Assembly (NCBI RefSeq): GCF_019059575.1
Contig: NW_024881836.1
Coordinates: 248,001-312,000, forward strand
Length of the DNA stretch: 64,000 nt
Source: Amphibalanus amphitrite
Taxonomy: Eukaryota > Arthropoda > Thecostraca > Balanomorpha > Balanidae
Reading direction: 5' to 3'
This document shows, in pieces, positions 1 to 64,000 of the stretch; the first letter of the stretch is position 1, and every line of letters begins with the position of its first letter. Both the position numbers and the translations under genes were made by a program. The notes beneath the pieces were generated by a model that saw only the letters and a list, made by a program, of their open reading frames with translations, did no database searches and was not told the DNA's origin.

Positions 1-2030
1 GTGCCTGAGAGGCCCTGTTTGTGTCCCAAAGGGTCCCTTTGCTGGCCTCATAAGGCCCCTAGTTGACCTAAAAAGTTCTCTGATTGTCCAAGGGCCCTCT
101 GTTCGCCTCAGAGGGCCAGCTTTTTCCTCAGAGTGCCTGATGACCTCATAGAGCCCATAGTGGCCTGACATAGCCTTCATATCACCTCAGAGGGCCCTCT
201 GTTGTAAGGCTCAAGTGGCCTTCTCAGAGGGCTCCGACTGCCCTGTGACTGACAATTGTCCACTCTTATCCCTCTTTTGGGTGACCTTTCCCCCCTCTGA
301 CACCCAAGCCAAAATACGATTTTGGGACACTGACTCCGAGGGCCAGTTGATTTTCAGAGGGCCCTCTTTGAGGTGGATGTTAGGGCCCTCTGTTCGCCTC
401 AGAGGGCCCTCTGGTGGATTTAGACTTCAGAGGACCCTATTTTGGCATCAGAGGGCGCCTCTCTGTGGCATCTGAGGGCCCTCGGAGGCCTCAAATGGCC
501 CTATTACATCTCAGAGAGCTGTCTTTGACCTCAGAGGGATCTTTTTTACTTCTTTGTGGTGTCTAAGGGGGCCCTCTGGCCTTTGTTCGCCTCAATGAGC
601 CTTAAGGGGTCCTCCGATGACTTCCAAGGACCCTCTTTGATCTCAGAGGGCCTGATGACCTCATAGGGCTCATGGTGGTCTGACATAGCCTCATATCACC
701 TCAGAAGGCCCTCCAGTGGCCTCAGAGGGCACTTTGTCGCCCTTGAAGGTCCTCCATTCGCCTTAGAGGGCCCTCTTTGATCTCTTTGATCTCTTCGATC
801 TCAGAGGGCCCTATGTTCACCTCAGAGGGCCCTTTGGTGACCTCCAGGGACCATCTTTGATCTAAGAGGGCCGTCTGGTGGCCTCTTAGGGTACCTTGTG
901 GCCTGACATTGACCCTCGTACCTCAGAGGGCCTTCTGTTCGTCTTAAGGGGCCCTCTGCTGGTCTTAGAGGGCCCTTTGTGTGCCTGGGAGGCCCCCCTG
1001 AGTACCTGAGAGGGCCCTCTGTGTGTTTGAGAGGACCCTCTGTGTGCCTGAAAGGGTCCTCTGTTTGCCTGCGAGGGCCCTCTGTGTACCTGAGAGGGCC
1101 CTCTGTTTGCCTGCGAGGGCCCTCTGTTTGCCTGCGAGGGCCCTCTGTGTGCCTGAGAGGGCCCTATGTGTGCCTGAGAGGGCTCTCTGTGTACCTGAGA
1201 CGGCCCTCTGTTTGCCTGAAAGGACCCTCTGTGTGTCTCAGAGAACCCTCTGTGTGCCTGAGAGAGCCCTATGTGTGCCTGAGAGGGCACTCTGTGTGCC
1301 TGAGAGGCCCTATGTGTGCCTGAGAGGGCCCTCTGTGAGCCTGAGAGGGCCCTCTGTGTGCCTGAAAGGGCCCTCTGTGTACCTGAGAGGGCCCTCTGTG
1401 TGCCTGAGAGGGCCCTATGTGTGCCTGAGATGGCCCTCTGTGAGCCTGAGAGGGCCCTCTGTGTGCCTGAAAGGGCCCTCTGTGTACCTGAGAGAGCCCT
1501 CTGTTTGCCTGAGAGGGCCCTCTGTGTGTCTAAGAGGACCCTCTGTGTACCTGAGAGCGCCCTCTATGTGCCTGAAAGGGCCCTCTGTGTACCTGAGAGG
1601 GCCCTCTGTTTGCCTGAGAGGGCCCTCTGTGTGCCTGAGAAGGCCCTATGTGTGCCTGAGAGGGCCCTCTGTGAGCCCTAGAGGGCCCTCTGTGTGCCTG
1701 AGAGGACCCTCTGTGTGCCTGAGAGGGCCCTCTGTGTGCCTGAGAGGGCCCTCTGTGAGCCTGAGAGGGCCCTCTGTGTGCCTGAGAGGGACCTCTATGT
1801 ACCTGAGAGGGCCCTCTGTGTGCCTGAGAGGGCCCTCTGTGTGCCTGAGAGGGCCCTATGTGTGCCTGAGAGGGCCCTCTGTGAGCGTGAGAGGGCCCTC
1901 TGTGTGCCTGAGAGGGCCCTCTGTGTGCCTGAGAGGGCCCTCTGTGTGCCTGAGAGGGCCCTCTGTGTGCCTGAAAGGGCCCTCTGTGTACCTGAGAGGG
2001 CCCTCTGTATACTTCACAAGGTCCATCATT
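1..2030. repeat. 21-bp GC-rich minisatellite
   Basis: From about 979 to 2020 a 21-base unit (CTGAGAGGGCCCTCTGTGTGC and variants) repeats head to tail; from 1 to 978 the same motif is present but degenerate, often as CCTCAGAGGGCCCTCTG. Each unit holds the perfect 12-base palindrome AGAGGGCCCTCT. Because 21 is divisible by three and the unit lacks stops in several frames, it produces long apparent proteins of seven-residue repeats (for example CLRGPSV) on both strands. These have no recognisable domain and are best read as a non-coding tandem repeat. The cleaner right half suggests recent homogenisation on that side. Confidence 0.93.
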
Positions 2031-2967
2031 GGCCTAAATGTGTCCTCTAATAATCCTCAAAGGGTCCCTAAAAGAGTTCTACAATACTTTTTCTTTTAGC
2101 GAATAAAATGGGAAGTGGTCAAAAGGGCCCTTGAAGTCATTTCAATTTTTTTCCGTGTTATAAAAAAACTTTTCTAGGCTCCAGGGGGGATCCTAGGACC
2201 CCCAGGATCCCCCCTTGGATACGCCACTGCATAATTCAAATTGCATAAGTCTAACGTGACTAATATGCCCTGCGGCGCCCTGTTTTCACCGGCGTCCTAA
2301 CAAATCAAGGTCGAGGTGCATTCAAAAGTAATTCAATCGACCATGCATGTGCGTATATTCATGTTAGGCTAGATGAAGAGCTACCTACATGAGGCCAAGC
2401 ACAGAGAAAGACAACCAGACCTTGGAGTTGGATATTATTTTCTGTGACAGTAACCCACGCCCCACAACACCCAGACCCACACGCACGAACTTGCGCACGA
2501 ACTTGCCTGACGCGCTTGCTGAAATCATTTGTGGTTATGATTACCATGCTTACTTCTCCGGATCAGGTTCTTTTCTTTTGTTTATTCATATGAAACTAGG
2601 CCTGAATTATTAAATCAAGATTCTGATAATGTGTCTATTTTATACTTAAGTTTTACACTTACAAAATTTTGCCTGTATTTTGTCGTAACTCGTGTGAGTG
2701 ACCAAAATAATAAATTGTTTTACATATTAACCGCTAGGGGCGCCTAAGTGGTGAGGGTGAAGCGAAATCTGCGCAGTAGCTTCAAAATAAGCGCGGACCA
2801 AACGATGGCCGCCTTGCGATGGCCTTTGGTGTGACACAAATTACGCTTTGGCTCGTGCACGCACGTCAACTTCAAATTCTGTTGATTCTGGAACGGCGAT
2901 TGGGGAATTCGTACTTTGACTATTGTGATTTTTCGTAAAAGGATCTTTGTTTTGGTGGTCTGTTGCA
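2031..2967. other. intergenic / upstream of the THAP gene
   Basis: No coding region is supported. A short inverted repeat is visible: GGGGGATCCT at 2185-2194 and AGGATCCCCC at 2204-2213, followed by CTTGGATACGCCACTGC, which looks like a transposon end. About 2740-2967 probably holds the promoter and 5' leader of the THAP gene, but no clear core promoter element was recognised. Confidence 0.4.
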
Positions 2968-5900
2968 ATGCCACCCTGCCTGGTGCCGGGATGCAGGCCA
3001 GGTTCAGGTTCAGGTTCTGGCGGGCGTGTCTCTTTTCATTCTCTGCCAAAGGACGAGTCACTGGCTAAGCACTGGCTTGAAGTCTGTGGTCGCTTAGATT
3101 TACTGACTAGTAAGTCAGGCAAGCATGCTAAAATATGTTCTGCTCATTTCCGGAAGTCTGATTATAAAAATGAAATGAAGTATCACCTGCTAGTGGCTGG
3201 TAATTCAATCGTAAAACCCCGCCTCAAGGCAGATGCTGTTCCATCACTAGTTTTGGCTGGATGGAAAAGGATAAGGTAGGTATCTAAGCTGTATTTATCA
3301 TTATCATTGTGTGTTACCACTTTGCAAACATGAAACAAGTAGGCATTGTGCCAACAATTAGTTCTGAGGGATTTCTCAACGACCAATAAATTATAATATA
3401 TGTTTACTAATTCAGTTCCTTTCCATGTTCTCCATGCCCTGAATAAAGAAACTGTTGTTATTTGTTAAATATGCTAATCCATTGAGATGAGGTAGCCTGA
3501 TCTAACACAACTCAGCCTAGCCTCATGCAACCATTCCTCACCAAATCAAACCTTACTCTGCCCTGCACCTGCCTCTGGCAGAAGGCTAGGTTCAGTCATG
3601 GATGAAGTAGTACCTGGATCGGCAACTCCTCGATGTTTGTGACCACCGCTAGGTGGCAGTGGTGTCGAGCGCTAAGGACGCGGGGGAGCGGGTGCTATTC
3701 AAAACAATGGTCGGCGTCGCGTCGTAGGATCGTTTGCCTTGTTTTTTGAAAAGTTAAGCCCCTTTGGAGCAGATTGGAAGGTTTCAGAAGATGGAGGAAG
3801 ATGGCAAGGTAAGATTGGTAAGGTTTTTTTGTGGTTGGAGGGTCTGAGTGGCCTAAAATATGACTGTAAAGAGCGGCTGTTGACGATACTGGCGCACATT
3901 GCTTCTCGCCATATGTCGTTAAAAATCGTATAATTTCCGTAATTGAATGGTTAATCACTTATTTATATGTTTAATTTTATGTTTTTATATGTTTGTTATA
4001 TGTTTGACACATCATATCTCAAGCTTATACATGCCGCTGATATAGCCATGGTTTTGCTTGTGATACAATTTCGGTCTTGGCAGCGCATAGGTGGTGGATG
4101 ATGCATTGTTAGTTGTGAATTGCTTAAGTTTTTGTTAAGTTTTTAGTTTAGCAAAATCAGTTAGTGTGCCATTATTTTTTAACTCAATATTTGTTCAACT
4201 ATTGAAAATGGTTTCTGTTTTATATTGTGTAGTGCCAATAACTACCTATAAATTGGTCAACTGCTCACTGTTCAGACTCACTGCTCACCCATATCAGTTT
4301 CCTACGTATTTCTCTGAACGGCTGACTAGAGTGCAACACACTTCAGGAGCAGTTGACTGGCATCATGTCATTTCAGCTAATTTTTATAACCTGCTTGCCA
4401 ATGTCCTGATTTCATAAATAGTTGAATGATAAATAAATCATGTTCTCAGCCTGAAAAACTGAACCATTTGACAGTAAAAAGAAAGCCTAATGGCAGCCAG
4501 TGCCATTGTCAACCACAAATGACAAAAGAGTGCCGACCCTGGTCCCTGACATCAGCTTCCTTCTTTTCTCAAAGCCAAAAGGTCCAGAGTAGTACGAAGA
4601 AGTTTGTGAGTTTCCCTCTATTGAATGATATATAACAATCACCTTTTTAGAACGAGTGCTAGCCAAACTGTGTGTAGATAGCAGATAGATTTAAGTAAGA
4701 TAAAGCCATTTTAAACTATGTAAGCCTAGCAGATAAGGTGTTAAGCTTTTGGGTACTTTTGTTTGGGAGTATCTTGTCAAGGTATTATTTATTTTATTTT
4801 TTGCCAACATCATCGCAATGTAAAATACTTTTTGTGATGTTGTGGGGAAACAGTTTGCCTTGGAATGCCCTCACTCTCCATTTCATTACGGTATGCTCAG
4901 GTATCTAATTTCCCTCTCTCACTCTTCGTTTCAGATCAAAGAGATGGGTTCAGTTTCCACGGTGTGCTGACTTGAATTGGCATCCTGTGATTTGTGATGT
5001 GAATTATGATGCACGCACTCGCAGGTGCACGCCCACTGCGGACACGTGTGACGTGACGGCAGCAGGCAGCCGGGGTGTGAACTGTGAACTGGCTCGGCCG
5101 AAAATGTTTAAGGTATTACAGCGTTTGTAACTGACTAACATACCCACTACGGGCATACCCATTGAGCGGATAATGCGTTCGTGTGCATCGTGTTTGCATT
5201 TATTCCCGATATACTCTGGTGGTAGGTGTGAATTGGAAACCAGCTTGGTGCTACGACACCGTTTAGTAGGCATGTGGCACGTCGTTTCTCGAAACCTACC
5301 TATCAGTCTATGCAATAATATGCATTGTATACATTGTGTGTCATCGTTCACCTTAGTTGTCATTGAACCTGTGTTAAATTCTGAACTTCAGGCCGAGACA
5401 GACTATTTCCACAGTCAGGAAATCGCACACGAGAACCTATCCAAATCCATTAAGTTGCAATAGCATCAATCGCACGCAAGGAGGTGCGTGTTATGGATGC
5501 GAGTGCGACCGGGGTTTATTTGAATAGGCTCTCGGTCTCGCACATGATTTCTGACTGCGGAAAGAATCGGTTTCAGCCTGTACTCAGTAGGCAATTCGCT
5601 CATGCGACGGCAAATAGAAGTTCAATATGGAAACAGTTTTTTAACGAAACGGTGTATGGTAAGCTTATAATCCTGGAATGCTTCTTGATAGAAATTGTCA
5701 GTGGTGCAGATATTCGTTAATCGATATGACAGCATTTGTCTTGATCTTTATAAGTCAGTCAAAATGGCTGTAGCAATGATTTGGATGTTTCACGGCGGAC
5801 GGCACATTTCCTCTGCGGTCTACCGACGACTGAGTTGGAATGCTCAAGCTGATCAGGGGCAACCCGAGTGATAAGACAAAGTCGTTTGATCGAAGGTATT

Positions 5901-8900
5901 TTCAGGCAGCTGGCAGAAGGCGCCTGGCCTGGCCATGAGAGCTAACAATACGACGTGCTGAGGTAAAATCGGCCAGTCGCGCTCGGTAAACGACCCACCA
6001 CACCATTCTTTCCAAAACGATACATAGTCTATGGAACCGCCCTGGACCGCTCTTCCGGAACCCGACACTGTTGGCCTATGCCAAACTTAGCCGCGGCTGG
6101 TTCAGGCCATGTAACTTGCCGGTCATTTTCGGACTTTGCTGGTATTGGCCGCTGCCTGACTGGGCGGCGGCGGCGGGCTGTCCTTAGCAGGGATCAGTCT
6201 GCTCGATAGGTGGCAGCACTTTCGGGCGGTCGCGCAATACAATGGGAATTCCGCGGAGTTGCCGATCCAGGTAGTAGGTAATCCATGGTTCAGTTATGCC
6301 AGATTAGGTTGGGCTGAGAAACTTCACCACATGGGTTATCATGGTTTTTGCTACTTTAATAGAAATCCTTTTTCTGTGGAAAAAGCGTAGAGAAACATTA
6401 AATTTATCCTTTTCAAGAATCATTTTCATCATGAGCAAAATACAATGTTTTCATGAACCTTTAAAAGATTTTTGGTAAGCAAAACCAATGGTCGAGTAAA
6501 GCTAGTTTGAACACCGAAATATGAATATAACTTGACATGTTTGAATCTTCTTTATTGATGCTGTTCCAGCTCCAAAGACCAAAGCTCTTTTGTGCTGAGC
6601 CTTGAGACCTAATATCACTTAAACTGCTCTTTACCTTTTTCTTAACCTTCATTGCACAGTTTGTAAACCACTAACATCCTTACCCCGTACCTTACCATAC
6701 CGTTGGCGGGACTTGGGGAGGCTAACGGCCTGATTGGACATGTTCTCGGCGAGCTCTTTCAAATTTCAATTTCTGTTATATCTTCATCTTGACCCGCGAC
6801 CTGGTGGGGGGGGCTATTTTTTGCCCCCCCCCCCCTCCAGACTTTTCGATATAATCTCCAGAACCGCTGCGCCGATCGTCACCAAACTTTCAGTACCCTC
6901 CCGGACATCAATTTTACACATTGTGACCAAAAATTTTTCCAAAAGCTATGATAGGTTTGCCGGAAATGACGTCAGAGTGACGTCATGTTCTGCCGTTTTC
7001 GACCCAAAAAAGGGTTTCGCGGGAAGAGCTGTCAGGCCTATAGCTTTGCAAATACAGAAAAATGTTTAGGACATAAAAGCTGTAGAATTGACAGGGCTAC
7101 AAAATCTCGAATTTTTGAATTTTTTTGATTTTGACCCCCAAAAATCAAAAAAATAGATTTTTGGGATATAATAGTCAAAAAATCCAAAAAGTTTTTTTAA
7201 TTTCGCAAAAACCGGAATATATGTGATAGTCCTTACCGCCTTCCATCCACATACCAAATTTTAGATTGATACCTCTTTTTTTGGCGAAGTTATAGCGAAA
7301 AAACTGTTCAAAATTGATGACGTCAAATTTTCAAACTCAATTTTTAGCAATTCTAGACCTCGTAGTGCAAAACAAAGACCACCATTAGACTCCCCGTGAC
7401 GAGCTGCATCGAATCGATACCCATTTTATGCAAAAATATCAACTTTGAAATTTGACCTTTTTTGACCTGACCTTGACCTGACCTCCACCAGAAAGTGACC
7501 TAAACCGTACCTGATGGTCTTATAACCAACACCTTTGGGTTGGAAATGAAAAACTGGCCATAAAACATGCATCGCACAACCTTAGTGAAGTTGGGTTCAT
7601 GTGGTGACCCTTGGTGACCTTTGGTGACCTGACCTGTGACCTGACCTGGTATGACCAGTGACCTCTAATAGCAACATATGTACTAGACAACTGACGTCTT
7701 ATCGCTGATTTTCGACAAAATGCGTTTTACTCGGTGTTATAGCGCTTTCCCTAGAAGCCCCGTGAACGGTGAAACATTTTATCTTTGACCTGACCTGTGA
7801 CGTCATCGGTGACCTCGAGGTCAATAAAATTTGGTTTCCTTCGACAAATTTGACAGGGCTATCGAACGCCGTTTGAATTTTGCGGATCCGTCCAGTAGTT
7901 TCGGAGATACGAGGGGGGCAAAAAATAGCCCCCCCCCCACCAGGTCGCGTTATAAACAGACCCCACCAGGGCGCGGGTTAAGAAGGAATGTCAATGTGGC
8001 TAGACAAGTGAGCGTCGAGCCTGTTCTTTAAGACATTTACTGACAGGGAAAGTACAACTAACGACATGGATATGTACTCGAGGATATGTCTCATATTTTG
8101 TACTAACATACACTATGTCGATTTATCTGTCAATAGTATATCTGATTTACTAAATGGTGAAGGAATGAAACATGTAATCTTCCAGTAACGTACCTTTTTG
8201 GTGCTGAATTTGGCTGTTATCTAAAACATACTCACTGACCATTGTGTCACGCACAGGACTGGGCCTCGGGAGATACGACCAGCCGTACCGAGGGACCCTC
8301 AGAAGGAGCAGGAGCGACGGCAGCATGTTAGCGAGGCTCTGCATGCATACGAGACTGGCCAGCTGGATGGCGACCCAGTTCAAAACCTGCGTCACCAGTT
8401 TAAGATGCGTCGTGCGCGCGGTCACCTGCCAGCCGCAGCCCCGGGCTCAGAGGAGCTGCCAGCACCGTCGCGCAGCGCCGACCCGGTGCGTGTGTTCACC
8501 TCTCGCGGCTTCGCCGAGCAGCTGGCGGCGGAGAGCGGCGACGACGGTGACCCCGAGTCGCTGCAGCTGCTGACCGGAGCTGGAGCGGCCGGCCGGAGCT
8601 CGTTAGTCACCTTTGCCTCGGTCGGTCGGAGCTCTGACGCTATGGCAGGTCGGAGGGGCCGGCCGGCGCAGTCCGTGACTGTAGTGGCGGGCGGGGAGCA
8701 CCAGCTGCCGCGACGGCTGCGCACCGTGCTCAGTGGCCAGCAGCGACTCTGCTCGCTGCGTCTGACGCTGCAGCGGCAGACTGACCAGCTGCAGGCGCTG
8801 CAGGCGCGGCACGAGCTCGAGCTGGAGCAGCGCGACGCCGGCGACGAGCCGCCGCACGCGCTGTTCCCGCCGGTGGACGCCGCGCTGGCGGACGCGGACG

Positions 8901-9772
8901 GCGCGGCCGCCGGAGACCTCCTGCTGTCGCCGTCCACCCTGGAGGAGGCCAATGGTGAGCTGCAACGACTCCGGGACGAGATGCTGCAACTTCGCACTGC
9001 GCTCCTGGAGAGTGCCGTGGCAGCCAACGAGCGAGCCCTAGAGGCCAACCGGCAGCGCGTCGAACTGCTCTCGGTGTTCACACCGCGCCAGACGGAGGTG
9101 CTGCTTGGCCACAGGCGGCGCGCCGACGACTGGGACGTCGAGGACCTGCGTAGGGCCGTGGCGCTGCGTCGTGTTTTTACACGTGGCCAGTACGAGCACC
9201 TACGTCTACAGATGCGTCTGCCGCTGCCGGCACTGCGACACGCATCAGTTGCGGCACAGACGTCTGCCCAAAAGCGATGTCTGTATCAGACACTACTCGA
9301 CCAGCGAAGTCAGGAGCTTGAGGCAGTACCTTCACCAGAAGCAAACAGCCATGCCACTATGGTACAAAAGCGTCAGGGTGAACTGCTTGTTCTGCGCGGC
9401 ATGCCTTCAGGTCATGCTCGTAGGACAATTCAGAACACAGAGGTAGAGCCGGTTCCTGCGGAACGTCATCCATTTTATCAACGGGTTAGCGTTGAGGGCG
9501 TCGTAGATCACGCTGGCGATACTGGTGGCAGTGGCGAGTTGTTCGACGCGCTGGTGAGTGGAGAGGTGGTGGTGGACGAGGATGACGCCGCAGAGGACGA
9601 GACTGCTGTCGATCCGATGGAGCTGGCAGATCTGCTTCTGGAACAGACGGTGACAGACGAGGTCGAAATCGGCTGGGAGGAGGAGGAGCCAGCCGAAACC
9701 GTCGCGGACGCACCACGCTCGCGGCCCTTGAAGGTGGCAGTCACGCCGGCCCGCCGAGTCTCGCTCGTGTGA
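2968..9772 (+). CDS. THAP-domain protein with THAP9/P-element-type HTH (607 aa, two exons)
   Basis: Predicted sequence-specific DNA-binding nuclear protein. Exon 1 is 2968-3275 and ends AAG|GTAGGT in phase 2. Exon 2 is 8257-9772, preceded by CACGCACAG, and starts with the single base needed to complete an Arg codon; the frame is then open to TGA at 9770-9772. Residues 1-95 form a complete THAP zinc finger: C4, C9, C57 and H60 (the CSAHF signature), with P27, W36, F61 and the AVPS motif near 91. The ATG at 2968 is chosen because the THAP domain begins there (MPPC) and the -3 base is G. Residues ~262-297 and ~330-374 are heptad-rich coiled coils. Residues ~375-436 (FTPRQTEVLL to RLPLPALRH) match the helix-turn-helix found after the coiled coil in THAP9 and P-element transposases. 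The C-terminus is acidic. No RNase H-like catalytic region follows, so transposition is unlikely; function is unknown. The join is inferred, not proven. Confidence 0.8.
3611..6273. repeat. inverted-repeat pair inside the THAP intron
   Basis: TACCTGGATCGGCAACTCC at 3611-3629 recurs exactly as its reverse complement at 6255-6273, with looser similarity extending about 20 bases outward on both sides (GTTCAG near 3593, CTGAAC-complement near 6290). The pair brackets about 2.6 kb of the THAP intron. It may mark the ends of an old transposon or simply two inverted copies of one repeat. Confidence 0.5.
3791..4970 (+). CDS. candidate small three-exon gene nested in the THAP intron (69 aa)
   Basis: Three short segments join without any frame problem: 3791-3808 (ATGGAGGAAGATGGCAAG, then GTAAGA), 4450-4605 (acceptor TTCTCAG, donor TTT|GTGAGT) and 4935-4970 (acceptor CTTCGTTTCAG, ending in TGA). 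All three junctions are phase 0 and the start has a good context (A at -3, G at +4). The product is 69 residues, basic, with the middle exon rich in Lys, Ser and Gln and containing a C-x-C pair. I recognise no family. It lies on the same strand as the surrounding THAP gene and inside the inverted-repeat pair, so it could be a nested gene, an alternative first-exon transcript, or chance. Confidence 0.33.
4971..6788. other. intron of the THAP gene, no gene seen
   Basis: Only short scattered open frames are present. GC content rises at 6050-6260. Apart from the inverted-repeat copy at 6255-6273, nothing recognisable was found. Confidence 0.4.
6789..7981. mobile_element. TTAA-type (piggyBac-like) non-autonomous element, copy 1
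   Basis: The left end reads TTGA then CCCGCGACCTGGTGGGG; the right end reads CCCCACCAGGGCGCGGG then TTAA. The 17-base termini are inverted with one mismatch. Terminal CCC after a TTAA target is the piggyBac pattern. Just inside each end is a G-tract/C-tract hairpin, with loops CTATTTTTTG and its complement. The right end carries a second, inner copy of the terminal motif (CCCACCAGGTCGCG near 7938). The interior holds many TGACCT/AGGTCA hexamers, especially 7440-7820. No transposase frame is present. It lies in the THAP intron. Confidence 0.7.
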
Positions 9773-11358
9773 CGACACCACGAGAGACTCGCGCATGGGC
9801 TGGCAGCGTCGTGACCGATAGTTGATACTGATGCTTCTTGCTATATTGTATTTTTCGTGTATCGAATGTACGCTCACTTCTGTTTACTAGGTCCATATTG
9901 CCTCTTATGAATGTGTCTGTGTTTATTTAGCAATGACACGCACCTAGCCAGCAAGACTGGAGCGTGCATTAGGTGGTTTGGCTGTTGTGTGTGCAAAGAT
10001 TGCGCATTTCTTTGAGCACATGACATTTTTTGCCAGCATGTACGTGCATTTGTATTGTATTTTGCGATCCTTTTCTTTTTCATATGAATAGTGGAAAGTT
10101 GGTTATAGTTTCCTGGTTTTGCCGAGCAATGGTGGTTTGTCTTGTTCACTGATTGGGACAACGCCAGCGGACCAGCCCAACTTCCCTGGCAAGTCTTCCG
10201 TTTAGTCTAATGGATAAGGCCTCTTGTGACTCCTCGGCGGAGAGTTCGTGCTCGGGGAGCTCCACGTTGATTGACCCGCGTTTCTTCAAACAACTGAAAG
10301 CGGCGGGAGAGGGCTACGCTAGACCTGAGAGGACTGAGTCGAAATCAATCTGCGGTACTCTCAACTTCCGAGTTAAACAATCACCGGTTTAAGCCGGATG
10401 CGGGTAAGATCGGGTGGTCAGAGTCTGCGGTGTCATTCGCAACAAGCACTGTGTAGCATAGCACCCGGGCACTAGGCTACACACTCCTTCGCTGAGACAA
10501 AATTTCTTTGAAAAGACGACGTGTGCTGGCGTCTCGTGAACCTCTTATACAGGCCTTGTGGCGTTTCGTCCCGTCGATGCCACGAGACGGTTTGCTATCA
10601 GCACGATGCAGCGGCATGCTTCAGGCAATCAGTGGTTCCATGGTCAATATCGGAAAATGTTATTCTTTGGGTGGTTGACTTGCAGTGCGTGCGAGTCAGG
10701 TCAGTGACCAGACATATTATGGCTAGCGCTTTACAGCAACCGCTTAAAACCGTCTGTGCAAGTGGTACCCGCCCCACCTCTCTCGACCGGGCAGGGTGCG
10801 TCAGGTGAAGGCGTTTCGTCTCGATTGACCCAGCGCAGTTGTTGGTTTCCGTTTACACTATAAAGGATGGATGCAGTGGGCCAGAACGTCAAGATGACCT
10901 CTCAGCCCCAGGGTCACGATGACGAAGGTCATCTGATTTCATCAATGACTATGCCAACGGACTTCAAAAGGGCTGATAAAGTCGCATGTAGCGAATCGAC
11001 TGGTGGCGTTTCCTATAAGCAAGGTAATCTTTGAGGTTTCCGTCTCGAATCGGCCCCAAAGTCGCTGACTTCATGATAGGCGCTGTAGGTTAAAACATCT
11101 GGTTCATTTCTTTAATCACTTAGTTTACCTGTGGTCACCATACTTGGAACAGCCAGTAAAACTGCATATGACAAATTGTCTGGTGGTGTTTTCGTCACCA
11201 TTAGCCCGGAAATTGCTGAAAGGTAGGACTAGTGCAAGGATGGCGGTCGAATAGTGTTGTCCTTGAGAAAAACTGCGGCACCCGCGGCGCCTCTTACCAA
11301 AAGTAAACAAATGCTGCGCAGCAGCGTAGGCATCTCTACCGTGTCAAGGAAAAACATA
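9773..11358. other. 3' flank of the THAP gene and intergenic DNA
   Basis: No second gene is supported. The first few hundred bases are probably the 3' UTR, though no AATAAA was seen. A stretch near 10205 resembling the D-arm of a tRNA was considered and rejected. Confidence 0.4.
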
Positions 11359-11506
11359 CCCCGCGTTCGATGTCTCTCGGCCGACGAAGATTCTACATCA
11401 TCCGGCCAATCCCGTCAAAGGTCAGAGGGGGCTCGGCTGCAGTTATGGAACGTGATTGGCCGGACGGCGTAGAATCTTCGCCGTCCGAGAGACATCGAAC
11501 GCGGGG
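11359..11506. repeat. 148-bp foldback (hairpin) MITE
   Basis: CCCCGCGTTCGATGTCTCTC at the left end is matched by its reverse complement at the right end (to 11506). Pairing continues inward through GAAGATTCTAC and CCGGCCAAT, giving arms of roughly 55 bases around a short centre. There is no coding content. Confidence 0.8.
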
Positions 11507-11763
11507 TTAGTAAGCGCCAATGTAAACAAAAATGAGTTAGAGAGTTAGAGATGCTAACGGGGTTTTTCGGGAACGACGGATTCGTTTCTGGTATCGCTTT
11601 TTTCATAACTTTCTCCAAAACTGAGATATTAAAGGGGTAGAATATAGCAAGTCCAGTGGCGTCTTCGGTTTGACAAAGAAAAACACAGCATGTGACAAGT
11701 TGCTGCATGCTAGGTTTTACCTCGACCAAAGAGACCTGAACATCCCATTTTGCGCTGAGTCCT

Positions 11764-12168
11764 GGGCCCTGTTTCACCGGTGATAGCAGCAAGCTGCTAT
11801 CACGTTTCGCGAGCTGACGTCATGTCGTGACGCCATACTGTTGTCGTAATGGGTAGTTCCGGCGCACGATTGCCGCGACCTTGGCGGCGGCATTAAGTGA
11901 CGTATGAGCCTAAAAGTAAGAGTTTACGCAGTCATGATAGTATATATATATTTTTGATATATATTTTTTCAATATGATGTATTTAAAAGAAGTTGGGTTT
12001 AGGAAAAATATTGACATTAACTTCGAACATTTAGCTGATGACGTAAAACAATATTGCGGCAATCGTGCGCCAGAATTGCCCCTTACGTCAGCAGTATGAC
12101 GTCATCACATTACGTCAGCTCGCGCAATTTGATAGTAGCTTGCTGCTATCACCGGTGAAACAGGGCCC
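11764..12168 (+). mobile_element. 405-bp MITE family M, copy 1 (complete)
   Basis: The element begins GGGCCCTGTTTCACCGGTG and ends with the reverse complement (CACCGGTGAAACAGGGCCC). Just inside each end GATAGCAGCAAGCTGCTATC forms a small hairpin. The interior is AT-rich around TATATATATTTTTGATATAT and contains TGACGTCA motifs. Four copies lie within 5 kb. The ~66-codon open frame in the middle differs between copies and is not treated as a gene. Confidence 0.9.
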
Positions 12169-13573
12169 TGATCGGCGGCCGGCTAGTACTCTTGCCCGCG
12201 CTCACATACGTGCACGTTACCCCGGCAACGGGCTATTGACCAATGAGAAGCGAGAAAAGTGTTACGTCACTGCGATTTTTCATATACCTGTGCCCCCCGG
12301 ACGTGACGTAGTGTGCTCGCGCGCGTGCAGGGTCTCTGCGATCGAAAAAGAGCGCTAGCAGCGCGCCACTCGACGCCGCAATTGTCAAAAGCGGCGTGTT
12401 AGTATGCTTTATTATGAATGATGTGTGTAAAAGTGACTTTTTATGTTGTTTATTTGGAGGAAATGGTTGGAATAAATTAAGGTACTTTTATTTCTGTTGG
12501 TTAGAGTTTTTATTCAAAAGATTTCGGTCTATACCATTGAGATTTACTGAAAATACCTTCGCTTGAATAAATTGCAGATATTTGGCAACTGAAGTGTTAG
12601 GTAAGCCTAAATGATATGTAAAAAGGTAAGAGACACCCTGATTATCATTTGAGAAACGAAAATATATGAATTTTCCTTATAAGACTCGCTCAATATGCTA
12701 CTCCGCGGTTTATGCCCCGAGGGTGTCCGAGGGTTCCCGTTAGTTTGTCGTTGGCGCTCGGCTCGCGCGCGAGCCGACGTCACCGCCTGTGACGTCGGCT
12801 CGCGAAATACGTCATACCCTGCACACAAAATAGCCGGCTGCCGAACAGCGCTCTGATGTGCATTGTGATAAAGTGTCGCATACCAGAGCGCTGTTCGGCA
12901 GCCGGCTATTTTGTGTGCAGGGTATGACGTATTTCGCGAGCCGACGTCACAGGCGGTGACGTCGGCTCGCGCGCGAGCCGAGCGCCAACGACAAACTAAC
13001 GGGAACCCTCGGACACCCTCGGGGCATAAACCGCGGAGCAGCATATTGAGCGAGTCTTATAAGGAAAATTCATATATTTTCGTTTCTCAAATGATAATCA
13101 GGGTGTCTCTTACCTTGTTACATATCATTTAGGCTTACCCAACACTTCAGTTGCCAAATATCTGCAATTTATTCAAGCGAAGGCATTTTCAGTAAATATC
13201 AATGGTATAGACCGAAATCTTTTGAATAAAAACTCCAACCAACAGAAATAAAAATAACTTAATTTATTCCAACCATTTCCTCCAAATAAACAACATAAAA
13301 ACTCACTTTTACACACATCATTCATAATAAAGCATACTAACACGCCGCTTTTGACAATTGCGGCGTCGAGTGGCGCGCTGCTAGCGCTCTTTTTCGATCG
13401 CAGAGACCCTGCACGCGCGCGAGCACACTACGTCACGTCCGGGGGGCACAGGTATATGAAAAATCGCAGTGACGTAACACTTTTCTCGCTTCTCATTGGT
13501 CAATAGCCCGTTGCCGGGGTAACGTGCACGTATGTGAGCGCGGGCAAGAGTACTAGCCGGCCGCCGATCAGGG
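12166..13573. repeat. 1.4-kb near-perfect palindrome (690-bp arms, 28-nt loop)
   Basis: The left arm 12166-12855 and right arm 12884-13573 are reverse complements with only scattered mismatches, separated by the 28-base loop 12856-12883. The outermost bases are CCCTGATCGGCGG and CCGCCGATCAGGG; the innermost are CAGCGCTCTG and CAGAGCGCTG. Both arms are the same length to the base. No protein is convincingly encoded; a 145-codon minus-strand frame crosses the loop only because the palindrome reads open. It is flanked by MITE-M copies in the same orientation. Confidence 0.9.
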
Positions 13574-13577
13574 CTCA

Positions 13578-13957
13578 GGGCCCTGTTTCACCGGTGATAG
13601 CAGCAAGCTGCTATCACGTTTCGCGAGCTGACGTCATGTCGTGACGCCATACTGTTGTCGTAATGGGTAGTTCCGGCGCACGATTGCCGCGACCTTGGCG
13701 GCGGCATTAAGTGACGTATGAGCCTAAAAGTAAGAGTTTACGCAGTCATGATAGTATATATATTTTTGATATATATTTTTTTCAATATGATGTATTTAAA
13801 AGAAGTTGGGTTTAGGAAAAATTTTGACATTAACTTCGAACATTTAACTGATGACGTAAAACAATATTGCGGCAATCGTGCGCCAGAATTGCCCCTTACG
13901 TCAGCAGTATGACGTCATCACATTACGTCAGCTCGCGCAATTTGATAGTAGCTTGCT
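13578..13957 (+). mobile_element. MITE family M, copy 2 (3' end missing)
   Basis: It starts GGGCCCTGTTTCACCGGTG, is nearly identical to copy 1, and stops at GATAGTAGCTTGCTG, lacking the final ~22 bases of the terminal repeat. It abuts copy 3, which is inverted. Together copies 1 and 2 flank the large palindrome as direct repeats. Confidence 0.88.
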
Positions 13958-14283
13958 GGGCCCTGTTTCACCGGTGATAGCAGCAAGCTACTATCAAATT
14001 GCGCGAGCTGACGTAATGTGATGACGTCATACTGCTGACGTAAGGGGCAATTCTGGCGCACGATTGCCGCAATATTGTTTTACGTCATCAGCTAAATGTT
14101 CGAAGTTAATGTCCAAATTTTTCCTAAACCCAACTTCTTTTAAATACATCATATTGAAAAAATATATATCAAAAATATATATACTATCATGACTGCGTAA
14201 ACTCTTACTTTTAGGCTCATACGTCACTTAATGCCGCCGCCAAGGTCGCGGCAATCGTGCGCCGGAACTACCCATTACGACAA

Positions 14284-16095
14284 GGCCCTAAAACATAAGG
14301 TTGGACGAAGTTTTCTACCAAAAATGTACTAGAATAGCGTACGAGTCAAAGCTATTTCCGTTGTTTCTTTACAAATATGTCGCAAACAAGCTTTTTCTGT
14401 AATAAATCATTATTTCGAAGTTAAGCAACCAGTTGCTATAAATTCGATAAGCAAACACTTATTTTCTATATAAAAGCCTAGCTTATATAGTCCAACTCTA
14501 GTTGAATAATCAAGTAGCTACTAAATTTTCCAGATGCGACACATATTGCGCACTTCAGACAAGTGCGTTGCTAAGGCGTTGCTAAGGACTCTTTCGCATG
14601 TTTTGCTGCGAAGTTTTTGTTATGAAGTGAGGGAAGTGAGGTGGAGAGGCTATTTGATATTTTTCTTCTGGTTTTCTAGGACCGTCGCAATTATTTAACT
14701 TGACATAGTCTTCTTGCTTTTTATCCGAGGCTTTTTCAATAATTGGTAGATTCTATCGTGGAAATAAAAGGGCCAGCAGGCCACATGGGTTAATGCAAGT
14801 CGACTGAGAGTGAAATAAAAGGTAGAAGTGTCTGTTCCATTAGAAATTTAATGTGATGTGATGGAACATGAAGCAACAAGATCAGACGCAAGAACCACCA
14901 AATAAGAACCCAGAACCAGCAAGCGCTATGCCATCAAGAGCAGCCATGGTAACGTTTGATTAGCTTTCAGAAAACCTTGGAACTAGACGCCAGACGGTGA
15001 GCAATCAAGACATCTTACAAGACCAGTAGTTACTTGAAAACGAGAGCCGCCAGGAAAATCAGTAGGTACTTCAATGGCAACACATTTCAACATCTATCTA
15101 GCAATGATTTGCACCAGCGAGGTGCTAATGCTATCATTGTGTTTTGTGTCGGTATCCCTAACTGCTTAAAAAATATTTGTCAATAAATAAACAAACAAAT
15201 AATGCGCCTTTTTCTACTGAAAGTAAGTCCTCCAAGTGGCAAGGGATGAATAATAGAAGGTACCTAATTAATTGCCATCTATTCATTCAATTTATAAATC
15301 ATAGGCAATTCAGGGCAACGATCGGCAGCGCCCTTACTGCATGGCACTGCAGATCGTCCATGGGTTTCTTGATGACTCCGACTCTGACTCAGACTTTCAA
15401 ACATCAACTCTGACTTTGATTTCAAATGTCGGCTCTGACCGACTCCGACTCCACAGCCCTAGCAGGTCTGCGGAGGCGATGGATTTTTGGTGACTCCGAC
15501 TCCGACTCTGGCTTTCAAAATCGACTCTGACTCTGACTCTGGTCAGAACTGTCGACTCGGACCGACTACAACTCCGACTACGGAACCCTGAAAGGTCTGC
15601 GGAGGGGATCGAATTTCGGTGACTGACTCAGACTCCAGCTTATAAAATCGACTCTGACCCTGACTCGACGACTCAGGTCAGAACTGTCAACTCCGACCGA
15701 CTTCATGACTCCGACTCTGAAGCCCTACTGGCAGCTATCACGCCAGGGAGCTGCAAATCATATGTTCCGTGGCGGTTTATGGCATTAAAGTCGATAATGC
15801 GGCTGAATCGCACTATGAAACACCCTTATTGGCTGCAAGAACCACGAAAGTTAGCGCATCACCACTGGAAAACGTGACAAGATATCGATTAATTGACCCT
15901 GGATTTGGATAAATGACATGTTGATGATCATATTAGCACACATTTACATTATCATCTATCTCAAGGTTGCCCTCCAGGCGGCTCTAAACTATGGCAATTT
16001 CCCTATCTTCAACATGTAAATGCCCTCGGGCGTCCTCGTGGTGACGTAGGCATGGGAGTGCCAGTTTGGTAGGAACTAGACTTCGACGCCCCCTG
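14284..16095. mobile_element. 1.8-kb insertion in MITE copy 3 with 11-bp target duplication
   Basis: The sequence CATTACGACAA occurs at 14273-14283 and again at 16096-16106, exactly where the MITE is interrupted, so 14284-16095 is an insert with an 11-base target-site duplication. The insert begins GGCCCTAAAACATAAGG and ends CGACGCCCCCTG. It has no terminal inverted repeat and no poly(A) tail, and carries a ~128-bp tandem repeat. The element type is unidentified. Confidence 0.72.
15350..15728. repeat. ~128-bp tandem repeat rich in GACTCCGACTCTGACT
   Basis: About three degenerate copies of a unit containing GGTCTGCGGAGG (15465 and 15594, 129 apart), GGTGACTCCGACTC and GGTCAGAACTGTC. A stray related fragment (GGACTCCGACTCTGATTCC) lies at about 22347 in a cathepsin intron, so the motif is dispersed. 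Confidence 0.75.
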
Positions 16096-16177
16096 CATTA
16101 CGACAACAGTATGGCGTCACGACATGAGGTCAGCTCGCGAAACGTGATAGCAGCTTGCTGCTATCACCGGTGAAACA

Positions 16178-16612
16178 GGGGCCCTGTTTCACCGGTGATA
16201 GCAGCAAGCCACTATCAAATTGCGCGAGCTGACGTAATGTGATTACGTCATACTGCTGACGTAAGGGGCAATTCTGGCGCACGATTGCCGCAATATTGTT
16301 TTACGTCATCAGCTAAATGTTCGAAGTTAATGTCCAAATTTTTCCTAAACCCAACTTCTTTTAAATACATCATATTGAAAAAATATATATCAAAAATATA
16401 TATACTATCATGACTGCGTAAACTCTTACTTTTAGGCTCATACGTCACTTAATGCCGCCGCCAAGGTCGCGGCAATCGTGCGCCGGAACTACCCATTACG
16501 ACAACAGTATGGCGTCACGACATGACGTCAGCTCGCGAAACGTGATAGCAGCTTGCTGCTATCACCGGTGAAACAGGGCCCGGGCCCTGCTATCACCGGT
16601 GAAACAGGGCCC
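16178..16612 (-). mobile_element. MITE family M, copy 4 plus a terminal remnant
   Basis: A complete reverse-orientation copy runs 16178-16581. It is followed directly by a 31-base remnant (16582-16612) that fuses GGGCCCTG to TATCACCGGTGAAACAGGGCCC, meaning an internally deleted fifth copy. Copies 3 and 4 share their junction bases. Confidence 0.87.
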
Positions 16613-19401
16613 AGGTTCTCGCCCATTCGCGACTTCCGCGCTTTAGGAAGCCCACTCCCCTGGTTGGGTCTGTCTGTTACTGCTGGCTACATGAGCGAGG
16701 TTGATGGCACATCAAGGTTGATGCATGTAGCAACTTGATGTGCTCTAGAAAACCTAAACTTCGCTTCACCGCCCCGGAGTCGCTATTGCAACTTATCAGT
16801 GTGAACCCCGATTTTTGAACTGTGGAGAGCCACACTGACAAACTTTCGCGGTGTCCTTGAGCGGGCCGACATCTGCTGCGTGTGCCGAGCCGCCGGGCCC
16901 CGGTGGTACGAGTGGCAGGGGTGCCGGATCCAGTATCCCTGCACCTCTTCCTGACGTTCCCAAGGAGTTCCTGAGGGACCCAGTGTAATCTACGTCTGCC
17001 TCTGCGATACCGAATGCGTCTTAAGAGCACGATATTAGGGTGTGTTAAGTGCGTTAGTAGGATAAACTATTTTGATTTGGGTTGTGTTGAAGATAGCGAG
17101 AGATACTGATGCATGCCGAGGCACTGTAGTCAGCCAGCATGATGATGAGATGGCGTATACTGCAGATATGCAGGTGTAACTTCTAAAAAAAAATGACCGT
17201 GGCCCTGTTGACGGGGACCTGCGGTAGCTGCGGCTCGGCGGTCAGCCGCGGGATCTATGGCCACGGGTAAACACCGAGCTGCAGCTACGGCAGGTGCCCG
17301 TGAACAGCACTCGTGAAAATCACTTCTTTATGAGCCGTCTGGTCCATAGGCGTAGGAACAGGGGGGGGGCGGAGCCCCACCCACTTTTCAGCCTTTTTTT
17401 AAGGAAAAATCTTCATTTTTGATTTAAATACAAGACTAAGAGCAGGAAATGGTTCAGCAAGGTAAGATGAGCACAAAACTACAAAGAATTTCTTCATGGG
17501 AGCATTCTTGAAATGACAACTGTTTCAGTTTTGTTGACAACCTATTTCATAGATAAAGCACATCTGGCACAGAAAAACGTAGTAAGTAACCATGCTAGGT
17601 TTTCCCTCTTCGTCCAATGCCACAGCTAATCTAGCAAGTCCACATTTACATTATCGGTAAGCATTTGAAAAATTTGGATAGCATTTCTGAATTGCGCACA
17701 TAAAATACATATAGAAACACTATTCAGGTTGATGCATGTTATGCGCATTTGCTTAGGCTAGCACACGTTAACGTTTCCTCGTTTTTCTCCGTTTCGTCAC
17801 CTTGACACTTACTAGGTTCTTCAAAAATAGGGTAGATCTGCTTTTGTAAGGTTTATTTATAATCCATAAATAATAATAGTAAAATAAATAGTATCCATAA
17901 AATTTTTGGATAAGTTTTTTAACGGGGGTTCAGGAATAGGCACTTTCTTGCCACATTTAGCCAATTAGTTATCTTACTTCAGTTTAAAAAATGCTGAATT
18001 TTGCCTACCAGAGGAATTTCAAAATATATTTAGTGGCTCTGTCCCTAGTTGGGAACCCTTCAATTGAAAAGTTTTGGACTCTAAGAAAGAAAAAGCTTGC
18101 CACCATCACGGAAAAGTATTTCCGTTGATTGTTCAGATTGCTTCTTGTCCATTGTCCTTATTATTTGCTATCAAACCTTGGAATTAGTGGCATTGATAAG
18201 CATATGGATGCTCAAATGGTAAATAAGGCTAGAATTTGGCAGAAATAAGCTAATCTCCAGACTCCAACTGTCTGCGGCCTGCGCTGATCATGCTCAAAAT
18301 GTCAGCGGCGTCAGCACTAAATCCCTTGCACAAAATGTCAGTGCATGACTGAGTCCCTGGCATATCTTGTGTGCTATAACAGGTCATAGGGATTTTTCCA
18401 GTCTGGCAGTGGAGGCTGATTATGATTATGCATTGACCAATCATATTACCTGGCTGTCACCAACTGCATGCTGTTTGACTGATGATTGATTTTTGCCACA
18501 GGTTGCAGGATTATTGGCATTTTCTGTAAGGGAAGCATTCCTGGGCAGGTAAGAGAATGATTTCAGAATGATAAATCTTTGTCTTAGCCTAGGATGATCA
18601 TTGGGCTGTAAAAGCTCCTGATTTGTGCTAGTCTCAGCTCAAGCTACAAAACTGCTTATTTAGTTCACAACCCTGTGTAAAAATTGGTGAATTTCCTTAA
18701 GTTCTACACCTTTTTAGGTGCAGTTTAAAAAAGTTAAAGGCCAAATTCAAAAAGCTTAAGTTTGAAATGCATGTGAACATTTTGAAGTTGGTCTTTAACT
18801 TTTTTAAAACTGTGCCTAAAAAGCTGTAGATTTCAGGAGGCTAGGCTAGATAAAGTGATTTAGGTTAGGTAAGGTTTGGTTAAGTTAGGTCTGGAGCTAA
18901 CTGCAGAATAACTAACCTAAAATTTTAAATCATTTCTTGAAAGGGATGATGCTTGAATTTAATAATTTACCTGCAATTTAAGAGTTGCTTTTCTCCAAGA
19001 ATTTCAGTTTGAGTTGTTTCCCTGATGTTGTTTTTCTGATTCCCCCACATTATTGTCCCTAATTATTTATCAAGCATGATACTGAGAATCCCATTGTTGT
19101 GATGGAACAAATAATTTTTATTCTCTATGTTCTGCAGTTATCAGTAGGTATCTCAGTCTTAGACACAGATGATCAATTGATGGCTAATAAGAAAAGTACC
19201 ATGACAAATGTAGAGGGGTTATTGTCTAAAGACTTTTTTGAGGTGATAGAGTTGGAACCCCTTGCCTTATGTGATGTCAGTGCTGCCAGTGTCATGTTGT
19301 TTTAGTCAGGTATGATGCACAGCTTATGATACCAGGATGAGATGGGTTGGTTCCTGTAAGAATTGCTATAGTGTTCTGCTGGTAACACTGCTCTGTTGCA
19401 G
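16613..19401. other. intergenic, upstream of the cathepsin gene
   Basis: No gene is supported. TAGGCGTAGGAACAGGGGGG followed by GGCGGAGCCCCACCCACTTTT at 17348-17388 resembles a degenerate transposon end. From 17400 the DNA is AT-rich. Inverted short repeats of TTTTTAGGTGCAGTTTAAAAAAG occur at 18711-18740 and 18800-18825. Non-coding first exon(s) of the cathepsin gene may lie here. Confidence 0.35.
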
Positions 19402-19416
19402 GTTTCACACACCTTC

Positions 19417-22400
19417 ATGATGTGGAAGCTTGTGGTGGTGGCAGGTCTGGCTTTTCTGCTGGTAAGGATGGCCTGATCCAGCATGCTTATACTGATCATA
19501 TCATATTGGTATTGATTATCTTGTTTTGCTTAGATACCTACCTAGTGGTTAGTACCTACCTGCCTTGTGGTGGGGTAGAAAAGTATTATAACTGAAAATG
19601 AGGTATCATACATAAAATCAACTTGCACCATTATTCTTCTTATCTCTATTCACATCTGCAAGAAACATATACATTTTTTTTAACTGACCTTTGCCTCATC
19701 ATTTGTTGAAAGCTTTTCAACACTTGACCTGCTGAATCTGCCCTCTTACTACTCAAGCAATACTTTCATTGAGCCATTTAATCAAAATTGGCAAGAAAAA
19801 ATGTTTATGTCACATGACTTTACAACTATAAGATTCATTGACCTGACTTTTACCCATCATTTATCCCCCAAATTCCAATATCAGGGCTGCTTCAGATGTG
19901 TCTCAGTGAGTTCTTTTCAAGCATAATGCTCAATTTTGGATAGTTCCACTGGTCACTCACTCAAATCAGGCTACTTGCAGCTTTGGACAGGTCATCCTTA
20001 TGATGGGTCTGTTTTCTGTATATCCTCCAGCCTCCTCCAACCCTTTGTTTCAACCATTATTCAGAATCTGTGCAGTTTTAATGTTGAATTCAATTTTCAC
20101 TATGTTTATTCCTTACGTCATTATTTCTTGTCTCGCCTCAGAAGAAGACTTGTTTTAGATCCCTCTTTATGCCTAGCTCTACTGACCTACCAGAGTTTCT
20201 ACTACAGCCTTCCCCGTGAGATCTCGAGTCCTCCGGGGTCCGATGTACAGCCCACCGCTAAAGTAATGTAGGGTTTTACCAATCTCAACGGTTGGCTTTG
20301 ACTGGCGATTGTTAAATGCGGAGTGATCGAAAAGAAGATGTCAATAGCTAAAGTTGCAGCTGCAAGGGTGACGATACATATAAGCTACATTCAAAGTTTC
20401 ATTGTAGTCTGGCTAATCGTTCCTAAGCTTCAGAAGCAGAACATACCCATGACTGAAACCCCACATTACTTCTGCTGTGGACTGTACGTACACCCTCTGT
20501 GCCGTAATATACCGCTCTCTGTACAGTGTGTCCACCCGGTGTCGACAGGGCGATGGCGCCGCCGGTCTGGGAGAGTACCGCGAGCACGCAGAGGCCGACC
20601 AGACGGTGATCACCATGGCCAGGTTCGCTGTGCCGCTCCTCCAGCCGCACATCAAGAGCGAGAAGTTCTTCACGCTGAAGTCCGTGGATAAGATCCACAA
20701 GCAGGTACGTATGTACCGACCGCTGTCGTTGTTCGTCGCGACAACTGACTGATTTGATGATGGAAAGTGCCTCATTCTGATTTTTCAGCCTTTCCTGAGG
20801 CTACCCCTGTATCATATAATCGTTGTTGACAGAGGACCGTATTTTATGTCCTTCATTTAAGTCCATTAGCTGTCCAGTTAAAAAGTTAAGCCATATATTT
20901 AACTACAGGAATATCATCTTTGAAATAGCAGGCATAATTAAGATGCAAAGATAGGTGACTACTACTAGGGGTGATAGATAGATAGGTGACTATGGGCGCG
21001 GTGCTCCCACCGTGTACCGCTCTCTGACGGCTGTCTCGTGCCACAGCTGGTCTCCGGCACCAACTACAAGCTGGAGGTGTCCCTGGTGGAGACGGGCTGC
21101 CATCAGGAGGCCGGCCCGTCGGCGCTAGAGTGCGAGCCCGCCGATCGGCCCCGGATCGTGGTCAGTGCTCACTACTCGCCCCCCCCCCCCCGAACAATGA
21201 TGGCGGACGCTTATTAACGTATCTTTCTATCGGAGATACTTGCGCGCATAATCCCGTATTCCCGGAAAAAAACATATTTACTGTGTATTATGCAACATTT
21301 GATAATATTGTGATGTGCATGTAATATGCAAGTGCATGAACATTGTTAACACTTGAAGCTGTACAAGTGTATGACCAGGCTGACCACTGACCTCTGACTG
21401 CCCGTCTGCCGACTGCTGTCTGCAAACCAGTGACCACTGACCGCCCCCCTCCACGTGGCAGACGTGTCGGCTGGTGGTGTACGACCAGCCGTGGACAGGT
21501 CGCCGTGAGCTCACCAAGCACCGCTGCACCCGGCCGGTGGCGGCGCACAAACACAAAGTCAGTCACTGGGCCGGGCGGCGCTTCATGAGAGGACAACCGA
21601 CCGAAAACTTAAATAAATACTATGATAGGTAGCAGATTCAGGTCCTTGAGCTGAGCTGTATTACTGGTATATCTACAAACGTCTAGTCCGCTGCAAAGCT
21701 GTTTCTGCAGTCGCCGCGCAGTAACTTCCCCTGTGTCAGTAGTAGCTACATCTCAGTGCTTATTTTGAAATTGTAACCTGTTCAAGTGTCCCATGGCCAG
21801 CTACTGACCCATCAAACATCACCATCGCGTATCGACACACTGGGTCTGTATGTACTGTGCCTCCTCTGAGTCTGAGGCTGCTTAACCCCCCCCCCCCCCC
21901 CCTACCGCTCGTAACCGCCGTCCGTCTCTACCGCAGGGCCACGGAAAGAGCAAGAAAAAGTTCGGTAAGCCGGCGGGCGCCGCCAGTAAGCGGCTGCGCG
22001 CCCAGTTTGGCGAATTTGTGCGCCTCTTCAACCGCACCTATCCGAGCACCGAGGAGTACGCGCGACGGATGCGCGTGTTTGGCGAGAACATGAAGCACGC
22101 GCGCAACTTCCAGCGAATGGAGCGGGGCACGGCCCAGTACGGCGTCACCAAGTTTAGTGATATGACCGGTGAGACTCGGGTGGACGAGACGCCGCTGTGA
22201 TTGGTTAACAGTCAGTCGTATTGTAGGATTGGTAAATGAAGCGGCGAGTGCTTGCCTTGTAATCTCACGGACTCTTGGTTTTGTGTCCGATTCCGGGCGG
22301 CTGGCAGACTAGGTCTGTTCGGCTGGCAAAGTCTATTGATTCTCGGGGACTCCGACTCTGATTCCACTTTTAGTCTTCGACTCCGGACAATGCTCTAGTT

Positions 22401-25400
22401 TATGTGCACCTCATTATAGTAAAGTTATATAATGTCGGTGATGCTGACATGAACTCAAAACGTTTGTCCAAAACATAAGTATCGCCATACCTTCGACAAA
22501 ATAAATCCTGTAAAGGTCAACGAGCGTGGTCTTTTCAATCCCATCACCCTCTGGTGTGTTGTGACCAGCTCGTGTGTGCCGCAGTGGAGGAGTTCCGCGC
22601 CACCCAGCTGGGCCTGGACACCAGTCTGCCGCGGCCGGCGCCCGACGGCCGGTTCCGACAGACGGCAGCCATCCCCGAGGTGCAGGGCATGCCCACCAAC
22701 TGGGACTGGCGCGAGAAGGGCGCCGTGACCCCCGTCAAAAACCAGGTGCGACACCGCTGCCGGGGCTCTGCGGTCGGTGGTGTCAGGATGGGCTGTGGCT
22801 AATGATAGCGAATGTTTGTAAGGCTAATGCTTGGATGAGATGCTCGTGAATAGTTTTTAGTAGTGTTTTACGTTCTCGGAAGTTTTAGCTTTCCATTCAT
22901 AATTATTGTCAGAAATATTGAAATATTGAAAGCAAAGCTGGTCAGATTTATACTTTTAGAGCACGCTTGTAATATGTGCAATGGTGACATGACCGGTGGT
23001 CTTTTGCATGCGTGTCGTAGCGGGTCCTGTGTGAGTGTCTGCCCTGTCCTGACGATGACCCCACCATGTGGTCTGCGAGTCTGCCTGCCCTGCCCTGACG
23101 TTGAGCTGGCCTTGCGGTTTGTGACTGCCTGTCCTTCCCTGACTATTCTGACGGCGCCCTGTCCCTGCGTACAGGGTCAGTGCGGCAGCTGCTGGGCCTT
23201 CTCCGTCACCGGTAACGTTGAGGGACAGTACTTCATCAAACACGGACAGCTCCTGTCACTCTCCGAGCAGGGTGAGCCACTGCGAATTGCCTGCTCTAAA
23301 AGTACAGTACTCGACTGTCTGACTGAGTAAAAACGAATACGGTGTGGTTTAAAATTAAAACTAGGTACCTAAAACAAAATGCAGGAGTGTTAAGCTTTGT
23401 CTGTTTTAGCGAAAAACATGTATTTGTTATTGATGATGACGTTTGAGGGAACGTAGATCTCTTACTTTTGTACACCACTTTTGATAAGGCTACAGTCATC
23501 CACATGTTTTCTCGTTGCTGATACATGTCACAGTACCTTTGGTGGTACTGTCGTGGTGCTGCGGAGCGTAATGGCACTGGACCGGCAGTCTATAGCGGTG
23601 TGCCTGACCGTCCGCCCCACTTCCCGCCGCTCCCCAGAGCTGGTGGACTGCGACACCGACGACCACGGCTGCCAGGGCGGCCTGCCCGACCAGGCCTACA
23701 AGTTCATCGAGTTCCTCGGCGGACTCGAGGAGGAGAAGGACTACCCGTACGAGGGACGCAACGACCAGTGTCGGCTCAACCGCACCGACCTCAGGGTAGG
23801 CGCCAGCGGTGTGGGGCTGCTGCTAATCGAGCGGGCTGTCGAAGTGTTGCTCCCTTGGAGTCCTTAGACCACGGGCCCGTGTCATACCGATTACCTTGGA
23901 TTATAATTGCCCAGAACTGTTCCTTTTGAATATTTTTTGGCCGTCGTCCAGCGCTGCTGCTCCTTCTGAGAACATTTTGGCCTGGTGCGCAGTGCTGTAG
24001 CTGCCTCCGACGCCTGTGCGGTAGTTGGTTGTATAATATATTTATTTAAATGTCAGCATCTTTATCACCAACTGTTTGATACATATTTTTTTCTTGCGTG
24101 TGTGTGCACCGCCCTCCGACACCGCCTAACACTCGTCTGTGGCTGTTCCGTACTGTCGCAGGTGAAGCTGACTGGTAGTCTGGACCTGCCCAAAAACGAG
24201 GCCGACATTCAGAAGTGGCTCTACAAGAACGGACCCGTCTCGATCGGCGTCAACGCCAACCCCCTGATGGTGAGTGCTGGTCCGGTCCGCAGTAGGTGGA
24301 TGAGAGACCCGCGGAGCCTGCCGGGCGCAGTGGTGTCTTACCTGGTCCACGGTCGGGCGCAGGGGTGTCGCACTTGGTACACTTTGGTCCATTGAGCGCA
24401 GCTGGATGGCTCCGTACTACATTGCACCGGCGCGACCGCCATTCGTCGAGTGTTAAGTGGTTAGTGGTGTTCAGCGCCCTTGTGAATCGGTCGAGGCGAC
24501 CCGGCCAACCCACGGACTGAGCTAGTTCTGGGTTTGTTCTAAAACTGTCCCCATGTTTCAGTCTTACCGCGGCTCGGACTGAGCTGTGTTTCAGTTTTAC
24601 CGCGGCTCGTACCGAGATAGCTGTGTTGTGTTTGATTTTAACACCCTCGAACCGAATTGACTGTGTTGTGTTTCGGTTCGGTTTTACCTCAGACTTCGGT
24701 TTCACCACGCCTCGGACTGAGCTGTGTTGTGTTTCAGTTTTACCGCGGCGGGATCATCGACGTGTGGTCGTTCCTGTGCCGCGCCTCGGCCATCGACCAC
24801 GGAGTGCTGCTCGTCGGCTTCGGAGAGAAATGTGAGTAACTGTAACCCATACCCTCGGAGAAAAATGTAAGTGACTGTGACCCTAGTATCACCTTCGGAG
24901 AAAAATGTGAGTGACTGTAACCGATATCACCGGAGAGAAATGTGAGTGGCGCCTCTTTTTACTTTAGGGAGTTAACAACTTTAGGGGTGCATCCAGTCAC
25001 TCTGCCCGAGCTTCACTCGGCACTGCAGCGCTTGTCATCATCGAATGCGTGCGGTGAGGATGGGATCACAGTGAGCATGTTGCGACTAACCTTTCCGGTG
25101 ATAGCTCCGCATTTGTTAAACGTGATAAACGCCTCAATCGTTACTGGAGAGCTCCCGAGCGAGTGGAAAGTCGCAACTGTGGTCCCAATCCACAAGGCGG
25201 GATGCACAAGTGATGTTAACAATTACAGGCCAGTGTCGATCATTTCTACTGTGGCGAAGCTCACTGAGAGAGTCGTTTGTGATCAACTATTGCATTACCT
25301 GTTGTCCCACGGTGTGCTGTGTGAGGAGCAGCACGGCTTTCGGCCGGGGAGGTCCACGGAGTCGGCGATGTTGGACGCGGTCAGCTACATCACTCGAGTC

Positions 25401-27512
25401 ATAGACGAGGGTAAGATCGGTTGTCTGACAGCGATCGACACCTCCAAGGCTTTTGATAGCGTTCAGCATGGCCGGCTCCTGGACAAACTTGGCTGGTACG
25501 GCGTGGACACTCATTGGTTCAGTGACTGGCTCAGAGGCCGCCACCACAGAGTACGCGGGGGATCTGCGGAGACCGCTCCAATAACGCATGGCGTGGTCCA
25601 AGGATCGATTTTGGGGCCAGTGCTGTTTTTGTTATTCACAAATGACCTGACCTCATTTTTAAGTGACACTAAGATGGTTTTATATGCTGATGACGTTCAA
25701 TTCATTCACAGTGGTCACCCCAAGCATATTCATCAGTTGGAGCTTGAAATTGGACAAACGCTGAGCGACGCTCAGCGGTGGTTTACAGAAAATTCACTAA
25801 AAATTAATCCCAAAAAGACAGAGATCGTTCTATTCTCCACACGTCAAAGAAGAATAGGAAATGAGCTGAAAGTTCAATTTGGAGAAACAATGCTCCGCCC
25901 CACTTCAAACGCTAAAATTCTTGGGCTTATTTTGGATGAAAACCTCACGTTTGAAAAACATATTTCGAATATAGTAAAACGTTCTTATACTATTCAGATA
26001 GGTCTCTCCAAATTCTCCCGTCGGCTGCCACAGGAAGTCAAGAAATTGATTATTGAGGCCCTGGTGTTCCCACACATAATGTATTGCGCGACAGTGTGGG
26101 CAGCATGCAACGCTACACAGCGAAAACGCGTTCAAAAAATAATTAATCATGGTGCACGAATAGTTAAATGCTGCCGACGTCATCAGCATATCACGCCTCA
26201 CCTTACTGAGCTTGAGTGGCCGAGAGTAGAACAACTCATCACAGAACGTGACCTCGCCATGGTGCACCGCCTCCTCAACTCTGTCCATGCACCATCGCAC
26301 TTGCGAGACCTGCTGCAGCGTCGCGATTGTGTAACCGAGAGGGAAACGCGAGGATCAATGGCGGGAATGCTGCAACTTCCGCGGGTCCGCACGGAGCTCG
26401 CCAGACGTTCTTTCGGGTTTCGGGCAGCAGCGAGCTAGAACGAGACGCCGAACGAGGTTCGCCACGCCAGCACGGTCGTAGCGTTCCGCGCGGGGATGCG
26501 GAAATGTCGGGCTGGTCTTACCCAGATAGAATAGATCTCATCCGCCGCTGATTTTAAAATACGCTTGTAGGTAACTTGGATTTTAACAGCATCTCTTAGA
26601 AAATGAGTACAAATGGCTTATTCGTAGTATTTTAGTAGGTTTTTAGATCATTAGCTTTAAGGACAGTGCATATATGGAATGACTCTTGTGCTGAAAAGCC
26701 GTGTTTTAAACGGATGCCATACGAATACATGATGATGATGATGATGAACAAGTATGTGTGTGCTTCTTCAGCGGATTCGGGGTTGGTACTTAACGCGACT
26801 CGGATTAGTCTCAAGATACGGATTTTCCTCCCATCACAGGAACAGGGCATTAACAATAATAATACTAGGTGAAAACCTCCCAGGGAGAGAAGAGCTTCCT
26901 GTACGCTGTCCTTATGAAAGCGAAGCTGTCAGACTGACGCAATGCCCCCGTGTTTTGCAGCCTACCCAGTGGTGAACAAGACGAAGCCGTTCTGGATCGT
27001 GAAGAACTCGTGGGGTGCCGACTGGGGGGAGCAGGTACGTTTTGCAGCGGCAACGGTGACGCCCCCCCCCCCCCTGCCGCTCTAGGGACATCCGGTGGAC
27101 GTCGTTTGAAGCATCCACTGTTCTGTGTCAATGTGTACATTAGGGACTACTCATAGTAGCTCACCGTCTTGCCAAATGTTTCAGTTATCCGTGGGTTAGG
27201 ACTTAGGATGATCTTATAACACGTGTTTTGGGGAAAAGTGTATGCAAAAGCAAGTACTTCATCACCAATATCTGATTCACGGTGCATCAGTGGCCGTTAG
27301 GAAGGTTTGGCTGGATAAAGGGTCAATGTGCCTACCTGTGTTCCCCCGGTGACTGGTAGACTGTTGACTCAGACTGCCCTCTGCGGTACTGTATCCCCGC
27401 TGACATGCATGTGACCGTGCTGCGACCGCTCCCACAGGGCTACTTCCGCCTGTACCGGGGTAGCGACGAGTGCGGCGTCCAGGACATGGCCTCCTCTTCT
27501 ATCGTGGCCTGA
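19417..27512 (+). CDS. CTSF: cathepsin F-like papain-family cysteine protease with N-terminal cystatin domain
   Basis: Secreted or lysosomal endopeptidase zymogen, 469 aa (human cathepsin F is of similar length). Coding exons: 19417-19461, 20549-20704, 21047-21160, 21462-21557, 21937-22168, 22585-22745, 23175-23271, 23638-23795, 24162-24269, 24738-24831, 26961-27034, 27438-27512. Every junction is GT-AG and the phases agree. Exon 1 encodes a hydrophobic signal peptide beginning MMWKLVVV; a tandem ATG leaves the exact start open by one residue. Residues 16-137 form a cystatin-like domain with the QxVxG motif (QLVSG), split over an intron, and the PW motif (DQPWTG). Residues ~138-250 are the I29 inhibitor propeptide. 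The peptidase domain carries oxyanion Q268, nucleophile C274 ([10 protein letters not shown]), GCQGG, H410 and N436 (NSWG). Intron 10 holds a retrotransposon and duplicated splice junctions. Confidence 0.95.
24554..24737. repeat. tandem copies of the exon-10 acceptor junction
   Basis: The true acceptor reads TGTGTTGTGTTTCAG then TTTTACCGCGGC (exon starts 24738). Upstream, TGTTTCAG-TCTTACCGCGGCTCG at 24554-24576 and TGTGTTTCAG-TTTTACCGCGGCTCG ending 24609 repeat both the intron end and the first exon codons. Two more degenerate copies lie at about 24620-24651 and 24658-24700. Use of the 24595 acceptor would shift the frame (143 extra bases). Confidence 0.8.
24822..24950. repeat. tandem copies of the exon-10 donor junction
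   Basis: The donor context CGGAGAGAAAT|GTGAGT occurs four times, with GT at 24832, 24867 (GTAAGT), 24907 and 24942, spaced 35, 40 and 35 bases. Only the first keeps the catalytic frame: the base triplets after it read GAG TAA, so any downstream donor would leave a stop before the catalytic Asn exon. Confidence 0.82.
24942..26438 (+). pseudogene. non-LTR retrotransposon reverse transcriptase (5'-truncated, nonsense codon)
   Basis: About 495 codons of a reverse transcriptase of the jockey/CR1/L2 broad group. Visible motifs: [18 protein letters not shown], the first catalytic Asp in [24 protein letters not shown], and the catalytic YADD. The endonuclease half is missing. The open frame ends at TAG 26436-26438 exactly where relatives usually carry a Trp before an Asn. 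The same frame then continues with family-like sequence ([11 protein letters not shown]) to a second TAG at 26532. This is therefore a nonsense mutation and the copy is dead. The first few codons read into intron sequence and are not part of the family. Confidence 0.88.
24950..26749 (+). mobile_element. 5'-truncated non-LTR retrotransposon in cathepsin intron 10
   Basis: The RT remnant plus about 200 bases of 3' UTR ends in a short (GAT)n tail at 26728-26749, a common 3' terminus of non-LTR elements without poly(A). It is inserted in sense orientation between exons 10 and 11. The exact 5' edge and target-site duplication could not be resolved; the left edge falls right after the fourth donor-like repeat. 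Confidence 0.75.
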
Positions 27513-30500
27513 GCACCACGCTCGGCCCGGCACGGGATGACGGAGTGGCTGCCGCAGTCCCGCGGCCAGCCGGACTCAGTGACCTATCCCGGTCAGCGGC
27601 TATGGGGCAGACTGGGAAATATTTACTCAAACTGCTGATTAGACGTGGCTTCAAGTATGTACAGTGATTCTCAGCGCTATTGTTGGTCCATCGATAGATG
27701 TTGTGGTGATTTTTTTTCAGACGTGTTTTATACGCTACTGCATACAACTTAGTGTACGTCACTTGTATTCAGTGGCCCTTATTTTGGTAGATATTCCATA
27801 GAAAATGAGCTTATTTTTATAAGTCGTATTATGAATACTTCAGCTGAGATTATACTACCTTCTTACATATTTTACCGTCTACGTTATACTTCACGTTTTA
27901 TATGATTCGCCGTTTGCGAGCCTTAGACGAGCCTTAAATAGAACGCTACTCTGCTCCCTTGGAATGTATGCTGTATAGTATTAGTGACTTGGTATATGTG
28001 CCATTAGTTGTTCTTCAAGCCGCAGATATATTTTAGCGGTAGATAGCAGTGGTGGCTGTGGTATAGCGTATGTACCACTCTTTATAAGGAAACAATATAT
28101 GGGGCATCATGTTTCTGGAATAGTGTTTAGTGGCATTTTGATTTGTAGTGCTCATGGACGTGATGTCTTAAGCATTAAGTCTTAATTTTTTCTTTGAAAA
28201 AGTCACTAAGAGTTCAAAAAAAAACTTTCACTTCTCTTAAGGCCGAGGTCCTCTCTGCCCGCACTAAGCAGACTGTCCACGCCACATGGGTAGGCTGACT
28301 AGCCCTCTGCCACCAAATCGCATCGCTTATTCCGGACTTAAAATGGCGGAAATTTATACTGTACCGCCAGTGATGGCGCTACGGTCTATCGGGGTCCCAT
28401 GCACTCATTATCAACAACAACGTTCGAGCTGGCTTCGTAAAAGTACGTGGAATGTAAAAGTGCAGTCTGTTTCCCCTGGACGGCATGAAAAGACATTTCA
28501 GTTTACACAATTTGACATGGTATTGATAAGGTAATGTATTAGTAGGGTAATTTTAGGAGCCTATAATTCAGCCGGAAGGCTTCGTTCATATTAGCTAATA
28601 ACCATTAGGGCTTTTCCACCGCGCGAGGGATCAAATTTTTAGTCGGCGGTGCGGAAGACGGTGCTTTTTGCGCCGGTTCGGGCGGCCGCGCCCTTCCCTC
28701 GATTTGATGACTGGGTATAAAAACGGCGGCAGCTGACCGCCGAGCTGCCTTATGTTTCCCTAAGGAATGCCAGCCACCCGCCGGCCGGTCGTAAAAAAAC
28801 GGCCCGTTTTTACCGAGCGGCAACGGCTGCCGTGGTAGAGATATAGTTCGGCGTGACAGGCAAAGTTGAACAATGGGGCGGCGATTACCATCGGGTTACG
28901 GCCAATAGACTGTGCTTCTGGGTGCATTCTTGTGAAATGTGCTCTGATATGGACGGGCACTTAATCGACATTACGGCAATTCTCATAAAACTGAGGTTTT
29001 AGAAACCAGTAAACGATAGAAGAAAGCCATGCAAATATCGTAAAATATATAGGCATGAGACACTCTTATGTTACTCGAAGTTGAGTACGAGTGAATATTG
29101 TAAATGTGCCGCTGTTTGACGTGCGACTGTCCTGTTCCATCGATCCTGAGTGAAAATGATGGATCTTTCGGAGGCTCGGAGCAATTGATACCTTCACGTT
29201 TCGGGCTGGAGGGGCAAGGCGGTTTAAGAGGCAATTACCGAAATCATGCTTGGCCAATGGCCATTTTTCTCAATCCCTACCGACCGTGTTTATGAAGTAA
29301 ATAACAAATGCACTATACATTTTACGTCATGTAAAATTTCAGCCTCCTTCACATTTTATTGTTTTCCATTGGCTTATAACAGTGATAACATGGCCAATCT
29401 GACCTCAGGTGACCCTGATAAAAATAGTGATTATGTATAACTCGTAAAAGTTGTGAGGACTCGAAAGCTTGCTTCTTCCTAGCGTAAGACTTCTGGCCAC
29501 TGAGGGTGTCGCACTCGCGAAGTTGTAAATTTTTTGACTGTGCTGAGGGTCACTTTATAATTTAATGACCTAGCCTGACATGACCTGGCCGGCTGAAAAA
29601 TACGGCTGCATACGCGATTCGAGTGATGACGAAGCAAATCGTCGGGGGTGGGGTGGCAACAACCCTATCGGCCATCTTTATTGTATTGTATTGAAAAATC
29701 ATGAGCGATCCACATATCTCACCTAATCCGATTTAAAATACTGTCGCTTTAACGATAGGCGGCACGGGCGGACATCGATAGCAGCGCCTCTATCGGTCAC
29801 TAGGGAAAGCTGGGCTGTAGGCGACGAAATACCGGCTGAGTTGTCACAAGTTAAATAGGTTTATAGACATCCTTCTTGTGAAAAAGTTGGACTTTTGCCT
29901 TCAATATTTCTACAGGCAATTTTAGAAGTGCCTTCACATAGATTACAAAACCGTTTAAATTGTTTTATTCACTTCAAGCCTTCCCTATTGTTCTTGATGA
30001 TGCACGGGAACTATTTCTAAATAGTGTTTCTAGCTTAGTAAAAGAACATATTTCGCAAACGATGAAAAAAGCATAAATGGAAGATTTTAAATGCAATTTT
30101 CTGTAACAAATAATGGTAAATTCTCTACACATCAAGGAAAAGGTGCATGCTAACTGATAATTTAAAGTTCTTGGGGCCAGTTGGTTTCTTCTTTTCTTAC
30201 GTCGCCCCAATGGCCGCGAATACACTTGTGATAACGCCTATCGACATAAATTTCTTCCTGATATCTAAAAGTTATTTTGGAAAAAGATCCGGTAGCAGCT
30301 CCAGCAAGGCTGAGATGACCGATTTCAATCAGCTTTTATCAGCTTAGAATTTAATAGGAATCGTCTTAATGGCAATCTTGTATTAAAACGAGATGACTAT
30401 TTGGTCACTAATCGATAGGCAAGGCCAGGTAATTGAATATTATTTTTGCCTATCTTGTTTCTCTAAATTTTCTAGCTAGCCTGCCACTCTTCACCCCTCT

Positions 30501-30541
30501 CTTCGAGAATGATGCTGTAGCGGTACACTCCTGCCATAGGG
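27513..30541. other. intergenic between cathepsin and ed
   Basis: Contains the cathepsin 3' UTR (no AATAAA recognised). No gene, RNA or clear repeat was identified in the remaining ~2.7 kb. Several short open frames have no domain or splice support. Confidence 0.4.
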
Positions 30542-31553
30542 TTAACCCGCGCACCGACGGGGGTCTGCGCCAACTTAGTACCGACGGGGGGGGGGGGGCG
30601 GATGACCGCCCCCCCCCCCTGAGATCTCGAGAACGAAGCAAGATAGCGACAAGCGGTAAACGGCATCGGATATGCACGGTCAAGATCTACAATTTTTACT
30701 AAGGTCATTTTCAGGTCAGGTCAAAGATGACGTCACAGGGGTCGAAAAAGTCAAAATGGCGGCGCTGAATATGGAGAGAGTTTTTCTCGAATAACTTTCG
30801 AATTAGTCAAGATAGGGACAAACTAAGGGCATCATCGTGATCCTCTCGTCAATCCGCATCGAATGATATATGTTGACCTCGAAAGGTCAAGGTCAAAGGT
30901 TGACCTCAGGTCACGTGACCTCGAGGTCATCATGTATATCACTCGATGCGTCTTGACGAGCTGAACACAATGAGACCATCCACGCGTCTGTATCTTGTTC
31001 CTGTACGGAGTTATTGGCCAAAAACCTTTGGTGACCTTTGATGACGTCACATGACCTCACAGCTGCCCAACAGCAAAACAGACCTCAAGGTAGTGAAGGT
31101 TGATCGTATATGAAGTCATGTATGGTATATGGGGCCATTCCGACCCGTTTTAGTGGTAAAAACAGGGAGTTGATTTTTCCCCCATTGACTTATAATGGGG
31201 AGGTCGCGAAATTGACCTGACCTTAGGTCACCGATATCAAAATTCCGAGATATACAAATTGTAGCTACTAATGACCTAATAACATCCTGCGACTTTCAAA
31301 GGCCTCCGACATCTACTGTAGCTCTGGCACGGTGACAAAGTTGCAAAAAAGTGACTTGAGGTTGGGTCATTCAAAGTGACCTGGTGACCTGACCTTGAAA
31401 GGTAGGAGGTTCAAACTTGCACACCATGTGTAAAATTGATGAGGGAATAGTCATACCAAATTTCGCGGCGCTACGCGCCGCGGTTTTCCCGCTATTCGCG
31501 AAAAACCTCAGGGGGGGGGCGGATATCCGCCCCCCCGTCGGTGCGCGGGTTAA
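30542..31553. mobile_element. TTAA-type (piggyBac-like) element, copy A
   Basis: TTAA then CCCGCGCACCGACGGGG at the left and CCCCGTCGGTGCGCGGG then TTAA at the right, a perfect 17-base inverted repeat. An inner duplicate of the terminal motif (TACCGACGGGGG) follows at the left end only. G-tract hairpins sit inside both ends. I count 19 exact AGGTCA/TGACCT hexamers in 1012 bases, including TCAAGGTCA near 30889. It is nearly identical to copy B at 47854 and has no transposase. Confidence 0.85.
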
Positions 31554-31554
31554 A

Positions 31555-32430
31555 ATTTAAAGGTAGTGTGCCAGCTTTCTTGGACCGTATGGAGTTAATG
31601 GCCCAGATAAGGAGAACCGGATTTTTAGAACTTATCCATACCTTCAAAACTCATGGAAACGTCTTAAATTCTTCAAATTTTGAGTACCCCAGTGCGAAAT
31701 TCGCCCCGACGGGTTGTCGGTCGTACCCCAACCACATTTCACACCACTATGAACAATACATGCACACACTGAAATCGCTATTTCCGATATGCTCATCCAA
31801 TCAAGTTTCGATAAACCCGTTCATCATCATCTCCTGCGGTTTCGAACACGCCTGTTAGGTGGCTTCTGATGCTCGTCGAGGTCGGAATTTCCAAATACGC
31901 GTGGTGCGTCGGGCCGCGCGCTCTGACTTCGGCCAAGAAAAATGCGTCAGCTGATCATTGTCATTTCTGCCACTTGCATGTGGTGAAATGGGGTCATAAC
32001 TTATAAGACGGCTTTTTCATATCAATTATTTTACATAAAATCATATTTCAAACCATAAATAATGTTCGACAGCCAAATAAAAGAAACAATACCAATACGG
32101 GCTTACAGTTTAAGGCTCAACATTGTGTTGTCTACGATTAGACAGCTGATAACTCATTCCCGTACGTCGTATGGTCGTAACACTATTATAATGACCTTTG
32201 CTTATTGTCACAAGTGCGCCGCATTCGCGATTGTTGCCCGACGCCTGTTTGCAGGTGAGCCCACTACAGTTGTTATACATATCTAAAAACCGAAAAACTT
32301 TTAGGCGAAAAAGGCACTATTCCAGGCCCATTTTTGATTTTTTTTTGCGATATTAGGTAAAAACAGAAGCTTCTTATCCTAGGAAAAATAAAATGGGAAA
32401 TCTTTCAAAGGTGGCACACTACCTTTAAAT
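31555..32430. mobile_element. 876-bp inverted-repeat element next to copy A
   Basis: ATTTAAAGGTAGTGTGCCA at 31555-31573 is exactly reverse-complemented at 32412-32430. The element starts one base after the TTAA of copy A and ends about 320 bases before the ed start codon. No transposase frame is seen; it is probably a MITE with an AT-rich target. Confidence 0.8.
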
Positions 32431-32439
32431 AATTCACCA

Positions 32440-32753
32440 TCCGTGCACTATTCGCGCTGGCCGCCGCCGCCCTCCTCCACCCCACGGGCTCGCCGTATTT
32501 GTATTGGTTACAACCGGGGCAGGCCGGCTGGCGAGCGCCCGGCGCCGCTCGCGGAGGGAGGCGCGCGTCTCGGCGCGGCGGGCCGGCCCGGGGCGGCGGT
32601 GGGCGGCCGGCGAGGCAGCGGCGGCGGGCGGCAGTTGTCGGAGAGCAGTCCGAGGGTGAGGGCCGCGCGCGGTGGTCGCAGTGGCAGCCTGGTGTGTGAG
32701 ACGGACCTGGGCGATGCGGTGCTGAAAAAGTGACTCAGAAAACCGAAGCAGTG
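32440..32753 (+). promoter_or_regulatory. GC-rich promoter / 5' UTR region of ed
   Basis: A CpG-dense block immediately precedes the signal-peptide exon and follows AT-rich transposon DNA, which is typical of a promoter and 5' leader. No TATA box is evident. The transcription start cannot be placed from sequence alone. Confidence 0.45.
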
Positions 32754-35700
32754 ATGCAGATGATCGCTGGATTTATCACGGCAGGTGAGTTCCGGGCGTT
32801 CACGTTGGGCTGTTGATCAGTTTCGAGGTGTCTTTCACGATAAGTTTTACTGTGTACTCTCTGCGGCACAATAAGAATAGAAACTGCGCCTAGACTAGCA
32901 TCCATCATAAGCCTTAGGTCACAGTGCTCAGTGTCAGTGTTTCAGGCCACACGTCGCGCCGGCCCGTGACGACTCCCGACTAGTTAAGTTTGTCGGTACC
33001 GAGGCATTCGTCTCCAACCAGCGGGCGGCGACACGTCTGATCAGTGGCCTTCTCCCGTTTCCTTGTGAAAACATGCGATCGAATGACAAGGTGATGGGCA
33101 TCTGGCGCAGCCAGTGTCCCAGACTCTAGCCAGCAGTGGCGCCGCCTGTGCCGGTTGTAGTGACCACAGGCACCCCTGGCCAGCATGTCCGGCGCCTATG
33201 ACGACCACTGCCGCTCCTGCGGCCCCCTTCCAATCACCGCGGTAGTACCCAATTAGTGGGTGTTTCCTGGAGCCGCCACTGGGCGCCGGCTGCTGCCGCG
33301 TCCCCTGCAGTTTTTATCGGCTGTGCCAGGTGCGGCACCCACACAAACGGCTATTTCACCTCGGGAACAAACCCCAATAACTGGCACCGTGATTGTTACG
33401 GGGAGTTAGACGGGTCGTCAAATTAAAGGGACGCTCCTACTAGGGCCGTATCCAGTATAGTTACATAGTTAGTGAGGAATGGGGCAGATGATTCCTCCCT
33501 TACGATAGCGCCAGGCCAGGTCCTAAAATAAAATCGCATCTTTGATCTGTTTGGTTATTTTTCTTTTATGTTTTGTGTCGGAACCTCAATTCAAACGGAT
33601 GAAGTCCGTTCATGCGCTCCTTTCCTTTCTACTTTTTTTCTACAATTGCAATCGGCCCATTTTTTAAAGCCAAATAAATAAAGTTGTAATTATAAGCGGC
33701 TCACTGTGCGCAAATCCGGCTGCCTGTCGACATTACGCTGCCGACTGACCTCCGTGCGACCCTTGGTGACCCGAGTGACCTTTGGTGACCCGTGTGACCC
33801 CGGCGTCCACCACGCGGCGCACAGAGAAGGGGAGTGCCACCTCTGGGAGGAGCCGACACAAGCCACGATAACACTGCCGGCAGATACAAATGGCAAACTC
33901 GCGCCCACCGTCCCGCCGCGTGCTGCAGCGTGTATGTCCATTTATCTATCAGCCAACTTGCAATATTTATGACCGGTGCAATTTATTTGATCGACTTCGT
34001 CCTTCAACGACCACGTCCTTTATGGTGGGCTATTTTTTCTCCTATATTTTCCAGCAGCATTATTTCGTCGCGGCATTTATTAATTGATATGTAGCTGTAA
34101 GGTACGGGGCAGTTGCTTCTGTACACGAACCCCAACTCCAGCCGTCTGTCCTGTCCAGTAACAACTGATAACATTGCTATCGACTGTCGGTCCCTGTACA
34201 AGAGCAGCTGAGGTTTCCTGTGAGTGCCCTCTGACAGTTTATCGTTGTTTCCTGTGAAGGTGCTGGGACAATTTACTCAGGGTCGCTGTACAGTAGCAAC
34301 TGCGGGTCCCCGTACCTGAGATGGATACTTCATTATAAACGTCTCGTCTCTCGCATTGCAATGAGGGCATTGTTGGGTGGGATAGGTGATGGCCGTAGGG
34401 AATCTCTTATATTCGTGCTTGCACTAAGTGCCGGTGGTTTTGAAAATGCCAGTTATTTTTTCCCTAAGCCAAAGGAATGTGCACTGACAGATTACTGCGT
34501 GAATTTGGACAAAATACCTTGATCACGCTTCCAGACAAACGCGTTTTAACAAAAGACCGCTTATGTTCATCGGAACGGGAATTTCTTTGGCGGCATTATC
34601 GCCCTTCTATCGCCAGCCCGGTCTGTGTGCGGCTGGGGTTTTAGTTGCGCCCTTTTCTCTGGCGCCGCCCGCTGATCGGGTCTGATCCTCCGTCGCGCCG
34701 CCCCTGGCTGTCCCATGGAGCCGCCCCTGGCTGTCCCATGGAGCCCGCGCCTCTCAGGCCTGCGCCTCATTGAGTCTGTAACGAACTCTCAATAGTGGCG
34801 GCCGCTGGTGGATCTTGGAGCCCGGGCGAACAAACCGCCGCTTAGCGCGCCCTCTTCGTACCCCGCTGGGCCTCGTCGGACGCCGAGCCTGGATGGATCT
34901 TTCGTGTCACCGCTTAGGCCTCTCCAAAACTCCGCCGATGTCCCGTAAGGAGTTCATTTTTGTTAAAATCCAGACTCGTGAGATCCAAGATGCAGATATC
35001 TCAGTGCAGTTTTTCAGAACCTCGATATGATGTCCCCAGCTAGTCAACTACCTTTTTATTTTGTTGGACTTTGTCATTGTTTCTGCAAACTCGCGGGAAC
35101 TGTGTCTCATCGATGGGACTTAAAAAAGTACTTACCTTTGGTAAGTCGGCGAAGCGGTTAACCGCTGTGAACTGTCGTCACAGGGTGTCGGTTCGGCGTT
35201 ACGTATATGCCGAGTGCATCGCTCTCTCCGCCCTCTCTCTCTCTCTCTCTCTCTCCCTCCCTCCCTCTCCCTGTCTGTCACCCTCGGGGACAGCTGTTAG
35301 CAGATCGGTCGCCCGACCGCGCGCTGTGGAGAAGGATTAAGGATCGGGATGTGTGCGTGTGGGTGGGGGGGGGGGGGGGGCATTTGGGCCGCATACAATC
35401 ACTGCAGATTATTGTACGTCTCTCGGGCCCGGCCCCTACGTGCCTCACAGGCTAATATGTAAAGGAATAGGAAACCGCGGATTAGGAGAGTTTCGACTTC
35501 CATCTACCGGTCAGTAGGCATGCCGATCTTGGTTCTTCGGGTAGGTGTAACTAATAACTATTTCAGGTGGTGAGTGACGGCTCTGATACTCGCCGTCTGC
35601 CAGCCGCGATAGGCGCGGCACGTATGCCAACAAATCTTCCACGGAATCCCAGACCGTGGACAGGCCCGCAGAAAACGCACCACGGAGAAACGAACCCAGA

Positions 35701-36905
35701 CGAGAATTGCCGCCAAACTTCCGCCGAGACTGCCCAACACAATGGGAACACGACGCCGAACATTTTGATCACGGCTTGCCGTACTTCCTGTGGGTGACAT
35801 GTGTTCTCCGTCCGCGGCTCGCGGCTCGTTCGCGCGGGGTCTCGGTCAGGCCGGTAGAGTTACGTCATCGGTTCCATTCCATCGTCTCAGGTGCACCTCA
35901 ACCTGTCAGTCGGCGTCCCGGCTCGGCTGGATGAGAATGTATCCGCAGGGAAAGCTTCCCGTCGCCTTTCACTGGCTGTGGAGAGAGGCTGGGAGGGTAT
36001 GCAACCTCCCACTATCCAGATTGGAGCTATTGGCATTGCTGCGTGCCATGTATCTTTGCACGGTCCAGTTGGTTGCATACAGTCGTTGGTCAGGTGGATG
36101 ACCCCGTATGTTCTCTGAGGGGTTTCGTACCTCGTCCCATGGTGGTGGACTCCACACGGTCCGCTGCGTCGACCGGCTGTCACCATCGCGGCGGTGGCTG
36201 GGATGGGGTATATCAGCCTCACTGGGGCGTCTCTTTGGCGACCACATCCTGCCGGCACGACGCACCCCTTCCTCCCCTGTTCAGCTGTCCATTCGCCGAG
36301 AAGTCACGTCCCGTCCCGCCCTCCGTCCCTGGCTATTGTGTCCGGGCCTGGAGTGGTATCTCGTCCTCAGTCGAGGGAGGGTGGGAGGTGACTGGGAGGG
36401 CTGGCGACGGCCAGATCCGGGCCACTGTCATAATATTGGCACCGGGTGATACCGCTCTAAAAAGCGGCGTCTGCCGTACAGTCTGCTAATGTTTATCATA
36501 AAAGAGAATGGGTGTGTCTTGGCCGGAGATGTAGTGAAAACAAACACTGACACTTGTTCTCGAAACTAGACCACCGCGCCGGGGGCTGTCTGCGCTGGGT
36601 CCGGGGATGCAGTTGTCCACCCTGTCGTGTCGCCCCGCCTGGGACATGGGCTCCGCTCATTACCGCAGTGCCCGTAAACCTCCCCGCCCTGCCCTCTCCT
36701 CCCCTCCGCTCCCCGGGTCGGGGAGGCCGCGCAAACACGTGTCAAATGACGGCCGACGAGATAAGGCGGCGGTCGGGGCCTGCGTGTCGTGACACCGCCA
36801 GGGCACTCGGGGGAGGGGGGGGGGGGGGGCGCGGCATCTCACCGATAGTGCTCCCTGACCTGCCAGGGGTGACGCCGAGGTTAATGAAGTTCTACATACG
36901 GAGTG

Positions 36906-36967
<62 letters not shown>

Positions 36968-39900
36968 TCAGGAGAGAGGACAGAAGGAGAGTGAGAGAGA
37001 GAGAGAGAAAAAAAAAACAAAGGGGAGAGCAAGAGAAGTTTGGACTGGGTTGACATGAATAAGATATATTTTTACATAAACAAGATACGTATGTTTAATT
37101 TACTGCGTTGCAGTGTACGGCCGTTCGGTGCGCTGCATTGGGTGCAGGGCCGCGGCGTCCGCCTGGCCGGCCTCTGGTGCAGGTCGGCGGCGCGGCCCGC
37201 CTGGGGCGACCCCGGCGGCCCGGCCGGCGCCGCCCGCTCGCCCGCTCGCCGCACGGGAATGGGGCCAGAGCGCGGCGCGGCCGGTCGGTCGGCCGGGCCG
37301 CTGCAGCCGGCGGCACCTGGCGCCGTTCGCCGTTCGCCGGCCGTGGTAGCGGCGGCTTGGAGCCTGGGACGGTCGCTCGGCAGGCCTGCAGGGACCGGTG
37401 CATTACCGTCAGCCATTACCCGGGTGTGGGAGCTGCAATAAGTGGTTGTCGTACGGGTGTTATGTGCCGGATTGTGCCAGGAAAATAGGGCAAGTCTGTT
37501 TTATTGGTCTGGTTATAGTCTGCTACGGCTTTCCTGGGGCACATGGTTTGTTGAAGCATCTGATAGTGTGCCGATATTACCTGTCTTGTGTGATAACGGC
37601 TATCATTCTGAAAGACAAGCACACACAAATTGTTAACCAAGCCTTAGCAATATATCAGCTGCTCAATCTAAGGGTTTCTATGGATTCGAATGTGAAAAAT
37701 ACGGATTGTTGCACTGCTTTTAAAGCTCTGCAATTGTTTTTTGGTCTGTTCCTGGCGTCAGAACTCGTATGGACTCGGCTCACCCCGGGACAGCATCCAA
37801 ATATTCTCCCGGGACAGTTCCCAGAGATTGCACGGGATAGTTGGGGCATTCCACGATAGATCGTACCAGGCCCGTCACCCTCATCTCTCAGGTTTTAATG
37901 AAAATCGGTCCTGAAAATCAGAGGCCCCAAAGACGCCTGGCAAAATATCAGACTTCTCAGATCAAAACTTTTTGAGTTATATTAAATTGCATTTTTTTAA
38001 CTTCGGTTTGTAACGGTGAGTTTGATGGCCTATAACTCAAGAACGGGTTAAGCAACCAACAAACAGTAAACTACACTAAGCTTGCGATGAATCAAAAATT
38101 AATATCGCTATTTAAAAATTCCAAAGAAAAATTTTCATTGTTGAGCAAAAACCTTAATCTTTTTTCATTTGCCTCTAATGACTTTTGGGACCAAAATTTT
38201 TCACATTTTTATTTTTCAAAAATAAACTTCATGTCATTGCAAATCGACATGCAAAAAAATAGAAAAGTGTTCTTTCTATAAGTTCCTCATTTTCCCGCAA
38301 ACAAAATGGGTTTCGGAGGGGTTGATACGACCCCAGCACGCCGTTTCGCTTCTGATAGAGCTAGAGCCTCGCGGAAAAAAAACGAGCGTGTGTGCCGTTA
38401 CAAGTCGCAACGATTGGTACCCGATTTTAAGGTCTTATGTTAACCGGTGGCGTCTGAGGTCAGGTCACGTGACTGAAGTTCCGGGTTCGGTTTTTAGTAA
38501 ATAACTTCGCAAAAAATGGCCGCAGAGCCGCGATTTTGGCATCATTGTGTTCGCCTAGCTCAGGTGCATCGAATGGTATACTTTTTGCTAGGGTGAGGTC
38601 AACTTAAGTAGTTGACCTCGGGTCAAGGTCAGGTCAGAGCCCCTCAGGTCACGAAGCTGGGCAAAGGGTATCATATGGCATATCATTCGATTCGGAAGGT
38701 CTTCCCGAGTCCATTGGTGGCTTTCCCGACTCTCTAGCTCCATTTGATCGGGAGTTCTTGACGAAAAACTCGTGCGACCCTAGTGACGTCATAAATGACG
38801 TCACGCAAGGTTAACAATGCAAAAGTAAAGCATTGGACATTGCAAGGAGTGCATGAAATCACGATACCATGTACGTGAGAGTGTTTTAGATCATTCTCGG
38901 CGCCAAAATAACAGTTTTTTATATTTCCCCACTGATTTATAACAGTGATGTCACGTGACCGACCTGACCTCATGTAACCTTAAAAAGTCCCAGATATACA
39001 AGTTGTGAGACCTCTGGAGGACACCATGTATGCGTCCTGTAACTTTCATCTCGGACAGCTATGGTCATTGGTGTCCAAAACAATGTCATAACCAAACAGC
39101 CTTTTTCACCCTCGCGCTTATAGGAAAGAGGGTTGGATGAACCCTCTTTTCACTTTTTTCAGATGACTCAGACTTAAATTGAAATTTCAGTAACCCGTGA
39201 TGTCACCAGGCAGCTTTACCACGCCATTTATAAGCTCCCCTCCCGAAATCGCCATTCGAAACCGTTATCGTGACGTAAAATAAATACATTTATAGAAAGA
39301 ACACCTTCCTAATTTTTTGCATACTTCTTAACAATGAGCCAAATATCTTTTTAAAGAAATAAAAATTCAAAAAAAATTGGTCCCAAAGTCCAAAAAATAC
39401 AAATGAAAGAAAACTCGATATGTCATACATCAAAAATAGCGTATTTTTCGAAATTTTAAAAATACATATTAATATCTGTTTCATTGCAAGTTCAATGTTA
39501 TATAACATTTGGCATTTGAATAATCCGTCTCAGAGTTACAGCCCGCCAAACTTAGCGCTGCAAAGCAAGATCCAAAAAATGTTATACACCATAACTCAAA
39601 AAATACTTATCTGATAAGCCTGAAATTGTTACAGGTGGATTCAGAGCCCCTGATTACCCCTGATACCAATTCTCGTCAAATTCCGAGAGATGAGGGTGTC
39701 AAATTGGAAAAAAGTGGTACGATCTATCGTGGAATGCCCCAGTTCTCATATTTAGATCGCCTGGAACAGTTCTGAACGATCGCCCGGGACAGCTCCTAGA
39801 GTTAGCCCCGGGACAAAGCCGGATCAGTTCCCAGGCATCGCCTCGGGACCGGTCAGTGCTTCGATGCGTACCTACTGATGACTGAACTGCCGGTCTCCAG

Positions 39901-42900
39901 CGGACGCTGCCCCTCCCTCTCCACTGCTTGTCGAGCTACGGAGCCGAGGGACGGAGGGACTGACAAACAAACAGGGCAATAGCCGCCGGGTCGCCCCGCC
40001 CACCGCCGCGCCGGCGGAGTGGGCCTTACACACGTGTTTTTCTGTTTGCTCTCCATTATGCGTTTGTCGGCGGTGGTTCTGCTCGTCACCAACCCTGGTT
40101 GATGTGGCCGCCCTGTGTCGCAGAAGGCTGTTTGGCTGTAGTCGGTTGGTGTTTGAACGGTTCCGATGCTGCTGTGTTGTACATTTCCCTTTCGTTCTGC
40201 TGAAGGGAAGGTCGGAAGGTCTTACGGATAAACCGTTTAGCATATCCGCTCGATTCGAATACTAGAATGATTCATTACAGAGATTCATGATTTACCTATT
40301 TTGACTACATTTTCAAGTTTTTTTTTTTTACAACGAGATTCTTGAAAAAGATGGAACTGGCACATTGGCACTGGAATCCGATTACCAACGACTAATTAGT
40401 GACATTACGCACACTGACAAAGATGACAGTCCGTGCACTTTGCAGCTCTAGCAGTACGAGTCATACTTCGAATATTGGCACGCAGATATTGACAAAAGTT
40501 GCAGCACGCCATTAGATCCTTCAACGGATGGAGCGCAATAGTACAAGAAACTGCAGCGGATGGTGAGTGTTAGCATCGAACTTCAGTAAAAGAAATGTAG
40601 AGTAGCGCGAGAGACTTCAGTGAATGGATAGTGGTGAGATTTCAATAAAACCCAAAGGGAAGCGGGAGGGACAGTGGGTGGAGAGCGCTAGCTCCAGAGA
40701 CTTCAACTGATGGAAGGCGACAGCACCAGAGACTGCAATGGATGCAGAACGCTAACATTAGAGTTCAACAAATAGAGAAGGGTAGCACAGGAGAATTCAC
40801 CGGGCGAAGTAGTGCCTATTTAGTACCTATAACATCTGAGACTGACACCGATAAAGAGCGTGATACCAGAGACTGCAACGGGCTAAGAAGGGTAACAACA
40901 GAGACTGCAACGGGCTAAGAAGGGTAACACCAGAGACTGCAACGGGCAAGGTAAGATAACACTAGAAACTGCAACGTGCAAGGAAAGATAACACCAGAGA
41001 CTGCAACGGCCAAAGAAGGGTAGTACCAGAGATTGCAACGGGCAAGAAACTTAGAAAAGATAGCATCAGAGACTACAATGGGCAAATAAGGGTAGCACCA
41101 GAGCTTACATACAACGGCCGGTAGCACTGCAGATTACTAGAAAAATGAAAAGTGCTCCCAAATGAGTTTGATGCAGAATGAGAACTGCTGTGAACAATAG
41201 GCAGCGGTTCGATTGGGCGCCGAGATTACCCGAGAGTCCTCAGTGCCTTGTCCTAACTCCTAAGTGTCCAGGCGTGCCACCCTCTGTCCCGTCGAGTCCG
41301 GTGCCCTGTTCACTGTTCAGAGTGTCCAGCCGCGGCACCCTCCACGCTCGCGGTAGCCGCCATTTCATTCCTGGAAACAAAGGCGGCCAATCGTCGCCAG
41401 TTTCTCGAGTCATGGTGCCCCTGGGGCCTCAGACCCGGCTGTCACGGGTGCCCCCGGCGCCTCAGAGCCGGCCAGTCACGGCTGTGCCAGCAGAGGCCGG
41501 TGTCCGCACCGCGGCATCTGTCGCCCGCGACGACCCGTGGGGACCGGGTACGCACAGAACTGCCGCCCGCCAGGCAGCCAAGTCCTCCTCTCGGCGACCG
41601 GTCGGCCGGGCCAGCCGGCTCATTTAGTGAGACGTCGCCGCCGCCGGCGCCGAATTTGCATTCCTGGGTCGAACACAAATGGAATGCGTGGACGGCGCGC
41701 GGAGTTTGGAGGCGCAGATAACGGCACTTTTCTGGCGTGCCGCGTGCTCCTCCGTGGGAGGCGACAGAGAGTGATTGTTGTGCTGTGTCCTGAGTCCGGT
41801 GTGGCCGGGGTCGCCGCACCCCGGCTGGCCGGCTAGGCTGCTGCAGTACTGATCAGAGTGGAGCAGGAGGTGTGCTGCGCCCAGAGGCAGCCATTCGTCT
41901 GAAATATGACCGTGCATTGATGGCGGCGCCAGACTCTGTGCTCGTAGTCTGCTCTCGGGCGGTCACGGGCGGTTAGGAGCCCAACCCAGCTCACGTGACC
42001 ATCTGCCCGGCTCGCCTGCCTCCAGGCAGTAATTGGTACCGGTAATTTGTCTATACAAACCCGGCCGACTGCTGCCTGGTCGCGGCTCGGAGCGGAGGCT
42101 ATCAGCCGGAGAGACGGCTATGTATCTGCCGGAGGAGTCGCGGTGCATCGGGTGGATCGTAGTCGATGTATTGGCGGAAATGTGGCTAGTTACGTATCGG
42201 CCGTATGGGCGGCATGTATCGGCCGTATGGTAGGCCGTGTATCTGATGGAAATGTGACTATGTATCGGCCGGAGGGACTGCTGTGTACTGGCGGTCGCTG
42301 TACCGCGGCATAGGCCGGCCGCCGGCGCTGGCGCTGACTGCGTCACGGTATGATCGGCGCCGCCGGCCGGCCGGACCGCTCGCTCTCCGGCAGATGCCGA
42401 GGCGGGCCGGACCCAGGGTGCATCCGAGCCGACCGGACCGGAGCGGAGCGGCGTCACTGGCCGGCACCCCGTGGTGCGCCGCCACACCGTCTGGGAATCT
42501 CCAGTGAGAGGGGACGGTGGCGAAGTGGGAAGTGGAGAGAAAGAAGGATCGATTACCGGGAAGATTTTTGATTAGATTGAAAAAAGAGATGAATAGGGAG
42601 AGCTGCGGTGATGAAGAGAGGAGAAGGTGGACCGAAACTGAGATCCAGGGCTCTGGAGACGGTCGCTGCCCGTGAGAGTGAGATTCAGCGGTCGTTCAGC
42701 GGTTAAGCACTAAGAGAAACGATCAGTCCAGAGCAGAGCATTGCAGATGTTATGTTTTTCTTCTTTATCGCGATTGTACCTTATCGCAGCGTAAATTTGA
42801 GTGCTGAAACTCTGAGCGAATGCAACAATCGAAAAAATAATCCCATCTCCCTCGTCAAAGATACCTAACCAATCTTCCTTCGACTGGAGCCATTTAGAAA

Positions 42901-45900
42901 TCAGACACTTTAGAGTCAAGTCAGTGAAAGTACGTTCGTTCAGCCATTTTCAAAACTACATCATACATGTTAGTGTGTTGTTTTCGAAATATTCTTGTTT
43001 TGTCACAGCTACATGCTCGGTATCAGATCAGTTCCTCCCCGCGGTGCTTTTCTCCCACGGGCGTGGGTCCGTGGCCGTCTCCCTGTCACTCCCCCGCGCC
43101 CTCTCAGCCTAACGCCCGGTGCCGCCGGTCCCCTGGACTGGACACCGCGGGGCGGTCGGCTCGGCCATAAATCCGCGACAAACGGCCGACAAACAATAAT
43201 AGACCGGGCCGCGACAGCCGCGCCGAGTGCGGACCGGTGCCCCTGAGCCCGGCGCGTCGTCCCCCATGTCCGCTGAATGGCACCCCGCCGTGGGCGCGGC
43301 CGCTTACAAATCCGCCGGTCGCCGCTCGGCACCGGCCGGCCCTGTGACAAACAGGCCCCGAACGGCGCGACAATGAGCGCTCGGCGGGAGGGGCGCCGGC
43401 GGCCGGCCCCGATCGGCTCAGCACCGACCGGCAGCGGCGGTCCGACGATCGGGTCCTCGCCGCCTCGTTAGGCATTCCTCCGCCAACCGAGCGCTCCTCG
43501 TCTGCGAGAAATTCCGCGGCCACTTGATCACAGGCGAGGCGCGTCGGCTTTGTGCGGCAGCGCGGCGCGCCGCTGTGCTCCCCGCCGGTACGTCGCTCTG
43601 CTCCCCGCCGGTACGCTCTCGGGCGCGGCCTTGGCGGCCGGTCGTGACTGCGTGTCGTGCCGGCTCGGCGCGGTGGGTACGCCGCGTGTGTGCGTTCGGT
43701 CACAGGTGGCGGCCTGGGGCAGGGCCGCGGGCGCCGGCCGAGAGGAACACCTCTCAGGGAGGGGACGCCGGCTACCCCGCCGCGCCCGCCAGATGGGCAC
43801 CGCATTCCACCGAGAAGGGAAGTTAGAGAGTTCCGGGAAGCGTAATACCGGAGAACAACACTCGGCACCATGGCACTTGTCGCGTCCTGAAGTGACATCT
43901 TAGTAAGGATAGGTATGTCACAGACCACAGCCCGCAGAGCCCGCCCAGCATTCATGAATTAGCTCTACTAAACAGACAGGGACCTACGTGATATTCTATA
44001 CATCACATTTAAGATTGTATCGCTGCCGTGTATAGCCAGCTTAGCTTTATCGGCCTGAACTACGCAGTCATACTTGCCAGGAAAAAGTCCTCAGACGCAA
44101 AGATAATGTGACTGAGCGGTGGTCGACCCGCCCAGCTCCTGCGCTGCAGCCGGGCCGACCTTGACTGGCGGCGCCCTGCCTCCGTCTGCTCCCTTTGTGT
44201 CGGTCTGAGGTGCACACCGTGCGGGGCACTGCTCGAGATATCTCACGCTGGGCGGGCCGCCCTGGCCGCAGCAGCCGCCGCCGGCGCTCCGCCCCGCCCC
44301 GCCCCAGACGGAGCGCGGCCACCTGTGCAGAGCGGCCAACGGCCGTGCCGAGCCATATCATACCTCAGGAGGGAGGGAGGAAGGGAATGGCCAAGATTCT
44401 TAAAGATAGGAATGGCCGCGGCTGGCCGAAGGCGATGCCCACTGCAGCTCGGCAGCCGGCCCCAGGCGGAAGGTGCTTTAGATAACTATGAAAATATGCA
44501 CGGCCCCGTAACTGATGGAGAGCGTTTTGTCACGCTGCGCGGGTTTGCGTGAATGCGCGCTCTTTCGTTATGAATTGTGCAGGGTTAAGCGTCCCTTCTG
44601 TAGCAGAAGTAGCAGTGCGGGTGAACTAGGCAGCGGGGCTGCGCCGCCATTAGGCCAGGAATTCCCATCGTAATGCAGCGAGACGGGTGCATACGTCACC
44701 TACAGATACTGACCCAGTATCACCGTCTAAAAATGACCGATTGCGACGACGACAGCCTTGACACAAGTGTCTCGTTTCGTGCTTGTGGACACTGTTGTAA
44801 CGTTTAACCGCTGAATTGCTTGTGCAGCTCTCATTTTCAAGACCAAGTTCCCACTTGTATTGTGGTCGTGGAACACATTCGTTTCGGTTACGCACTGGGT
44901 TAGAGCTTAAATTTGGTCAAAGGCAAAGTTATTGATCTTGCTATTTGCCACTATGCAGCATCATTTGGGCATTGAGTGGAAGGTCTCCGCCGGGAGTTAA
45001 AATGGCATGTGCTTACAAATAAACTGTGTAGCTCACGTGACCTTTTGTTATGATTTCCGAGTTACCGAACACATAAGTTTCGAGCTACTCTTTGCATCGA
45101 TAAATTCGGACATCGATGAGTGATGGTAATTGCATCGATATACTTCTTGTTCGATAAATACATCGGTCTAATAACTGGTCGAGTTTCGCGTCTGAGCTCG
45201 TTCGCTCGATGAGTGCTCCCTCCGCCGTCGTTGACTGCTCTCGAGTCTGCAATAGGCATACACCCCACCACCGGCACGCCGCTGGCGAGGGCAGGTGAGG
45301 ATCTCCACAGAATGAGCCACCGTCCCTCCCGGGATCCCTCCCCTCCCCTCCCCTCCCGGGGCTCCGTGCCGGCGCGTGAGGCAGGGACATCGGCTCCCGG
45401 TGTGTCACTGGGGATCGGCCGTCTTTGTGGGCCTCTATCTGTCGCGCGATCTGCTGTCCAAAGGAAGCGCCGCCCGGTCGTATTATACCGCCCCTATAGC
45501 GGTGTCGGTAGTGCGCGTCCGAGGCCACCTTGTCGATCGGTAATTTGTCCCAGAAATTGATTCTCCCGGCGGCGACAAAGCGTGGCCTCGCTCCGGCGTC
45601 ACCCGCCATTGGCGCCGAGAGCCAATTCGCCGATGGAGACTAATTGCACACAGACTCTGATCTCGCAGCGATCCGGCGAGTCAAGGCCGCACCGCCAGCC
45701 CCGGCGCTGCCCCCAGCGGCTCGCCCGTGCCATTTTTCAGCCGCGCGTGCGAACAACAACTGCAGCGGCCGGCGGACGGCGGGCGGCGCTCCATTAATTC
45801 GATGTCACGCGCGGGGGCGTCGATTCGCGCCGCGCCGTGGAGCTCCGCCCCAGGCCTCTTCTCTCGATCGGTGGCCCACCTGCACCCTCCAGGTGCCGAT

Positions 45901-48900
45901 GCTGGAAACCTATTACACAGATACGTGAATCATTTTGATAAATCAAACTACACTGCCCAATGTTTTAATCGCCAAGATTCGTTATGCAGTGAGCACTTCC
46001 GACTCTGATGGCCAACAACTACATTGTGGCTTTATATAGGCGCACCGGATAACAGCAGTAAGCCAAGCAACACAAGCTCACTCTTCAAATATTGACACGC
46101 AGCTTGCAAAAATTTAGAGCACGTTATTATAGTCTTCGTCGGACGTATGGTAGCATCAGAGACTGCAACAGGAAAAGAAGGGTAGCACCAGAGACCGCAA
46201 CGGGCAAAGAAGGGTAGCACCAGAGACTGCAACGGCCAAAGAAAAGTAGCACTAGAGACTGGAAACGGATAAAGAAAGGTAGCACCAGAGACTTTGAACA
46301 AAGAAATGTAGCACCAAAGACTGCAACGGGCAAAAACAAGTAGCACCAGAGACTACAACGGCCAAAGAAGGGTAGCACCAGAGACCGCAACGGGCAAAAA
46401 CAAGTAGCACCAGAGACTACAACGGCCAAAGAAGGGTAGCACCAGAGACTGCAACGGGTAAAGAAGGGTAACACCGGAGATTCCGACGGTCGGTTGCGCT
46501 GTAGATTACTATGAAAAGTCAAAATTAATCCCAGGTTCGGTATTAACCGTGCGAGAACTGATCCATGTGCTGGATAACTGAGAATAATAGGGAATGGTCA
46601 GAAAGGACGCGCTGCCGTCTTCTGTCCAGGCTTGCCCACTGCCCCAACAGACGATATTTTTTAATACCATATCCTTTTTTGATTATATCTAGGGCAGAAG
46701 TTTAATAACCATGCGAAGAGAACTGGTTCTCTGAGAACTGAGAACTGGCATGAAACTAAATTCGTGGGGAGTGTTGATACCAAATAACTACGAAGAAACG
46801 GGACCTATTTCATTAACTATGATTCGATCTCGCAACAGGATGCTAACTAATTGTATTGGTGTTCTTATAAAGTTACATGCGAAGCGAACTATACATAATT
46901 TCGCGCCTAAACATCCTCGATTTATCTTATCACCCATCCCTCTGAACAGCTCGCCACTCCCCTGTCCAGCACTGCTCTCCTCTTCACTCGGCGTCCGCGC
47001 TGAGTGCGGACCGGTGCCGCCCCGAGGCAGGAATGCGTCTGATGAGCGGACGGCCGTGCCCAAGAGTAGCTAACTGCCCTGCTGCCGCCTCAGGGCCTGG
47101 GAGGAGCGTGCCAGCTTCGCCGCCCGACGCTGCTATGTGTGGAGTACTTAGATTGAAAGCTTTGTGCGGAACTGCGCTGCTCCGTGGTGCGTCCGCGTCA
47201 TTTAGCCATGCTGTTCTTCATTGCAGGCCCGCGCCCTGCGCTGTGTCGTCCCACGTCTTTCAGCCCCGTTGTTCTCTGTGTTGCAGGCCTGCTGGTGTGG
47301 GCGGCCGGTGCGCAGGAGGCGGCCACGGTGGTGGATGTAGCCGATGGAGGGGATGCAGTGCTCCGATGTCGGTTCGACCCGGCTCTGGTGGACCCCAGGG
47401 AGGCCTCGTTCGACTGGAGCCACCGCAGTGGCGTCTGGGACAACGTGGCCATCGAGGGAAAGTCCTTCAGGAAACGATACCGGTGAGAAGGGGCAACAAC
47501 AACGGGGCAGGGCTGGGGCCGGGGTCAAGTTAGGGGCCTCAGGACTCGAGGGGTGTTACCAGGGTTCAGGTTGAAGGTTGGTCGGTGCTGTGTATCGTGG
47601 GACCAATAATTTCTTGAATGGATGACTTACGAATGTGTTGAATGTGCCTTTGGCTTCCATTTTTATTTAGCTACTTCGCTGCAGTGGGCCAGGTCACTAA
47701 CCTAAAGCTAACCCAGGTCCGGCAAGTCCGACAATGTCGTGTCGTGGGAAGGGTGGGTGTTCAGTTAAACATCGTCCCGCCTTTGTGGTCGGTTGTACGC
47801 ACGATAGACTCCGGCAGGTGCTGCTGTCGTGACCTAGGGTTTGGCTGGTGCTCTTAACCCGCGCACCGACGGGGGTCTGCGCCAACTTAGTACCGACGGG
47901 GGGGGGGGGGGCGGATGACCGCCCCCCCTGAGATCTCGAGAACGAAGCAAGATAGCGACAAGCGGTAAACGGCATCGGATACGCACGGACAAGGTCTACA
48001 ATTTTTACTAAGGTCATTTTCAGGTCAGGTCAAAGATGACGTCACAGGGGTCGAAAAAGTCAAAATGGCGGCGCTAGATATGGAGAGGGTTTTTCTCGAA
48101 TAACTTTCGAAGTAGTCAAGATAGGAACAAACTAAGGGCATCATCGTGATCCTCTCGTCAATCCGCATCGAATGATATATATGTTGACCTCGAAAGGTCA
48201 AGGTCAAAGGTTGACCTCAGGTCACGTGACCTCGAGGTCATCATGTATATCATTCGATGCGTCTTGACGAGCTGAAAACAATGAGACCATCCGCGCGGCT
48301 GTATCTTGTTCCTGTAAGGAGTTATTGGCAAAAAACCTTTGGTGACCTTTGATGACGTCACATGACCTTACAGCTGCCCAACAGCAAAACAGACCTCAAG
48401 GTAGTGAAGGTTGATCGTATGTGAAGTCATGTATGGTATATGGGGCCATTCCGACCCGTTTTAGTGGTAAAAACAGGGAGTTGATTTTTCCCCCATTGAC
48501 TTATAATGGGGAGGTCGCGAAATTGACCTGACCTTAGGTCAACGACATCAAAATTCCGAGATATACAAATTGTAGCTACTAATGACCTAATAACATCCTG
48601 CGACTTTCAAAGGCCTCCGACATCTACTGTAGCTCTGGCACGGTGACAAAGTTGCAAAAAAGTGACTTGAGGTTGGGTCATTCAAAGTGACCTGGTGACC
48701 TGACCTTAAAAGTTAGGAGGTTCAAACTTGCACACCATGTGTAAAATTGATGAGAGAATAGTCATACCAAATTTCGCGGCGCTACGCGCCGCGGTTTTCC
48801 CGCTATCCGCGAAAAACCTCAGGGGGGGCGGATATCCGCCCCCCCCCGTCGGTGCGCGGGTTAAAATCCTGGTTATATCTAATGCCCACGGCCACACACT

Positions 48901-51900
48901 ACACAGGATATGAGCCGCACGTATTTGGGCAGCAAAACAGTCCACGATAGGGAGTGTTGTCCGCGCCAGAAGCTGGCGTTCGGTGACACTATGCAAGCCT
49001 TGTGACGGAATTAGGAACGGTGCTGGTAAATTTTACGCAACATAAGTCTAAACGCTGCAGCTAAAGTCGCATTTTCTCGGAAACTAAGAAGTTCCCATTC
49101 GTTACATTTAAGTTATATAAAAGTTCGTTTGACGACGTCTGTCTCTGCGTTATCCCAGGGTCGAGTTCTCGCCGTCCGAGGGCCGCTATGAACTGCATAT
49201 CAGCGGCGCCTCGTACGACGGCGACAACGGCCAGTTCGCGTGCCGCGCGCGCCGCTCCGGCTCCGGCCGAGTTCTGCTCGCCGAGACATTCAACGTGACG
49301 GTACTGCTGCGGCCGGGCGCGCCCGAGGTGCGCCGGCCGCCGCCGCTGGTCGAGGGCGCGCCCGCCGAGCTGGTGTGCGCCTCGGTGGGCGGCAGCCCGG
49401 CGCCCGAGCTGCGCTGGTACCGGCGCGGTCAGAGCAGCCCGCTGCCGGCCGTCCTGGTGCCGGGCCGGAGTCGCTCGGAGCCCACTGAGGCTCGACTGAC
49501 GCTGACACCGCGCAGACGAGACGACGGAGAGCAGCTGGAGTGTGTCGCCTGGAACCGGGCCATGGAGGCGGGCGAGCGGCTGACCGCCGCCGTTCAGCTC
49601 AGCGTCCAGTGTGAGTAGATCGGCCTACAGCACAGGGTGGGGCTATGGGACGGGGTACGGGTGCTAATCGGTGATGGGATCGATTTAGGGTGAATAATCG
49701 TTGGTATAAGAGGGAAGAACTTTGACTTCTGTCATGCCTATGCAGACAAATGTCGTACTCAAATGTCTCAAATGTACAGAAAATAAAGCAAACCTGGTCG
49801 ACTATTTACCATAGCCGACCTACGCTGTCCACCGCTGGCGTCTCTTTGACCCTTTGTTGTCTTTTTTTTCTCGGCACGCCGAGCCCAAGCCGAATCAGCC
49901 GAGACTGTGTCTGTGGACGGCTGACAGCCCGTCCTCGCGCTCCGTTTTCCCCTCTGTCCTGGGCCAGTCTGATTGACATTAGCTCGATCGACGACGAAGG
50001 GCTGCCCCGCCTCCCGGGCCCTCAATCGCCATAAACCATAGCTCGCTTCGCCGCGCCGCGGTGGGAGGGCGGACCTCAAAAGACATTCGATACATTTTCG
50101 TAGCAGCGGGCTGGCACGCGATTCAGGGTAGCGCGGAATGTGATACCTCTGGGACGCGCCTTAGGAGGGGCCGCCTCTAACCGACTGTAACGCAGTCCCG
50201 GCGATCGTCCCGAACCATCCTCGCTCGCTGGTGTTGAGACGCTGCGGACCGGTATACCGAGCCGCCCGCGGTCGGTCCGCCGGCACCGAGACGCGCCAGA
50301 GGCGGTCCGACTCGGAGAGCAAATTACCGGCGATGACTTTACGGTACTGGAGCGAGCGACCGAGATCGACGCCGAACGTAATCACAGTTTCACGGTTTCC
50401 GATACGCCCTCGGGTTGATGGCCGACTCAGAATGCGCGACCTCGTTTGTCTGCGACCTGTGGCGCGTCGCCGATTCTCTGTTTGTCGGTCTGGAGCGGGG
50501 TGGATGGAGCCTGGGAAAAGCACCTGCCGCATCCGTAACAATCCGCTCTTTTGTACTGAATCACGTTTTATTTGCATCGGTCGCATCGTCGTTTATGGCT
50601 TTTTATGTTTTGCACGAAACCCGTCATGGGATTTTTAGCCTATGTTACCTGTGATTCTGTTCTGTTCAGTTGAAGTGTAGTCACTGACCACTTCCTGTTC
50701 CGTTCGATGTTGATGTGCGGCTACCGACCACCCTATCCCCTCTGCACAGACTACCCCGGTATCACGGGAGGTGGACGGTATACTGACCTCCCCACTCCCT
50801 CTCTGCACAGACTACCCCCGGATCACGGTTGGACCTTCCAATCCACTGCGGGTGGAGGTCGGACGACCCGCCGAGATGACCTGCCACGTGGACTCGAAGC
50901 CGGCCGTGGGTAACGTGCGCTGGCTGCGTAGTGGCGCCTTCGTCAACACAAACGGCACACACCGCGTAGAGGCCGTGGAGCCGTCCGACGCCGGCCTGTA
51001 CACGTGCAGCGCCGAGAACTCGGTGGGTCAGCGCTCGGCAGAGCTGCGGCTGGACGTGCTGTACGCCCCGCAGGTCACCGCCGAGTCGGAGCGCGTGCTC
51101 GGGCAGGGCGACAGCGCCCAGCTGCGCTGCCATGTGGACGCTAACCCGCCGGCCGAGCGCGTGTACTGGCTGAGGGAGGGCGACCCAGAGTTCCGCCAGG
51201 ACGGCCCAGTGCTGCGGCTGACGCGGGTCTCCGCCGGAGACGGGGGCCGGTTCACTTGTGTGGCTGTGAACCGGGTGCGCAGTGTGGACATGGCGCAGGC
51301 TGAGGAGCGCTCTGGGAACGCCAGCAGCCTGGTGCTGGTACGCCACGCGCCCGGGCCGGCCGCCGTGCTGCCGTTCGAGCCGGTGGGCGTGGAGGGCCGG
51401 CCGCTGACGCTCACCTGTGCCGCCTCGCCGCCCGGCTACCCGGAGCCGCGCTACCGCTGGTGGCGCCGGGACCGGCCCGACGCGCCGCTCGGCTCGGAGC
51501 AGAACCTGACCGTGACCAGCGTGCAGCCGCGCCACGGCGGACACTACGTCTGCCGGGCGGAGAACGAGCTGGGCGGCGGCGCGGCCGGCTCGGCAGAGGT
51601 GCGCGTGCTGCGCGCGCCGCGGCTCACCGGCCGACTGGAGCGGCAGCTGAGTCGTCCGACGGACACGACGGCGCTGGGCGTGCAGTGCGCCGCGCAGGGC
51701 CGACCGCGGCCCGCCGTGCTCTGGCTGAAAGACGGCCTGGAGCTGCAGACCGCTGACGGCAGGTACGACGTCACTATCGACGAGACGGAGCGCGCCGATG
51801 GGGCGTTCGCCGTGCGCTCGACGCTCAACTTCCGCGGCTGGGCGCGTCGGGAGGATCATCTGACGGCCGCCGACCGCGGCAACTACACGTGTCGCTTCGA

Positions 51901-54900
51901 GAACGCGGCCGGCGCCGCCGAGTCGACCATGCTGCTGCGTGTCAGACGTGAGTAACAAGCCGCACACCGGGGGTGGTGGCCGTGGGACTGGCACCAGACG
52001 GTCCGATCGACAACCCATTCATAACAGGTCATACTGTGTTTCATTCCGTGATAGTAGCTATGATTTCCTCGCCTATCCGTCATGATGTGCGGCTGCCGCT
52101 GGTCGTTCTGCCCGGTGGTCTCCAGCGCCAAGTGTGTCTGGCCGTGTGTGGCCCCGTGTCTGAGCTGACCACTCTCTCCTCCAACAGACGCGCCCATCGT
52201 CTACCACCGGTACAACAAGGCGGCGTTCGACGTGGGCCAGGAGGCGGCGCTCGTCTGTCAGATGCAGGCGTTCCCGGCGCCCGAGTTCCGCTGGTGGCGC
52301 CGTGCTGCCGGCGAGCTCGCCCCTATGGCCGGCGTCACCTCGACGCCACTCGGAAACGACGTGCATCAGTCGGAGCTGCGACTCCCGGCCGTCTCCACCG
52401 CCGACTACGGCGAGTATGTGTGTCAGGCGCAGAACGGCGAGGGCGAGCACAGCACCGTGCTGCGTCTGCAGGCGCGCGGCCGGCCCGAGGCGCCGACCGA
52501 CGTGCGCGCGGCGGAGCTCGGCACCTCGTGGGCGCTGCTCGACTGGACGCCCGGCTTCGACGGCGGGTTCGCCGACACGATCCACCACGTGACGCTGCGG
52601 GACGAGCGCGACCGGGAGCGGGCTGTGGACTGCCAGAGCCGGCGGCCGTGTAATGTGACGCTGCTGCAGCACCACAGCACGTACAGAGTGCGCGTGAGTA
52701 GCGGGTTCCGCCGCCGCCGGGCGCGCGGATGAGGGGAGCACTTCAGAGCCGACCGGGCACACGTCCCCATTGCTGTTGTCAATCTCATGATGCAGCTACA
52801 AAGCTTAGCTTTGGACATTGATGATTCAATGCAGCTCTCTTTATGCATGAGCGAAACTAATCGTAGTTGCGCTGGCCCCTATTACGTCAAACCCGTGATT
52901 ATTTAAAGTCACTCAGCTCTGTCGTCACCCAAGATTAGTTACTTGGTAACCTAGTTAACTCGATTTAGGTCTGACACCCTAGCACGCATCGCCCTTTTCC
53001 TGTCCCTGTGGCCCTCTCTCCTGCCTCCTGTAACCCTCTCTCCTCTACCACAGGTGCGCGCTACTAACCGCGAGGGCGACTCGGCGCCGTCAGAGCAGTC
53101 GCAGTTCACCACGCTACTGGACGGCTCGCAGCTACCCACACCGCAGCGGGCGCGGTTCGCTGCTGACGCTAGGCAGATCAGCTTCCACGTGCTCACCTCC
53201 CAGCTGGATGTGCTGGGCATGCTGGACGTCAGGTAGGACGACAGGGTGGACAGGAGGGTGGATGACGGGAAGGTGTGGATGGTATAGTAGGTATCGAGGA
53301 ATGGAATTGTACGTTGAATAGATCGGAAGTTAGGAGGTTGGATATCAGTTAGGACAGAATACTTTTTGGATGGTTCGGGCGCTGGCAGACGAGCCTGGGT
53401 GGTTTTAAAAACGAAATCATAACTTTTTGCTGCTAAGGAAACCATGTGAACGTGCCGTTATATACCTTACCTGATCCCATCTGTCAGTGCGAAAACCATC
53501 TTCAGTAGTTTGTGCGATTTGTACACACGACTGTCTCGCCTGTGCTGTAGCTTACCCTTGTCGCCTGTTATAACCTGTGACACCCTGTGATACCGTATGA
53601 CACCGTGCACCAATTCTGTGACGCCGTATGACACCGTGTGCCAATCTGTGACGCCGTGTGACACCCGCCAGGTCGGAGGAGGAGGGCGAGTGGCGCCGGG
53701 CCGACCAGCACGTGACCATTGCCAATAACCGCGGACTGGTCCGACTGGACGACGGCCTGGGCCCCGTGAGCGGCGTCCGTGTGCGCCTCTGTCTGCGAGA
53801 GGAGCCCACTGTCTGCGGCCAGACGGTGGAGGCCGAGAATGGTAAGGACGGACGGCCAGCTGCGGCTGGGTGGCAGCAGGCGGGGGCCGGGTGGTTGCGA
53901 CTGTGTGACAGAGGCTGGGTGATAGGAGCTGGGTGGCAGCAGCTCAGTGACAGCGACTGAGTGCCTTGCCGCACGCACTATTCGGAATCGGTGCGGCATA
54001 GTGGTCAGAATACTTTGGGTGGATGGATGGAGCACGGTCGTCCGCTTAACTACTGACCCGCCCCTTTCTCGTCGCGCATTTGTCTCAGTGTCCTCACTTT
54101 ACCGTGTCCGTGTTATTCACGACTCCTTACCAATCCATGCCGTGTATTCCAGTGTCTTTACCGCTGTTTTACCTTTTTCAGTGCCGGCCGGCGCGCTGCT
54201 GTCTGCGGCCGGCGGCAGTCAGGTGACCACCATCATCCTGGCCTCCGTGGCGGCCACGGCCGGCGTGGCGCTGCTCGTACTGCTCTTCATCTGCTGCTGC
54301 CGACGGTCCTCAGGACGGTCCACGGCCTCCTCGGCAGCGGCGGCACGAGCCAAGGCGGCCGCCGCCTACACAGACGACCCCTAGTGAGTGTCCGACGGGA
54401 CCGGGGACTCGGGGACAGTGGGATCGAGCAGAGTCGAGGCATGGGCGCGGGGTAGGCCTAATGTCTCTGTGACCTGGATAGTATGTAGTCTGTGGGTGTA
54501 TTGGTGCCTCCTGTTCTGTTGTTGTGATTAGCTCAGCGGTCTGTCGAGAGGCTTTACTTAATGACCGATGCCAACCAGCTCAGTGTAGGTGTGTCTAGCC
54601 GCTACTATGATTTCGCTACACGCGGTTCGGCTGTATCTGTCCGACCGCATCCCCTTCATGTGAGGTGTCTGTGTGTCTGTCTGCTGGTCGCTGTGAGGTG
54701 TCTGTGACTGCTGGTGCCGCCTCTAACCCCCTATCCCGCCGCCAGCAGCCGTCATAAAGTATCGGCCGGCGCGCCGCCGCACCCCTACCTCTCCGCGGGC
54801 CGGTTGGAGGGTCTGCCGGTCGGCGGTCCGCCCCGGCCTGTCCTCTACGAGTCGAGTCACTCCAACAGTGGCTCGGCCGGGGGCGGCTCGGCGCACTCTC

Positions 54901-55468
54901 AGGACTCGCTGTGGCAGGCCACGGAGCCGGGGATCGGACCCGTCGAGCCGGCCGGCCGCTACCCGCCGTCTTACGGCGACTACGGCGCCGCCTACCGGGA
55001 GCTGCAGGAGGCTGTGTACCGGCCCGCCGAGCCGACACATGGTGAGTGGGCCTGGCTTCTCCCCCCCCCCCCACTTCATGGTGTTGCCAGACTGGTGAAT
55101 CGTCCGGTCGCCCTGCAGTATCAGGCAGCCCGACAGACACCCGCTCTCGAGTGGATTTCTCTGTATCCAACCCAGGCCTGACATCTCCTTCAGCAACAGA
55201 CTTTAACTAACTAGCTGAACAATGAATTGCCTAGACTAGCCGGCAGTTACTGACCGGCTGACTGTGACCTCGACTTCTGTGCAGCTGACCTCTGTCCCGT
55301 CCCGCAGAGGTGGGCCTGACCCGCGTGTCGGGCATGCCTGACCCGTACGGCGGCCGTGCAGAGGCCGACGGAGTGCCGCAGCCGCCCTCCTTCGACGAGT
55401 CGCTGGAGAGCGGCCTCTCGACCCCCAGCTCCAGGCCCCGGCGGGTCATACGGGAAATCATAGTGTAG
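32754..55468 (+). CDS. ed: echinoid orthologue: 7 Ig + FN3 transmembrane adhesion protein
   Basis: Homophilic cell-adhesion protein of epithelial adherens junctions in insects, linked by its tail to PDZ proteins (Canoe, Bazooka). Coding exons: 32754-32784, 47287-47482, 49159-49610, 50811-51947, 52188-52693, 53054-53232, 53672-53841, 54182-54383, 54746-55041, 55308-55468. Lengths sum to 3330 (1109 aa) and all phases match. Exons 1-2 join into signal peptide MQMIAGFITAGLLVWAAGA. Seven Ig domains lie at about 22-130, 131-226, 227-315, 316-411, 412-500, 501-605 and 606-705, each with the Cys pair and YxC or FxC. An FN3 domain spans 706-800 and a weaker FN3-like stretch 800-890. The membrane span is 907-930, followed by CCC and RR. 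The protein ends EIIV, the PDZ ligand known for Drosophila Echinoid; with the seven-Ig layout this supports ed. The paralogue fred is the alternative. Confidence 0.92.
35231..35265. repeat. (CT)n microsatellite
   Basis: An uninterrupted CT run grading into CCCT units, followed by a G-run of 16 at 35365-35380. Confidence 0.9.
36909..36964. repeat. (GA)n microsatellite
   Basis: About 28 consecutive GA units, with a shorter GA tract at 36991-37006. Confidence 0.92.
37842..39741. mobile_element. 1.9-kb inverted-repeat element inside a degenerate minisatellite
   Basis: TGGGGCATTCCACGATAGAT and six further bases at 37842-37867 are exactly reverse-complemented at 39716-39741 (26-base terminal repeats), with CACCCTCATCTCTC shared just inside. 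The interior 38300-39120 is rich in AGGTCA/TGACCT, and at 38372-38391 has CGGAAAAAAAACGAGCGTGT, which recurs inverted in the 60-kb element. Both flanks are copies of a CGGGACAGTTCCCAG-type tandem repeat, so the element landed inside a minisatellite. No transposase is visible. Confidence 0.8.
40540..41120. repeat. 32-bp minisatellite, array 1
   Basis: Degenerate repeats of GGGTAGCACCAGAGACTGCA followed by ACGGGCAAAGAA; clearest from 40850 to 41110. The flanks resemble those of array 2 (GCAGATTACTAG after the array; CTTCGAATATTGGCACGCAG before it), so the two are paralogous copies of one larger repeat. Confidence 0.85.
46140..46490. repeat. 32-bp minisatellite, array 2
   Basis: The same unit as array 1 with a clean 32-base period (GGTAGCACC at 46181 and GGTAGCAC at 46213). 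Related flanks: CTTCAAATATTGACACGCAG before and GTAGATTACTATG after. Confidence 0.88.
47854..48864. mobile_element. TTAA-type (piggyBac-like) element, copy B
   Basis: Same ends and orientation as copy A (TTAA-CCCGCGCACCGACGGGG to CCCCGTCGGTGCGCGGG-TTAA), with only scattered substitutions over 1 kb. It lies in ed intron 2. The half-site array, including TCAAGGTCA and TGACGTCA, is preserved. Confidence 0.87.
50741..50826. repeat. duplicated acceptor of ed exon 4
   Basis: CTCTGCACAGACTACC-CCGG-ATCACGG occurs at the true acceptor (exon starts 50811) and in a near-copy 61 bases upstream (acceptor before 50750). Using the upstream copy adds 61 bases and breaks the frame, so the downstream site is the functional one. 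Confidence 0.7.
53575..53671. repeat. short tandem repeat abutting ed exon 7 acceptor
   Basis: Degenerate copies of CTGTGACGCCGTATGACACC and relatives run up to the CACCCGCCAG acceptor of exon 7 (starts 53672), leaving almost no normal polypyrimidine tract. Confidence 0.65.
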
Positions 55469-56724
55469 TGGTAGCGCGACAGATGGCAGCAGCGCACCGC
55501 TGCGGTCGGCGGGACAACTGAGAGGGCCATACTCAGCTACCGGGAGCCCCGAGCAGAGCTCATTGTGATATTGTTTTACCGCTCAAAGTCGAGACCTGAC
55601 CAGATCACTTGTTATGTTTTACGATGGGGAGTGTTTGTAATGTTATTGTGCCTTTGATAATGTGACATTGTAAGCACGTTAGAAGATGTGACGAGTGTGA
55701 TCACGCTGACCGGTTAGCTCACGCTCGGAGCGAGAACAAGTGCGACGAAAGTGTTTAGCCCCGATCTTGACCTGTGGTGTTTGGCGCCTAAGCCTTGATG
55801 GGTCGCATTGGTGTTAAGTATTGCTTTTGTGTTCTGCTTGCAGTATTATATTCGATGCGTTGGTTTTGCAATGCCACTCGACTTCATATGTATATATGCT
55901 CATTAGTCTATGTGTGTGGCATGAATGTTTCCTTGAATCTCTCGCTTAAAATTCAAGTTTCCTTTGACGGTCTTGTAACTTTTAACTTGTAATTTTCGTA
56001 TGCCATTTTCATAATTGTCTCGCGCATTTCTTTAAGCTATTTTCTCTAGATGTTATGTCTACATCGCTGAGCCATTTGCTCATCAGTATTTAAAGCCCAC
56101 TATTTAATTACATCAACTCGTTCCGTTTAATGCATGTAAGGAACTCATCCTCATGCCTTACCTTTGTGTCACCTAATCTGGATTTGAAGTTGTGTCTGTG
56201 TTGTTAGCACGTATGGTTGATTTGTCGGTTTGTGTGGCAGCGTACCGTGCCGTGATGTGTAGAGCCGGGCCTCATCGGTTTCGGTTGTCATTTGGACTGG
56301 ACAGAGCCGTGCTAGCCAAGTCGCAAGGGTCGCAAGAAACTCTGAATACATTTTAATGATAGACATTCGCCGGGACTTTCAAATCAGATTACGAGTTGGA
56401 CTTAACCGACTTAACTATCCAATGTAGACATTCGCTTTCAAATCAGATTGCCTGTTGGACTAAACTATCCAATATTAAATACTAATTCGACATGTGATTA
56501 CGTAGTACGTACGGAGCTGATAGGACGCTCCGAGACCAAGATGCACTCTGATGTCCCGAAGAGGCAGTTTTTTCCCAAAACCTTACGGTTTAGAGAGTTC
56601 GATGTGCCCTGTCCTTGGCACACAGTGCGCGAATTTTGAATTACTGGACACCTTACATCAGACCTGAACCTCCAGCAGGACTGTTGGAAATGGGATAAAA
56701 GAAACAAATGACGTCGGCAGTCTC
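55469..56724. other. 3' flank of ed
   Basis: Probable ed 3' UTR and the gap between the two convergent transcripts. ATTAAA at 56474-56479 is a possible poly(A) signal for ed. A sentence-like short repeat, CATTCGC-to-CAAATCAGATT, occurs twice at 56366-56393 and 56427-56449. No gene was seen. Confidence 0.35.
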
Positions 56725-56730
56725 TTTATT
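56725..56730 (-). terminator. candidate poly(A) signal for the minus-strand gene
   Basis: TTTATT on the + strand is AATAAA on the minus strand, about 570 bases beyond the stop codon of the minus-strand exon. Confidence 0.3.
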
Positions 56731-57237
56731 CTCGTTAGCAGTCCTAAGATGAAGGAGAATCGATTGTCTCAAGGAGAGCGAAGTAGACAATCTTTCATAG
56801 TTATGTTTGTGCATTGCATACAAATATACTTATCTAAAAATACGAGATAAAATGTGTCAACTATCAAAACGTATGCATAAGGCACATTATAACAACTTGT
56901 CATGCATAATGTACAGCATAGCAACTTGTCTATCATTCACCACGTCACACCTTGTACCTTTGCATCTCCAGTGGTTTCCTCGGTGAGCTAGGCGAGCAGC
57001 TCCCTCACGGCTCACGTATTTACGATAGGTATGTAAGCTTCGGGGAAAATTGTTTTCAATCCAAGGCTGTCCCAGGGGTCGCCTGGCTAAGCTGTCACAT
57101 TCTCACAGCGACCTTCCTGAAAGGAAGACACTAAGTGTGCGTACGTACGCTCATACGCGCCGTACGCACACATACAAAGCGAGTTTGATTGAGCTGAGAC
57201 AGAAATGTCTGCATATCCTCTCTATACATCGTTTGAG

Positions 57238-58477
57238 TCGGAGCCGTATACTGGCTGGGTCACAAGGAGTTCGTCTTCGCCAGGCTCAGAGCACGTCACA
57301 ACCGCGTGTTCTCGGTCTGGAAGGTAACCACGGCCGGTGAGTGGGCGGTGGTCCGGCGCCGGCGGGGTCTCCGGGTCGGGGCCGCTCCGGCCGGTCGCCG
57401 AGGACTGTGCCGCGCCGCCGCCGCCACCCGCATCAGGCGCAGCAGGTCAGCCACACTGGTGGTGGCGCGGCGCCGGCGCCGGCTCGGCGGTGGGCCGCGG
57501 GGTGCTCGCTCCGGCCACACGCCCGGCAGCAGGCTGGGCCGGTTCTGCCAGGCGTGCTGCAGTCGCCGGAGGAAGCCGGCGTCGGCCGATGGCTCCCCAT
57601 CCCCCGCCGCCGGAGGATCCGGGCTCCACTGCGCCTCCTCCCCGCCGCCACCGTCATCGACGTCCTCAGCGACGCCACCGCCATCAGCAGCATCGTCGCA
57701 AACGACTTGACCGCTGCCTTCGGAGCTGACGTCCCACTCGAGCGTCACCTTGGCTTGGAGTAGTAACTCAAGAGCGGAGTCGACTGAGGGCACCTGGCTG
57801 GCGGGCGCCGGCTCCGCGTCGGGGCCCGGCTCCGGCCGCTGCTCGACCACCGCGGCCAGCACGGCGGCCAGGTCGGTGGCCGACCCGGCGGACAGCGGGG
57901 CGGCGGCCAGCGGCGCGCTGTCGCCGGCACCGCCCCCCTCGCCCAGCGGCACCTCGCTCAGCGACCCGGTCCGCCGCAGAGGTGCCGGCGGCTCGGCAGC
58001 GACGTCCTCCGGCGCGTCCCCGCCGCCTGCCGCCAGGTTCGGGAAACTCTGAGTCCGAGCCACGCCGCGAGGTGGCACCGCATTCTGAAACAATGGGGTT
58101 TGTTCCTCAAAACCAGCCTCACGGGGGTCCGCTGTTGGTGCAACAAACAACAAACTGAAGCAAAGGAGGTGGCCCGCTGAGTCTCGCCACCATGGAGGAA
58201 CACTCATATAAGTCACGTAGGAATGGATAAGCGTGAACAATCGAGCATGTACCTACTGCTTGGGGGAGAATGCTTAGTACCTTTCTTACCTACATTTAGG
58301 TACGACTTCGGTACGCACAGCGACACACCGTTCCGTGCTTCTATCCTCAGGATGCTGAAATCCTTCTCCTCCACGCCGAAACCCCCCTCCGGAATGGACA
58401 GGCAACTTTATCTCATGCGGGCTGCTCCCTTGGAGGCTGGAGCGGTACCGCTGCTCCCGAGGGAGCGCACCCCGTAG
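57238..58477 (+). other. possible plus-strand exons overlapping the minus-strand exon
   Basis: At 57238-57313 a frame with strongly GC-biased third positions reads YWLGHKEFVFARL and RARHNRVFSVWK, then meets GTAACC and, 25 bases on, GCCG|GTGAGT. At 58302-58477, after acceptor TTACCTACATTTAG, an open frame runs to TAG (contains GTHSDTPFRASILRML). An upstream candidate exon lies at 56972-57028. Phases of these pieces do not join simply and no family was recognised. Confidence 0.22.
57296..58131 (-). CDS. probable terminal exon of an unidentified minus-strand gene
   Basis: The minus strand has a long open frame ending in TGA at 57298-57296. A good acceptor (TTGCACCAACAG) just before 58131 would start the exon in phase 1, giving about 278 residues. 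The sequence is low in complexity, rich in Ala, Gly, Pro and Glu, with short ordered-looking pieces: ARTQSFPNLA, RRTGSLSEVPLGEG, SALELLLQAKVTLEWD and FLRRLQHAWQNRPSLLPG, plus an Arg-rich tail ending TRL, which fits a class I PDZ ligand. No family was recognised. Upstream exons would lie beyond 58150 among transposons or outside the window. GC-rich DNA keeps many frames open, and a plus-strand reading overlaps the 3' end, so the call is tentative. It would be convergent with ed. Confidence 0.45.
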
Positions 58478-58558
58478 CCGGGTGCAGTGAGTGCCTTGGG
58501 GCTGGGTGGCCTGTCCTGGACGGGCTCAGCCCCGGCGACTCACTAGAGTGCCTGCCCA

Positions 58559-59424
58559 AGTTAAAATATTTATCAAAGAAGTTTTATCACACATAAAGCA
58601 AAGATATAACAAAGCTATATACGTTAACATAACAAACTGGTTCTTTCTTAACGATATGCAAAGCATAGATATCATTGTCATAACAGTTTGTAAATACGTC
58701 GTACACAGGGCCCGATTGAATAAAAGCACCCCTTCTCTCAATTTCATGCTAAATACGCTGAAGATGGAAGCGCAAAAAGAATACAATCGATATAAGTCAA
58801 AGGACAAACTGAACGAATTTCAGACAAAGTGGGGAACACTCGCACAAATTCTGCAAAGCAACTAATTGAGAAAACAAGGTCGCCGCGGCATCCCCGGAGC
58901 TTCCGGCCCACGCACCCACGCACACACACGCACGCACCTATACACACACACACAAATGCAAACACACACCCACACCCACACCCACCCACACACACACACA
59001 CCTATACACACAACACAAACATCACACACAAACACATACTCTCACATGCCCGCTTTCTCTAAGAAACGCCTCTGTTGCATAGCGTGTCCCGCCCGCCCCT
59101 AACCCAACCCGGCTAACCGGAGGCCGGCCCTATTAAGGGTCGGCCGGCCGGCCGGGCGCGCGGCTCGCCACCCTATCAGGGTGACGGGTCGCGGGCCCGG
59201 CCGGCGGCCTGGGGCATCGCCCCAGCGAGAACGAGTACATGTGGGATTCGCGGGGCGATGCGGGGCGGGGCGATTTTTGTGAACGTTTGGTGCGCTCGCA
59301 TTGTGACATGCCCAATATGTGCAAGCATCCATATACATGAGTGACATGTGATTCACGATGTACGTGTACCTATACATCATATGTGCGTATATGAACGAAA
59401 AAAAAAAAAAAAAAAAAAAAAAAA
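58559..59424 (+). mobile_element. 5'-truncated LINE fragment with poly(A) and target duplication
   Basis: GAGTGCCTGCCCA occurs at 58546-58558 and at 59425-59437, directly bordering the insert: a 13-base target-site duplication. The insert ends in an A-run at 59398-59424. Its 5' part (58562-58865) is open and reads like the C-terminal end of a LINE ORF2 after the RT domain (ITNWFFLNDMQSID, EYNRYKSKDKLNEFQTKW), ending in TAA. It is a dead 5'-truncated copy. Confidence 0.82.
58915..59045. repeat. (CA)n-rich microsatellite
   Basis: Interrupted ACACAC/CCCACA tract in the 3' UTR part of the LINE fragment. Confidence 0.88.
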
Positions 59425-59437
59425 GAGTGCCTGCCCA

Positions 59438-60184
59438 GACCAATGTCTCCCCCTATATCCTAACATCCTCCCGGCTCTGAAATGGTCTAATTGGACCGAA
59501 AGGGCCTAACCCAACAAAACAAACAAACGCACAGCGAAACTCGATAAAATAGACTTCCACCGAAATATTTTTGGGTCCGAAATACCGGGCCCAAATACAG
59601 AACCCTGTGGTGGCCCGTAAGCAAAAAAAAAAAACAAATACCAAATATTTTTGGACTTTGCCCTAACCTCGCGTCGGGCCGGTGCTCGGCGCCAACCGCG
59701 CAGGGCTCCGTCTCTAACTCGACTCTTGGGCCACGTAGCGACAAGCGTAAGCGGCATTTGAGACAGTGTCGAAAATCTTGATGAAAATATTTGTCATTTT
59801 TTACGTCAGGTTGAAGGTCAGGTCACCAGGGATCATCAAAAGGTCACATTTCGCCTATTTCAACATTTTTCGACGAATCGGCGCACAACTCGGAACCAAT
59901 AATACCTATAGCTACAGCGCCGAGGAAAAGTGCATTCGATGGCTTAATCTGACGCTCTTTCTGGTTCAAACTGTCAGATGTGAGCTAGGCTGAAAGTGTT
60001 AGCCTTGAGGACAAAAACTTCAAAAATAGCTGTTTAAAAAAAGTTTTATTTAATTACTTCTGACTGAGGAAAGTTACGACGTTTATGTTGCCGGTATCAT
60101 GCTCCTCTCATCGAGACGCGTTGAATGAGCTATAATTTGACTTTGTAAGGTCATTCTGAAAAATATGACCCAAGGCCAAGGTCA
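59438..60184. other. diverged TGACC-rich repeat
   Basis: No gene. TAGCGACAAGCGTAAGCGGC at 59736-59755 and the following CATTTTT-ACGTCAGGTTGAAGGTCAGGTCA echo the left interior of copies A and B (TAGCGACAAGCGGTAAACGGC), so this is an older relative that was invaded by the 60185 element. Confidence 0.5.
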
Positions 60185-61113
60185 TTAACCCTCGCCGGCA
60201 CAGGGGGGGGGGGGGTTAATGACCTCGCCGGCACAGGCTGATGCAACCCCCTAAGGTTTTTCGCGAATAACTCGCGTAAAAAGCGGCCGATCGCGACGAA
60301 ACTTTCAGTACCCTCGCATTGATCAATTTTACGCCTACCCTGAAAATTTCATGACCCTGACCCAAATGACCTTTGACCTGTGACCTCTTTTCCGAGACCA
60401 TGTTTAGTCGGAATCGCGATTCGGCGTATGTCGGCTCGCATTAGCCGCGCGTTTGCAAGCTTTTCGTGGTTTCAAACGTTCAAACAAGTGACTTGATGTT
60501 GCTCCCATACATTAGGGTGGGTATCAAGGTCACCTGAAGGTCAGGTCAGGTCATTGACCTTTGGTGACCTCGGGTGACCTCGGTTCACTTTTTCGAGTTT
60601 TACATGTTTCTAGGCTAGTTTTTGGAGCTGAATTCGAATTTAGCAACCATTTGAACATTTACGAAGTAGTTTTGGTGCCTTCGTAACATGTTACGAAGCT
60701 GTCAGAGGCGGTTGACACGTATTACGAATACCCGTCACAACCCCTACCGGTTGACCTGACCTGACCTGACCCGACCTGGTATAAATGCTTAAAGACATCA
60801 TCTCTGATCAAAACTAACACGATATTCGTGACAAGCACCCCTGAAAACCACATAGCAGCCACACTTTACGACTTTCTAACGGGTCCCGATTTTCCCGGTT
60901 TTCGGGTCATTGACCTGACCTGGAAGGTCACCCGATGACCTAGGACCTTAAAATTGGGTATCATCGGCTTCCTCTCGTGACGGGCAACACGCTCGTTTTT
61001 TTTCCGTGAAGCTCTAGCTCGATCAGGGGCCAAACGCGAGGGGGGGGGTTCGTACCCCCCCCCCCCCTTGTGCCGTCGAAGGACGCAAAATGGCCTGTGC
61101 CGGCGAGGGTTAA
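60185..61113. mobile_element. TTAA-type (piggyBac-like) element, copy 4
   Basis: TTAA-CCCTCGCCGGCACAGG at 60185-60204 and its reverse complement, CCTGTGCCGGCGAGGG-TTAA, at 61094-61113. The left terminal motif is duplicated just inside (CCTCGCCGGCACAGG at 60222-60236). A G/C-tract hairpin lies near the right end (61040-61069). The interior is rich in TGACCT/AGGTCA. No transposase. Confidence 0.83.
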
Positions 61114-61971
61114 CTGACCGGACAAGGTAATGCTGTATACCAGCCGATAGAGCCATGATCTTGAGAAGTTACTGACAGAGTTTCGAAAATCAAACGGCGT
61201 TCGATGGCTCCAGAGGGGAACTACCATATGACCCAATTTAATTTGACCTAGGTTTAACCGATGACGCCACAAGTCAAATCAAATTTCGTGTTTTCGACCG
61301 TTTACAGGCCTACTAAGAAATATAACACAGAGTAAAAGGTACCTATGCTATCGAAAATTATCGATAGAGCATTGTATGTCAAATGCTATTTTGCTAAGTG
61401 AAGTACCTAACTGATACCAGCCAGCCGCCAGGCCATGTCACAGAGCTCAGGCAAAGGGTTAAATGAATCCCATCATACAGGGCCGTATGTTTTCTGAATG
61501 GTCAGTTTTACATTTCAATTTCAATTATGTGGCTTAGGCGACATTGGGGACAGTTAATAATTTTTGCATTACGGTCTGGCTGGTGAATGTCAGGTCAAGG
61601 GCAGGTCAAAAATGTCAAATTACAATTTGTTGCAGCTTGTCACGAGGAATCCAGTGGTGGTCTTAGTTTTAAGTAGGTACTCTACGTGGTCTAGATCTGC
61701 TTAAAATGAGTTCAAAAATTTTGAAGCCATCATAGGTATAGGTATTTGAGCTTTTTCGCCAAAATTAAACAAAAATGGAGTTTTCGATCTCCAATTCGGT
61801 ATGGCGATAGCTAGCCTAATGTTCCATGCCGTATATTCCGTTTTTTCTCGATATTCTGGGATACGAACCTGCCATTTCAGTTCAAAACTCAAAATAAAAA
61901 GGGGAATATTTCTTAAACGGCTCACCCGTCATTGGAATAGTCCGCCAATGACGTGGTTAGGACGCCATTAC
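61114..61971. other. intergenic, no gene seen
   Basis: Contains ATCGAAAATTATCGATAGAG-type short palindromes near 61350 and further GGTCA motifs at 61592-61608. No coding or structured feature is supported. Confidence 0.35.
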
Positions 61972-63906
61972 TATAGTGATGTCAATTACGGAAAATCTCG
62001 ATACTGATACCAAACCAAATACCAACAATAACCACGGAAGAATACCGACACTAGAGGTCTGCACCGGCCGGCTGCAGCCGCGGCTGGCTGCAGCCCCACG
62101 GCTGTGGGCCGGGGCGGCTGCAAATATCTCCAAGAACACGGCTACGGCTATGGCCACGGCTGTGAGATTTCAAGCTCAATCTTAAGTACTCAAATATAAA
62201 ATTTTAAATCCTTAATCTTACATTCTGATAAGCAGTCTAGCCTGTAAAAATCATGCAAAGGATGCCCAGCAACATTGAAAGTGGTGAAGCCTTTGAAAAC
62301 CTGTAATGGTTTTACCATTTGCTGTAGGGGAGTTTGCACTCTGGTACAGAATACTAATTATAGGTAGGTACCAATTGTTCCTTCATCATCAAGAGATTGA
62401 CAGTTTCAGAAAATGCAACATGTTATGTTGCATTGTCACATCCCTCTCAAATCAATCTCACCTGGTCATTAGGAGAGCACCTTACAGCTATTGAAGACGA
62501 GCATTCAATAATTCTTTCAGGTAAGAGAAAAAGAAATCACGCCTAGGTAAAGGCAGGTAAAGGCTTCATAAAATATTATCTAAAATAACTCTTAGATGTA
62601 TTTCTGGATTTTCGGCAAGTCCAATTACATAATATAAAACTGGCGCTTTATGTTCTAACTGGTGTGTGAGTGACCGCTAACAGAAAATGCTGATCGACGA
62701 AGCCAATGGAATTAGATTATAAGTGAGCATGAACCTTACTTACGGTTAATTCACATGATGGTGAAAACCCTGAACACGTAATTCACATTACGGTGAAAAC
62801 CCTGAACACAATATTTCTTACGCGAGCTGTTGACTTTACCAATAAAATGACGTCTTCTTCTGAAAATGTAAAAATTTGATACTAATCCTTTGTCTGAGAA
62901 CGAGTTTTTAAATGTATAGCATTATTATTCATTTAGTATAATTTTTAAGGGTTTTTGTAGTGACACAAAACAATTTATTGCCACTTCTTTGTTATTAACG
63001 TCATGAAAAACTCAAGTAAAATTTTTCATTGGAAGAGGCAATTGTGGCTCGCACGTCCTTGGGGATTTGAGCGAAGATCATTATTTGGAAAAATCAAAAT
63101 AGATGAATGTTTTTCTTTCTTGGTTGGATGCTCACTAGTGTTTTGATGCCTTGCATATCAAATTAGTTTGAGACTTGCTCAGAAGGCTGCTGCAAGCCTG
63201 GCATATCACACCCCAGAAAATATGCAAGGTTGAGGTAAGAAAGAAGCAAGAGTTTTGACTAGACAATCACTGTTTGACAGTCCATCAACTTCAGTTTCAT
63301 TTTCCATACCTACCTAACATTGATTGATAATGAAAAGCATCAGGGTCTGTTTTTCTGTCCCACAACCATGCTTCAGGATTTGGCATTAGATGTCTACACT
63401 GCTATGTGTAGGCATGCGTTGCGCATCAGGCTTCAGGCCTTCGGCCTAAAGCCATATACACAACCACTTAACCTATGATGCTTCATGAGCTTGAGAATCT
63501 ACAGCCCATTGCAATGTGCTTTTGGCTATATGTTTCAACTAAAAACAACTTATTATATACTATTTGGTTGCATTTTATTGAAAGTATCCACGGCTGGCTG
63601 ACGGCTGGCTGCCCACAGTTTGCCACGGCTGTGGGCGGCTGTGGCTGTGGAGCCACGGCTGCGGGGCGGCTAGGCTGTGGAAAATTGCAGCCGTGCAGAA
63701 CTCTAACCGACACCGAACCAACTTGGTAAACTTAGGAAAATACCAACTTTTTACCAAATTCAAAGCCTCTTTTACATTAGGGATGATTCACAATACCAAC
63801 AAAATACCAAATGCATTAGCCTTGAACTACCAAATACCTACCAAGTTGGCATCGGTTTGGTATCGGTACAGGTACCAAAAAACTTGGTATCTGATTGACA
63901 TCTCTA
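61972..63906. mobile_element. outer hAT-like MITE, split by the inner hAT element
   Basis: TATAGTGATGTCAATT at 61972 and its imperfect inverse TTGACATCTCTA ending 63906 are flanked by GCCATTAC and GCCATTAG, an 8-base duplication with one mismatch. The interior is built of short ACCAAATACCAAC-type repeats. After removing the inner element only about 280 bases remain. Confidence 0.65.
62052..63705. mobile_element. inner non-autonomous hAT-like element
   Basis: Begins TAGAGGTCTGCACCGGC and ends with GTGCAGAACTCTA; the identical octamer ACCGACAC flanks it at 62044-62051 and 63706-63713. An 8-base duplication with TAGAG/CTCTA ends is the hAT signature. Both ends continue inward as GC-rich GGCTGTGGCTGC-type repeats (62060-62165 and 63588-63690). 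The 1.65-kb interior has only short frames and no transposase. Confidence 0.83.
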
Positions 63907-64000
63907 GCCATTAGGTACCATACCAAACACGATGCGAAAATCACAGCTCTTTATTTATTTGTACAAAAAAAAAACGAACTCCAAATTAGAGCATTTGACC

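Follow-up and report, generated by a model that had tools for sequence, protein, structure and literature searches.

A family of elements in the window (the entire 64-kb stretch of DNA under analysis) carries dense interior arrays of the nuclear-receptor half-site hexamer AGGTCA/TGACCT. The hexamers are sharp in the apparently young copies, stand between unrelated flanks and are nearly absent from the element ends. They are accompanied by a recurring module, and the interior is shared with an element that has ends of another kind. The reading that we tentatively prefer is that the array may be a homotypic cluster of sites for a host protein of nuclear-receptor half-site specificity, maintained on source copies.

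The exact hexamer occurs 133 times in the whole window. Element A contains 19 copies, an enrichment of nearly 40-fold over 1000 dinucleotide shuffles of its own sequence, which average 0.506 and never exceed 4. Element B contains another 19, and since A and B are 96.8% identical across the full element they are treated as a single observation. These figures agree with the earlier note, which had given about 19 hexamers and a chance expectation of about 0.5 for each copy. Every type of hexamer pair that it had described (direct, inverted and everted) has been found, and both its extended half-site of the FTZ-F1/ERR type, TCAAGGTCA, and its second motif, TGACGTCA, occur twice in A. The related arrays that it had placed at 6.8, 37.8 and 60.2 kb are also present, with 16 hexamers over 7453–7823, 8 over 38457–38970 and 26 over 59815–61608, respectively. 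Their description has to be amended in two respects, as the 60.2-kb array belongs to a nested pair, with 18 hexamers inside the TTAA element at 60185–61113 and 8 in the surrounding sequence, and the 37.8-kb element has ends unlike those of A. The features are collected in Table 1.

Table 1. Elements, module copies and associated features in the window
Feature	Position	Strand	Description
Element A	30542–31553	+	TTAA-flanked; 19 hexamers; 22-bp perfect terminal inverted repeats TTAACCCGCGCACCGACGGGGG (TTAA included)
Hexamer-bearing interior of A	30702–31395	.	16 independent runs; hexamers 8 plus, 11 minus
Module copy in A	30777–30929	+	profile match
Inverted module copy in A	30875–31030	-	with the 30777–30929 copy, a foldback of ~260 nt
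Module copy, right subterminal A	31385–31511	-	weak with A held out (E 0.095)
Element B	47854–48864	+	another copy of A (96.8% identity) with 19 hexamers; flanks unrelated to those of A
6.8-kb element	6790–7981	+	related, TTAA-type; 16 hexamers, 15 in the same orientation; left TTAA is TTGA (6789–6792)
37.8-kb element	37843–39740	+	related core, different ends; TIR GGGGCATTCCACG...; 8 hexamers
Inner 60.2-kb element	60185–61113	+	TTAA-type; TTAACCCTCGCCGGCACAGG at both ends; 18 hexamers; inserted in older hexamer-bearing sequence
Outer 60.2-kb sequence	59736–61640	+	older, decayed; 8 hexamers; split by 60185–61113; ends approximate
G/C runs	30580–30620, 31507–31536, 6800–6835, 7913–7940, 60203–60216, 61039–61068		in TTAA-type elements

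With the elements, B and the satellite at 300–2100 excluded, the background density is 42 hexamers in 55,179 bases. The elements were pooled as A together with the 6.8-, 37.8- and 60.2-kb elements (6009 bp, B being left out except where named), and the pool holds 69 hexamers, a 14.9-fold enrichment over that background. The 18 one-base variants of AGGTCA total 87 in the same pool, where the background would predict about 56, and their excess sits in ACGTCA (19), GGGTCA (11), ATGTCA (9), AAGTCA (8), AGGTCG (5) and AGGTCT (5). The commonest of these, ACGTCA, is part of the CRE-like palindrome TGACGTCA, which occurs in A at 30720–30740 and 31035–31055, four times in the 6.8-kb element, twice in the 37.8-kb element and not in the 60-kb region. 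Hexamer counts are alike among A, the 6.8-kb element and the inner 60.2-kb element, at 19, 16 and 18 in 1012, 1192 and 929 bp.

TTAA stands at both ends of A and B, which lie in unrelated flanks, and of the inner 60.2-kb element, and the 6.8-kb element has TTGA at one end. The termini of all four are of the form CCC...GGG, and those of the TTAA elements are alike (TTAACCCKCGC). A and B both start with TTAACCCGCGCACCGACGGGGG and finish on the exact reverse complement of that sequence, and the 6.8-kb element reads TTGACCCGCG... on the left and ...GCGCGGGTTAA on the right. The 37.8-kb element is bordered instead by a 4-bp AGTT (37839–37842 and 39741–39744). Stop-to-stop frames of at least 120 codons lying wholly inside A, B, the 6.8-kb, the 37.8-kb or the inner 60.2-kb element have not been found; long frames overlap the right end of A (31451–31858) and the left end of the 37.8-kb element (37350–37859). 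The earlier proposal that the elements recruit nuclear receptors for their own expression is weak in view of this coding content. Elements A, B, 6.8 kb and inner 60.2 kb are apparently non-autonomous, TTAA-inserting transposons of the piggyBac/TTAA type.

The resemblance to the piggyBac superfamily, as described in the portion of the source covered (PMC7351741), lies in the TTAA target and the CCC...GGG termini; the elements here differ from it in having no 120-codon frame and a long interior array, and A begins with CCCG rather than CC[C/T]T. A CC[C/T]T terminal rule has been given for the superfamily, as quoted in the covered part of PMC2872659. The inner 60.2-kb element (CCCT) fits this rule, while A, B and both ends of the 6.8-kb element read CCCG, and we therefore use the label “piggyBac/TTAA-type” rather than assign full membership of piggyBac. 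Kolobok elements likewise have TTAA as their target, but their termini are 5'-RR...YY-3' in the part of the description covered (PMC9587614) and differ from CCC...GGG, so membership of Kolobok is rejected.

Several further features of the ends have been observed. Long runs of G and/or C, mostly capable of forming hairpins, are located just inside the terminal repeats of the TTAA elements. A 24-nt arm of the 6.8-kb element, GGGGGGGGCTATTTTTTGCCCCCC, has a perfect inverted copy at the opposite end. As read from the sequence, part of the terminal repeat is duplicated at one end in A (left, 30542–30600), in the 6.8-kb element (right, 7935–7981) and in the inner 60.2-kb element (left, 60185–60238), a one-sided asymmetry that could be relevant to transposase binding.

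Once overlapping copies are merged, the 69 hexamers form 53 independent runs, and overlap in the form (AGGTC)n accounts for 16 of the 69. Over the ten bases flanking these runs, the pairwise identity is 0.261 upstream and 0.268 downstream, against 0.254/0.255 (sd 0.006) in nearby controls, the downstream flanks being 2 sd above control. Of 1378 run pairs, 2 share 80% or more of the bases on one side, where the controls give 2.6. The flanks are thus essentially unrelated, and what recurs is the hexamer itself rather than any longer unit. Tandem Repeats Finder lists two short arrays in the 6.8-kb element (7602–7630 and 7624–7648) and none in A. The earlier note had considered that an internal tandem repeat might account for all of the hexamers; with 16 of 69 hexamers explained by overlap and the flanks of 53 independent runs near control similarity it does not, and a pure tandem-repeat origin is rejected.

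The runs lie close together. Gaps of 0–5 bp number 23, against 5.6 (sd 2.0) under uniform placement, a value reached in none of 500 randomisations. The orientations of these close runs (DR 13, IR 4, ER 6) show no preference when compared with shuffled orientations (12.7, 5.1 and 5.2). Adjacent hexamers no more than 20 bp apart form 46 pairs, among them 16 overlapping DR-1 pairs and a single IR1. On steric grounds, the simultaneous filling of an overlapping DR-1 pair by two receptors would hardly be possible, and IR1 is the classical ecdysone-receptor geometry. The array would be compatible with nuclear-receptor recruitment in its 6-bp core and its gaps of 0–5 bp, with orientation unpreferred.

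The interior of the 37.8-kb element can be aligned with those of elements that have different ends. From 38359 on it matches A 30641–31315 with 69% identity over 620 columns, and from 38315 on it matches the reverse of the inner 60.2-kb element with 75% identity over 289 columns. Since these alignments hold despite its other ends, the core is common to elements with different ends. The interiors of the 6.8-kb and inner 60.2-kb elements align over 7625–7950, and the interior of A aligns with neither of them above controls, only the outer ~150 bp being alignable. The outer 60.2-kb sequence resembles A in its left part (81% over 101 columns) and the reverse of the 6.8-kb element in its right part (74% over 495 columns).

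A profile of the repeated module, trained on ten stretches of 121–201 bp each, matches the window 14 times with E < 0.001; 3 of these matches are in B, and all fall within the described elements, in both orientations. Because these ten stretches had trained the profile, the matches were checked with one element held out per round and GGTCA masked. The held-out matches are 5.0e-9 and 1.3e-7 in A, whose right-end copy reaches only 0.095, 3.7e-9 in B, and 9.8e-10 and 8.1e-7 in the 37.8-kb element. The 60.2-kb region gives 2.9e-6, with its other two training copies at 0.49 and not found, and in the 6.8-kb element one copy reaches only E 0.047 and the other is not found. The module, of approximately 100–150 bp, thus recurs both ways round in A, 37.8 kb and 60.2 kb and is weakly supported in the 6.8-kb element. 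A matrix of identities between module arms was built from gapped best alignments, which overstate identity, and supports no claim. The module matches contain 30 of the 69 hexamers, and the module alone is therefore insufficient to account for the array.

Tests of whether the hexamers are better conserved than their surroundings, a question set by the earlier note, disagree with one another; diverged homologues are nearly neutral, whereas the apparently young copies hold few relics and the A/B comparison has no substitution in a hexamer. A and B differ by 30 substitutions, none of them in hexamers, and 8 fall in a misaligned G/C run (31518–31529) and were excluded. In the 881-base core, none of the remaining 22 lies in the 111 hexamer bases (P 0.052, one comparison). 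Relics have been counted as one-mismatch sites. A, the 6.8-kb and the inner 60.2-kb element together have 53 exact sites and 41 one-mismatch sites, against 20.3 of the latter by chance, and 13 of the 41 are ACGTCA. The 37.8-kb element and the outer 60.2-kb sequence have 16 exact sites and 46 one-mismatch sites, against 20.9 by chance. The first three look young or maintained and the other two decayed, where “young” is based on the few relics and, for A, also on the similarity of A and B.

When homologues are aligned in four pairings, 11 of the 41 hexamers present in one sequence, taken as the first, have remained intact in its partner, compared with 7–14% of other 6-mers, a figure biased by the picking of intact hexamers. 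When the union of sites is taken in the same pairings, 11 of 50 are kept in both sequences against 9.7 expected from two neutral lineages. The four pairings were chosen by us. One partner in each looks decayed, so this result neither excludes nor supports maintenance on source copies. The per-base identities of hexamer columns and the rest are 0.79/0.67, 0.75/0.74, 0.94/0.73 and 0.80/0.83, the first figure of each pair being inflated by the same picking. Extending the comparison to all pairings that beat the controls (10 of 30, with a threshold of 1.25 times the best control) gives 24 of 89 sites kept against 16.9 expected. The added alignments are short, mutually overlapping and partly anchored by the shared hexamers themselves, and this weak excess is one that alignment bias and overlapping pairings could produce. 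The 6.8-kb and inner 60.2-kb elements are the one pair of apparently young families whose interiors align; in this alignment, likewise partly anchored by hexamers, 5 of 11 sites are kept in both against 2.1 expected. Alignments made with the hexamers masked give identities of 0.00–0.44 in the hexamer columns, but 0.70 for those shared in A/37.8, and at face value speak against conservation; they were not used because masked columns align arbitrarily.

The strongest competitor of a host-protein array is neutral inheritance, in which an ancestral TTAA-type element with an interior that was GGTCA-rich by chance, through pentamer slippage and inverted duplication of the module, was amplified and its hexamers are now idle. 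We consider this a real possibility, ranked below the host-protein array. It agrees with the near-neutral retention in diverged homologues, with the random orientation of the hexamers, with the sharing and two-way duplication of modules that hold 30 of the 69, and with the (AGGTC)n overlaps and the two short tandem arrays of the 6.8-kb element. The essentially unrelated flanks of the 53 runs, however, are unexpected for duplicated segments unless these are very old, and at such an age the hexamers should have left one-mismatch relics, of which A, 6.8 kb and inner 60.2 kb have few. Furthermore, the interior of A cannot be aligned above controls with the interiors of these two elements, yet the three have similar hexamer counts. 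The combination of unrelated flanks with few relics is the reason for preferring the host-protein array, and the near-neutral retention in homologues, the indifference to orientation and the small number of copies available for comparison are the reasons for keeping our confidence in it modest.

A role of the hexamer in transposition itself may also be considered, as a site for the transposase or for an accessory protein encoded by the element, with the array acting as an internal enhancer of transposition. Some precedent exists in the portions of the literature covered, since the authors of the CMITE study suggest that a conserved interior aids the transposition of TTAA MITEs (PMC2872659), and extra transposase-binding sites at piggyBac ends stimulate activity (PMC7351741). 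The position of the hexamers makes this reading improbable. The numbers of hexamers less than 150 bp from an end are 0, 0, 0 and 1 in A, B, 6.8 kb and inner 60.2 kb, against 5.6, 5.6, 4.0 and 5.8 if they were uniformly placed. The outermost hexamers of A are 160 and 158 bp inward of its ends, and the outer ~157 bp are avoided in all four elements, the one exception being a hexamer at 35 bp in the inner 60.2-kb element. In the piggyBac structure, as far as the covered part describes it, the first 16 bp are in contact with the transposase, whose cysteine-rich domain binds a 19-bp repeat at bp 17–33 of the left end (PMC7351741). As these contacts lie at the ends and the hexamers do not, an end-binding role is unlikely, and it is rejected as the main function. 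An internal enhancer of transposition, like that proposed for CMITE interiors (PMC2872659), retains a low probability. The same hexamer is also found in the 37.8-kb element, which has other termini and another target duplication, and there the hexamers begin 615 and 771 bp from the ends.

The folding of the elements has been calculated as well. As RNA, the foldback at 30776–31035 reaches -105.6 kcal/mol (z -7.8), and 30620–31510 as DNA also gives a z of -7.8 (20 shuffles). The RNA z values of the cores are -9.6 for A, -7.2 for B, -5.2 for 37.8 kb, -3.2 for inner 60.2 kb and -1.6 for 6.8 kb, and three control stretches give -1.0, 0.5 and 0.1. The stretch of the 37.8-kb element homologous to the hairpin of A has a z of -1.9. 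When the hexamers are blanked, the cores of A and inner 60.2 kb weaken from -9.6 to -5.1 and from -3.2 to -1.9, whereas the hairpin of A keeps a z of -6.9 (-6.6 intact in the same run), and the foldback therefore depends on the inverted module. The hexamers strengthen folding where they are present in both orientations, but the array of the 6.8-kb element is not accompanied by the fold. A hairpin origin, in which selection acted on a long RNA or DNA hairpin and the array came about only because AGGTCA pairs with TGACCT within the inverted-module foldback, is thus very improbable despite the strong folds of A, B and 37.8 kb and the weakening of the cores of A and inner 60.2 kb on blanking. Foldback is rejected as a general cause by the 6.8-kb element, in which 15 of the 16 hexamers point the same way, by the weak 37.8-kb homologue and by the persistence of the A hairpin without its hexamers.

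For the preferred host-protein array, the following mechanism may be proposed. The outer ~157 bp, containing the terminal repeat, the G/C runs and the subterminal module, would be used by a transposase acting in trans. The interior would act as a homotypic AGGTCA array, mostly in both orientations and often with spacings of 0–5 bp, set among copies of the module, and would bind a putative sequence-specific host protein. On source copies the array would be retained or re-made because of a presumed benefit for persistence, possibly through chromatin opening or through activity in the germline or in moulting tissue. In dead copies it would be left to decay.

The closest precedents for the arrays, within the portions of the literature covered, are the CMITEs of corals and the receptor sites in Alu. 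Alu is a retroelement. The CMITE families of Acropora, as described in the portion covered, resemble these apparently non-autonomous elements in being non-autonomous and TTAA-flanked, with CCC-starting termini that vary between families, an interior of unexplained origin that is common to several families, and a case of one element inside another (PMC2872659). They differ in being ~100 bp long with a 75-bp interior, against ~1 kb here with a module in both orientations; a dense AGGTCA array is not described for them in that portion, and the sharing of a core with ends of another kind (AGTT duplication) is a feature of the present elements that differs from the CMITEs (PMC2872659). The likeness in interior sharing applies to A and 37.8 kb, whose ends are unrelated and whose cores are 69% identical, but the termini of the TTAA elements are also alike, and the interior of A does not align with those of 6.8 kb and inner 60.2 kb. 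In Alu, a transposon family has similarly spread AGGTCA-type half-sites, as DR2 retinoic-acid elements (PMC1785376) and HNF4alpha sites (PMC3252374). According to the parts covered, binding has been demonstrated by chromatin immunoprecipitation, with receptors recruited to the DR2 sites in vivo (PMC1785376, PMC3252374), and the DR2 elements are a single main site type that arose largely through CpG deamination (PMC1785376). The present elements, unlike Alu as described there, are DNA transposons with ~19 candidate sites per kb in A and mixed geometry. Among the literature matches listed, viewed as titles and abstract openings, no paper concerns AGGTCA arrays in TTAA elements.

Exact-pattern scans of IMG/VR with the terminal repeat and with the module returned no contigs, in a collection that may leave out records belonging to the window's own genome. 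A further scan, with a hexamer array as the pattern, gave one G+C-rich IMG/VR contig of 8113 bases with 11 hexamers (L001); it gives the impression of protein-coding viral DNA, does not match the module at E values up to 10, and was set aside as chance. Rfam gives no matches and ARAGORN no tRNAs in the window.

Immunoglobulin-domain, papain-like protease and reverse-transcriptase sequences are also present in the window, the Ig-domain frames pointing to an animal host. A second inverted-repeat element directly adjoins A (31555–32430, 24-bp arms 96% complementary), and it is followed at ~32450–32790 by very G+C-rich sequence with a possible short first exon. The end of B is 269 bp from an Ig-domain reading frame (49133–49618). 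The open frame of 505 codons at 24921–26438 contains a reverse transcriptase domain (PF00078, E 1.8e-33) and is probably a fragment of a non-LTR retrotransposon. Other repeats in the window include a 52-copy tandem repeat at 921–2008, whose 21-bp unit CCTGAGAGGGCCCTCTGTGTG leaves several reading frames open over long stretches; long repeats, inverted as well as direct, that form a family at 11761–14283 and 16098–16602, the longest matches being 92–99% identical; and two separate arrays of a 32-bp tandem repeat (unit with AGAGACTGCAACGGGCAAAGAA) at 40865–41045 and 46149–46480.

An extended form of the host-protein reading, which we consider rather unlikely, is that these non-autonomous transposon families carry a transferable receptor-bait cassette, made up of a dense orientation-free half-site array and the module, kept by selection on source copies and transferred among transposons whose ends differ. 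If so, mobilisation or persistence of the elements would be coupled to the hormone-receptor state of the host, and ready-made hormone-responsive arrays would be scattered near genes. If the arrays are not bound, their marked motif enrichment, for all its exact likeness to hormone-receptor sites, would be an inherited quirk of composition that misleads any motif scan of this genome. If they are bound, every new insertion would bring as many as 19 receptor half-sites to a single locus, and the family would offer a clean natural test of transposon selection for host-factor sites.
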